A stretch of DNA of 64,000 nt from Antedon mediterranea (lineage: Eukaryota > Echinodermata > Crinoidea > Comatulida > Antedonidae): the NCBI RefSeq assembly GCF_964355755.1, contig NC_092680.1, positions 6,363,001 to 6,427,000 on the forward strand, written 5' to 3'. The position numbers and the translations under genes are program-made. The stretch's first letter is position 1, and each line of letters begins with the position of its first letter. The notes under the pieces are model-generated. The model was not told where the DNA came from and searched no databases. It saw only the letters and a program-made list of their open reading frames with translations. This document shows positions 1-64,000 of the stretch, piece by piece.

Positions 1-152
1 TTTTAACATTATGTTACTTGTAATCTTCATTTATATACATTATTATTACATTAAAATGGTATGCATAAAATTATCACTTTCATCAGTGTAGGTGATATTA
101 TTGTATGAGTTTGGTTTATAAAATGTGTAATTATTTAGATGTATTTATACAG

Positions 153-3100
153 GGCGATCCAGGACCGATGGGTAATGAGGGTGCCGTCGGTGAAAGAGGA
201 CCAAAGGTAGGGTGCTTTGTATATTCACACCATGCCTGGAACGTACTTTCAAATTTCTTTATACGTATTCGTTACTATACAATATTACAACATGATATTG
301 ATGTGTAGACGTTAAATTAAGATGATGAAAACAAATTTTTTCAGGGAGACCAGGGTCCAAGAGGTCCACAAGGTGAACGTGGTCAGGATGGATTAAGGGT
401 AAATTATTATACAATTATTTAAACACTGAACAGCTGAAATGAAAACAAGTACAAAATAACCATCTCAATAAGTAATTGTAATGATGGTAGTGTACATTGA
501 GATTCACTGATTAGCGATTCATACACAATACATATTTGTTGACATAGTTATTATTATGAAAGATATAGACATAAACACAGTACTGTTGAACCCCTATTAA
601 GAGCAAACCATCTGTACCCACCCAAGTCTCCTTTTAATAGTCCACCTCAAAAAAGTTGTCCGTATTGTTAAAACATGCCCCTCGTACTTTTCACGGGAAA
701 ACCTGTATATGAGTTCTAACGTACTATTATTGTTTTTGTGCTGTGTTTAGGGACCAGCAGGTATCCAAGGTGTGCGTGGATCACGTGGAGAGAAGGGAGA
801 AGTGGTACGTAACATTTTATTTTAGTGAATTACAGTACTTTATTGTCAGTTTTTCTCAATAATACGTCATATTGAATGGTGACGGCAGTCTAGCGTTGAA
901 TGTCAGATACAATCCACCTCAACTATTAAAAAGTGGTATTATAATCAATTATTCCATATTTTCAGGGACCCATTGGTGCTCCTGGACCACAAGGTGCACC
1001 GGGACCAGCAGGGCCACAGGTAAGTTAAACGTGTTGGTCACTGAAAATTAAGAATATTTATGCAAATTACGGCTGTACGCGGAATGGAGAGAAGTTGGTA
1101 TTCATGAGAAAACAAAACAACTAGCTACATTCCATAATTTACCAACAAGTACACATCTACGTTGAAAACTCCAATTCTGTTGAGTTGATTTCTGGATCTC
1201 CTTATGGTAGACCACAAGCAGTAAATGAAGGCTTACCTGTACTCTTGCATTTTCGGTACTTTTACTTCGATTTGTTAATTCAACAAAATGCTTTTTTATT
1301 TATCTGATAATGTTTTACTATTTGTCATTAGGGTGTACAAGGTCCACGAGGAGAACAAGGAAGCCGTGGTGAGCGTGGTTTGCAGGTAATTAGGCCTTAT
1401 CTATTAAAAAGTTATTTTTACACATTATACGATGTATAATAAGCAATGTTGTCACCATCAAAATTATCATATTGTACAAATGTATTCCTCCTTGACTAGT
1501 AGATACTGTTAGTTATACTGTTGGTTATCAGTGACACATTGAAGGAACTAATTTTTGTTTATGTTTTTAGGGAGTCGATGGACCAGTAGGACCCCCAGGA
1601 GTTGTAGGAGCAAAGGGTGAAAAGGTATACTAATATACACTAACTTATATAGTACAGAGCAACTTTGGTGAAGGCGTAACAAAGACCCTATATAATAATA
1701 TGTGCTAATATCTTACCTCGGTACGGTGTATTGTACAGTATGCCGCCGTGTAAACAGCATACATATCATAAGTATATTTGTATATTTACACTATGTAATA
1801 CATTTTGCAGGGCGATCGAGGTGCTGAGGGCCCACAAGGTGAACGTGGTGAACAAGGTAACGCTGGCCCACGTGGTAATGAAGGTATTCCTGGGCCTATT
1901 GGTGATACTGGTCCCATCGTAAGTATAGTATTATTTTTAGTACACACTTTGTTATTTTATGCATTATTAACAAATTATACTACGTCATCAAGTCAGTCAC
2001 AAGTTCGACAAATCGAACTTTGAAATAAGTATTTATCTAAATGAATTAAATTGAAACACAGACAGTTTAATGGTGTTTAAAGCTATGATACATTATTAGT
2101 CTATAGATTTTGTATTAAACTTTCAACTGTGTTGATTTTATGTTTCATAAATACATCAACAAATATTCCAACTAACATATGATATTGCGTTCTTCTACCA
2201 GGGCTTAAGAGGTGTGGCAGGAGACGATGGTGCACCTGGAGCAAAGGGAGACAGAGGCGCAACTGGAAGAACTGGAGCACAGGGACAAAGAGGAGCACCG
2301 GTAAGTTTATTGTTATTTTACAATGAATACCACTCTATGGAGCTTAATACGACAAACTTTATATGACAAAAAAAAGTTTGCCCATCACTTCCATATTTGG
2401 GCATATCACATCTTTTTGTCAAACTTGTTTGATAGTGTAGACAAAGCTTAACATGCTTATATATGACCTAATATTATGATGAATTGTATTATTATTAGTA
2501 TGGTTGTCTTTATAGGGTCCACAAGGTGAACGCGGAGTTCAAGGAGCCCAAGGTGTCGTGGGTGAAAGAGGAGTAACTGGCGCGACTGGAGAAAGAGGTG
2601 CAGTAGGGGAAAAAGGAGACTTGGTAAGTAGGCCTAAACATGTGTGCTATTACTCATTGAAAACATTACAGTATGATTTTTACGGTTTACAATTTTCATT
2701 GTAATCCTATTTATGTATGATATTATAAAATATGATTCCAAAGGAAAATTACTGAAAAAAATGACAATGCTGTTGGTATCAGTGGCTGGATCTCAATGGA
2801 GATACAAAATAACATAAGCAAAAAGCTAAATCAAAACGATTAAGTAAAACGGCCAAATAATTGTACAGAGCTTTCGGGCAACACTAGCCCTTCATCAGTG
2901 CAAATAATATGCAATGATACTTATAATAACTTATTGAAATAAGACAATTAAAAAAAACAGCAAATTCGGTGGCAAAGAAATGAAATAATTTATTTTTACT
3001 AAATGTTACTCTTACGACATTAAATATTCATACCATTTTAATATGTTTTATTTAACTTCATTTGCCGAACAAATGAGAGCCAGAATATGTGTAAATAGAA

Positions 3101-5689
3101 AGAATTACTATCTACAAAATCAGTTTGTCTCGTTGATACATGTTATAAAACCTTACATTTTTTAAAGGGTGACCGAGGTCCAAGAGGATTTGTTGGTCCA
3201 GAAGGACAGAAAGGCGACGCTGGGTCACGAGGACCACAGGTAGGAAGACTACAACATCTTTCCTCCATAGTGCAAAATGAATTATTCCAATAAAAGCCCA
3301 ACTACTATGACGTCGTAAGCTTTCATCCGTTCACGATAGTGGTATTCACATTACTCTAAAATGGATTAGGAACATTGATGTCATTCACTCACTCGATCAC
3401 TTACGAATTGTTTAAACAATAATGTTTTGTTCTCGTTTAGCCAGTCTTATGTTTTCTCTATATTTATTCATAGGGCTTCACGGGTAAACAAGGTAATCAG
3501 GGTCAACAAGGACCGGCTGGAGCTATGGGTATTGTAGGCCCAGCAGGACCAACTGGACCACGAGGAGTGCCCGGACTCCGAGGACCGGTGAGCTATCAGA
3601 AATTAAATTTACAACTCTTTCAAAAATAACTTTAATGTTATTAACCATGTTGCACAACATACTGTACGTTTCATCCTAAAATACCATTGGCATAAATGTA
3701 TAACATCAACAATCGATTATGTATTTTTGACTTTAACATGTTTATTTAATAGGAAGGTGTAAAGGGAGAGTCTGGCCCACCCGGATCACCAGGCACATTG
3801 GGTTCGCCTGGTTTCCCCGGAGGAGAAGGTCAGAAAGGAGATCAGGGATTACGTGGTAACTCGGGTCCTCTAGGGCCAAAAGGAGACCCAGGTTTACCAG
3901 TCAGTATCTGAGTTTTGTTTTTTTTTACTTCAATTATTAAGCAAACATATTATTTGTTTTCACTCTTTATGATATCGAAGTCTTCAATATTCTTTGGAAT
4001 AATTCAATATCAATAATGCTCTTTACGGCAACACTGCTGAGCTTTTTATACTGGCTTATTCAAAATAAGTACGTGATTATAATAGATTGACTAGAACTTT
4101 GCTTTTGGTTGTAAAATAATGTAATAGCTTTATTCGTACGTCGCTTACTTATAGGGAAGAACTCCGTCAGAAGGTGAATTAGCAAGAATGATTGAGAGAA
4201 TGTTACAGGGTAAGTAGTATAGTAATGACAGTGATTGTAAGTAGGAGTAGGAGTCCACATTTCTGAAGTTTGGTTGTTTCATAGTATTCGGAAGCAATTC
4301 CCAAATTATTTCCTAGAAATCACATAACTACACAACTTACTTGACTAGGTAATAGTTTCGTCACGAAAGCCTCAATTAAAAAGATATTAATTATAATTTA
4401 TGTTCTTTATTTTCTTTCTTTTGTTGATTTTTTTTTATCATAACTATAGTTTTCATTATAAAAGATTTGTTTTTTAAATTATAAAATAAACACATTTTTA
4501 CTTTTACACTGAATTTATAAACCGCCTAATGTTGTGAAACCTCAAGCACTGTACACATTATTACCATTTTTGAATCAAACATGTATAGAAACATACTTCC
4601 ATAATGTAACTAGTAATCAGTACTGTATCCATGGGTGGAGGCAAACGTGAGTAAAGTGTCTTGCATAAGGATGATACAAGCAATGCGACGAGCGTTGGAT
4701 TCGAACCCACGATCTCATAATCCTACGTCCATCACACAATGGTCTTTTTCTTTGTAGATCGTCTTGCAATTATTGAGTCACGATTAAGGCAACCAGCGCC
4801 AATAATGGCAGGAGAAGGTCCACCAGGACCTCCTGGTCGCCCAGGACCAGTTGGTTTAACTGGACCACCAGGACCACCAGGCTCAAGAGGAACACAGGGA
4901 GCAATCGGTCTACCTGGTTTACGTGGACCCTCTGGATATCCAGGAATGACAGGTAAGACTTTTCCGGGCAAATTAGGGTTCCCGATGTATCGCTTGAACT
5001 AAGTTTTTTTTGTGAAGTGGACCGTATGGAGTTTATCATTTGATAATTATGTATAATTTGCATTACTTAAATTGTCGTACCCAGTATTAATAAACTCAAA
5101 TTATATGATGAAAAAAAATTTCATTTATTATACATTATTGTACAGCTTTTTATTAAATGTATATATAATAGTATAGAGTAAAATTACATTGTAATTTCAC
5201 TTTTCTCTGAGAATACAGAAGCTCTTTTTATTCCGTAATATTAGGTCCAAGAGGAGACACTAGTGACACAATTGTACCGGCGGCACTGAGTGCATCTGGT
5301 TCGCCTGGACCCCCTGGTCCACCAGGTAAAAGATATTTATAACTACAAGTAGGCCTAGTAAAACTAATACTAATGTTAGTTAAAAAATGATTTGACATAG
5401 ACCTACAACAGTTTGAATTAAAAGAAATTGCACGGATTATACATAGTTGTTTATTTTTCCCCTAACGAATGTTGCTTTATTTATGTTATTATTTGTAGGT
5501 CCACCTGGTCGTGACGGCATTGGACGTCCAGGTGAGGACGGACGACGTGGTTCACCAGGACCGGTTGGGCAGCGTGGTCCTATTGGACCAAGAGGGACAG
5601 AAGGGTCACCTGGCTACTGTAGATATTGTTCATATGGACCATCTAATTTAGCAGCATATTATCCATACGCAGTGAATGTTAAAGGATAA
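153..5689 (+). CDS. Collagen alpha-1(IX)-like FACIT chain, 3' part (16 exons, 5' end outside window)
   Basis: This is a secreted extracellular-matrix collagen. Exons with AG/GT borders: 153-206, 345-398, 751-804, 966-1019, 1332-1385, 1571-1624, 1811-1918, 2202-2300, 2516-2623, 3168-3239, 3474-3587, 3753-3899, 4155-4209, 4758-4952, 5245-5325, 5499-5689. Joined, they read 497 residues without a stop. The first six exons are exactly 54 bp (six Gly-X-Y triplets), and most later ones are multiples of 9. A non-collagenous linker starting [17 protein letters not shown] (exons 13-14) matches in place and style the NC2 linker of vertebrate COL9A1, which begins GRAPTD. After it comes a last collagenous block with an interruption ([15 protein letters not shown]), then a short tail with GYCRYCSYG. 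Type IX chains end their last triple helix with C-x4-C; here it is C-x2-C. Family assignment is by recall. Other FACIT types remain possible. Confidence 0.88.
2339..2450. mobile_element. MITE, AAGCTCTGTCTACACTATC family, copy a
   Basis: Lies in a collagen intron. The right end reads GTTTGATAGTGTAGACAAAG then CTTA, the shared terminal repeat of this family; the left end is worn. The core contains the CATATTTGGGCATATCAC word also seen in the copies near 52.6 and 58.3 kb. Confidence 0.6.
4620..4737 (-). repeat. tRNA-derived SINE fragment, reverse orientation
   Basis: Read on the minus strand it contains a B-box-like GTGGGTTCGAATCC and then a body with GCAAGACACTTTACTCACG and CTCCACCCATGG. This is the usual layout of tRNA-derived SINEs in aquatic invertebrates. 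It ends just before the acceptor of collagen exon 14 (4758), so it supplies sequence close to that splice site. No complete cloverleaf was found, so it is not a tRNA gene. Confidence 0.5.
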
Positions 5690-7311
5690 CAATAACATAA
5701 TCGATAATTGATCAGAACATAATGATAATAATTGAAAATTAATAATCAGTACTCATATGAACAATAGTTAAATCTGTAATGGATTCTTTCCGAATCAACT
5801 GCAAACATATTCAAACGTTAGCTGACTATACGTGTTGTTTATTATAATAGTCTTAAACATTTTTTTCAACCATTTTATCATAGTATAGTTTAGAAATCCC
5901 GGTGTAGGCTTATGATACTATGCTATAGGTTATTGCATGGAGAATAATTGAACAAAACAAAAGCTTTTTATTTTAAACGACACCTATTACGACCTACTGT
6001 GTTAAGCTCTGTCTGCATTATCACATTTTATGTGTGCCCATATAATGATGTGGTTATATCACTATCATTGGGCACATCCATTTTGTTTTGTCAAACTAGT
6101 TTGATAGTGTAGACAGAGCTTTAGTATAAATTTTTCTAGAGTTTTCTTTACATACAGTCAGATTTTTAAAAGCTACAAACATGTACAGTAAACTACATTT
6201 ATAATTGTAATACAATTTTTGTAATTGATTGAAAATAAGTACTTAATACAGTATTCCATTAGTCTAGTAATGAACCATAGATTACATTCGTTTTGTAGTT
6301 AGTTGTTCTTAGGAAAAGTTTGAAAAAAATAATAGTTTCACGTCCCTTTCCTCGTTACATTTTGAAGTACCATGACCGGTCAGTTTTATAAAAAGAAAAA
6401 TTAAGCTTTCCAATGTGTGTGAAACAACATTATCATGTTGCCCCCACAGCAACAATTTATATTCCGGACTTCAAACCCTCCTGTAGGTAATTATTTAGGT
6501 ATTATTATAATAAAGTATGCTGCTTCGTTTTCGTTGCTTTCTTTTAATTGTATAAACTTGATAATATGCTGCTTGCTATACGGTATAAAACAAATAAAAG
6601 TTAAACATTGTAATTATTTTAATTCTTTATTCATTATTTGTTCACTTATGATAGATAGTATTACATAATGTTATTTCGAAATTGAACGCGATCTTTGCTG
6701 GTTTACGCCTTTTTACACGATGGATCATCTAACCTTGTGACACCGTGTCTCATCAGCTTCGTGCATTCATTTATTTACCAGGAACCAATGTTCATGTTTC
6801 ACATTAGTTTGTGGTGTGACGTAATAGTCACATGAATATTAATCTATAGTTCTGCTTTCAAAAACTTGTACAGTGTTTTGCAATTATCGCCCGGCAACTG
6901 ATATTGTCATTTTTAACGTGTAGTAGTGTCCAAATATTATTCGTTCCAAAATCAATGACTATTTCAAACTTAATATTAAAATCAAACAATACGTAAGTAG
7001 TTGTATATACTTTCTGGGTAGAGATAATATGTAAACAAACGTGTAACCAAGCAGAGTTTGTACGAATTATCAAACAAAGTCACGAATTATCGAATAGTTC
7101 GTTTACCTTGATATAGTTCCTGCACAAGTTTAGTGAGTGATTGATTGTTAGCTCAACAACAATCGTTCACGTGCGTAATTTTTTTTAAAGGATGACGTCG
7201 ACCTATCCTTAGGTACATAGTGCAGCACTATAGATAAAAAATACGACCGTGTATACATTCATCTACAGTATATTGCTGTCTCTGAACCAACTATCAGTGA
7301 TTATATGCAGA
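5690..7311. other. Intergenic region between collagen and ferroxidase genes
   Basis: Holds the presumed collagen 3'UTR, with candidate poly(A) signals AATAAA near 6508 and 6588. It also holds one MITE copy (6001-6123) and the 5' flank and leader of the ferroxidase gene. No additional coding sequence with splice support was seen. The open frames at 6435 and 6858 have no recognisable content. Confidence 0.5.
6001..6123. mobile_element. MITE, AAGCTCTGTCTACACTATC family, copy b
   Basis: Begins TTAAGCTCTGTCTGCATTAT and ends GTTTGATAGTGTAGACAGAG then CTTTA, an imperfect terminal inverted repeat. The interior has the TGTGCCCATATA and GGGCACATC words. It lies about 310 bp after the collagen stop codon, so it may be inside the collagen 3'UTR. 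Confidence 0.65.
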
Positions 7312-10300
7312 ATGGGTCAACGGTTAATAATCAAATTCTTCTTAATTTCTGCTTTTTGTATAATTAGTATACTTGCTAAAGATAGGGTGTACTACGTGGG
7401 TAGCGTCGAAGAGTACTGGGACTACGCACCGTTAGGAATCAACAACATCACAGGCAAACCGTTCGCCAATGGAAGGTCAGTATAAAGTAGATCCGTTAGA
7501 CCTAAATGTTCTTTCTTTCGGCCATATCTAAGAACCCTTTTATTTGCTTAAATTCGCTGTAGGCGGCTATTATCTAGGCCGATCACGATCAATCGAAATG
7601 GCAAGTTGTAGTTTTAACGGCGAAATAAACCGTCTGCGAAAACACGGTAGATAAACTTTCATTTTGGAAGAACGTCGATCGTTATAGGTCCATAGGTCCA
7701 GGTATAGGCCCATGTACGTCCAATTTTACTGATTAATTTATAGTCAAAGTTGATGATATGTCTATGTCGTAATGAACATTTGGTCAATAATGGTAATTTA
7801 GTCCCATTGGGACGATAGTTGTACTGAATCAAAATACTACGTCTGTCTTGGTAATACTATAACACATGGATTTTAGTTTTCGATGTTTAGGCCTAAGTGT
7901 ACAAATTCGTCATTTTTTTCTATTATCTTATTGTTTTGCTCTTTATAATATTTCTTTCTCTGTCAATAGCATTGAATCATTCTATTTGGAACCAGCTTCA
8001 AATCGAATTGGTAGAGTTTACAAGAAAGCTGTGTACAGAGAATTCACGGATGAAACATACGAAACCCAAATTGAGCCTCCGCCATGGTTGGGTTTTACAG
8101 GACCGGTCCTAAGGGGCGAGGTTGATGACGTCATTGTTATTCATTTTAAAAACTTGGCATCAGAACACTCTTATACAATGCATCCCCATGGTGTTTTTTA
8201 TGAAAAGTCATCTGAAGGTTTGTTTTCATAATTTTACACACAAAAATGTCATTTTATTTGTTTTGAACATCTTTTTATTGCAACTCTCAATATATGTAAC
8301 TAAACATAATAACATATAGTTATATATAATACGTGTCATAATGATAATAATGATGCAGTGGTGTATATTTAAAATAATTATTATATAATTGTTTAATTGT
8401 TCACATAATTATAGTAGGCCTACGGCATAATAAATGTGTCACCTAGTTTATCAAACATAATTAGATAGATATAATTCTCTATTTTACGTTTTAAGTTCAA
8501 CAAATTGATTAAATAAAAAATGTGTTTTTTCCAGGTGCGCTTTATAAGGACGGTACAACAGGTGACGATAAAAAGGATGATTTAGTAAAGCCAGGTGAAA
8601 CGCATACATACAGGTGGGAAGTACATCCACGAACAGGGCCTACGAAAGACGGCAGTAATTGTATTCCATGGGTATATCATTCTCACCATGAGAGTGTCAG
8701 TGAAGAGGCGGCCGGGTTGGTCGGAACAATCATTGCTTGTCGGAAAGGTATTTATTTCTTATAGTATAAATATTATTGGCTATCTAAAGAATTCTTTGAT
8801 TTTGAAATGTGCATTAACCCTTATGGTGAAGTGATTATAATAGCAGACGGTATTTATGACTTGATCGAGTGCTGGATAGTATCTCGTCCGTTATTTACCC
8901 GGGTAGGTGGGTCGCTGATCACTAAAGTTAGCAATGACTGTACATGAAACCAACGAAAAATGCTGGTGTATTATCTTGGGCCGTACCCCGGGCCGTACGC
9001 GAACCGTAGGCCTACAGGTTATTTAACCGGGTAAGTTAATTGGTTTCCTGGGTGGGTAAACTTACTTTGTAGGTTTAATAATAGTTCAATTTTTGATTGA
9101 GTGATTGATTAATAATTTATTTAGTTACTTTATTATGATAAACTTCTGTTTAATCCATGTCGTTAGGAACACTTAGCGATGATGGACATTCAAGAAAAGA
9201 CATCGATAACGAGTTTGTTCTTCTGTTTACTGTAACAGACGAAAATCTAAGCGTTTATTCCGAAGATAATTTTAATGAATTTATTAAAGATGATTCTATG
9301 GATCAAGGTTTGTTGAAATTCAGTAGGCCTACCAGGCTGTACTATTTTTTGCGAATTGAAATCATTTTGCTACAATGGCATTACGTTTATCAATGAAATA
9401 GAATTCTTCTTTTGATAAAGGGGTATTATAAATACATAATGTCAATGTTTAAACATACAATAAGATAATTGAAGCAGAAACATGCAGACTTTGTGTAAAA
9501 GGCACAGGGCATGAAGTGTAGTAACTAGAAATCATGTATATGTCCGATAAAAGACAACACTACAGACTAGAAACTTTTAAAACAAAATTGTATGTAAGTG
9601 ATTTTTCGCCAGTAAATCAAATACTGTAGAACTAATATTACACACTGTTAAATGAAAACTTAAGAACCCTATGCCTAAAAAGGGGGTTCACTAAATATAT
9701 TGGGCGTGCTATTTCCCCATTGATTTATAATAGGAGGAAGTGTCCCTTAAAAGCAAATTATGGCTTCTACTTTATTATGATGGAAAGCTACAATTACTGT
9801 GTATCGATACCTTTTCAGAGGACGAGGATTACGTAGATAGCAACATGATGGACAATATAAACGGCTATATGTACGGAAACCTTCCGGGACTTGAGCTATG
9901 TTATGGAGATACAGCAGATTGGTACATCATGGTGTTTGGTACAGAACAAGATATTCATACTCTAAATTTCAATGGGAATTTTCTGGTAAATAATGTCATT
10001 CTACACTATGATTATGAAATATGGTTATTTTTAGCGTCAATTTTATGTGGTGGAGCAAAACATCTATGCAACTCTGTCTATACTATCAAAAACTAATTTG
10101 ACAAATAAAGTGTGATGTGTCTAATATGCCCAACTATGGTAGTAATATAACATCATCATATCCATCACATTTTTTGTCACATAAAACTTGATAGTGTAGA
10201 CAGAGCTTAATACTTTGTTTATGACTAAGAACTATCCGGTTGTAAAAATAATGCCTCTACGCTAGTAATTCAACTTTAGACATGATCTACAAATGCATTG

Positions 10301-13300
10301 AATCATGTGCGAACATATGAGATGGTAAAATATTGTAACCGATTTAATTTTACAGGAATATAAAGGACGACGTGTTGATGGACTTGGGGCATCCCCAGGC
10401 TCTATGGTGACGGCAACTATGTATGCAGCTAACCCTGGTACTTGGTTAGTTGATTCAGGAGTTACACGGCATTACACGGGTATGATGTTTATAGTTTTAC
10501 ACAACATAACATAAATGTATACAGAACATTTAGTAAATTAATGAATACAATTGTGTGAGGCTATAATCTGTATGCATATTCGTTTTTTCACATCTACAGT
10601 ATATTGAAATGATTCAATTTTTCCGATTGACTGTTGTTTCTGAAATGCGCTTTCTGTGAAACGTTTGTATATCATGATCATTGATGCTCTGTTTCGCAAT
10701 GCATAAAAAACATTTAAGAATATTGATAATAATAATCATGTTATTTGAGTGAGTGGCCGAGCGGTTAAAACAGTGGAACCATAATTACGTAGCCATAACA
10801 TCGGCAGGGGTTCGATATTCACTCCATGGTTCTGGTAGAACGAGTCTTCTCGGATGGACTATAAACCGTAGATCCAATGTACATAATATTTCAATTAAAC
10901 TTTGTTTTTAAATCCTCGTCTTTTTTTTCAAATAGCTGGATCATTGGCCCTGTATACGGTTTCGAGTGAATGCGGAACTACAGAAATAGACGGTGAACTA
11001 AATGATAAAGTCAGAGAATATTATATATCCGCAGAAGATGTGGAATGGAACTATGCACCTACTGGAATGGATATGTTTAACGGTGGTGACATTACGGATC
11101 CAAATAAGTAAGACCAAATAAACGTAATAATAAGCCCGGTAAACAATAAGACTAAGTCTATAAATTGCCGTCTGCAGTTCGGCATACAATTTGCAAAATA
11201 GTAGTTATGATAATAAGGCCTATTGCATCTATCTGTTTAATGTGGGAAAACAATTTCTTTTGATAGGGACAGTGCAATATTTTTTAACCAAAGCGAAAGT
11301 CGCATCGGTGGCACCTACATAAAAACTAGATACTTTGGCTACACAAGCGAAAGGTTCGATGAGAAGATCACAAGAAAACCAGAGGAAGAGCACATGGGGT
11401 TGTTAGGCCCTGTAATTCGTGCTGAAGTTGGCGAAACTATTCGGGTTATTTTTAAAAATATGGCTTCTCAACCATTGACTATTCATCCACATGGAGTATT
11501 CTATGACAAAAATAATGAAGGACAACTCTACTCTAGTTCAGGTATGGTACTGGTGATAACACTACCCCGAGTACACCTTCAAATTTAGAACAAATATATC
11601 AAGTAGAGTAACCTGTCCACTTATTCTACAGTTATGTATAATTATGTATTATCAGTGACTGGTTTCAATTTCAAGTTTAACGTAAAACATTTAGTTTCTT
11701 CACGTCATAAACTATTACAATAATATTAATAAATAAGGTACTTATATAAGGTGGTAGGTAAGTATTGAATTTCAAATAATTTATTTCGATAAGTGTATAT
11801 AAAATAAAATATCATTACTTTTTTATTTTTAAATTTCACAACATTTTTTCCCTCTATTTTCTCTTATCTTATATTTATTAGCAACAAATACACCTTAAAA
11901 TACAAGAAAGTGTAAAAAGAAAGATAATAATCAACGAAAGGCAAATTGTGTTCAAACATACAATAAATAAAATTGTCAAAATATTAATAAATATTACCAA
12001 TAATAGTAATATATGTACAGCTTATTAATGCACAAATACAGGCCCAATAATTATTTCATTTTTTTTGTCATCAGAAAACATTGAGTGCAATTACGTAACG
12101 ACGAATATGACATGTAATTATACATGGACCATCCCAACATTTATTGCACCTACTTCTCTTAACGAAGACTGCGTTACTTGGATGTACTACTCGGCTGTAG
12201 ACCCACGCATGGATTTGTTTACGGGTCTTGTTGGCCCACTTGTCATCTGCAAACCGGGAACTTTGGATAGCAATGGATCTAAGGTTATTTATGTTCTGTT
12301 TGACTTTTATGTTATTAATGTTCGTGCAAGTATGTAAACATGTTATCTGAGACATTGCACATTATTCATGTTCATTTTACTTCAAAGAAGGGCAAAGGTG
12401 TAAGTTCTCTGAAATTCATTTCCATTCTGTTTATTTTTCAATGTTTAGGGGCTGAATTTGGTTAGTTTTAACTATGTTTATCCCTTCCCTTGATATGTTT
12501 TATTTATGTTACAATGTTTATACTTTATATGTGTGGATACTTAAAAGAAAGAAAGAATACTTTGTTTAAACTATATACTGGTTGACTGAAGCTGGCCTTT
12601 TCTTCCCGTAAAATAGATAGCCTATCTTAAAATTAAAGGTCTTAGTGTGATACCAGCTAACATAAAAATATATATTTTTACAATCATTTACACTGGCTAT
12701 TATTTTATATTTTAATTTGTAATAGAACACCAAGGTCGATTATGAATATTTCCTGTTCTTTACAACGTTTGATGAGAATTTAAGCTACCATATTGACGAA
12801 AATATTGCGACTTACTGTAATGGCGTTGACAAGGAGGAAGATAACTTTATTTTGTCAAATCAAATGGCATGTGAGTATTAAACCGTATATCCTATGTTTC
12901 CGTATTGAGAATATGCTTTCCACAATGCTTCTCCTTACCTGCATATTTATTTTTTATACTGAATGTAAGATATATTGAGATCTGTTTTTATATGTTTTCA
13001 TTATGATAGATTTAAATTTAAAGCATTTGTCGGGTATCAAGATAAATTCCTGTTTTAATTTCATGAAATTTATTTTTAAAAATGTAATATAATTTGTACT
13101 ACTGTATAGCAATAATTCATGTATTTCAAGCGTGTGTACTAAATCGTTCAATAACATTCAAGTTTCAATAAACATTTATTTTAAAATGATCATTTTTTTT
13201 CATTACAAACAATATTATAACAATAAACAATAATCAACAATCAACAAGACCATTTTAAGGATCAAAATTAGAAGTTAAACTTGTCTCCAAATGACCTCAC

Positions 13301-16300
13301 CCCCCCCCCCCCCCTCCCACCACCCTACAAAAAAAAATAGAAGAGAAGAGAACATAACGGTACCGTTAACACAACACATAAAATGCATTGAAATTAAATA
13401 ACATACATAATGTTATATAATTCAAGCAATTAATGGCTATTCGTACGCAAACCTTCCCGGGCTGGACGTTTGCGTCGGTGGTAACGTCATGTGGCATCTT
13501 ATGGGACTTGGTAAAGAAACGGATGAAAACACCGTCTATTTCCACGGCCATACATTTCTGAACGAAGGCACGAGGTCCGATACTGTCGTCATATTTCCGG
13601 GTATTCAGCGAACAATTACAATGCAGACGTCTGAAATTGGTATGTACTAAATATCTGTATCTGAAACAGGTTTGACACAGGCCTACATTTGAAAATCCCA
13701 CTTGTAGGCGCAATAATTTTGTTTATATATAATGTGTGCGCCGTATACCAATTGACACAAGCAAATAAGTCTTCTTAAATAAAGACTGCCAAGCTCCACC
13801 TGCTAAGATACTAATAATTCAACAGTATAGCATGGTGACCATTACACTCAGCATTCACTTGCTTTGAACAAACTTCCCTCAGTCTAAATAATAATTGCTA
13901 CCGACGTGAGGTTGGGGTAGAGATTCTATCAACAGAGCATTTACAAATGGAAATAAATGTTTATTATTTTTTTTTAAAGGAAAGTGGGCAATTGAATCGC
14001 AAACATATGATCATTTTACTAATGGCATGGAAGCTATATATAATGTTTCCAGATGCAGTGGGTCTAGTGATACGAACGAATTCAGTGGTATAGAGAGGCT
14101 GCACTATGTAGCGGCAATTGAGGTGGAATGGGATTATTCTGAGGATATGTACGACGGGATTCATGATGTTCCATTGACTGATCCGTTAAGGTGAAATACA
14201 ATTTCATTATTACAATTATCTAATTTCATTCATTGCTAGACTTTGGTCTCATCTCCGCAAAGGCGCTTCTTCGGGTCTAGGCCTGAAATTTTTAAAGTAT
14301 AAGTGCAATTAAGGACCTAGCAGCTCTATTTTTCAAAATGTTCCTAGCTCAGCCCAACCCTGGATGAGTGTTGCCAAAGTGCGAGCCAGCGAGGCATGCA
14401 TTTCATGCGGAGCCATCGTGACGGTAATTTTGATATTGGTTCAATTCATAAAACAATTACAATAATGAATCATTAAGCTAACCGGTCATCTTCTTTATAG
14501 CTAGAGTAATACTAGTTTCGTTCCCTCAAAATGACGTTCATGAAAATGCATTCAGGGAGAGCACGCCATAATCTTTTTTTTTCTGTAGCTTCGCCAACTG
14601 TATTCGATCTCATAATTGTTATATTTAGCCCCTCAATTTTAAGCAACATAATGTCAGAAATTTTGGAAGACGTCGATGTCTAGACGAACTTCTGCATTTC
14701 CAATTTTCGCACCAGCCTCTGGGTCCACACGATCCGTATTTGCATGGCAGTACCATGTCCCATTTAGCAAAGTAAACATTGACAGACTGAGTTATATGAT
14801 GAATTATTACACGACTAGTCTGCCGATTTTTATTGATTTTGTATATCGAGTCGTGCATTTATTATTTTCGCTAGTCCTCACGATTAGGTGTACAATTGCA
14901 CGTGACCATTTTGCGTAGTGTGTACCATGCCGATATATTCGGGACGTTCAAGGCTCTCGTATTATCTTTGTGGTGTGCGGTTTTAAATTAACCCAGTGCA
15001 TCTTTTGGAAGAGTTGGGGTTACCCGGGTGTACTGGTCCATCTCAGCCTCTGTCGTGGAAGGACGGATGACTGCCGTTCGGTGGCAGCTGTAAGTAAAAC
15101 AGAAGAAAGTTGTCGTCCTCCATACCTGGTCTTAATTCAGTTCTCAGTTGACTACAAGTAAAAATAATACATTTCGGTTAGATGTTATGTGTTACGTCTT
15201 TTTGTTTTTAGTAATGGATATGTATTTGTGAATCGTGATAACAGTTTCATCGGGCACAAGTATAAGAAAGCTGTATTCCGTGAATTTACCGACAGTACGT
15301 TCACAGTAGAAAAGCTAAGAGGTCCTGATGAGGATTACCTTGGAATGATTGGACCTCTTTTACGGGCAAATGTTGGCGATAAATTTAAGATTTTGTTCAA
15401 AAATCTTGCGAGCTATCCAAGAAAATATTCGTTTCATGCACACGGCGCTGCCCATAACAAAACGAACGAAGGGTCTCTGTACAATGATGGTATCAATAGT
15501 AAAGGTGATGGAATCTTACCAGGTGAGACGTACATGTATGAGTGGGTTGTCCCGGCTACTTCTGGGCCATCTGAAACCGATTCGAGCTGCGTCACCTGGG
15601 CGTATTACTCCAGTGTTAACCCTGTTCGAGACATAAACTCTGGACTTATAGGACCACTGATCGTCTGTAAACCTGGAACAGTTAATAAAGACGGGTTTCG
15701 GACAGACGTTGATCGAGAATATGCGGTCCTCTTTACTGTGTTAGATGAAAATAAAAGCTGGTATTTGGACGAGAACATAAACACATACTGCTTTACTCCA
15801 TCAAGCGTAGATAAAGCAGATGGAGTTTTTGAAGAAAGTAATCTGATGCACGGAATAAATGGTCGGTTATATGGAAACCTTCGTGGAATTGAAATGGTTG
15901 TCGGTGAACGAGTCGACTGGTATATCATCGGTGTAGGTAATGAGGTAGACGTGCATTCTGTGCACTTCCACGGACAGACAGCCACATTCAAGCATGCTAC
16001 AGAGCAAAATGTGGATGTTTTCGAGCTATATCCAGGTAGGTTTAATTTTGCAATTGAACAGATGATAAGTCACTTGAACCATCTGGCGTATAATATACAC
16101 GATTAAAATATAGTTAGTGAACCCTACGGATGAGACACCTTCCGAACATGACAAAGTGTCCTCTTAATAGATTTATCCCTAGTTAATTTAATTTGTTACG
16201 ATGTCTCCTGTACATATTAATGTAATCAGTTTTGTTCTTCATTGTTGTAATTTTCCATTAAAGGTGTTTTCCAGACAATGGAGATGTTAGCTGATGATCC

Positions 16301-17171
16301 AGGTAGATGGTTATTGCACTGTCACGTGAATGATCATTTAGCGGCTGGAATGGAAACTACGTATATAGTTTACGAAAAACCGAGTAAGTCTACACAAGAT
16401 TATCAAAATATAAAACATGCATCTACATTCCTAATAGTAATGTAATGTAAAGAAACAAAGTTCTAAGTTAAAACTGAATAAATAAATTCTTGAAATCAAC
16501 TGCTGCTAAAAAAAAAAGATACTATCGCTTGTTAATACATTTTACATCCAGATTTAGAGAAACTTTAAACCGCCCAGAGACTATATTATAGTCAACATTT
16601 ATGAACCGATATTCGAATCCGGGATCTTCTTCTTAATCAGATATCCTACCATTACGGTTGTAATACAACATGTACAATATTGTTCAAGCCTGTTTTCCTG
16701 TTGACGTTATTCGACGCTATAATCATCGTTGATCATTAACAGTTCAACGCGAAACGATCAAGTTGAAGTGATAACGATAACGAGTACCTTTTCCTGTAAA
16801 TCGTTTTCATTTCAATGTTTACGTAGAAGATCGCCGATTATTGTCAACGATAGCGTCGACTGACGTCGACAGGAAAACAGGCTTAAGTGTACGTGTATGT
16901 GGTATATTCCACGATTTCATGTTATTACGATGTGTTTTAATTGCTCTCTTCTTTCAATTTAGCTTCTCCACCAGTAACTACTCAGAAACCTATTCCAATC
17001 AAAGAAGATGATGATAATGTTGGTTTGATCGTTGCAGTTTCAATAGTTAGTGTATTGTTGCTTGTAAGTGTTATTATCAACATTTTGTTGTTCCGTAGAA
17101 CACCAACAAAGGAAGAATCAGTCAATTACAATAATAGGGGACAGACCAACAATGCATATACTATGTCATAA
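7312..17171 (+). CDS. Hephaestin/ceruloplasmin-like membrane-anchored multicopper ferroxidase, complete, 15 exons
   Basis: Predicted to oxidise Fe(II) to Fe(III) at the cell surface. Exons: 7312-7475, 7970-8217, 8535-8747, 9167-9307, 9819-9985, 10356-10479, 10936-11107, 11267-11541, 12075-12283, 12726-12870, 13427-13639, 13980-14190, 15212-16035, 16264-16383, 16963-17171. They join to 1144 aa, close to hephaestin length. Start: ATG 7312 has A at -3 and G at +4 and opens a signal peptide ([19 protein letters not shown]). Three repeats of two cupredoxin domains follow, then one TM helix (about residues 1090-1112) and a short tail. Trinuclear-site histidines: HPH (126-128), HSH (186-188), HFH (1012-1014) and HCH (1054-1056). 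Type 1 site in domain 6: H1009, C1055, H1060, M1065. The iron-site ESNLMH and D1059 are kept in repeat 3. The type 1 Cys is Ser in domains 2 and 4. Numbering is mine, from the joined exons. Confidence 0.92.
10070..10209. mobile_element. MITE, AAGCTCTGTCTACACTATC family, copy c
   Basis: Sits in intron 5 of the ferroxidase gene. Left end ACTCTGTCTATACTATCAAA, right end CTTGATAGTGTAGACAGAGC then TTA, with ATGCCCAAC and CACATTTTTTGTCAC inside. Both ends match the family consensus in inverted orientation. Confidence 0.65.
10746..10880 (+). repeat. tRNA-derived SINE, short copy
   Basis: Lies in intron 6 of the ferroxidase gene. It contains an A-box-like TGGCCGAGCGGTTAAAAC, typical of Leu/Ser-type tRNAs, and a B-box-like GGTTCGATATTCACTCC, followed by TATAAACCGTAGATCCAATG. 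It aligns along its length with the longer copy at 50521. The B box is degraded and the 3' body is missing, so it is a truncated or old insertion. Confidence 0.65.
13300..13314 (+). repeat. Poly-C tract (15 C)
   Basis: An uninterrupted run of 15 cytosines in intron 10 of the ferroxidase gene, followed by TCCCACCACCC. A second run of 13 C occurs at 49841-49853. Such runs are prone to length error in sequencing. Confidence 0.9.
14191..15211 (+). other. Intron 12 of the ferroxidase gene
   Basis: About 1.0 kb with no exon. An open frame from 14676 has no recognisable domain and no fitting splice signals. The stretch near 15015-15060 (GGGGTTACCCGGGTGTACTG and following) resembles the 3' body of the SINE at 50521, where GGTTACCCCGGTGTACTAG is read, so it is probably a SINE tail fragment. 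Confidence 0.5.
16685..16886. mobile_element. MITE with AAGCCTGTTTTCCTGTTGAC termini
   Basis: In intron 14 of the ferroxidase gene. The left end reads AAGCCTGTTTTCCTGTTGAC and the right end GTCGACAGGAAAACAGGCTT, an almost perfect 20 bp terminal inverted repeat about 200 bp apart. The interior is rich in further palindromic words (TCGACG, AACGAT). It has no coding capacity. No second copy was noticed in this window. Confidence 0.75.
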
Positions 17172-17380
17172 TAAGTTTAATTTAATGAAATGAAATACGG
17201 TAGTTTCTTACTGTAAACTTGACAGTTGTGTATAATTTCAAATGAAGTGCGAGTAAACATTATATTTTTTATTTTTAATTATTATCTTTTAGTAACATTT
17301 AGTTGTATAAGATGTATAATAATTTTACATTATTCCTTTAGTAAGTTATGTAAGTTCTATATATTGCTATATATACCTTA

Positions 17381-17382
17381 TG

Positions 17383-17448
<66 letters not shown>
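17381..17448. repeat. TA dinucleotide microsatellite
   Basis: About 65 bp of nearly pure TA in the presumed 3'UTR of the ferroxidase gene, just before the poly(A) signal. The open frame across it is an artefact. Confidence 0.95.
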
Positions 17449-17449
<1 letters not shown>

Positions 17450-17452
17450 TTA

Positions 17453-17458
17453 AATAAA
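17453..17458 (+). promoter_or_regulatory. Candidate poly(A) signal of the ferroxidase gene
   Basis: An AATAAA hexamer lies about 280 bp after the ferroxidase stop codon, immediately after the TA microsatellite and at the outer edge of the foldback. It is the first canonical hexamer after the stop. Its use is inferred. Confidence 0.45.
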
Positions 17459-17599
17459 ATAACAGCATAAAACTTGGTTACTTCATTGTTTTAATCGCTA
17501 CAAATCTGTTTGACCAGCAAGATTCTGGTCATACGAAACGATTTGTAGCGATTAAAACAATGACGTAACCAAGTTTTCTGATTATTTTATTTATGCTGT
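17454..17599. repeat. Long foldback (near-perfect inverted repeat with 7-nt loop)
   Basis: The left arm 17471-17505 and right arm 17541-17575 pair over 35 bp with one mismatch. The inner arms TGACCAG / CTGGTCA pair perfectly around a loop CAAGATT (17518-17524), with a small internal bulge between the two paired blocks. Outer bases pair partly as well (AATAAAATAA with TTATTTTATT). As RNA from either strand it would form a single long hairpin. It could be a small foldback transposon, or a hairpin at the transcript end. It is longer and more perfect than a usual pre-miRNA. Confidence 0.8.
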
Positions 17600-19874
17600 A
17601 CCTTGGTATCGAGCACTCTATCCTAATGGTCTGATACTTTCAACCTGAGTATATATATACTTAAATGTATACTTACTAGTGACGTCATTATTATCTTTTA
17701 CAGTAGTAAAATGGTAGTAATTTTCTTTTGTGACGTCATTTACCATAGCAAATTCAACTGTTTTGATAACTTATGTGTGTTTTCTTCATTTTAATATATT
17801 TTAGTAAATTCATTGCTGTACATTAGTGATGTTGCAATGGTAATAACTTGTATATCTTATGACGTCATAGATATAGCCAGTATGTTTTTAATTAACCAGA
17901 ATAAGTAAATTGAAATCGATATAACAATATGAGAATACAGTTAAATCAATTATATTAAATGAGCCATAGAGCTACATTTGTCATTATGCTAAATAATTGA
18001 TAGAATGAGTAAATTGTTATGTTACCAGTAATTAATAATTTGTGCCAACTGAATTTACCGATGAGTAAATATGCCTACTGTAAAAAGTAAACGATATTAT
18101 CAACAATAGTAATGAATAGGCGTTAGAGTTGCCAAACTTATAAACCGTATATTCCTCTACGCAGAGGTCTTCATTCTGAAACGGATCCTCTTATGTTAAC
18201 ACCACCTAGAACCAACCTTAAATCCGTACCAGGGTTTCTTTGGTCAGGCACCAGAGATCTGGAACCAACTTCCTCATTCCATCCGTTACATTCAATTCCC
18301 TTTTCAATTCGAATCTCTCCTGAAAACTCACCTTTTTCAGTAGTTATTCTTTTCATCTTGCGCTGCGAGACTCCGGTAAAGAGCGCTTTATAAATGTTCG
18401 ATACTAATATGAATTAATATCACTTGATTAACGTTAACATATATCACTTTCCTTCTCCGGGATTGTTGACGAGTTGAACACGGTGATCCAAAATGTTACA
18501 ACACTCGTTTGCGACATGAATATATTTTAATTGCATTTTCAATAATGAAGTTTACTTAAACTATTAGCCTATTCAATATGGTAGGGGATGTCTTTTAAAA
18601 CTGTTTTTTAAACCTTTAATTTGTAGTGAGTATAACTAATGGTGATAATATATAATATTTCAATAACTGATTATCTAAATTCAATAACTGACACAACTTT
18701 ACATTCATCACAAATACATCTACTAACATTTACTGTATTATCTAAAGAAGGAAATAGGAAATTCGATAGAGGAGTGAAATATCTTGTTTGCTAATAAACT
18801 ATTTGGAATAAGAAGTTCTTTAATTTTGACTGGTCTGATTGTTGGTGGGCTAGGAATATTGCACTTTTAGGTGAATTTTCATCTTTCTATACCTTCAGTC
18901 TTACTTATTGTATCAATCACAATACTAAAACAAACGATTTGTAATAAGTCCACACAGAAATCCTCATCATTATGCTCCAGGAAGGTATACATACTGTATC
19001 CTTGCTCTGTTGGATACAAGATAATTTTCAACATGTTTATATTTAAAAAGAAAAACTGATTTCCTCAGAATGTCTTCTAGATTCCAATGAGAATAATGCC
19101 CACCTCTTCAATATACAAACAAATGTGCAAGAGATATGTTGTATCCATCCTGTAATAAGGTATGAAATACATAATAATACAGAGAAAATATAAATTATAT
19201 TCACGTATACTGGTATGTATAATAAGTCACATGTTACATCATCATCTACCGAAAGTAACTGTTTTGACAAAACACCAAATTTTCTACAGCAATAAAATAT
19301 AAAATAAATTCATAAAGTATTTTGTAACTATTTCATGAATCGATTTCCAATCATATTAGTACCGAATAGGTATACCCATGAACTACACATTGATGACGGC
19401 AGGCCTACTATGATTTCTGCCTATTTTTTCTCTTATAAAAACAAATTGTGCAGTACACCACTTTACTAGAAGAAAAAAAAAACAGAAATAGGCCCATGTA
19501 ACTATGTGAGTAAACTTCTTAAAAGAAGACTGAAAAAACATTTATTCTTAACCGACTGTTATCCATGTACTGGAAGCGGTTGTTGAAGATGAGAACATAT
19601 CCTTATTTGAGTGCACCAACCAAACTTAGAAAATTACTATAACATTGACAATTAATAAATATATCGTACAACATTAACATGCGCATCATCCATAGTCAAA
19701 CTGGGTAACAAAACATCTAACTTGTGTTCCAATAGCACAATGCGTCTTACAGCGCACAACACCGCGTGTTTCTGTTGTAGGCCTAATTTGTTGAATATAG
19801 GCCTACTACGGTAACGATACATCACGTACGTACGCCTCTTTCATTTCTCAGATCGCCGAAAAATGTAAATGACG
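17600..19874. other. Intergenic region with CRE-like palindromes and LINE remnants
   Basis: Contains three TGACGTCA palindromes (17680, 17731, 17860), one LINE C-terminal remnant (18157-18343), and a possible second one near 19510-19600 that reads LLKRRLKKHLFL. It also contains the presumed 3'UTR of the minus-strand gene that ends at 19875 (candidate AATAAA on the minus strand at 19541-19546). No other gene was recognised. Confidence 0.5.
18157..18343 (+). pseudogene. LINE reverse-transcriptase C-terminal remnant
   Basis: Reads LRRGLHSETDPLMLTPPRTN in one frame, then after a frameshift near 18230 reads APEIWNQLPHSIRYIQ and ends LLKTHLFQ-stop. This is the usual C-terminal pattern of Jockey/CR1/L2-type LINE ORF2 (an arginine-rich 'PRT' stretch, 'WN.LP.SIR', then 'FK..LK..LF'). 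A frameshift and the absence of the upstream RT domain show it is dead. Confidence 0.7.
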
Positions 19875-22800
19875 TCACTGATATTCTAAATCGTCCATTG
19901 CCACACGCTCTGCCGTGTCCCTACGATCATATTGATAATCAGATGTTGACGCAATTAGCTGACGTTCGTCAACATTTTCGATAACAATTTCATCCTGTGC
20001 AACAATGCGTTTATCAGAGTCCTCACGCGTCGTATGCCCTGCTGGCTGTTCAGACGCGTCTAATTGTATTTCGACATCATCGTTCTGCTCATCAGCAGAT
20101 GCTCTTGGTGGTTCCATTTCTACTGTATTCGAGTCTGAACGCACTCGAGGATCATCACCGTTGGATGTTGCGATTGGCTTAAACTTGGCTTGTTGTTTCT
20201 CGCGGTGTTTTAAGAAGAAATAACAACCCCAGCAAGTAAACACCAGAAAGCCACCAATTACGAGTAATAATATTTGCCACCACGTCAAACCTGCAAATTA
20301 ACAATGTAATTGTTAAATATATATTTTTCAGACAGATCCGTACCCCATTATTTTCCTAATTAAACAAATATTGACTATGTAGGAACAGAGTCATTTTGCA
20401 TATAATATGACAGCTGCTGATGTCACATTCAGATTGTTTTGATTCAACGGTATTGTTTTAAACAACGCTAGACCGGTTTGTTTTCATACATAAGGAATTC
20501 CGACTTTTACTTTAGTACAGTATGTAGCTGCTGGTCGTTAATACTCTCGCACGCAGAATCGTAAACGTTTATTTTCCGCGGTATTTGGGGCTTTTGCTTA
20601 TAATACATGATGTAAGTCAAGTACCGGTAGCTGTTTACTGGATTATACTATGTGAAACAAGGGAATTACTGCCACGATAAGAAAGACACAAGTTGATGTT
20701 AATTAAGTGTATGTTTAGGATAAACTTCATCGATGTGGATTTATATTAGGAAGATCATTAGGCCTATTAGGCATGTTTGAAAAGTCGGATATACGCTACC
20801 TTACCTGACGTAAACAAGTGTGGTAAGTACACACGATTTATTTTTTACTTAAATAAACTAAAACATTCGAAATAACTGTCCTTTATTACATAACTATAGC
20901 TGAAAATAATAACAATGTTATTGATATGTACTAGGCCCATAATGAGAGCTCCCTCAGCGTTGAACACCTTGTTTATAGCAGTCTTATTTTTCATTAATTA
21001 TTCCTACCAGCTACCAATTTATCTACTCAATGCTTGAGAAATGTAATAAAATATTGTCCATTATGTAAAAAGTAGTTCCTAATAATACTGCTTATTAACA
21101 AAGCTTTTACTAGGTGGTAGAAATTATTTGTCGCGTCAGAATTAAATGGGTTACTTCAAATCTAGGATATGTATGAGCGTGTTTTATTTGTGACCCGGTC
21201 GCACTACTTTTCTTAACATGTCGATCTGTGTCTCACGTTTATATATATTTTTCTCTGTACATTACTGAACACATCACCCTTGCCTTGACTAATCAGAATG
21301 TTTTTATATAATGTTTAATTAGCCTTCACAATTAAGGCTCTGTAGAAAATACTTTGATGTAACAATTCAATTACTGGAGTTATACATTGACATGGTTAAA
21401 CTAAATTAATTATATCAATTATTTATACTAACTACAATATTGTACATACATATTTGTTAGATCTACATTATTAATCATTGAGACTAATGGAATTTGTAAG
21501 TGATCAGCTTTGACCAGCTTGTAAAGATAGATAGACAAATAGCAGATGTGTTTTAACAGAACAATTAACTAATTAAATTAACTTAAGAGAGAACGTTGAA
21601 TTATAGACAAGAGCACTTTTCTGAAGTTCAAGAATATCTATGTGGATAGCACTCGCGACAATACTACCACCCTTAAATTGCTCTGACGCCTGCATATATT
21701 GGGTTTACAAGTGGATCGATAGAGCATGATATACCTAATGCTAGTATTGCGTACAATAATAGCACAATGCCATAAACAAAGACCATGAAAATTACAATCT
21801 AATAACAAAAAAATGCTCCATAGTCAGAGTTTATGGCCATCTATAACATTGTAACTAGTCCGTTTGTATGTGCGTACGCCTCATGAATATTCATTAGTTT
21901 TGTAATTTTTACTTGAGTTATTAATATGGATACTGTATTGTATTGTGATATTAGTGACTGCGATGGTATGCTGTTGTATAATATTGATAATGATTTTTAA
22001 ATATTATATATAAACGTACCAACCTTAAAAAAGCAATATTTTGTGTTACACTAAAACATATTCAAAATATTACAAAAAACCGTCAATGTATTACTTACTT
22101 GTATTTGTTTGTTCTCCATTTTCATTTGAATTTGAAATTGTAGTCGTCGACAGGGCTGTGGATGAGGTATTGTAAAAAATGTAATATATAAAATTTAATA
22201 CAATAGTGTAATTTCTGCAAACCTTTCTAATTCGTGACCACCATACATGCAGTCAGTACCTCCAAATCACCACCCTCGATACCACCGTAAAAACACCACA
22301 ACTACACCCTCAACACACCCGTGCAAACACCACAACAGATATCATTCATTACTATACTAACTATAAGAGACACTATCTCAACGGTATACTGTATAAAGGT
22401 AAACGTTATAATTTGATTTGATTTAATTTTTTAACGAAAATAATAAATACCGCACACATAATATGACATTATAATGTTTTAAACTTTGTCAGGTGAGGAG
22501 AATTCATTTGACAACATTTCCTTATTAATTTGAATTTATACGATTTGGAAGAGGGTGGGGGAATGCATTTACAGGCCGTATTCAGTTATTACAACAAACT
22601 ATTACGTAAATTAGTTGGATGAAGTACATAGATCGAAGTTTCTCTAACGATAAATCAAGCTTAATATATCCAGTTCTAGGCCTAATAAATGAACTACTGT
22701 AATTTATAATTAAATTAAACAACGTATTGTTTTGGAATTTATATGCAGAAAAGCAAAACAAAAAATCGGTTCACTTACTAGGTGTTGCTGTTGTTAAAGA

Positions 22801-23045
22801 CAATGCCACCGTTATTCCTACACCCGTTATTCCCAGAACCTTCGTTATAGACATTTTATACATGTTTATCTATAAATTAAGACATAATCATAAATTATTT
22901 GCATCGCATATACTAATTGTAATTATAAATTATTATGACACCAATCGAAATATGACGCAACAATAGCGTCTAATCATTAATATTAAAGTAATTAAGACAA
23001 TTTAAAAGCATATCTATATAACATATAATATACATTTTTCTTACC
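19875..23045 (-). CDS. Small single-pass type I membrane protein, family member A (185 aa), unrecognised family
   Basis: Coding exons on the minus strand: 22863-22779, 22155-22099, 20290-19875, with phase-1 introns and good signals (donors GTAAGT twice). A noncoding 5' exon ending at 23045 (AG|GTAAGA) and an acceptor at 22870 fit upstream. Protein: signal peptide (MYKMSITKVLGITGVGITVA), a Ser/Thr/Asn-rich ectodomain of only about 20 residues (LSTTTISNSNENGEQTNT), then SLTWWQILLLVIGG opening a TM helix (about 51-72), KHREK stop-transfer, and an acidic tail of about 110 residues with no known domain. The first Met could also be the one three codons later. The pairing of exons rests on phase and on the matching plan of the neighbour at 29193-31419. 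No homologue is recognised. Confidence 0.72.
20291..22098 (-). other. Intron 2 of membrane-protein gene A
   Basis: 1.8 kb of AT-rich sequence between the ectodomain and TM exons. No extra phase-1 exon was recognised on the minus strand, which matters because such an exon would enlarge the very short ectodomain. No clear repeat family was identified here. Confidence 0.4.
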
Positions 23046-23829
23046 TTTATTTAATCGTACACAATTTTTGTTGCATTTGCACTCATTTGCTATACCATTT
23101 TTAAATGTGCTGGATAAATTTATATAGGCCTAAGTAGAAATGAAACGCGCTCACAATACGCTTACTTACACAACGCGATAGCACTGATCACATTTCTTAC
23201 GGTATACAACTTGAATAGAGCCTTCGATCAATATAGCCAATAGCAATTACATATACACATCGTACACTATATCGTTTTTGCAATATTCTTCCGCTCCTTG
23301 TTTTTGTTAGCAAACAAATAATTGCGTCAATGTTTATGATTCACAGATACATAATCATACGCGTTGCGTCATGCCTTGTTACAGTTTAGTGCACTCAGCC
23401 TGCACATCAGGCGTCACATTTGATGCTTAGTAAACGTCAGAGGACATGTCCAATGCGTCGACATAGATTTTTTACCTGTAAATTAAGTAAATAGAATTGA
23501 ATAAAGACAGGTATTTTTACCAGGTAATACGTATTCATCAGGGCTTTTGTTCACATTAAGCTATGACGATTTTACAGTATCTTGCCAAACTAAAAACACC
23601 ACCACACCCTAGTAGTATAATTTTCCAGCGTTTATACGTTCACATTGTAATTGTCATACAATTTGTGGGCGATGTGCTTAAATAATGTAATGTCTCTTCT
23701 GATTTGTGTGCACTGATGCATTTATCATGCTTTTCGCATGTGGTTGCTTCGAATTTGTTGACATGGTTCTAGTGTCGATTCATAAGCAGTTGTTTTATAT
23801 AGGTTTTGTTTTTAATAAAGGGAGATCAG

Positions 23830-24079
23830 TAAAGCCTGGTTTCCATTAAAATCGCTACAGCGTTTCCATTAAAATCGCTACACGCGCAGATGTCGCCGAC
23901 GCAATCGGGAAGGCTCCCCGATTCATCGCAGTCAAATCGGCAAAGTTCAACGATGTTCAACTTTGCCGATTTTGTCGGCGATGAATCGTATACGCGTACT
24001 AGATCCCCGATAAACTCTAGCGTTTCCATAGAATCGCTACGCTCTGCCGTGTAGCGATTTTATGGAAACCAGGCTTTAC
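23830..24079. mobile_element. Non-autonomous DNA transposon with AAGCCTGGTTTCCAT termini
   Basis: Left end TAAAGCCTGGTTTCCATTAA, right end ATGGAAACCAGGCTTTACA, extended by ATCGCTACA / TGTAGCGAT, so the terminal inverted repeat is about 30 bp. The subterminal TTTCCATTAAAATCGCTACA block is duplicated in tandem at the left end. A second nested palindrome (GCCGACGCAATCGG / CCGATTTTGTCGGCG) fills the middle. TA flanks are possible. The minus-strand open frame inside it is not a gene. Confidence 0.75.
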
Positions 24080-24299
24080 AAGAGTTACGATATTTATTCT
24101 CATAGGCCTATGTATTATATGTTTACTTAATCAGATCCAAGAGGTGTGAAGTAAAATATATATAATTATTATATATTAAATACAGTTAAGAACAATAAAT
24201 TAATACATCCAGAACATTCAAACCTATAACACTAGATCCTCCTGTAACCTCCTCTTACCAAATTAATTTTAATGCAACATAATATCCGTTATAGTGGCA

Positions 24300-24545
24300 C
24301 CAAATTAAAATGGCACCTTAAAAAATTTCTTTTATTAAACTAAAACAAATCCTACTCCAAAAATAACTTGCAATATCGCAAAAAAAAGGAACAAACACGT
24401 TTATTTTAGTTTTCTGTGCTTCCATGGCATTAATCATTGTCTTGTCTTTTTGTGCCTTACTTGTTTGTCTGTCTGTCCTGTTTTGTTTCTGTATGTTTGA
24501 TTAAAAATCAATACTGTACTGTTATTATGAATGAATGAATGACCA
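24300..24545 (+). pseudogene. LINE 3' end remnant with (TGAA)n tail
   Basis: Reads KWHLKKFLLLN-stop near 24310-24345, like the last residues of CR1/L2-type ORF2, then a T/GTCT-rich 3'UTR ending in ATGAATGAATGAATGACC. The L2/CR1 group often ends in TGAA-type microsatellites. The upstream coding part is not recognisable. Confidence 0.4.
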
Positions 24546-26332
24546 AACTTTTATTATACAAAAGTACCATATTCGTACTTAGTATTGACTAATTGAGGGC
24601 GCTGATCTAGTAAATAAACTTCAGACTGAACGGAAGATTTTTTTAAGGAAAATATTTGCTTTTGTTTGATTCATTTCCCGCCAGTGCTTTTCGTAAGATA
24701 TTATTGCTAAGTTAAGAACCATTATATAAATGCTTAGCGATCATATAGTTCCAAACGTTGTAATGGCGTATCAGAAAATTCAGATTTACAGAAAAAAATG
24801 TAATAACGAGTAGGCCTAGGTATATACTATATTTAGATATATGAGAAAACTCAATCCATTTTGTCCGCCTATGTGTTAAGACAACTTCCAGTCCACTCAG
24901 CTGTAAATGAGTACCTGGTTGAAAATACTAGGGAGAAAAAACTGGCCGGTCTACCACATAATGCCGAGGCTTAGTACAATGAGCTCCTAACAGCTCATTC
25001 CCCTACGTTCAGAGAAAATGGGACTCACCTCACCTCATGTGTTAAGATGCTTGTGGCGATACACAGTGATGTTTCATGAATTATTGCAAATATACCTAGT
25101 TATTAGATGCACAATAAGATTGCAGCCATAAATACTAACTAATGATGTTATTGTAAAAATTAAACTGCACACCTCATATTTACTAATTTTGACACATAAT
25201 CACATTTAATATTCATTAATCGTACTTGTATATTTGTTTGTATTGACATTACTAAATCCGTGAACTTTAATACCTCGAGAGATAGAATATTTCCTCCATG
25301 GATAAATCAAAATTGTTAAACACTATCTTCATGCGGATGAATTTATTTAAGTATTAGCAAAAATAAACACATTGTCTAGTTCAAGCATTGGTAAATTCCA
25401 AGGTATCGTAGACTCACTCAAGAAAATGAATATTTATCTGTAGGCTAGGCAGATCCTTTGGTCGATAAGGGCATGCAATTAAAATCGAGTCGTTCCTTTG
25501 TTTTTCATGGTAATATATTTATTTATTCAGTTGATTGGTTATAGGCTAATAATGATCATCTGACAGGTGTTATTAAGTTGATCTTGATCAAATTTCAAAA
25601 ATAAATATTATGCTGCTTAAATTTAAATGAAACTGAGTCATATCGATAAAATACACATTGATGATAACGCTGGTGACAATTAGGACGTATTGTTACTTTA
25701 AACAATAAAATATAGGAGTTAGATAACCTGGTATTTTGACTATTAATTAATATCGTAGGTTGTATAAGACGCAACACAATAATGTACACGCAACGTCATT
25801 TGACCAATCACTGATGATGGCTCATCCGAACTTTCACTTGTCATTGGTATAACCGCACACGTCCTTTTGCGTTTCTATAAAAAAAAAACAATCAATAATT
25901 ATTGTACAGTGGTAAGGTTTACAGTATTGCACGTTAATTATAGATTTTATTATATACTTGTCTGGGTTGCCATAAACTACTGGAAATTATATAATACACA
26001 TTATTAAATACTCAATCAAATGACTCTCGGTAGGAGACAAGAGTGAACAGCACGTGACTGAAAATCTTCATTGAACCACCTACGTAATTAGGTTATTATT
26101 TACCCATGAATAGGTATTATGTAAAAGAGAATTTAATTAACTGACCAACATTGATTAATAACACAAATCAATTATATGGATGGCGGAAGATCGTGTTATT
26201 TCATTGATTAACTGGCGTGTAAACTTTATTATACGTTGGAATGCAAAATACACTGTCTAAAGGATTTTAAAAAATATTTTAAATTTTGTAAAATATACAT
26301 GCACCTTAAAATTGAATCCAGGATAACACGTT

Positions 26333-26458
26333 AAGCTTGTTTCCCACCTGGACGCAACGCAACGATGCATCGCGATGTACTTTAAGTGAGTTGACCAATC
26401 ACAACCGTTAGTTAGATTATTTATCGCGTCGTGATTGGTAAAATTACTTGCGGTGAGT
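26333..26458. mobile_element. MITE, GGTTTCCAC-GACGCAACG family, worn copy
   Basis: Begins AAGCTTGTTTCCCACCTGG then ACGCAACGCAACG, then GTGAGTTGACCAATCACAA and a facing GTCGTGATTGGTAAAATTAC. This matches the copies at 28073 and 63642. The right terminal repeat is not preserved. Confidence 0.6.
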
Positions 26459-27200
26459 TGTACCCAAATGTTTTAATTATGTTTACTTTCACATGTACTT
26501 TAAATAAAATAAATCGATTTATGTTTTATAAAATAAAATAGACATCCAAAGACTAGCTATAAATACGGTGGTTATTGAATTTAAAATATCAATTTCGAAA
26601 AAAAGCAATAAACAACAAAAGAGCTACAGACGGTGAGCATTAATGGATTATCGATAAAGAAAATGGTGGTCTCCATACAAAGCAAACATATTTAGTCTAC
26701 AAATCTAAATACTAATGTTTTGCATTGCTGTTTTGAAGACACTGGGAATATTATCTTGTGACACACCTCAGATCCTTGTCATTAATTGGGGATTAATGGG
26801 TCACGTGATATTAAATAAATGTACTATAAGCACTCTTAAAAGTGCGGTCTCGTTATACGTAATTGGGTAGGTTTACTGCAATTTCGGTGAGCAACACCAT
26901 ACGCGACAAGAGGTTGTTGATGACCGAGTCACGTTCGATAAAATCGGAGTGCTCTTTAAAAGTAGGTGTGCTATAAAACAGATAAGAACGTTTTATATTT
27001 GTACCATTTTACTCATCAACAATAATTGTTTGTATTTTGTTTAGTAGTCCATTTCGTGCCTAGCTTACTTGGATAAACCGGAAATTTACCAGTGCACTCT
27101 CTAAGGAGCAATGATACTGTTCCTTGAGCATCCATCTCAATAATCAACTACGCCCAACAGTAACTACCACCTTCGTTGATAGTTTGGACGTGTCTTGTCG

Positions 27201-27542
27201 TTCTACGTTTTTACAATCACTATTTCCGTTTATGAACAAAGGACGGTTAAGTTACTAAATAGGCTAAAGGTTAGTTAAAATAGGCCTAAACGCCTAAGAT
27301 AAGGAAGGGAAAATGCAGGATTGTGAGGGTTTTTGTGTATTGTATGACGTTTTTGACACTGAACGATGTTCGGACGTTCTTATGATTGTTTTACGTTTTT
27401 GCAATTCATTATTTTCGTTTATGAACAAAGGACGGTTATGTTGCTGAAAAAATAGGCCTAAACACCTAAGATAAGGAATGAAAAATGCAGGATTGTGGGA
27501 GATTTTGTGTGTTGTATGGCGTTTTCGACACTGAACGATGTA
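27201..27542 (+). repeat. Tandem direct duplication, two units of about 155-170 bp
   Basis: Both units contain CGTTTATGAACAAAGGACGG, then AATAGGCCTAAAC.CCTAAG, ATGCAGGATTGTG, and end in GACACTGAACGATGT (27356-27370 and 27528-27542). They differ by small indels and substitutions, so the duplication is not very recent. Both overlap a spurious minus-strand frame. Confidence 0.75.
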
Positions 27543-28072
27543 TATCACTTGTAACTGATCCATGAAGTTAATTTTGATATTAATTGGCGACTGATACTTC
27601 TGGGAGGTGTATCAACCAGTTTGTATACATAATATACGTTTAATGTAAATACATTATAATAAGGTGCCATAGCTTTAGACAAAACGTACACACGGAGACG
27701 TAGTTTAATTATAGATACTATAAATATGTAATTAAAAATAAAAAGTCTAAATTAAGTTTACTAAAATACTTTAGCATTCATTTAATTTAACATTGTGCTC
27801 TGAGATAGCTTGATGTTAGGTAGTTAACGTATGACGTTTCATTCCACAAAGATCAATTTTACACTCGCATTGTATGCACGGAACCCTTATTTTCTTTCAA
27901 CTTTATCGATTCCTTTATCAATTTAATAACCATTGTGATATTATTGACTGCGACAAATAGAACATCCAATATATGACATGATAATTGCAAAACTGATATT
28001 ATACAGTTATACAGTATGATGTAATGCTTAAAATAAATAAAAATGCCATATACTGAGAGCTGATTTCTAAAA

Positions 28073-28227
28073 ATTGGTTTCCACAGGACGCAGCGCAAGG
28101 ACGTAGACGCAACGCAAGTGAGTTGACCAATGACAAGCGAAAGTTTGAATAATCCATCGCTTGTGATTGGTCAAATCCCCTACGTTACGTTACGTCGTTG
28201 TGTTGTGTCTCTAGTTGGAACCAAGCA
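28073..28227. mobile_element. MITE, GGTTTCCAC-GACGCAACG family
   Basis: Left end TTGGTTTCCACAGGACGC, right end TCTAGTTGGAACCAA. Inside, GTTGACCAATGACAAGCG faces CGCTTGTGATTGGTCAA around a short centre, so nearly the whole 155 bp is one imperfect palindrome. No coding capacity. Confidence 0.75.
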
Positions 28228-29192
28228 TACGATCTGTATCCTTTTATGTATATTTATTTAAATTACAAACAAACAAAATTATAGTAATAAATAATTATAG
28301 AGTAAGTATTATATTATATTACAATCAAAATTACAAATATATTAAAACTGTTACTAAATTACAATATTATTTTTTGATTTGATTAATATGAAATTAATAG
28401 TGTGATATCTAATATAACCACAAGTTATTAAAAAAAATAGACAATAATACCGTAGGCACGACTACTCGTCGTGATGGAAACAGTAAAAAACAACATCTTT
28501 TTATAAACGTAATAATTACTAATTATATATAATCAATATACAGTAATCTGTAAAGATAATTAGAAGAACGTAATATTTTGTTATTTTGGGCAATAGTAAT
28601 ACTTATGGGCTCTTTACTACTGAGCCAGAGAAGAAAGATTTAACTACTGTATTTTGAATAAACGATGCATGTTCTTGCCACATACAGAGAACCAATTTCA
28701 AATATAGTTTTAAATACTCAAGTTTATTGAAAACAGTTTCCGAAGAGCAACGTTTATCTGCATAATACTGTTATCAAAATGTTACTGTACAAAATAAACA
28801 TACTTTAATTATGTATTTAACATTTATAAGAAATAGATTACAGTAGAAATCAGCTGTTTTAAAATTGGTTGAAGTTAAGAACTGAATGGTCAATTTGTTC
28901 ATTCTGCCAGTGTCTTTCTTGATGGACATTTTGTAGAGTCATATGTGAAAAGTGACGAAACGTGTTTCTTAACCAAAGTTCAATCAGTTTCAATTTAATT
29001 TAAATTCTATTGCATTCTATTGGCAATTAGAGTGGTTTCTATTGCATAAACTGTACATACAAATTATGTCTATACATGTTCAAGTCCTTTTTAGTGTTGA
29101 AGCAAAAACAAATCTCTAAAAAAAGATCAACGAAAAAACCAATAATTCTAAAAAAAAGTAGTAATACTCGTTCTTTCACAAACATACTTGAA

Positions 29193-32100
29193 TCAAACAA
29201 ATGTTGATGCTCCTAACAACGGATGCATTGTGTGTCCCCATTGCAAACTTTGTGTGTCTGACATCATCAAATGATGAGTTAAATGTACAGGCCTACTGTC
29301 GTTCCCTAGTGTCGGTTGCTCTACATAGAATGTGTTCTTTTGTGGATATGAAGGCTTAATTCCAGAGGACATCGGTGGTGGAGGGTAGTAGAAACCAGGA
29401 GAATTATAATCACGTAGTGTTGAATATCCCTGTAATTTCATTGCCTCAACGAAACTATTATTTTTGCGCAAATGGTTTGCAGACTGTTCGTTAATAGTTA
29501 CTGAACTTTCAGTGCGATTGTCTTTAACTTTCTGAACTTTACTTTTCTCGTTGTCTTCATTACCCTGCTTCCGTAAATAGTTCTTGCAGCAGCAGTAGAG
29601 TATTTCCATTCCAGCAAGTCCACCAATAACAACAAGAACAATTTTCCACCAAGCAAAAGTTCCACCTGTCAAAGTGAAAAGATGACAAAAATTAAATATT
29701 ATTATCTGTATTGTTTTTCTTTTCTTTTATACGTACATAAAATCAAAACTTAAGACAAAAGACCAACAAAATATAAATTAGGTCCATCTGACATTAAACT
29801 TTTAAACAATTAATCTGGTTTAATTTTACTTTTAATTGATCTTGTTGCAAACTTAAAATTAGTGTGTGCTTAAACTTCTTCCACGTACGGTTTAGTATAT
29901 ATTAGCACTTTTTCAGCGTAGGCGTTAGTACAGTTGTTTATCTTACACATCGATAGCATGAGAAAAATAATGATTGGTACGTGAACGATATCATAAATCA
30001 TCATCGCACTGTTGTATAAAATTATTTAATTTTTAATTGTGTTCATATCTAATATAGGTACATGCTACTTACTGCATCTTTTTTCATGTATACAATTTCA
30101 AAGTAAACATGTGTCGAATTAGTAGAAATATGTAAACTATTATTATGATAATGATAATTTAGAAAATATTATTTATTAGATTTTAACGATGTTTTTTTTT
30201 ATTTCGTACAACTTGAAACCTCCCTAAGCTATTATTTTTGTCGTTGTATTCTTATGTCGGTCGCCTTCAATTACACAATAACCGACAATTACTGATGAAA
30301 TATTAGATTATTGGCTTTGCATAATTATCATATCACACTGATTGCTCAAGTTTCACTATCGTATTTATCACTAGAATATAGGCCTAACAATAATGTCTCC
30401 AAAATTACGACATCGAAAACTAATGTTAAAACACATGCAGACAATAGACTGACATGACGTCATACAGTACCGTATGTTCTAAGCCGTACAGTACCGGTAG
30501 GTTGTCGAATTTTCAAAGCTCCCTATTAATAGCGATAGTTTATTGTCACTTACATGGATGAGTGGACTTTATTTTGTTTTAAAAGTCCACCGAAATTAAT
30601 CCAAAATAATAATGAAAACTGAACAACTTAAACAAAGACAATTAATTAATTTATACTTATAATGAATATCAACTTATCAATGGTTCTATTATAGTTTCAT
30701 CTGTATAGAGTCTATTTACCTTAATGCCAAATATGCATCTATATCGTTTTACGAATGACAGAATTATTTATACTATTATTAATTGAAAATGAGAAGAAAT
30801 TACAATAAAGGTGGGTGATTCCCATAAAAGATGAATACCAACTTACAGTACTTACACAAATAAATGTGAATTTAATCACTAATCGATTTTATTTAAAGTT
30901 TTTATTTTAAAATTTAACATTATTAAAACTAAATGTTTCTCACTTGATGAGTATGCCCCTCCAGCACCCGTTTGTCTGCGCTGTCTCTGTGGGCGTTCAT
31001 TTGATGCATCTTCGGATTCTTCGAAGGGAAAAGATAATCAACAAAGTCATTATCATGAGAATTTATCATTGAAAGAAAATATAATGTTTTTTCTTCGAAA
31101 ATAGGTTTGTACATGTTTCAACCTGTAGCAAAGTTATAACGTTCCGCCTCCATAATCCGTACCAGAGAGTATATTTCAATTATTGTTCTATTCAACTCTG
31201 CTCCATTGAATGAAACATTTACTGTTTCAAAATATAATAGAAATGCTGTTTTTCTGTTCATTTTTGTTTCTTCATATTCAGAGTGCCTACTTACCGCTGT
31301 AAACTGCACTTGCTAATAACCCCAGGGAAGTAACGGCAATATACAGGATGTATACGACGTTGTAACCCATCACAAACAGCAGCCGTATACATAAACTACT
31401 GACGTATGCTGGTCATCTTCTGAAACAGAGTTACATGGGTCATTGCAAATGAGAAGAATTAAAATAAAAATACAATTATTTATCGTACTGAAAATTGAGT
31501 AAATAATAACGCCTATACTGCATTTCAATTCCTACTGCAGATGCTTATAAAATTTATAACGAGGATGTTGATGGAAAAAAGAGATAAATGAACTATAAAA
31601 AACAAGATTGAAAGTCATTGAATTGTTCTAAGAAAGCTTAATCTGTCAGCGAAAATGACTATTATTAGTTTTTCAATAATCCCGTATAGATTTAAACGCT
31701 ATATTGGAATCAATCAACATAAATCACCAACAAATACGTTGTTGTATTTAGTTAGATGTTTCTTAAATACACGGGTATGCTGCAGTTAGTTTAAGGAAGT
31801 ATGTGTAGTAGGCCTAAGCCTACATTTTGAAAACTTGGAAAAACACAACGTCATCAATATCAAATAAAGTAGAAACATGTTAAGAAGCTTCATTTTGCGC
31901 TGTGAAACACGAATGAATGTATGATTGTTATGTTTTCGTGTTGTAATTAACCCGAGGGTATTTCATTGTTATTGACACTAAATCCCCTCACCACGGGAAA
32001 CTATGCATGTTTAATTGAATCATCTTATTAGGCAGTCTTATTATTTCTATTTTTAAACCTATATTAAAGGCCTAGTAGTATTATATAGTATATATTATTG

Positions 32101-33792
32101 ATTAATAACTGTAGCTTGGTGGTTAACGTGCTTGCTCAATCCTAACTTAGTGCCAGGGTCCTTCCTGTAATTGGCGAGTTTGTGCTCGCTTTTGGATGTG
32201 TATGAATTAAAATTTTAAAAAAAAATTAAAAAAATAACTGCTTACAAAGTCTCTCAGATGTTCTTCAATGTCTCGGATTGTGGTGGTCTCGAAAAGGATT
32301 AGGCCCGAGATTTTTTGGTGGTACAGTACTTATCACAGTCAAAGATGCTTTCGGTTGTATGACTGACATAAGTTGACTCGCTTAGTTTCCAGAGTATCTT
32401 AAAGCCCGCCGAATACAACTATGACAGCTGCTTGCTGAGAAAGCATGCTATTTAAGTCAATACAAAATCTCTGTCCTAATAGCAAAAGGAATCTGATAAG
32501 CGTGACATGTGAACATTTGAATGCTACAATTTCTAATAAACGGAACTAACCGATGGAAAATTAATTAATTAAATTTTTCAACAATTTTAACCTTAAATGA
32601 CCAAAATAAAAACGTAGTTTAACACAGGAGCGGTAGGCCTACATCACGTAATTACAATCAAAACTTTATCTTTCATCTATGTTCTTAGGCTAGCTATTAC
32701 TACTATACTTGAGTTGATCTTCTCCCCCTTGGCCGTTAAATAACTCAATTAAACCATTACGCCCCCAATTTACAAAACTCGTTCATGTCGACGTTAATGA
32801 TAAATATGCAAAATCAATCAAAGGTTGTGTTTTTCCCTAGTGATAGTTTATGGATAGATTATCATATAGATTAAAATATTAAAATATTCAATATTGTATT
32901 ACCGTATTCTATAGAAAGAGTGATATTCTAAAATCGCTCCACGTTAAATCTGTGGCGGTAATATTATGATTTAAAAAAGGGATACATTCGGATACATACT
33001 AGTATGAATACCTTGCTCGATCACGTTAAATCTCGGTACACAGCTATCTTATGTGAATTGGTTGCCAGTATGTTCTAAAAAAATGTTTTATAATTTCTTA
33101 AAAAAAACCTTTACTGTATTCAACTTGTCCACAATGCAACTCTACTCTCCCTCCTTATCTCTAAAATGTTGTTATTTTGTACATTCGTACGTATTTCTAT
33201 ATCATCACTAAAGCACGTGTCAAAAGGTTGGCTAAAAGTCGTCAAGTTGGTAATGTTAAATAGCCATGTACAACGCTGATGTAGTAAAGTAAAGTAGGTC
33301 TAAATCTGATCCCAAAAAAACCCCCAAATACATCTTTTGCCAATCTGGAAACCTACCTTATTGCAATCAACATTTTAATTTGCAACTGTACCTTTTCTAC
33401 ACCCATTGAGTTACTGAACCCCATTCGTATTGTGTGTAAACTATTTTAAAGATAATTAATTGACATACTATTTGAATTGCGAAACAGGTTTTACGACTAA
33501 TACAATTTACTTTCTATTTGGCCTATAACCTATTTAATTTAAGCCCACTGTTTAATCAGCGCCAACTTAATTAGACATTTCTGATATTGTGATACACAGA
33601 GCAAACATAACACGGTATGATGGCGGTACTAATAACGGTACATAGAGTGTATCTATTAGGAATCATCTATTACGCATCTAATGATTATAATATATTCTTA
33701 TATAATATTGTATGATGTTTACTAGAGAAAAAAATTGGCCAAACAACATTCAATAATCTACATTTATTTAAATTAATAATAATAAACTTACC
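29193..33792 (-). CDS. Small single-pass type I membrane protein, family member B (207 aa), paralogue of the gene at 19875
   Basis: Coding exons on the minus strand: 31370-31295, 31018-30944, 29665-29193, joined by phase-1 introns. The first coding exon probably starts at 31419 after a noncoding exon ending at 33792 (AG|GTAAGT). Protein: signal peptide (MGYNVVYILYIAVTSLGLLA), an ectodomain of about 28 residues with a furin-like RQRR (37-40), then GGTFAWWKIVLVVIGG opening the TM helix and CCC at its cytoplasmic face. The tail of about 130 residues has YSTL (YxxPhi sorting type), a YYPPPP proline stretch, and a C-terminal STFV that fits a class I PDZ ligand. It shares exon number, phases and the WW.I.L.VIGG start with gene A. 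The tails do not align. Function unknown. Confidence 0.72.
29666..30943 (-). other. Intron between ectodomain and TM exons of membrane-protein gene B
   Basis: About 1.3 kb, AT-rich, with one TGACGTCA palindrome near 30456. No further exon was seen. Confidence 0.4.
31420..33789 (-). other. Presumed 5' leader intron of membrane-protein gene B
   Basis: Runs from the donor at 33791-33790 (AG|GTAAGT) to the acceptor TTTCAG at 31425-31420. It contains a weak tRNA-like/SINE-like stretch near 32105-32195 (TAGCTTGGTGGTTAACG) and no coding sequence I can support. Confidence 0.35.
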
Positions 33793-33896
33793 TTTTACTG
33801 CATTGGCCTATACAGATAATTTACTATTATTCGATCAGTGGACATCCATCTCGCATCTGAGATATAATCTAGTTACCTGACATTAGGCACTGCATG

Positions 33897-33906
33897 GCGC
33901 ATGCGC
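33897..33906. promoter_or_regulatory. NRF-1/P3A2-type palindrome upstream of membrane-protein gene B
   Basis: GCGCATGCGC, flanked as GGCGCATGCGCA, sits about 105 bp upstream of the candidate leader-exon donor on the minus strand. NRF-1 in vertebrates and its sea-urchin homologue P3A2 bind this word near transcription starts. It supports a promoter around 33.85-33.95 kb. The assignment is inference from motif and position. Confidence 0.45.
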
Positions 33907-33909
33907 ACT

Positions 33910-36780
33910 GAGAATATTGTATCTTGTTTGAAATTCCAGAAATATCGACAGGAGAATAATATAATAAATATGCCGCACGGGATCATCAGTCCACGCTAGT
34001 GTACTGAAGCTATGTCAGGCAAAAACATTATACTCTCATTATAAGTTATGCTTAATACTTGTTTAAATTCCGATTATCAAATAATGTTATATTTAATATC
34101 TCGACTGTGTTTTTACAGTGTCTAGAAACATAGTTGATGTTATCGACGTATGAATACCGATCGATATTAATGTAATTGAGAAGATTATGATAATGATATT
34201 TGTATTGAATTTTAATATTTCGCTGATGAAATTTATCTTATTTCCTTGAACTGCTCACAAGGTTGTAAATGTACTTGTGTGCATACATTTTGAATAATCA
34301 TTTTGTTAACCTTTGTAAAATATATATTACCGTGAAAAGTAATATATTTTCATATACATTTATATTTTAATATACTCACACATACTACAAGAATTTGTAA
34401 CCCAAGGCTGTCAACAAACCACGCAATGTACAGTATTCTGTAACAATTTTCATATACACTACCCACTATCGTTATAAACAAGTGAACAAGAGTGGTTAAA
34501 ATTGTTTGAAATGATGTTATCGTTTGAATTAGTTCACTATGGAAGTAAGGAAAATGGTTAACATAGGGACTTTCACTCCTTTAATAATCAAAAAGAGTGA
34601 CACACTCTAATAGAGTGATTTTTTTGCTGTTTTACATCAAGAGAGTAACGAAATTAACTACAAACTTCAATCTACATAATATAAAAACAACGCTTAAAAA
34701 AGAACGACGTTTCGACTCCATCATGGGGTAATTATGTATTCTGTGTCAAACTCGGAACTTTTTATCGGATATATACCATCCAGCGAAGAGTGAAACTGCA
34801 CTCTTACCTGGTATAGCGTATAGTTATATCGCAGCAAGGTATCGGAGATTTAACGATACGAATCAGGAATACGAGATTAACCGATTACACGAACATCTAC
34901 ATATTCTATAATTATGTAATTTTACGGACTAGTAACTTCGTTCTATAATATTACATTATGACGTTTATAAAGAACTTAACGTCGTGGCTTCCCATTTCGT
35001 GTGTGCGTGTGTGAATAACCCTTGTGTCTGTGAACACAGCTTTAATCTTTTGCTAAAATGCAACCCATTATCAGAAGCTGTTTGTTGATTTTAACGACTT
35101 TGCGACGACCGACAACCAAACTACGTCATGTTACCGTAGCTCATTGTGCGCATGCGGAATATTGGAACGCGTGTCCTCCCCACCGACACAATTTGACCTG
35201 ACCTAGGTTGGTTGTCGGTCCGTGATCGTCGCAAATCAAAAGCTCTCTATTATTTAAAGTCTATAGCCAAAATGAAACTTTCAGATTTTCCATATTACGT
35301 CATAGCATGCGCTATGTGACTGGTACGTCGAATGTCAAATTTGAGCACTTGTTCAGTGGCATTTTGACGTTCGATGAGTACTAGTGGACGTATGACGTCA
35401 TAACACTGGAAATGTTTACCAAAATCATGGCTGAGAATGTGTCGCTATGATTTTCTGAGAATTTAGAGTGAACTTTAGTCAAATTAGATTTTCACATTGT
35501 GAATTATTAATTTGTATAGCTATTTGAAATAAAGCTTTTAATAATAAAGGTTATGGGCTGGGCTTATCACTTGGACACCGGCATTCGTTCAGAAAATTAA
35601 GGATCTAGACTATGCATCAGCCACCAACTTAGCCCGTGCCATTTCACCGATTGAATAGCACCACGGACGAGCGCTACATATAGAGATTACAAAGTCAGAT
35701 CCAAAGATCATTATATCATACGTTCACTTGCACGTCAACGTAAAATTAATGTACACTTAATCTAAACGTTTACATACTGTCGACGTGTAACAGTCGACTA
35801 CGACCCACGTGGACGTGACGGTCGTGTGCACGTTCACTCAATTTAAAAGTCCCTATTGTCATTATCAACTCAAATTTCGTCATTACCACCAACATCGAAG
35901 AATCACCAGCTTAAAATAAAAAATAGTTTAGTTGAAAAACTATATTTGTTTTCTAGAAACAATTTCAATCGGTTTTCTGTAATGTTTTACAATATTAAGT
36001 GTATGTAGGTCTAATTGTACAACAGTCTTATTACGATAATCGATCGATTACTACCTTTTCAACAATAACCAACCGATCTATAAAACTTCATAATGTGAAT
36101 TATTCACTCTAAAACTTGCATAATTGCTTAGGCGATCAAGTATTAGATCTAATATTTTGGTTATATTGCTATGGTAACTACTGGGTGGTTGTTTTATGAT
36201 AAAGATAAAATCGATTTTGCTACTGAACACATTTTATTATTGCAAGGTTCTCGATGCATGTAATGGCAGTAATCATACCATGGAAGTGTTCAATAGTTTG
36301 TAATAACAAATATTACATAATGGTTTAAGACCGTTATTTGGCAAAAAAAATGTTTAGTAATAATAATAATAAGTGTCTCAATTATTAGTACAACTTGATG
36401 TTTTGTAATTAGGCGTAAGTTATGACTCTTGTAGGTTTGTAATACATCACCGAGTTTCCAAGATTTGCTTTTCTAGTTTCCATTTTTTTGTTATAGGCGG
36501 CGCTCGTCAACTTCGAGTACGGTTCTAAAACGAAATCTAAACTTTCGAGTTAGGATGATGACTATAACGAGGCATTTAATAAAAAGGCAAATTGCCTTAA
36601 AATGTAAATGTGACATGTTTCGAGAAACTATTCTCATCAAAAACAACAACGCCTAGAGTGCTTATATACCAATAGGACATATTGTATATAAATAAGTAAG
36701 TAATTAGCATAATAAAACAAGGAATGTAGGCAACAACCAATCTAAACTGTAATATCCAAAACGCATTAGGCCTACGTTAC
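33910..36780. other. Intergenic region upstream of membrane-protein gene B
   Basis: About 2.9 kb without a recognised gene. It contains the inverted-repeat element at 35077-35243. From about 36545 it probably contains the 3'UTR of the minus-strand LINE. A GTTTCGACTCCATCATGG word near 34710 is TE-like but unplaced. Confidence 0.4.
35077..35243. mobile_element. MITE-like inverted repeat with TGCGACGA-CCGACAACCAA arms
   Basis: The left arm has AGCTGTTTGTTGATTTTAAC then TTTGCGACGACCGACAACCA; the right arm has GGTTGGTTGTCGGTCC then GATCGTCGCAAATCAAAAGC. The arms pair over about 35 bp with small gaps. The centre carries TGTGCGCATGCGGAA, an NRF-1-like word. No coding capacity. Confidence 0.65.
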
Positions 36781-36789
36781 CTAATTTAT

Positions 36790-39276
36790 ACAAGAATTAA
36801 TCCCTCCTAAAACGCTAATCGTCGTTAGACATTGCGCGTCTCACTTGTGTTCGCCACTCAGTACGTTTTTGAGCAGCATGTGTATAGGTCCGCGTGTGAA
36901 AAGTTCTGTTTCCTTTTTTATGTTTGCCATCCATGTTGTTTTTGGTCTTCCTTTTGGTTTTTTTGGTCTTTCTCTGAGCCTCTCCGAGTGCGATCTTAAC
37001 TGGTGTGTTTTCATTTAAACGGAGCAGGTGACCATACCATGTCAGCCTTCTTTTCTTTACGTTCTTACTCCACTCATTTTCTCCTGTTCTTTTGTACAAA
37101 TCTTCATTTTTTATTTTCTCCGGCCACCTTATACCTATTATTCTCTTTAGGAATTTTCTTTGAAAGACATCGATTTCGCTTTTTAGTGATGCTGTCATTG
37201 TTCACAGTTCACAATTATACAGAAAGATGCTTGTAATGTATACGTTGAAGACTCTCATTTTCAGGTTTATTGTTATTTTTCTATTTTGGAGTATGTGATT
37301 TATCTTGCTGAAAGCTGCTAATGTGAGACGTTTTCTGTTATTAACATCCTCTCTGGTTCCCAATTTACTTCCAAGGAATTTGCAGTTTCGCCAGTCTTCA
37401 TTTCCTTTCCTTTTTATTTTAAAATCTTCGGTTTTTGACGGGTTAACTTTTAGATTATAGTCTTGTAGATACCGTGGAATGTCTGTATTTATTTCATTTA
37501 TATATTCTTGTGAGGTAGATACAAAAGATATGTCATCTGCATATTGAATGTTTAATGTAAATTCAGGTGTATATTGTTTTTGTTGACGTTGCTCTTGTTC
37601 ATATTTTTGTAGGATATGTGCTAGATATGTAATGAAAAGGATGGGACTAAGACAGTCTCCCTGTGGTACTCCTATGTTTGATTTAATTGGGTCGCCTATT
37701 TCCTATCCAATCCTTACTCTAAGATCTACTTGTTCTATGAGAATTTTGATAATATTTAGCTCTTCTGGTTCAAGGATGTGAGATATTATATCAATTAATT
37801 TTTTCCTGTCTACAGTATCAAAAGCACTGCTCATGTCTAACATGAGTACATTTATTTCGTAGTCTGATGATGTGATTGCTTTTTCTGCTAGTGTTCGGAG
37901 AGTAAACACATGTTCAGTGACACTCCTTCCTTTACAGTATGCTGCCTGTGAGGGTGGTATAATGGTCATAAGCTTATCATCAATTCTATTTATAAGGCAA
38001 ATGGCCAAAATTTTTCTAATGATATTTAGGAGGACAACTGGTCTAAGGTTCTTTACGATACCCTTTTGTTTGCCTGGTTTATGTAATGGAACTATGATAC
38101 CTTCTGTGATATCATGGGGCGCCTTTCCTGTCATAACCATATCATTAAACATAGTTGCAATACTACTGAAAATGTTGTCAGGTGCATATTTTATAAGTTC
38201 AGAGTGAACCTCATCTGGCCCTGGGCTCTTCCCATTTTTCAGTTTCTTGGCAGCTAATTTAATTTCTTCTATCTTAAATGGATTTTTCATCCTTATTTTA
38301 TCAATTCCTAGGTTCTTCTCAACTCCTTTCTTCTCATAGACTTCTCTGAAATAACTTGTTACAATTTTTACTTGTTCTGTTTCATTGGTAATTATGCTAT
38401 TTCTACAGTCGTATAGAAAACTTTTATCCGTTTTTTCTGTTCTTTTTAGATGTCTTATTGCTTGAAACATTTTATTTGGTTCATCTTTTATTTTCTCAAG
38501 TTCTTCAATTTGTCTACTTATTGTTTTTTCTTCCTCATATTTTATCTTACTATGAATTTCCTTAAGTACTATATTTCGTTGTTTTTTCATTTTAATCCTA
38601 TCATCATTTTGTTTGCATGCATTTATTTCTAGCCTAAGTTTCTTTTGTTTCTGAGAAAGTTTCTTAATTTCATCATTTTGTATTTTATTTGCTCTTCGAG
38701 TTTCTTTAAATCCTACTACATGTATTGCTGCATCTTTACAGACGTCTGCAATAAGCCCCCATCGTTTAAAAGTGTCAACGTTAGTTAGTTTATCTGTATC
38801 TAAAGACTCTTTCACTTTATTCTGGTATTTTTCTTGATTAGTCCTTTCATTTAAGTTTTCTACGTCAATTATTCTACACTTCTTTTTTGGTTTCATCTTA
38901 AAATATTGCAGCCTAAGTTGTGTTTTTACTATTCTATGATCAGTTTCTACATCAACTCTGCTGTAAGATCTAGAGTTCGTGACAAAATTAAAATTTCTCT
39001 TCCTAATCATAATGTAATCTACTTGATTTCTATAGGGATTTCTACGTGGCGTACCGTCCTTTTCATTATGTGGTTTAACCCTGACTGGCATAACCCATGT
39101 CGTTCTATGTGACATTTTGTGTTCGAACATAGTATTCGTGAGTAGGAGTTTATGTCTCATTGCCATCTCCAAAAGTGCTATTCCATTGCTGTTTATTGTT
39201 CCTTTACCATGTTGGCCCATGCATTGTGCAAACCCCTGATGGTACCCAGATCCGGTCTTAGCATTCAAGAATTAAT
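36790..39276 (-). mobile_element. RTE-type LINE, 5'-truncated, two in-frame stops
   Basis: The minus-strand frame 39268-37703 opens inside the endonuclease (NAKTGSGYHQGFAQ, then RNQVDYIMIRKR), passes a lysine-rich linker, and enters the reverse transcriptase (NGKSPGPDEVHSELIKYA; LDMSSAFDTVDR). A TAG interrupts at about 37700. The same frame then continues through GVPQGDCLSPILF and the catalytic QYADD box to a TGA near 37199 (in the LYNCEL.T position usually LW) and on to the C-terminal WYGHLLRL block ending at 36815. The endonuclease/RT style matches the RTE clade (often annotated craniofacial development protein 2-like). The residues expected before NAKTG are absent, so the copy is 5'-truncated there. 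Confidence 0.88.
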
Positions 39277-39618
39277 AGGGTAGGCCTAATAGATGTGATT
39301 AAAGTCGCATGTTTGGTTTTTATCACTATGTGGTTATATCTGAACGATTTGTGGATGTTAGGCCATTAACCTTTTTTAGTGATGTATTTTAGCACCGATG
39401 TTTTAGTCACTGATCTAACCTGTTTAGCAGTAGCAGCAGTGTTTTAATGACTTGGTCGGAAACTTTTTTACAATTAAAGAAATCTGATATTCCCTAAATA
39501 TTACTAAACATAACCTTCTAAATAATCTGTATCAACTATTAAATACATACATCAATGACATTAAAGTCGATGAAGCTGAAGAATATACCATTCAGCCAAA
39601 GAGTCGGCATGTAAAATT

Positions 39619-39897
39619 AAGGCTGTGTTTCCGCAGCCAAAAAATAACTGATAATTAACCGTTAAATTTCCTGTAGAAACGGGATTTTACTGATTCCACT
39701 CGAAAAGTTAACCGATAATTTATCTCATTCAAATCGGATATTTATCGAAAATATGCGACAATTTTGAACCTTTGACCTGAAGGACGGACACATTCTTGCA
39801 TCGTGATTGGGCATCTGATTGTTTTCGTAATGATACATGCACTTTATTGGTTAAGACATTAACCGATAATTTGGTTTTGACTGCAGAAACATGGCCT
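39619..39897. mobile_element. MITE with AGGCTGTGTTTCCGCAG termini
   Basis: Left end AAGGCTGTGTTTCCGCAGCC, right end GACTGCAGAAACATGGCCT, imperfect inverted repeats about 280 bp apart. The inner word AACCGATAATT appears in both halves (TTAACCGATAATTTATC, TTAACCGATAATTTGG). No coding capacity. Confidence 0.65.
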
Positions 39898-41172
39898 AAA
39901 AAGCTGTTGACATAACCGATTTTACTTGTTCGGGGTGCAAAACAACAGGCGATACTGTAGTGTTAGATTACTCTTGAATTTTTGTTTTTCTTACTCGAGA
40001 AGATTTTTTCATACAACAAAAATATAAAAAAGTACTATCACACGATCGTTTATCAGTATACAGTCTATAAAACGCCATGTGACCCACGATCATCAAATCA
40101 ATTGAGTCTATTGAATCTATTTAGGTAATCTATTGAACGCTGCGTGGTAAGAAATTGACAAGCAAACACGCACACTGTTAATGATATCAAATTCTGAAAA
40201 ACTTTCAAAATAAATAAATTATAAGTGGTAAATCAGGCACGAAAGTAAGCGTGCTCATTTAACATTACACACATTTTTTCAAGTTGAAATTTGATCTAGT
40301 TTTAGTACATCGAGGCATTAGGCATTACGGAACAGTTCCACTGGGGGACATACTCCTTTATTACCTCCATTAAAGTCAGGTAATAAGTCGTATGGCACAT
40401 ACTGACACACTCTAAACATCCATCGACCCTGTTGTGATTGAACCAGATTTCATTCAGAACATTAATAATAATGTTATTACCATTCTGAACGAATGTCGAT
40501 CGATTCTAAACAACACACTTTCGGTGCCGATAAAAATGTCAACCACTCTTCTTTACATTACGGTACATTCATTAAAGTTCTTATACTAAGGTGATGATGT
40601 GGAGCACACACAGAATACATTACACAACCGAATGGGGTACTATCATGTATTATTGATAATATAATTGATAATATAAATGATAGTTGTACGTGAGTCTAAT
40701 CTTCAACCAACATAATCAATGTAGCCAAAATTAATCAATGCCGAGACACCGTGGACCCAATGCATTACATATCTGTGTTTTATATAATATTGATCACCTA
40801 TACATTGTAATAGGTCTATGGTTTAAAGTCAAGACAATTGTTTTTGTTTACATTTTAGATTAACATTATCCCAATAATTTGTACTTTATAAATTGTAAAT
40901 TAATTTACTGTACATAATAGCTTCAACAGTAACTACTTAGTTTAGTTATTGTTGTATTTCTTCTCATGATTTTTACTGGACTTAGTAAACGATTATAATT
41001 AATCTCAACTCAATCACAATTGATGAAAATTGTCTGTCAAGTATCGATAAATATGAAACTAGATCTATACCGCCCTCTATTAGCATAGTGCAATACGTTA
41101 TTCATTACTGCAACTAGAGGATGAGCTCGCTTCGATTGCTCACTTCACCCTCTATAGTAATAAGTGTAGACG

Positions 41173-41391
41173 ATGGATCTCGGAATGTTAGGCATAGGCC
41201 TAGATAACTCGAGTAAAAACCTCACAGAAAGATTTTCTGGCCCATGGACGATATACGTTTTAAACGGCTTGCATGCAACAGATAGCGCGCTGTTACAAAC
41301 CTGCCCAGAACTCAACAACTCGGCTACCATTGGGGGTTCGGGGTTTGATTTCAAACATATTGTCGGTTCTCCCGATGTAGGCCTTACGTGA
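41173..41391 (+). CDS. Unconfirmed open frame, possible first exon of an unknown plus-strand gene
   Basis: The ATG-initiated frame starts MDLGMLGIGLDNSSKNLTER and carries three N-glycosylation sequons (NSS, NLT, NNS). A possible donor GTAGGC lies in frame at about 41377 (after ...GSPD). Base composition is richer in G+C than the flanks. It resembles an extracellular N-terminal segment, but no downstream exon was found on the plus strand and no homologue is recognised. It may be chance. Confidence 0.22.
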   Translation: MDLGMLGIGLDNSSKNLTERFSGPWTIYVLNGLHATDSALLQTCPELNNSATIGGSGFDFKHIVGSPDVGLT

Positions 41392-42926
41392 TTTTTACCC
41401 GATTGTTGATATTAATATATAGATATTTGACTTAATCGTTATTATTTTGCAGTATGATTTTATTTTACTTCACTTTACATGTGGCCCCTGACAAAAAAAA
41501 TCAACAAAACATGAATGTCGCCGCCAACGGCAAACGTTGGGGGAAGTTTCAAAATGTATTACGTTAACCCAGAAATCATAATATCTTCCTAAGAGAGAAA
41601 TATAGAAACATTTGTTTTTGTATTTATAATATTCCATGTCATCATTTTGTCATAGAGTAACCTTACGTCACAGTCACGTGTTATACATTATTGTATTATG
41701 AACAAAGTTAGAGAAGCCACTATCATGAATTTTAGTATATTATTTATTTATGTATTGTTGATAAATGTTTTATTGATACTGTTATACATGTATGTTTGGC
41801 TTACAAATTATCAATACGAATGCAATCACGTCCACAATTGATTTTATCATAATTGTCCTTTAAAAAATATAAATAATTTCTTTCTACTCCTTCCAATAAA
41901 TGTAGTAACTACATTACAGTAATGTTAATCCAATTAATTTATATTTATTTCCTGAATCAATATAACGTCTTAAACTTTTATTTTAAAACATTTTATTTGT
42001 ATATTTCTTGTAAAAAAGAGAAATGTTACTCTGCGAAATAAGATCGCTGTTGCATGAATGTCAGTATCATGTTTAGCGTCAACATCATACAGTATCGCGT
42101 CTTTGCCAGCAAACTTCATTTCATATATAGCCTTGTCGATGGCTTTAATTCTTCAGCTGCTGGTGAGTCTAGCTTTCAGCTTTACAGTCAATAGACTAGC
42201 GTGGTCGTGTTTTTACCATTTAGTGGGATAATGTTGAAAACGTTGCTTAAGTTAGGAGTTATTTGATTTGGTAGGGGTACGTCAGAAGCCAATATACAAT
42301 TTGAGATACCCTCTAGAAAACATTTTTTATTTGCTAAGAAACCTACAATAACTGTTGTTTCAAACAATCATACAAAATAATCTATATTATTTTTGTCCAA
42401 TCGTTTCCCATACTCTTCTAACAAACTGCCCTTCTGAGCTCGTCTTATTACATTTCTTTGTAAGTGTTATATTGCCAATTAGTTTAAAATAATACACTGA
42501 TATATTTTTCCTCTACATATTTACGAACACTATAAAATGAAACTCTTACACCAAACTCACATACAAATGCTTGTAGTGAAATTAGCACAGCATTGAGACA
42601 CACACTTTCCGGTGACTATATCTGATGTAGGTGGAGGTATGCATTCTCAGAGTGGCTTTCTAGTTATGCATTAAATTATGATTCCTATAAAAGTAGTACA
42701 CTACTATGTCTAGAGAGAACGAACTGCTTGTCTCCTGACTATATCCTTTCTTCAGTATACATTATGTCAACTCTTTTCGGCAAGCCAACTGCTTGGCACT
42801 AATTACCAAATGTTGACATTTTTCTGGTTGCTTGGTACGAAACAGCCCACCAGTCTCTAGACATTGTACCGTACGAGTTTCGGTGGGCTGCATATAATTC
42901 GCAATGTTTCTTTCCAAATATCAGAG

Positions 42927-45900
42927 CTATAGGCCTGTTTGTGATGTCGAAACTTTCCGTGCTGTTCGTGAGTTTACACAGCATTTTGTAAAAATGATTC
43001 TAAATTGTTTTTGAAAGCTAGATGAAGAAAATGCGTAAATAAATGGGTTAACACAGCTGCTAAAATACATCAAACACAGTGCAAGAATATACGTAGTCCC
43101 AACTAGCTTTTGATTTATCATCTTGATCATACTCATAGGATCAAACACTTGCCAAAGTAAAAATGCATGAATTGGCAACCAGAATATTGCAAATGCTACA
43201 ACCAACATTAAAACAATTTTGGTTGTCCTTATCTTCTTTTTTGTTTGTATCTTGCGGTTCCTGTTCCTCATTGAAACTGAAGTGGACGTTGATTTTCTCA
43301 TCCAAACTACTTTTAATATCCTGACGTAACAAATTGCAATGACAGTAAGCGGAACAATGTAGATTGAACAGAATGTGTAGATTGTATACGCCTGTTGTTG
43401 AAAACCATCTCTGAGTATTGTACCGCACACTTTGGCACCGTCTTCAAATACCGTTACTTTGTTTAGCACAGCGGCCGGTAGTTGCAGGAGTAGAGAAACT
43501 TGAAAAAAAAATAATACAAGCAATTATTATCGTTTTTGTTTAATAATTTTAACACTTACAGTAAACTAAACTACGGTATATAACTCATAGTAAAAATAGC
43601 TTTCAAACATCATACTGTAATCAATTACCAGTTTTAAATTACTTCTTGATAGATTATAATCAATTAAGATTACAAGTTGGCAAGTGTTCAAAGCCAATAT
43701 AGATTATCATTATCTTGTCCATTTAGAATGGAATGTTTAATTTTATTACAATATTATAACGTCAATTTACGAATATCGGAAGATTTATGTACCATTATAA
43801 TTAAAATTGAAATAAGTTTTGACCGAGTTATACATAGCGTGAAGATGCTGTAGCCAAATTATAATTAAATATAGAAAATGTAAAATATCAGCTAAAATAT
43901 TGGTTGCGTTTACTTGTTAACTGCCGTAACAGTATTATGAGCTTAGCAGCAGTTATCTGTCTTGCGCCCCGAGCCGCGGCGGCGCATATTTAATTATATA
44001 TACATATGTAAGGCAAGAGATATAATATAATAAATTTGAAAAATACTGTATGTAGGCCTACTGTCAAATGATAAATGTCAATGACCACAACGGCTAATTT
44101 TTAAAGAGACGACATACATCCTCAGGTAATTGTCTGGAATCAGTGATGGTACGGTATCATTAAAATAATCTTTTAATATGTACAATGTGGTTGCTAAGGA
44201 TACAGCCCGTAAGACCGACTATTAAACTGAACATCGAACGATTTGCCTAGACATCGTCACAAAATAGGTCTATTAGTTTAAGGTTTTAATTCACCATTAG
44301 GTTTCACTGGTTGTTTTAGTTAATCGTTTAGCAGTCACGTTTCACAATACACATCCAATCATGAATTGAAGGATTATGTACAGTCGTATAAAAGAACACA
44401 GACAGGATCATATGGATATAAAGAAAGGTTTATCCTTATAGTAAGTTATTCAAAATTATAGATTCGCCACAGCAGTCATGATTATTTCACTGCACCAATC
44501 CACTTTACTTCCTCTATACCAGTTAGAAGTGTGTGTTTTTTTAGGTTTGTTCAAAGGTTAGGACATGTTATTAAGCTGTTAATTCAGTTGCTGTCTCCAC
44601 AACAACATTTGGCGATTATCTTATAAAACAATTAATATTCAGTAACGACATGCCTTGTGTATTACAGGCGATACATGTAATAATAATAATAATAATAATA
44701 TTTATTCGGTCATCAGTAAAAATAACCAGGAATGAGAATAGGCTAAAGCCCAAACAGATTCTGCACTCACTCCATACAACACATGTGATGCTTTATTACG
44801 GACTGTTAATATGGTACTGCCGAAATCTAGATACTCACAGGTACGAAGCGGTAAGCATTTACCTAACCTAAAGAAAACACAAGCATTAAGATAATTTATG
44901 AAGAAAGAAACGTTGGGATAAAATATTGACGGAACTATAAATAGAATGTTTGCTTTTATCGGGATTGTGAATTTAATTCCCTTTTAATCATATATGACTT
45001 AACTTCACTGATTTCTCGTAAATACCTGTATCATCATTTCCATTAAATAATTCATAATATGATATTGTTTAATGTTCCCCTTGTCTCAAATATTATATCT
45101 CATCAGATAGATTTATTATTATTATTATTATTATTATACAGAACTCATTAGAATATGCTGTGTTTTTGCGTACACTATTTTATAAAATAATATTATATAC
45201 TATTAATTTATATCCATAAAACAATTGTAGGATAGGATGAAAACACGTGATTTTTCTTTACGATTGTCTGAGAGATTGAAACTAAGCAACATTCTGACTA
45301 ATAAAGCATGACAGTTAATCTAAAGATTTTGGATTATTTGTATGAGTTTGTAGATTTCAGTCAAAACCAAACAAGTTGTCTATACCAAATCCCTTCAATA
45401 ACATTGGCAATGGTAAAAAAAAAAGTTCAAGATTTATAATATAGACCCTCTACAAAAAAGTGCAAGAACTATATAAAAATAGCATTAAGAGAATGTTTAC
45501 AATCCTAAACAGTTAATCGGAACATAATGTACAGTATTCAATTTTTCAATTTTCAATTTATTCCACATTTATTTAGTCATCAATTACAGTACATCATAAT
45601 TACAATACAACTGAAAACAGGGATCCTGCATAAAAAAGCTGTAGCTTCGTTTTTTTGTAGGACCCTTTTACATAAGAACAAGTATATAGAACTTAAATAA
45701 ACAAAGGTGTTGTTAATCAGCATATAGTGATAAAAAGTATTTTTTGACCTGTTTTTTTATACATTTATTTTGTTTCTTTAAGATAACCGGTTTATTACCA
45801 CCATTACAAGTGAATTCTTTCCACAATTTTGGTCCATATATGTGTATAAACTGTTGACTGCAAGTTAGTCTTGTGAATGGAATTTCGAAATCAGTTTCTG

Positions 45901-48900
45901 TTCTGAGGTTATGAGTAGGCCTAATACTGTCACAGTAATTAAAAATATTTAAAATGTGATGTGATAATTCATTGAATTTTACGTTTGCCATAAATCCTAT
46001 GACGTTTACTTTGTAAATATCATAAGCGTTTAATATTTTTAGTTTCTTAAACAGTGGCTCTGAGGCTTGTCTGGATTTAGAGAAGGTAATGCATTTTACA
46101 GCTCTCTTTTGGAGTTTTAGTATTACTTCTAACGTGCTCTTGTATGTATTTCCCCATATTAAGTTACCATACTGAAGGTGAGGTAATACTAAGGTGTTAT
46201 AAAGACTAATACGGACTTTATGAGGAAAGAATTCTCTTACTTTTAAAAGTATACCAATTGCCCTAGACATTTTTTTTCTAATAAGCTGTATGTGATGTTT
46301 CCAGTTAAGATTTTCGTTTAAAATTACATCTAGAAATGTCACATTTTCTTTTCTATGTAATAACACATTATTCATTTTTATTTTAAACTGGTTTTTGTCA
46401 AAGTACTTTTGGTTAGTTCTAAAAACAACGTAATTAGTTTTGCTGACATTCAGTAACAGCTTATTTGCTTTAAGCCATACGTTTATTTTTTCTAGTTCAA
46501 TATTCATAGTATGGTTTAACATTGTAGGGTCATCTCCCCTTGTTATACAAGTTGTGTCGTCAGCAAAACTAATTATATCTATTTTACTACTTGCTCGACT
46601 TATATCATTGATGTAAATCAAAAACAAAAGTGGTCCTAAAACAGAGCCCTGTGACACCCCTATATTGGTGTTTTTTAAACATGATGATCTACCATTGTCA
46701 TACACATATTGTTTGCGGCCACTTAAATAGTTTCTAAACCACATTAAAACGATGCCTCTTATACCATAATGCGCCAATTTGCTCAACAGAATACTGTGAT
46801 CGATAATGTCAAACGCTTTTGACAAATCCATAAAGGTAGTAAGTGCATATTCCTTTTTTTCAAATGCATTTAATATTATATGGACCAAGTCGATCATAGC
46901 ATGAGAAGTTGAGTGTTTGTTTCTAAATCCATATTGATTGTTGCTTAACACTTTAAATTTTATAAGATAATTGTATAATTGATTATGGATAATCTTTTCA
47001 AAAACTTTCGAAAAAATGGGGTAAAAAACAGCGATATGGGACAATAGTTTGAGGCCAAATGGCGGTCCCCTTTTTTATGTATAGGAACTACTTTGGAAAT
47101 TTTCAACTTCCCTGGTATCAGTCCAGTTTGAAGTGATAAATTAAAAATATATGTCAGCGGCTTTAAAATGTTGTATTTTACTTCCTTTACAACTTTTGCT
47201 GAAATGTCCCATCAAATCCGGGGGCTTTGTTTGAATCCAGAGATTCAATAACTTTTAGTACCTCCTCTTCATCAACATAGCAACAAAACATTGAGTTGCG
47301 TTGTTTGTTTGTGAGGTATTCAGAATATTTTGTCGTAGTAGACTCAATATTGTCTTGAACCTTACAACCTACATTAATAAAATAATCATTAATGTGATTT
47401 ACAACATTTTCGCAACCATGTATAGTTTCATTGCTATGTGTAAAAGAAGTTGGAACTTTAGTTTTTCCTTTGTTCGGATCAATTACATCATTTATAACAT
47501 TCCATGTTTTTTTAATATTACCATTTGTTCGATTGAAAAGATTTTCATAATACATCTTTTTGGCGATTTTGCACGTGCGTGCAAAAGCTTTTTTAAATTC
47601 TTTATAAGCATTTTTGTTTTTTACAGTAGGGTGTTTTATGAACCTTTTATACAGTACATTAATGGTATTTTTTGTATTTTCTCATTATAAATTATCATTC
47701 TTTTTTATTGTATTGTTATACCATTGTTAGAAACTAATAAATGTTGAATTATTATTATTACATGCTTTCTTTTACTAGACCTATAACCCAAAACTCATCC
47801 AGGGCTGCTTGAATTTGTCATACTGTTTTGATGATTTTACAGTTTTTTTAAGGTGTTTGTTATATAGAAACTTAAAATTATCCAGAAAATCATTATAAGC
47901 GATTTCTGGATCAGTCGCTTCATATACTCAAAGCCACTCTGCACTTAATAAATCACTATTTAGTTTCGTAATATTTCTATTGTTAACTATATACGTGTCA
48001 CATGAGACTGAGGTGCCTTTATTCATGTGCGTGTTTACGTGGGAAGACGAAGCAGAGTGTGTTATTTGATATACTGGTAAATGGTCGGAAATGTCCGAGA
48101 TTAGTATACCAGATAGAACTTTTTCGGAAATTGTATTTGAAAATATGTTGTCAATTAGTGTTACTGACTGATCTTGTATTCTAGTTGGTCTAGATATAGA
48201 TGGATAAAACGAGTGAGACATCATTATTTCAATAAAATCATTTACATCACTGCATGTTACATGTTTAAGCAGATTGATATTAAAATCTCCCATGATATAA
48301 CATGGTTTACCTTCTTTGTCTATAGCAGTGAGGACATCTTCAAGTGAATCATTAAAAACATCTATTTTCATGTCTGGTGGTCTGTAGACAGTACCAACAA
48401 TTGCATTTTTACACTTTTTTTCAATTATCTCAATAAACAGACATTCACAGAAATTAATTTTCAAATCGGTTCTTGTTTTGACCTCTATAGTATTTGAAAT
48501 AAACAAGCCAACACCACCTCCTTTTCGATTTTCCCTGTCTAGAGCATGGAAATCGTAGTTTGGTAAGTATGGTCTAGGTGATGTTTCTTTAAGCCATGTT
48601 TCTGATATGCCAATTACAGTGAATGGGTGTTTAATGTCGTTTAAACAAGTAATTAATTCATCTAAGTGTTTGTTAATACTTCTGATATTATAGTGTAAAA
48701 ATGAGTAGCTGATATTATTTATTTATTAACCGAGTCATTTAACTGGTCTGTGCTCATATATGAGCATGTCTCTATCGTACATATTTTATTGCTAAGACTA
48801 TGATCAGTTAGTTCATCCTGTTCGTCAAAGTTGTTACATAAGCCCCTTTCTCACAGATGTGTCTGCAATATACCGGTACAGTGCTGGCGTCGTGCCGGTA

Positions 48901-51900
48901 TCGTTACCGGCATATACCCATTCTCATCGGACTATCGTGCCGGAAATATAACCGGTATATACCGGCTTTCTGTGAGAAAGGAGTCGGGCATATTCGGCCA
49001 ATAAAAAGTCTCTGACAAAATAATTATTGAGGGCGTCCTTTATTGTTATTATTTTTGTCTAGGGATATATGGCGGCGAATGTTAGGTTACAGATTATTAT
49101 CTTCCTTTATAGCATATTTATGCAATACATGCTATGTACAGTATATTGTGCATATATTATACAGGTACAGCAATTAATTAGCCGTCAATCGGCAATCTGT
49201 AAAACACCTTAGAAGGCTGTACAATTTACAAGGCGACGAAGGGTCAGGCTAGTTAGGCACCAACATTAACAAAGAGCTGGCCTAGGCTAGGCCTGCTATA
49301 GATTATGCTACAAATTTCTTCTTGTCCCCTTATTTTAAGCAGCTCTCTTATCTCATTATCCCTCCAGTTCGACATTATTATTGTTAATTGAATTGAATCG
49401 GCGCCAAAGTGATACACTTGACCGCGCAAGGTGTCTGAAGCCTCGACAGGGAACCCCGGAATATAACGGCGTTACGTTCTCACAGAATGCCCGTCTGGCA
49501 TTGCGGGGAATATCCCTAGAATATTACTAGGTCTAAAGCAGGTCATGTCGATGCCGGCATGGTGCCGGCATGATGCCAAGACGACCCGTTCTCACAGAAA
49601 ACCATACCGGCATGGTAATGGTATATTCCCGCAATATTCCTGGCACTCAGCTCTGTGAGAAAGGGGCTATAGAGTAATAGGATTGAATAATATATCAGTT
49701 TGATTTGATAGATTGTTATTGTTTATACTTGTTGCGCTTTCAGGGTTTGCTTGAGTAGACTTTTCCATGTTACTTTGGTTATTTCGGTTTTAACTTCTGT
49801 CTCTTGTACGATGTACATTCATACTAAACATCGTCTCCCTCCCCCCCCCCCCCTACCAATGAGGAGCTAGGCTTATCCTCTACACCGTGGTTGACGAAAT
49901 GCCAAAATCTTGAAATAAGCTCTGTTTTCTTTAATTTTCTCAAAATATAATGTTATTATAGTAATTTGATTACATTTTGAGTAGACGTCTCCGCCATTGC
50001 TTTCTATATATTTAATAGAATTTATATGATGCAATCGAGAAATCGTCCTTTTCTTACATACCATCTTAGTACATTTAGCATTAGTCGTATTTTGATACGT
50101 ATTAAAATTGGTAACACGATAATTTTTTCGCAATGCGTATTCAGATAATAATATTATGATATCTAGTATTACAATTTAACAAAATATATATTCGAAAAAT
50201 GTCTAAGAGTATTATGGGTAGGGGTATCAATCGGGGAAATATATTTAATGTGGATAATCATGAATGGGCCTATAGGCTGTGTATTAATAAAGCTTTATTT
50301 GGTTATCTGTACAAGCGCTATTCACAAAAATCGAAATACAGTCGCAAAATTAATTTAAAGAACCTGAAATAGTCTGCCCTCTATTGACAAGTATTAACTA
50401 AATTACTACTGTATTACTATACTATTACTATACTATATAAACTATTTTTCATTACCTTTTATGAGCCGTATATCGTATTAAATTCATATACTGTATATAT
50501 ATTCATATATTCTTTCATTCGAGTGAGTGTGGCCGAGCGGTTAAGACAGTGGAATCGTAATCCATAGCCATAACATCGGCAAGGGTTCGAGGCTCACTCA
50601 CTCCGTGGTTCTGGTGATAGAACGAGTCTCGGATAAGGACTATAAACCGTAGGTCCAGAGTACACACTGGCTCGTGTGCACTTTAAAGAACCTATAGAGT
50701 ACATCTTTCGAGACGAGTAGCCTAGGGGGTTACCCCGGTGTACTAGTATACACACAGCCACTGTCACTAATCAAGAGGGCTCCTTGATTGTCAGCATACG
50801 CCGTTTAGGGTCATCCTCTATCAATAAGGTGTAATAAAAAAATAAATTTTAAAAATAGGGAGCAGTGCTTTTGAAGTGCACGTAATATACCAAACACCAA
50901 CCAATGCGTTTTCAAAAATGTTCCATATAATACCTACCTATCCATATGCAAACAATTATAATACGTGCTTTTCGAATACTCCTAGAATTTCGAGACTGAA
51001 CTGCTTTAACAATCAATGAATATCGATCAATGGTCACCAACATTAGCAGAAAACATGTTACTTGTGTTGAAACCTGTAACAAATAATACGAAAATGTTTG
51101 CTATAAAATATGATATAGGCCTACATAAAAGCTTTTTGTATTGTACATGATTTATTAACTACTCAATTTCGATCCATTATAGTATATAATGTCTGTGCCA
51201 ACTCATGGCATCTCTTTTTATAATCATGGTCTATGATTGATGACGTGTAAGAAGCAGTGTATGAGATATTTATAAAAAAAGAATCTTGTTTTTTGAAAAA
51301 TGTAGGTCAATATTACCAATTTGTTGAAATATATTTTATAGAATTAAACAATATTTTAAAATCACGATTGTATTGTATAAAACGCGTACAGTATTTCATT
51401 CTGTATGCCTGCTTATATACAAGTATTACGTTTTGCTTACGTCACAAAACGAATCGGGTATTTTGTTCTAGTTTTTGTAAACACCGTTTGTTTGGCTTCG
51501 CTTAGAATACCATGCCTATTTAATCTCAAAACAAACCAAAACATGTATAGGTAAGTGTTCGATCGTCGTCAACATCAACGCTAACTTCGATATTGAGAAG
51601 GTAATCCCTAGATCCTGATCCGAATTACTTTCATTACTATTTTTAGAGGTCAGCATATCATTTCGAATAATAATTACAAAGTTTGTCCAATTGCAATCAA
51701 ACACATGTCTAGACAGTATTCCAGAGTTTAATCAATGATTCAATGAATGGATAAATAAAGTATTTGACCTTAAACCAAAGGTAATTAGTTATTTGTCACA
51801 CAGTGACTTTATTAATAGAAACGAATCTTTTTTTTTGTATGTTATCAACTGCACAGAGCTCGCCTTTTCAAGATAGGAACTCGTAAGTCATTTGTTCTTA

Positions 51901-54900
51901 TGTCTGGCTGCGAAAAAGTAGTATTGTAGATATTCTCCTCCTCGAAGCGCGATGTCTGTTAAGGGGCGTGGAACTGATATTGTCGAAGCCACCGATAAAC
52001 CATTTGATCTCCGGGGCTCAGCATCCTGTTGTTAGATTGGAAAGAATAACTACAGGTAGCCGACGTTTATTCAAAGAAATTAGAAATATTATTGCCATTG
52101 TCAGTAATGCCAGCTTTGTTGGCACCGTACTACTTTAACCAACTCACAAAATATTCAGCCCCCAAAATATTTTGAAATAAATGGATTGAATTACAGAAAG
52201 AAATAAATCATTGCCTTTATTGTCTATTCTAATTCTTGAGAATCATTGTTCATCACTACTTTATACACAACACAAATAAAGAGGTAAAACCAATCAATGC
52301 AAAGCTTTTAAGAAAACAATCACATTCAAATCAAAATAATTTATTCTAAAGAATCTCCAAATCACTCTACATGAGGAAATTATTCAAAGTAAATTGAAAA
52401 AAAATAATTGTAGGCATATAATGAAATATTGAATTTTGAAATCCCATCAAGATTATGGTTTCAATAAAATTTCAAAGCGTAGGTATTATCATGGTTATCG
52501 ATATTCAACTGTATAAACTTACATAATACATGTATATTACCATACCTTTCTTAAGCTCTGTCTACACTATCAAACTTTATTTGCCAATAAAAATGTTATG
52601 TGCCTATATATTGACATGATGATTTCATATCACTACCATATTTGGGCATCAGTACCATATTTGGGCACACATCATACTTTTTTGTCAAACTACATTGATA
52701 GTGCAGACATAACTTTACAATAGCTTGATAATCAGTTGTAATGTGTTTTCAAAATGATTAATGTTTCTTTATTCAAAAAATCACATTCAAATCAAAATAA
52801 ATGTATTCCTAAGAATCTCCAAATCAGTCTACATGAACAAATTATTCAAAGTAAATTGAAAACCGTAATTGTAGGCATAATAAATAAAATCTTGAATTTT
52901 GAAATCCCATCGAAATTATGGTTTCAATAAAACAAAATATCAAGGTGTTAAAAAAGTATTATCGTGGCTTTAATATTCAACTATGTTTAAATTCATTATA
53001 CTGCATATACATCATACCTTTATTGATAATTCTAACGTGTGGTCAGAATGATTCATTTTCCTCAACCTAAGTGCTTAAAAAGCTATACATTTACATTATT
53101 TATATTCTACATATGTTATTCTTCAACTACCAACACTAATACTTTTAAATGTAGGCCAATAATATTATACCTTTTGATAGTTAATTACAATGAAAGTAAT
53201 AATAACAAGACAGTTATAGAAGCAGTCTATTTAATTAAAAACGTGGATTTCTTTTACTTAACTCATATTAATATAGTCATGCTTACATCATAAATGAACG
53301 ACGTACCAATAAGAAGGCTCCAAACTAATAATTGTCTAGCTCATCAAGACACACACAGTAAGTGTTGATAATTGATATATTTTCGTGTGTTATTTTCATC
53401 AAAGATAGATAACAAACTTATGCATTAGTAAGTTAGTATCTATGATAGGAAAGATATCTAGTGACGCATAAAGGAGTTTTAGATGGATTTTAATACATCA
53501 CCATGATATAGCATTTTAAAAATAACGAGTCAATTTACATATTATTATAAACTTAATCACTAAGTAAGACTTAGGATGAATACGATTTTTAGTTTAGAAG
53601 AATATAATGTAAAAAAGATAAAGAAATATTAAACCGCCCAGCAATACAGCTGAAATATTATATGAAACGATAAAGATGAGAATTCTGCAAGAGTAGACAA
53701 AAAAAAAACATTAACGGAGTTGATTGTAATTCAGTACATGGTTTCAGTGTTGTAATTTCACAGGTGTTGATCAATCTTGATTCCATGCTTAATTTTAGTT
53801 GATCGATTGGGATAAGTATAACATACCGTAGTGAAAAAAAAGAGATTTATTAGCCCAATAGAATATGATGCGGGAAATTTACAACAACAGGAGAAATGGT
53901 TATACAGGTATACATGATGTTGTTTATGATATGGTGTGCCTTAACGTGTAGGTTAGCACCAGGATCCACTCTTCTCTGGTCAAGACAAAATTGTACATTA
54001 AACATAATAAATATCAAGGAAGTAATTCCAAACCAATTCCAAATAAACCTTGTTTCAATAAAAATCACACCTTTTTTGCATTATTTATAAAAACAGTGCC
54101 TTAATGCTTCTGGTTTTCTGTCTATACCTGAATTTATTAGTGCATTTTAAGTTACAAAAGGTTGATCTGAATCAGTGCATTTTAAGTTACAAAAGATTTA
54201 CCTAGTCAGTGCATTTTGAGTTACAAACGTTGACAAATGCATAAAATACATGTGTAGCTAGTTGGATGTTGTGTAAAGTTTAAACAAGTGGATCACCGAC
54301 GGTCTCCGTTGATGAATATTTTCGTCAGTTATCTGACACGTAGAATACCCACATTAGCAATACCTTTTTGTTCTTACCGCTGGTATATTTTTAGAAAAAC
54401 GAAGATATTAATTGTCATAGAAATCGCTAACCAGTTCGAATGTTGTTGTTTGTATCTAAACCCCATCAATAAGCTACAGTGAAAAGGCGTTAATCTCTAT
54501 TGTACAGTGTGATGAAAACAAAATTGATTGATGTTACGAATTCAAATTTCCTGCCGCGCCTCAGAATAAAAAATATTTTTGAATGGACGAATAGGTCTAG
54601 GCCTAATATCAATTCAAAACATTAAATTACTAAATTTAGATTTAAATCATGTTAATTCAAGTGTGTTATTAAATATTTGAATAGCTACAGTACAGTATAT
54701 GCCATCTTGTCTGTGTTGAGATATTTGTATTTGAAATCGTGTCGACTAATAGCCGCCATTTTGTTTTCTTTTTAAAACTAAAATTATTTTTCAACGGTTC
54801 ATATTATTGTGAAATTTCAGTTAGTACCAAACGTGGTAAAAAATTTTTTCCTGATTTTAGTAAACTGGCGATATTCAATGGCGAATGTCTTATAACAATT

Positions 54901-57900
54901 GAGACGTATCAACATTTTACGAAAAACAAATGTCAAAACCAAATTTTTTGTTGATTCAACATATAGCAGATATTTCATCAGCTTTTACTCCAAAATAATG
55001 TTTACATGGAGTGTTTTTGTTTGTTGTTTGTTTTGTTTTTTTTAAAGGCAGAGTAAAAGCTTTAGTAATAAAGCATTATTCAGCAATAAAAGACTTCTAG
55101 TCTACTGTGATCAATAGTTTAATTGTCTGTCGTATTCCCATCATAATTTGTACGGTACTAATATAGAGTAACAGATGTTTCTTATTATGGCATCTATATA
55201 TGTAATAGTCTACATAAAATGTTTGAATACAATCAAAATAATACTTATATGGATACGGTATACAATTATGATTTTATTCATGTCCTAAAGTGAATTTCTA
55301 TTTACTTAATTCACTGCATCCATCTTGAATCAATGTCGATTTTTCTTTTCGTAAATAAGTTAAGGACCCTTTATGTGAAAGATAGCCGAACTACTTCCTA
55401 ACTATAAGTAAACCTAACCCTCTAAATAATCTCTATCTTACTATAAAGTAAAAAGAAATTGCTCATGGGATTTGAACCATATACATCGACATGTCCATAG
55501 TCTAATCTACTCGACTACACAGACGGCTCGACAGAAAGCGTTTGTATTGGATAATTGTAGTAGCTCAATTCTTACGCCACTTATGAATATGACTAATGAA
55601 TGTTTATGTTTATTTGTGACGTTTCATGAGGGGCCCCACATTATGTACGAAAAGAAATATCGCAGGCAGAGTTATTACCAACGTATTTTTATTATGTTAT
55701 ATTATATGTTTTTATCTATTATGAACTACATTGTATTATTTAAAAAATAACATATTTTCAAACGGTAGGAATGCCTAATAATAATCGGAGACTGAACAGA
55801 ACCTTATTTTTAGAACGTGAGTAGTTGTGTTATAAAACAAAGTGAATGGTTTGTATTTGTTGATAGCACCTCGTTAAATTAAACAGTCAATATTATTTTT
55901 ACTCATGAAATATTTTCACCATTGAACAGTCAATATTACTTCAACTCATGAAATATTTTCACCATTGAACGTGAACATTTTTTACTCATTTTTTTCTATG
56001 TATGTTTTCATTGATTTGTCTGAACGATGGTAATTAAACTTTCAGAGTAACCAAAAATAAATTAAAGAGATAAGTATGTACTAATTGTTATAAATGTGTA
56101 GTAATTTAGGTGTAAAATAGCTATTTAAGTGCGTATATTAATATTGATTTAGATCCGTGTTCGAAAATAAGCGGTGAAATATAGAATGTTAAGAAAAATC
56201 AATATAACTTCCATTTAAACCATTAGATGACAAATTACTTGTTGAAAGCAACGGAGGCGTCACTAGAAATTAATCGACCACCCGTGATAAATTATTGCAT
56301 TTTAATGAGTTCTCAACTATATTGAATTATGCTATGATTAATTAATAGGTTTGGTAATGTGATTCGCATCAAAAGAATGTAATTCAGTTAGGAATATATT
56401 ATGTGTTTAAAAAGGTATTACAGTACAGAGAGTCTTGTTTAATCAAATATTCGCATCAAGATAATGGTACAGAATTCAGTTAGTTGAGCATAATATACGA
56501 TTTTCGGGTACTGGATCTAGATTTGCCCACCAGTTTCATAGACAAATTCCGAAAAGCTATGTTTACACTATTAAACTAGTTTTAAAAAGATGTGATGTGC
56601 CAAAAATATTGTAGTACTATGACGTCATAATGTCCATATATGGGTACATCACAATTGTTACATAAAGTTTAATAGTGTAGACAAAGATTCATGCAAGTGT
56701 CATAGGTCATAACCAAACCCTTAAACTAACCTTACATGATACGCCACGTGTGATCGGTATTACCGAATGTTATGATGCTGGCCAAATATTGTCGATCGTA
56801 CATGGAGATAAAGCACTGAGAATTGGGTATAAAGGCCTAAACAAATTGTATTTATTAAAAATATTACTGAAACGCTATTTGCACATTCCACGCAGTTTTC
56901 TCTATAAATAACGCAATGGTAACATATAGAGTTATATCATATCATATTACTTTCATTTAAGTTGATTAGAGGAGCTTTCGGAGTTTTATCCACCTTTTTT
57001 ATCGTTTAATTCCACACTGCTTCTTCCCATGGTTTGTCTGTAAACCATAGTGAAAGGAATTGGATATAGCTGTACAAAATGAACTTGAATGGCAAAAGCA
57101 TATAAACAGAAAAAGGTTATACTTTTATGTTACATGATTATATAAATGTTACCCAATAAAAATCAATTGTATTTTTTTTCTCTCTACCGAATAATCAATT
57201 AACAACGTAATTTATGTGATAAAATATCTTTTTGGCATAATTTGTTTGTTTTTTGTTTTTCTGAAATAGATTTTTTATTTAAAAACAAGTTTGTTCTGAT
57301 TTAATTTAGCTTTTACTTACTGTAAATAGTTATACCATTATAAATAAACTATTTCATCATTATTATACACACAAATGCCTACCCGCCTACCTGTATTTCA
57401 TATAATTGTCTTTAAATTTATTTCTAATGATCCAAAGTAAAGATTCAAATAAATTAATATTTATAAATATACATTTGTTGTGAACTCATGAAATATTCTC
57501 AAAATTGAACATTTTTAAAATTTTTTTTATGTATATTTTCATTGATTTGTCTGAATGATGGTAATACAACATTTGAGTAACCAAACATAAATTGCATTCA
57601 TTACTGAGATAAGTATGTACTAATTGTTATAAATTTGTAGTAATTTAGGTGTAAAATGGCTATTTAAGTGCGTAAATGGATATTAATATTAATAATAATG
57701 GCTATTTAAGTATTTAATGATGCATGTTACTGTTTACCCTACATGTTGATAGTATAATATGGACTTTGTATACTCTTGAATATGCTACTCTCGAAATTCA
57801 ACAATTAGTAGCGTAGAAATCGAAAATCCGAAAGGATTTAGAATGCATCCACCAACCAGCAGAATATAACTTATTTCCTCTACAAATTTGGATAGAAACA

Positions 57901-58958
57901 ATGCTGTTTGAAAAATGATACAAATGACACGCACAATATTAAAGGTGATTTATTAACGATAATTGAAAAAATGTACTTATGTCCGGCACACAAGGATTTT
58001 AAATCTTTACTTAAGGCAAAGCGTGAAAGAAATACTTCCATCCATGGTCTGAGCTAGTTAAATAGAAGTTTCTTTAAAAATTGTACTGTAGTTCAAGAAG
58101 ATAAAAAAGGATGTATGAAATACAATAGACCTATTGAAGCCAATGACATACATCTTTTAAATGAAATCAGATTTGTCTGTATAAAGCTCTGTCAACACTA
58201 TCAAACTTTATGTGATAACAAATATGATGTGCCTATATATGGACATGGTTATGTCATATCACTACCATATTTGGGCATATCACTACCATATTTGGGGAAA
58301 TCACACTTTTTGTCAGATTAGTTTAATAATGTAGACAGAGCTTTAGACAGAGCTTTAGACAAAAAACTGTTGTTGTCGTGTAGTTAACAATGCACAGAGT
58401 TGGCTTTTGAAATGGTCCAGTTTGATTACGAAGTTAATACTGATTAGTTCATGAAGTAACTACAACTTGAACCAATCCATCATTCTTGTGCAAAGTGAAA
58501 ATAATCTCAGTTTTTCTCATAAACATGTATAACAATCAAATACCATTACTAGCTTAAGAGTTTATTGAAAAACAAAATAAAAGCGACCGTTCTTTTTTTT
58601 TTACACGACGCGGTGCGACTACTATACAGTTATTGAGCATATCAATCATTGTGCGCATGCTCATGTTTCTGAACGTGGGCTGAATGGATTTCGACTCATC
58701 AGATGCGCAGTTCAATTGAGTGTATTTAAAATATACCCTGTACTATTATAGAACGCATACTTACGAATTGCATGTATGAGATCATTCGGCAACCAAAATC
58801 TCCAAATGGCCAATCCACCATAAAAAACAATATAGTCATAGGTATTGCACAGAATACAAGTAACGATATGTCTGTAATTGCCAGATGTAGTAGATACTGG
58901 TTAGTTATTGTCCGCATGTCCTTATTAGTGATGATGATATACAATACTAACGTATTAC
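42927..58958 (-). CDS. Kisspeptin-receptor-like class A GPCR, three exons (TM1 to C-terminus), N-terminal exon not found
   Basis: Minus-strand exons: 58958-58765, 51073-50938, 43498-42927. Frames join cleanly (phases 1, 0, 1). Exon 1 here gives NTLVLYIIIT (TM1), MRTITNQYLLHLAITD (TM2), WPFGDFGC (ECL1, TM3 cysteine) and ends YMQF. The middle exon begins VSTQVTCFLLMLVTIDRY, the end of TM3 with the DRY motif, and ends in TM4 (CIWI). The last exon completes TM4, gives ECL2 Cys (KVCGTILR), TM5, TM6 with FWLP, TM7 with NPFIY, and a CC pair in the tail. The WxxGDFxC...VSxQxTC pattern is that of kisspeptin receptors (human: WVLGDFMC, VSVQATC). Galanin/allatostatin-A receptors are the alternative. The N-terminus and start of TM1 must lie further right, probably beyond the window. 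Confidence 0.85.
44676..44790 (-). repeat. AAT microsatellite with LINE-tail-like flank
   Basis: (TAA)n at 44679-44700 is followed by TATTTATTCGGTCATCAG and GGCTAAAGCCCAAACAG. A trinucleotide repeat joined to such a sequence is typical of a minus-strand LINE 3' end. No coding part is attached. Confidence 0.35.
45111..45137. repeat. ATT trinucleotide microsatellite
   Basis: About nine ATT units in the GPCR intron; no other feature attached. Confidence 0.85.
45537..48722 (-). mobile_element. Jockey/CR1-superfamily LINE, near full length for endonuclease and RT, disabled
   Basis: Lies in the GPCR intron in the same orientation. The endonuclease part (48722-47928) starts HYNIRSINKHLDELI and has GISETWL, GGGVGLF, YRPPD, GDFNINLL and SDHLP. 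A TGA at 47928 and further stops and frameshifts follow. 47555-47187 gives the linker and RT start (NKAPGFDG). After a shift, 47044-45713 gives SKVFEKIIHNQLYNYL, FMDLSKAFD, GVSQGSVLGPLLFLIYI and the catalytic FADDT. The element ends in a (TTGAAAA)-like tail at 45537-45560, as LINEs of this group do. At least three lesions show it is inactive. Confidence 0.88.
48838..49671. mobile_element. TIR element with AGCCCCTTTCTCACAGA ends, about 830 bp, with internal half-palindromes
   Basis: Left end AGCCCCTTTCTCACAGATG, right end CTCTGTGAGAAAGGGGCT, a clear terminal inverted repeat with ATA flanking both sides as a possible target duplication. A second copy of the right-end word (TTTCTGTGAGAAAGGAG) occurs at 48965-48983 and an inverted one (GTTCTCACAGAA) near 49473. 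The ends are rich in CCGGTATA/TGCCGGCAT words. The middle, about 49000-49440, has no recognised transposase. Confidence 0.8.
49841..49853 (+). repeat. Poly-C tract (13 C)
   Basis: Run of 13 cytosines after TCGTCTCCCT in the GPCR intron; second such tract in the window. Confidence 0.9.
50521..50850 (+). repeat. tRNA-derived SINE, long copy
   Basis: Begins GAGTGAGTGTGGCCGAGCGG then TTAAGACAG (A box of Leu/Ser tRNA type), then GGGTTCGAGGCTCACTCAC (B box), then a body of about 230 bp with CGGATAAGGACTATAAACCG, GGGGTTACCCCGGTGTAC and CATACGCCGTTTAGGGTC, ending in an A-rich tail (AATAAAAAAATAAA). The promoter boxes are better kept than in the copy at 10746. It ends only about 90 bp from GPCR exon 50938-51073. 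Confidence 0.8.
52322..53022 (+). repeat. Direct duplication of about 235 bp flanking a MITE
   Basis: Copies 52322-52556 and 52781-53022 share CACATTCAAATCAAAATAA, AGAATCTCCAAATCA, TTATTCAAAGTAAATTGAAA, TTGAATTTTGAAATCCCATC and TATTCAACT...CATACCTTT. The copy-d MITE (52551-52718) begins right where the first unit ends. Confidence 0.8.
52551..52718. mobile_element. MITE, AAGCTCTGTCTACACTATC family, copy d
   Basis: Left end TTAAGCTCTGTCTACACTAT, the best-kept left terminus of the family; right end ACATTGATAGTGCAGACATA. The inner word ACCATATTTGGGCA is present twice. Located between two direct repeats. Confidence 0.8.
54137..54232 (+). repeat. Three-copy tandem repeat, about 33-36 bp unit
   Basis: AGTGCATTTTAAGTTACAAA occurs three times (the third with GAG for AAG), each followed by a variable AGGTTGATC/AGATTTACC/CGTTGAC spacer. 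Confidence 0.8.
55942..56146 (+). repeat. Dispersed direct duplication, copy 1 (copy 2 at 57482-57690)
   Basis: Both copies read AACTCATGAAATATT.TC, TTTTCATTGATTTGTCTGAA, GATGGTAAT, AGATAAGTATGTACTAATTG and TAGTAATTTAGGTGTAAAAT and end CTATTTAAGTGCGTA. The first 40 bp are also tandemly repeated just upstream of copy 1 (55900-55935). Confidence 0.8.
56553..56688. mobile_element. MITE, AAGCTCTGTCTACACTATC family, copy e
   Basis: Left AAAGCTATGTTTACACTATT, right GTTTAATAGTGTAGACAAAG, with GATGTGCCAAAAATATT and CATATATGGGTACATCAC inside. It is divergent but keeps both ends, and has a TGACGTCA palindrome at its centre. Confidence 0.65.
58183..58345. mobile_element. MITE, AAGCTCTGTCTACACTATC family, copy f
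   Basis: Left AAAGCTCTGTCAACACTATC, right TTTAATAATGTAGACAGAGC, followed by a repeated AGACAGAGCTTTAG at 58331-58357. The CACTACCATATTTGGG word occurs twice in tandem, as in copy d. Confidence 0.75.
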
Positions 58959-59150
58959 CTATGGAATAGAAAAAAAAAATCAAACTACTTTATAGCCTAA
59001 TTACTATTACAGCAAATGAAACTCGAACCGAAGCGTGTTTGAAGACCAACATCATTGGATGTGTTTGAATGGTCAGAAAATCATCTCCAACTGAAGTAGT
59101 AAACGAGTGCGTCTGGGTGATTTGCTCTTGGGCTAATGCGAATGTTTCTG

Positions 59151-59265
59151 GACTAGCACGTGGTATGCGTCTGGTCTGCCCATGATATGCGTCTAGAATA
59201 GCACGTGACATGCTTCTGGACTAGCGCGCGACATGCTTCTGGACTAGCACGTGACATAACTTCTG
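59151..59265 (+). repeat. Minisatellite, 23 bp unit, five units
   Basis: Units like GACTAGCACGTGACATGCTTCTG repeat head to tail (starts about 59151, 59174, 59196, 59219, 59242) with few differences; weaker units precede it. A minus-strand open frame overlaps it and is not a gene. Confidence 0.85.
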
Positions 59266-60548
59266 GTCTAGCATTTTTTTTTTTTTTTTGTCTATTCAAT
59301 TAAAAAAGTCAGTGTATAATGCTTTTAGTAATTTCTAAAAACTAACATCATGGTTGTTGGTGAAACAAATATAATGCTTTGAATTCTCACGGGCCATTAG
59401 TTCAATTGGAAATGAATGATAGAAGGTTAAACACATTACAATGTTGGTGTTAACTTTTAACAATATGCACTATGGTACACGCATAAGTGCACCCGTCATG
59501 TCTACATTAAAAACTATTCATTAAAATAGTATAATGTGATATTCATATTCTACAGATACATTTCTGAATTGCCATTGGCCATCTGATTCATTTCACAATT
59601 ATATTTATATACAGTTATGTTTAATATGTATGAGTTGCTGTCTGTAGAAACACTTTGATCTACCGATCTGTCGCTGAAATAGATTCTTGTAAATAAAGCC
59701 TTTTTATTAGGATCCCAGAGGTCAAATAAAGCAACAAAACAACATTATTATCAGCTTAAATAACTCGTTTATACCGTGAGTAATCGGCTACGGACATTCA
59801 TTTTAAAAGGTGAATAAAAGCAACGTTTATTCATCACGTAAACGTGACGTAAGTCTTTGAGTAAATCAGCATTTTGGCAAGCATAACAAAAGCACTTTCA
59901 AATAAAACATTATAGCTAAGTATTATTATGATAGAATCCGAGACATCGATAGTACGTTATTCTTCCCTGGTTATTTCTACTAATAAAATATACATGAATA
60001 TTCTTTTCCGTATAGAAACCTATGATCCTAAATCTCTGAACACTATTTCTACACCGAAGCGCGTAACAATTTCGAAAGGCATTGTGGGATAGAATAGAGC
60101 TAATGGGTGGCGCCATTGTGAGCCATGGACTAGCGCGCCCGCATAAAATTAGAAAGTCAAAATCATAGAGGGGATCTGCTAATACTATAGGGGGGGATAG
60201 AGTAATTGACTGAACCCTCTATATAGTAATTAATAGTTTTGACTTCCTAGTTTTATCATTCATTTCCATGCTGTGAAATGGCGTCGCCCAGTTTGACCTT
60301 TTAACCCTGTACTTCCGATACTATGTTTTGAATGCAAATTAAAGAACAGGAGATTGTTGTGTTATAAGTTCTTTGATAATACCAAATGACCAACGTTCAA
60401 GAAAGTCGGTAGTTGTTGCCATTTTCTAACAAAGTTATATGATTCCGGTAAAAAATAAGAATTGAAAATATTGTGTTCTAGAACATAAACCCAGTCAGTA
60501 GAATTTTGTGACCTTTGACTCAGCAAAATCGTAAAAAAAAATGTATTT

Positions 60549-60804
60549 TTTAACTTTCACAAGATATGTACCTCGGCTGCGGAGAGTTCTTGTTTAAAAT
60601 CACCTGTTAAATGTTATTAACATGAAATTATGTCAATGTGTAACTAATCTACTTTTTTAAGATGATAATCGTTAAACATTTCTATTTTTTTACTTTTACA
60701 AGATATGTACCTCGGCTGCGGAGAGTTCTTGTTTAAAATCACCTGTTTAAATGTTATTAACATGAAATTATGTCAATGTAACTAATCTACTTTTTTAAGA
60801 TGAT
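60549..60804 (+). repeat. Recent tandem duplication, period about 139 bp
   Basis: AAGATATGTACCTCGGCTGC and the following roughly 100 bp, to ACTAATCTACTTTTTTAAGA, occur at about 60561 and again at about 60700, nearly identical apart from one extra T and a missing TG. Confidence 0.9.
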
Positions 60805-61286
60805 CCCTGTTCTTTCTCTTATTTAGTATGTAGCACAACAGGTAAATGTATTGGTCCATTGGAGCATGGAGGAAGTTTTTTCCTCCATGATTGGAGAAAC
60901 TCAACGCCTATGATATTGTTATAGTCTGTAGTAACACAGACAGAGAGGTCTAATTCATGTGAACTAGAAATAATCGGTTAAATTCGGAAATATATGCTCT
61001 GGTATGTTTAATTTTAAAATGGCTGATCACCAACACATATTAATATATAAATATACATCTTGACCTTCTAATTTGCAAATTTAGGAATGTTAAATATTAA
61101 CGAAAGTGTAACTTTTTGGTCAAATATACACCCCATAAGTTTTGTATTTAAAAAATAAAATGACTCTGTATAATACAGTATGAAAATTATTCGGTTATTT
61201 TTTCAAATAATTATGTTAAATGTTTTCTAATCCTAAATACAATATCTATATGCGATGATCAATACATAAAACAGCGGAGTTAAGTT

Positions 61287-61400
61287 ATTCAATTCAATTC
61301 AATTCAATTTCTTTATTGCTGCAAATGCTATCAAGGGCTAATATCCGCTTAAACATACTACATCATACAAACATAATAATACATAGGCCTATTTACATTT
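61287..61400 (-). repeat. (TTCAA)n pentamer repeat with LINE-tail-like flank
   Basis: ATTCAATTCAATTCAATTCA then ATTTCTTTATTGCTGCAAAT. A short pentamer repeat fused to such a sequence is typical of the 3' end of a minus-strand LINE. No coding part was seen. Confidence 0.4.
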
Positions 61401-61876
61401 AAAATTTAAACACATAAAAATTGCAGTCATTACAACTGTAGTAGTTATTATTATTTTTAATTATTGTTGTTATGATTATTGTTATTGTTATTATAATAAT
61501 TAATAAAAGTGTAATAAATTATAGGTTACCTCTTAAGGGCAGTTTTAATGTTATTTTTAAATACAGTAGCAGAAAATAAGTATGTCACAAACAGGCAACT
61601 TGCCGATCAATGGATTATATAACCAATCGAAGAATTAAACAATGTCCTCATTCAAATCAATGGAGAATAATGACTTCAATTATTTTCAAAAATAGATAGA
61701 TGTAAAAATAATTACAAAGATTGATATTCATAGGGATTTAAACGACTTACGATAATACTGCACTAAACCATTCGTATAAACTTAGCTTGAACGACATAAA
61801 TTTTTTTTCCAACATGATGTCGTTCACATAGATCATGTTCCTTTTTAGTCGCGTGGACGCGACTCAATGGTTCACT

Positions 61877-61919
61877 ATGTCTGTCGGTCCGTCGGTCTGT
61901 CGGTCTGTCTGTCGGTCCG
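61877..61919 (+). repeat. GTCGGTCT/GTCGGTCC simple repeat
   Basis: Five to six units of GTCGGTCY/GTCTGTCG follow the short palindrome TAGTCGCGTGGACGCGACT (61848-61866). Both overlapping open frames are simple-repeat artefacts. Confidence 0.75.
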
Positions 61920-63641
61920 GTATCACTATACGTTTTATCGCTTTTCTGTACTTTTTGAACTGTTGTGATGTACATTACTTTTTGAAAGTTCATTTTTTTC
62001 TGAGAGCACGCGACTTATGGCTGTTGGCCTTGTTAAAGTATATCCAGAGGATATTCCAAGTTGATACATACAAAACATGTATAATGAGAGAAATACAATG
62101 TAAATTGAACGTTTGAAATGTTTGTTCAATTTAATGTGATGAGATTTAACTTTGCAAATTTATAATGATTGATTGATTGATGATCGATGATCGACAATTT
62201 TTTAGCATAAACAGGCCACATAATCGAGAAATAGGGTAGACCTAGATAAATGATCAAAAAGACTGACACCCTATGAAATCGACGCGTTGACCAATCAGAT
62301 GTGAAGTTTCTCCCACATGAATAATTCATAAGACACAGTTAAATGCAGAAACATAGCAATGTAGGTAATTGAAATACCCTTAGGTATGATTAAAAATGAG
62401 AAAGTATAACAACTTCTTATGGCATTAAGTGTAACGAGAATTAAAAAACTATTATAGCTTAATCAATTCTAACACTGCGTAAAATGTGAATTAGAATAGA
62501 TTGTTATAGTTTAAAGTATCATAGCAAGAGACCTAAATTATGAATTAATGTGAATGCCGTTGCTAACTCCTATCTCTTTACGTAGCAGCAACTACACATA
62601 ATTTACAATTATTCAGTGATGACTATTGTAATTATTCAATCAATATATTCAATTTAATATAATTTAGAATCGTTTTCCCATAATATTGTAATGTCCAACA
62701 ACAATAAACGAGAAACCAAAACAGTAATCCATGTGAAAGAAAGGTTGTAGTTAGCAGACAAGACACTTATGCCCGGTTTAGTGTTGCCAGACATGACACC
62801 GTGCGAGAATCGAGTGAATTTTCAACGTTAAGATTTTTGTTATTCTCACTTTTGGAAGAGAGGCTATATCGCAAAATAAGCAAAACAGTGTTCGTTTTCT
62901 CGAATACATTTTTTCCACTGAAATAGATCACCTAATTAACTTTATTTATTCGTCTTCACATTTAATGCATTTAGCAGACATTTATCTAATACAGTATATA
63001 GATTGACAGTTGTTTAGTCACTTGATTGGATTTTAGATTATGTTTAATAAAAAAAAAAAAAATTAGATTGTTATAAGCGTTTAATGGTAAAGCAGATGAA
63101 ATGTAAAACGTAGTGCATAATATAAGTCTGGCAAAGGACGGATTGTAAAGAGAAAATATATGATAGATGCTCTATGTACAAGATAGTAATTGTGATGGTA
63201 TGAAAGACGATGACGGCACTAATGGTCGAGTATCAAATAAGAAAAAGGAAACTGAAAGAAATCAACTACAATCAGTACGATAACAAAGTCCTTTCTACAA
63301 TTAGCCTGAAGCAGTATGACAAAATATATCGGTCAAATTCAGCTACTAAATCGAGTACCGGTAACTGACGTATACTCCACAATGTGTCAATAAGTAGCAA
63401 CTTTGCATACTTATTAAGTACATTATCGTCACCGTACTACAAATCAAACTACTCTTTACATGATTAAAGTTGCATTGTCACGAAATTGATATCAAAGATA
63501 ATACAAAAATCGTTAATACCTATTACTCGCAGCCACTAAGATAATACTTAGCCATCACCAAGAACCTAACCGGTAACATATTACATTCGATATTTTATCA
63601 GTAAGTCCGTGTGTCGAATACAAATTTAAATGTTTGTTCTA

Positions 63642-63793
63642 AAGCTTGGTTTCCACTAGGACGCAACGTAAGGACGTAAGCGCAACATGATCGAGTTGAT
63701 CAATCACAAGCGATGGATTATTCAAACTGTCGCTTGTCATTGGTCAACTCTCTTGGGTTACGTCCTTGCGTTGCGTTCTAGTAGGAACCAATC
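63642..63793. mobile_element. MITE, GGTTTCCAC-GACGCAACG family, best-kept copy
   Basis: Left AAGCTTGGTTTCCACTAGGA then CGCAACGTAAGGACG, right CGTCCTTGCGTTGCGTTCTA then GTAGGAACCAA. Subterminal GATCAATCACAAGCGATGG faces CGCTTGTCATTGGTCAA. It is a complete imperfect palindrome of about 150 bp. Confidence 0.8.
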
Positions 63794-64000
63794 ATTGATA
63801 TTGTTTTTTTTACATTCACACTCTTGGCTGGGCTTTGTAACATAAAAAATGAGCTTATGATTCTTAATCTGACATTCTACAATAATACATTACAATTCCC
63901 GCCATGCAGGTAGAAATTTGCTACGCTATTTTAAGCACGTCTATATTTAAAAATAAATATCGTGTCAGAAATCTAGCCAGTCACTCTAACATTATTTATG

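What the first reader, a model, noticed from the sequence alone, without database searches (positions are those of the whole stretch)
19875..33792. Tandem pair of tiny-ectodomain membrane proteins with identical gene plan and no recognised family
Two minus-strand genes 6 kb apart share a signal-peptide exon, a 19-25 codon ectodomain exon and a TM-plus-tail exon, with both introns phase 1. The TM helix in both starts with Trp-Trp and runs into I.L.VIGG. Ectodomains are only about 20-28 residues and the tails are unrelated in sequence. This looks like a fast-evolving paralogous family of small type I membrane proteins (adaptor, co-receptor or mucin-stub type). The common plan is seen directly; the role is unknown.
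Basis: partly seen in the sequence, partly recalled or inferred. Interest (0 to 1): 0.78.

Follow-up and report, generated by a model that had tools for sequence, protein, structure and literature searches.

The report
Two crinoid orphan small membrane-protein genes
In a feather-star-type (crinoid) genome, two neighbouring genes appear to make small proteins that cross the cell membrane once and carry almost nothing outside the cell; they are probably old duplicates of each other with no known relatives, which is interesting but not extraordinary.

Summary
Two minus-strand genes, A (22863-19875) and B (31370-29193), each consist of a signal-peptide exon, a 19- or 25-codon exon and a TM+tail exon, joined by phase-1 introns. 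In each interval between the signal-peptide and TM exons, a scan for phase-1/1 internal exons returned only the proposed one. Both TM+tail exons score as coding: above about 1,000 local non-coding windows, and best in the proposed frame. The genome is a crinoid's: it encodes the crinoid peptides crinotocin and GLRFHKGAPF exactly. Only the TM region is alike between A and B (BLASTP E = 2e-5; about 2e-5 to 7e-5 against random TM segments). The WW.I..VIGG start occurs nowhere else in 354 Mb. Signal peptides, ectodomains and tails are no more alike than shuffles. So A and B are most likely an old tandem duplicate pair. No Pfam family reaches its cut-off, and the weak hits match what an unrelated TM exon gives. 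The best functional guess, weakly supported, is a membrane-anchored cytoplasmic scaffold or sorting protein that works like the TRAP adaptors; membership is not shown. Rapid evolution and expression could not be tested. Modest interest.

The parts
22779..22863 (-). Gene A, first coding exon: signal peptide MYKMSITKVLGITGVGITVALSLTTATP, phase-1 donor GTAAGT
   Evidence: n-region with Lys, hydrophobic core, small residues at the likely cut; no signal-peptide predictor was run
22099..22155 (-). Gene A, ectodomain exon, 19 codons, phase 1/1, Ser/Thr/Asn-rich, one NTS sequon close to the membrane
   Evidence: the only phase-1/1 internal exon above threshold in the 22760-20300 interval
19875..20290 (-). 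Gene A, TM + tail exon: SLTWWQILLLVIGGFLVFTCWGCYFFLKHRE..., CxxC at the inner end of the TM, acidic tail with DERQLI, stop at 19875
   Evidence: coding score 0.169 against background maximum 0.072; single helix then unstructured tail; AATAAA at 19546
23045..23126 (-). Gene A, possible promoter (TATATAAA at 23126) and non-coding first exon with GTAAGA donor at 23044
   Evidence: consensus match only; the matching acceptor at 22869 scores poorly
31295..31370 (-). Gene B, first coding exon: signal peptide MGYNVVYILYIAVTSLGLLASAVYS, phase-1 donor GTAAGT
   Evidence: hydropathy 2.16 over 19 residues; no signal-peptide predictor was run
30944..31018 (-). Gene B, ectodomain exon, 25 codons, phase 1/1, with RQRR (minimal furin-type site)
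   Evidence: the only phase-1/1 internal exon above threshold in the interval; RXRR-type site arises in 3.8% of shuffles of this exon
29193..29665 (-). Gene B, TM + tail exon: SGTFAWWKIVLVVIGGLAGMEILYCCCKNYLRK..., Glu inside the TM, CCC at the inner face, tail with YSTL and YYPPPP, stop at 29193
   Evidence: coding score 0.090 against background maximum 0.051, best frame; single helix then unstructured tail; AATAAA at 28728
33792..33850 (-). Gene B, possible non-coding first exon (start not defined) ending at a GTAAGT donor at 33791; partner acceptor at 31419
   Evidence: donor score 7.6, acceptor 2.5; inferred only

Best explanation
A and B are two real, head-to-tail, anciently duplicated genes of a crinoid. 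Each encodes a small type I single-pass membrane protein: a cleaved signal peptide, a stub ectodomain of about 20-30 residues, one TM helix and an unstructured cytoplasmic tail of about 110-130 residues. With almost nothing outside, the working part is most likely the tail. The protein would be a membrane-anchored scaffold or sorting adaptor held in membrane microdomains by acylated cysteines at the inner face (CWGC in A, CCC in B). It would recruit cytoplasmic partners by short linear motifs (DERQLI in A; YSTL and a proline run in B), in the manner of transmembrane adaptor proteins (TRAPs). Shown: exon plan, coding character of the TM+tail exons, TM similarity, absence of other copies within the searches' reach. 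Inferred: expression, splicing, signal-peptide cleavage, acylation, partners, function. I put the gene-pair reading at about 0.8 and the adaptor or sorting role at about 0.3; the confidence given is for the gene-pair and paralogy claim, with the role left tentative.
For: Exon boundaries and phases. Coding score of both TM+tail exons in or above the range of 29 kinase training ORFs and above every one of about 1,000 local background windows. TM region: BLASTP E = 2e-5, shuffle p = 1e-4, first 10 residues after WW p = 1e-5, 2e-5 to 7e-5 against random TM segments. The degenerate WW.I..VIGG codon pattern occurs only at A and B in 354 Mb, also with 2 mismatches, with reversed control 0. AlphaFold2 gives one helix and a low-confidence tail for each. 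TRAP architecture as described in PMC2803307 and PMC4861716.
Against: No transcript evidence. Similarity is confined to about 15-30 TM residues; with WW neutralised it is only p = 0.003 against random TM segments. No DNA similarity beyond the TM exon start. Linear motifs are near chance: DxxxL[LI] p = 0.056, YxxPhi p = 0.82. No YxN or ITIM motif in either tail, so the classical TRAP docking sites are absent. The 5' UTR acceptor of A is weak.
Confidence: 0.7

Rival explanations
1. One transcription unit with alternative promoters and alternative last exons: all exons are phase 1, so B's signal-peptide and ectodomain exons could also splice onto A's TM+tail exon, giving one stub with two tails.
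For: Same strand, all four introns phase 1, symmetric cassette exons, B upstream of A.
Against: A has its own signal-peptide exon, a TATA-like element and a poly(A) signal; B has its own poly(A) signal.
Confidence: 0.1
2. Two unrelated small type I membrane-protein genes whose TM starts converged. Phase-1 introns after a signal peptide and before a TM are common in such genes (general knowledge, not tested here).
For: Signal peptide, ectodomain and tail are no more alike than shuffles; no DNA similarity around the exons.
Against: TM similarity of order 1e-5 to 1e-4 per comparison, and the motif is unique to these two neighbours in the genome.
Confidence: 0.15
3. B, or both, is a divergent member of a known small membrane-protein family (WBP-1/VOPP1, SCIMP, FAM163, TMIE).
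For: Sub-threshold Pfam hits for B: WBP-1 E = 0.0086, TMIE 0.039, SCIMP 0.11-0.16; none for two controls with the TM or the whole exon reversed.
Against: All are well under the curated cut-offs. The unrelated TM exon of the neighbouring multicopper oxidase gives hits at least as good (Cadherin_C_2 9e-4, SIT 0.0036, TMEM154 0.0045). B's ectodomain has no cysteine and its tail has no PPxY. A's TM+tail exon has no hits.
Confidence: 0.07
4. B is a membrane-tethered peptide precursor: furin-type cleavage at RQRR releases a peptide of about 14-18 residues.
For: RQRR in a 25-residue ectodomain exon.
Against: Such a site arises in 3.8% of shuffles of this arginine-rich exon; A has no such site; no amidation glycine before the site.
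Confidence: 0.05
5. Not genes: chance open frames in AT-rich intergenic DNA.
For: No transcript data; exons 1 and 2 are too short for coding statistics.
Against: Coding scores above all background windows, correct frame best of six, open frames of 138 and 157 codons beginning at good acceptors.
Confidence: 0.04

Closest known systems
Transmembrane adaptor proteins (TRAPs: LAT, NTAL, PAG, LIME, SIT, TRIM, LAX, SCIMP)
   Same: Stub ectodomain, single TM, long unstructured tail; a CxxC at the inner TM end in A, as in LAT, LIME, NTAL and PAG (PMC2803307)
   Different: No GRB2-type YxN and no ITIM in the tails; A has only 3 tail tyrosines; no sequence match over cut-off; cleavable signal peptides (LAT and PAG have none; from memory); seen here only in a crinoid
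WBP-1 / VOPP1 family (PF11669)
   Same: Small type I protein, cysteines at the inner face, proline-rich tail (B only)
   Different: E = 0.0086, below cut-off; no cysteine-rich ectodomain; no PPxY; A does not match
SCIMP (PF15050)
   Same: Short outside part, cysteines and basic residues at the inner TM end
   Different: E = 0.11-0.16, below cut-off and at noise level

Membership tests
TRAP adaptors | short extracellular part and one TM helix | tested here: met
   Sequence and AlphaFold2 models: one helix
TRAP adaptors | juxtamembrane palmitoylation CxxC (LAT, LIME, NTAL, PAG; not LAX, SIT, TRIM) | tested here: inconclusive
   A has CWGC a few residues before the first cytoplasmic Lys; B has CCC rather than CxxC; acylation itself not testable
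TRAP adaptors | several tyrosine-based SH2 docking motifs in the tail | tested here: not met
   No YxN or ITIM in either tail; 3 and 7 tyrosines
TRAP adaptors | phosphorylation by Src/Syk kinases in immune cells | not testable with these tools
   needs expression and biochemistry
SCIMP (PF15050) | Pfam match over curated cut-off 27 bits | tested here: not met
   12.8-13.3 bits for B, none for A
SIT (PF15330) | Pfam match over curated cut-off 27.6 bits | tested here: not met
   No hit for A or B; the unrelated oxidase TM exon gave 18.2 bits
WBP-1 (PF11669) | Pfam match over curated cut-off 28.1 bits | tested here: not met
   16.6-17.2 bits for B
WBP-1 (PF11669) | PPxY motif in tail | tested here: not met
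   0 in A and B
A/B tandem paralogue pair | same exon plan and intron phases | tested here: met
A/B tandem paralogue pair | sequence similarity above chance | tested here: met
   TM region only
A/B tandem paralogue pair | orthologues or intermediates in other crinoids | not testable with these tools
   No other echinoderm genome held

The most novel reading that the evidence does not exclude
A crinoid-restricted family of tail-signalling membrane adaptors, born by tandem duplication, in which only the TM/inner-face module is kept and the tails are free to diversify: an invertebrate counterpart of vertebrate TRAPs that arose independently.
Probability: 0.12. Interest if true: 0.55.

Novelty: new member of a known kind. 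Interest (0 to 1): 0.27.

Why it matters
Small single-pass proteins with stub ectodomains are easily missed by gene annotation and by domain searches. A duplicate pair that keeps only its TM start would be a simple test case of how tails diversify around a fixed membrane anchor in an under-studied echinoderm class. The practical value is mainly annotation, unless expression points to a specific cell type such as coelomocytes.

Tried and rejected
Third copy elsewhere in the genome: none by tblastn with either exon or by codon pattern at 0 and 2 mismatches. A looser WW pattern gave 14 further hits, mostly simple repeats, with 12 in the reversed control, so it was uninformative. An upstream alternative start (MKLLNMFLLYLILMTLCFSKFSK, near 31.89 kb) was considered; joining it at its GTAGGC donor to the B ectodomain exon creates a TAA, so it was rejected (by reading). 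PDB sequence search for B gave only chance-level TM matches (E about 0.1). Fold library search was not run: a lone helix gives meaningless matches. The B protein typed for searches carried one extra Glu at the exon 1/2 joint; the correct 207-aa sequence is, and one search used the exon alone with the same outcome. No paper on echinoderm TRAP-type adaptors was found in the library.

Full report
Setting. The window is C11:6363001-6427000 of a 354-Mb assembly of 18 contigs, in which matches fall on 11 large ones. The organism is a crinoid: the crinoid L-type SALMFamide sequence GLRFHKGAPFG is encoded exactly once, followed by KR, and the crinotocin sequence CFWRTCPVG plus Gly exactly once, both with zero reversed-pattern controls (peptides from PMC9793003). 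Neighbours are a collagen gene (about 1-5 kb), a multicopper oxidase of the ceruloplasmin/hephaestin type that appears to end in its own TM exon (about 7-17 kb), two reverse-transcriptase elements (37-49 kb), and rhodopsin-type GPCR exons spread over 43-59 kb on the minus strand.

Gene models. Reading the minus strand gives A = 22863-22779 / 22155-22099 / 20290-19875 and B = 31370-31295 / 31018-30944 / 29665-29193, proteins of 185 and 207 residues. All four introns are phase 1. The thresholds were modest and the matrix generic, so this is support rather than proof. The middle exon is symmetric, so a transcript that skips it would stay in frame.

Are they coding? A codon model trained on 29 kinase open frames from the same genome (30.9 kb) and local non-coding DNA gives 0.169 (A) and 0.090 (B) per codon for the TM+tail exons in the proposed frame. 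Training genes average 0.097 +/- 0.031. About 1,000 background windows of each length reach at most 0.072 and 0.051. The proposed frame is the best of six in each case. Exons 1 and 2 are too short for such a test.

Are they related? BLASTP of the two proteins gives E = 2e-5 over the TM region. Divided by region, only the TM exceeds shuffles (p = 1e-4); signal peptide 0.33, ectodomain 0.74, tail 0.20. Against random TM segments the score is reached in 2e-5 to 7e-5 of comparisons. With the WW pair neutralised it is reached in 0.3%, so part of the signal rests on the two tryptophans, although the ten residues after WW are themselves significant on shuffling (1e-5). The degenerate codon pattern for WW followed by I and ending IGG is found only at these two places in the genome, also with two mismatches. 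There is no DNA similarity beyond the start of the TM exon. The simplest account is an old tandem duplication.

What are they like? AlphaFold2 gives a confident helix at the start of each TM+tail exon and nothing confident beyond. Pfam gives no match over cut-off. B has sub-threshold hits to WBP-1, TMIE, FAM163 and SCIMP. A useful yardstick came by accident: the unrelated TM exon of the neighbouring oxidase scores better than any of these against Cadherin_C_2, SIT and TMEM154. Such hits are what a TM-plus-basic segment can give by itself and are not evidence of membership.

How might they work? With about 20-30 residues outside, ligand binding by the ectodomain is unlikely; the same argument is made for TRAPs in PMC4861716. 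TRAPs have a short outside part, one TM, a long tail with tyrosines and, in several, a CxxC acylation site at the inner face (PMC2803307). A has CWGC and B has CCC there. A's tail has DERQLI, the form of an acidic dileucine sorting signal; B's has YSTL and a proline run. None of these is clearly beyond what composition gives, and the SH2-docking motifs typical of TRAPs are absent. 'Works like a TRAP or a sorting adaptor' is therefore a lead of about 0.3; 'is a TRAP' is not supported. B also has a Glu within the TM and a minimal furin site in the ectodomain, both without a counterpart in A.

Verdict. The reading as a paralogous pair of small type I proteins is probably right; 'fast-evolving family' is untested, and the role is open. 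This is an ordinary kind of discovery, probable lineage-restricted small membrane-protein genes, with a clear set of tests.

Noticed in passing
23836-24080: Element of about 240 bases with inverted ends (ggtttccat..aaaatcgctaca), whose end (about 80 bases) recurs at 94-99% identity at many places in the genome: MITE-like.
   Followed up: no
24880-25000: Dispersed repeat of about 120 bases with many copies at 81-91% identity; on C11 at about 21.79 Mb its last 53 bases recur as a tandem array with a period near 59.
   Followed up: no
16941-17171: TM + short tail exon that appears to end the ceruloplasmin/hephaestin-type multicopper oxidase; useful as a control showing that an unrelated TM exon gives Pfam hits near E = 1e-3. 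Its joining to the oxidase is inferred.
   Followed up: partly
42927-58989: Rhodopsin-type GPCR exons (three 7tm_1 matches on the minus strand, together covering most of the model), with a LINE-like reverse-transcriptase element (45.7-48.7 kb) lying between two of them, that is, probably in an intron.
   Followed up: no
31829-31893: A second signal-peptide-like frame, MKLLNMFLLYLILMTLCFSKFSK, upstream of B that does not join in frame to B's ectodomain exon.
   Followed up: partly
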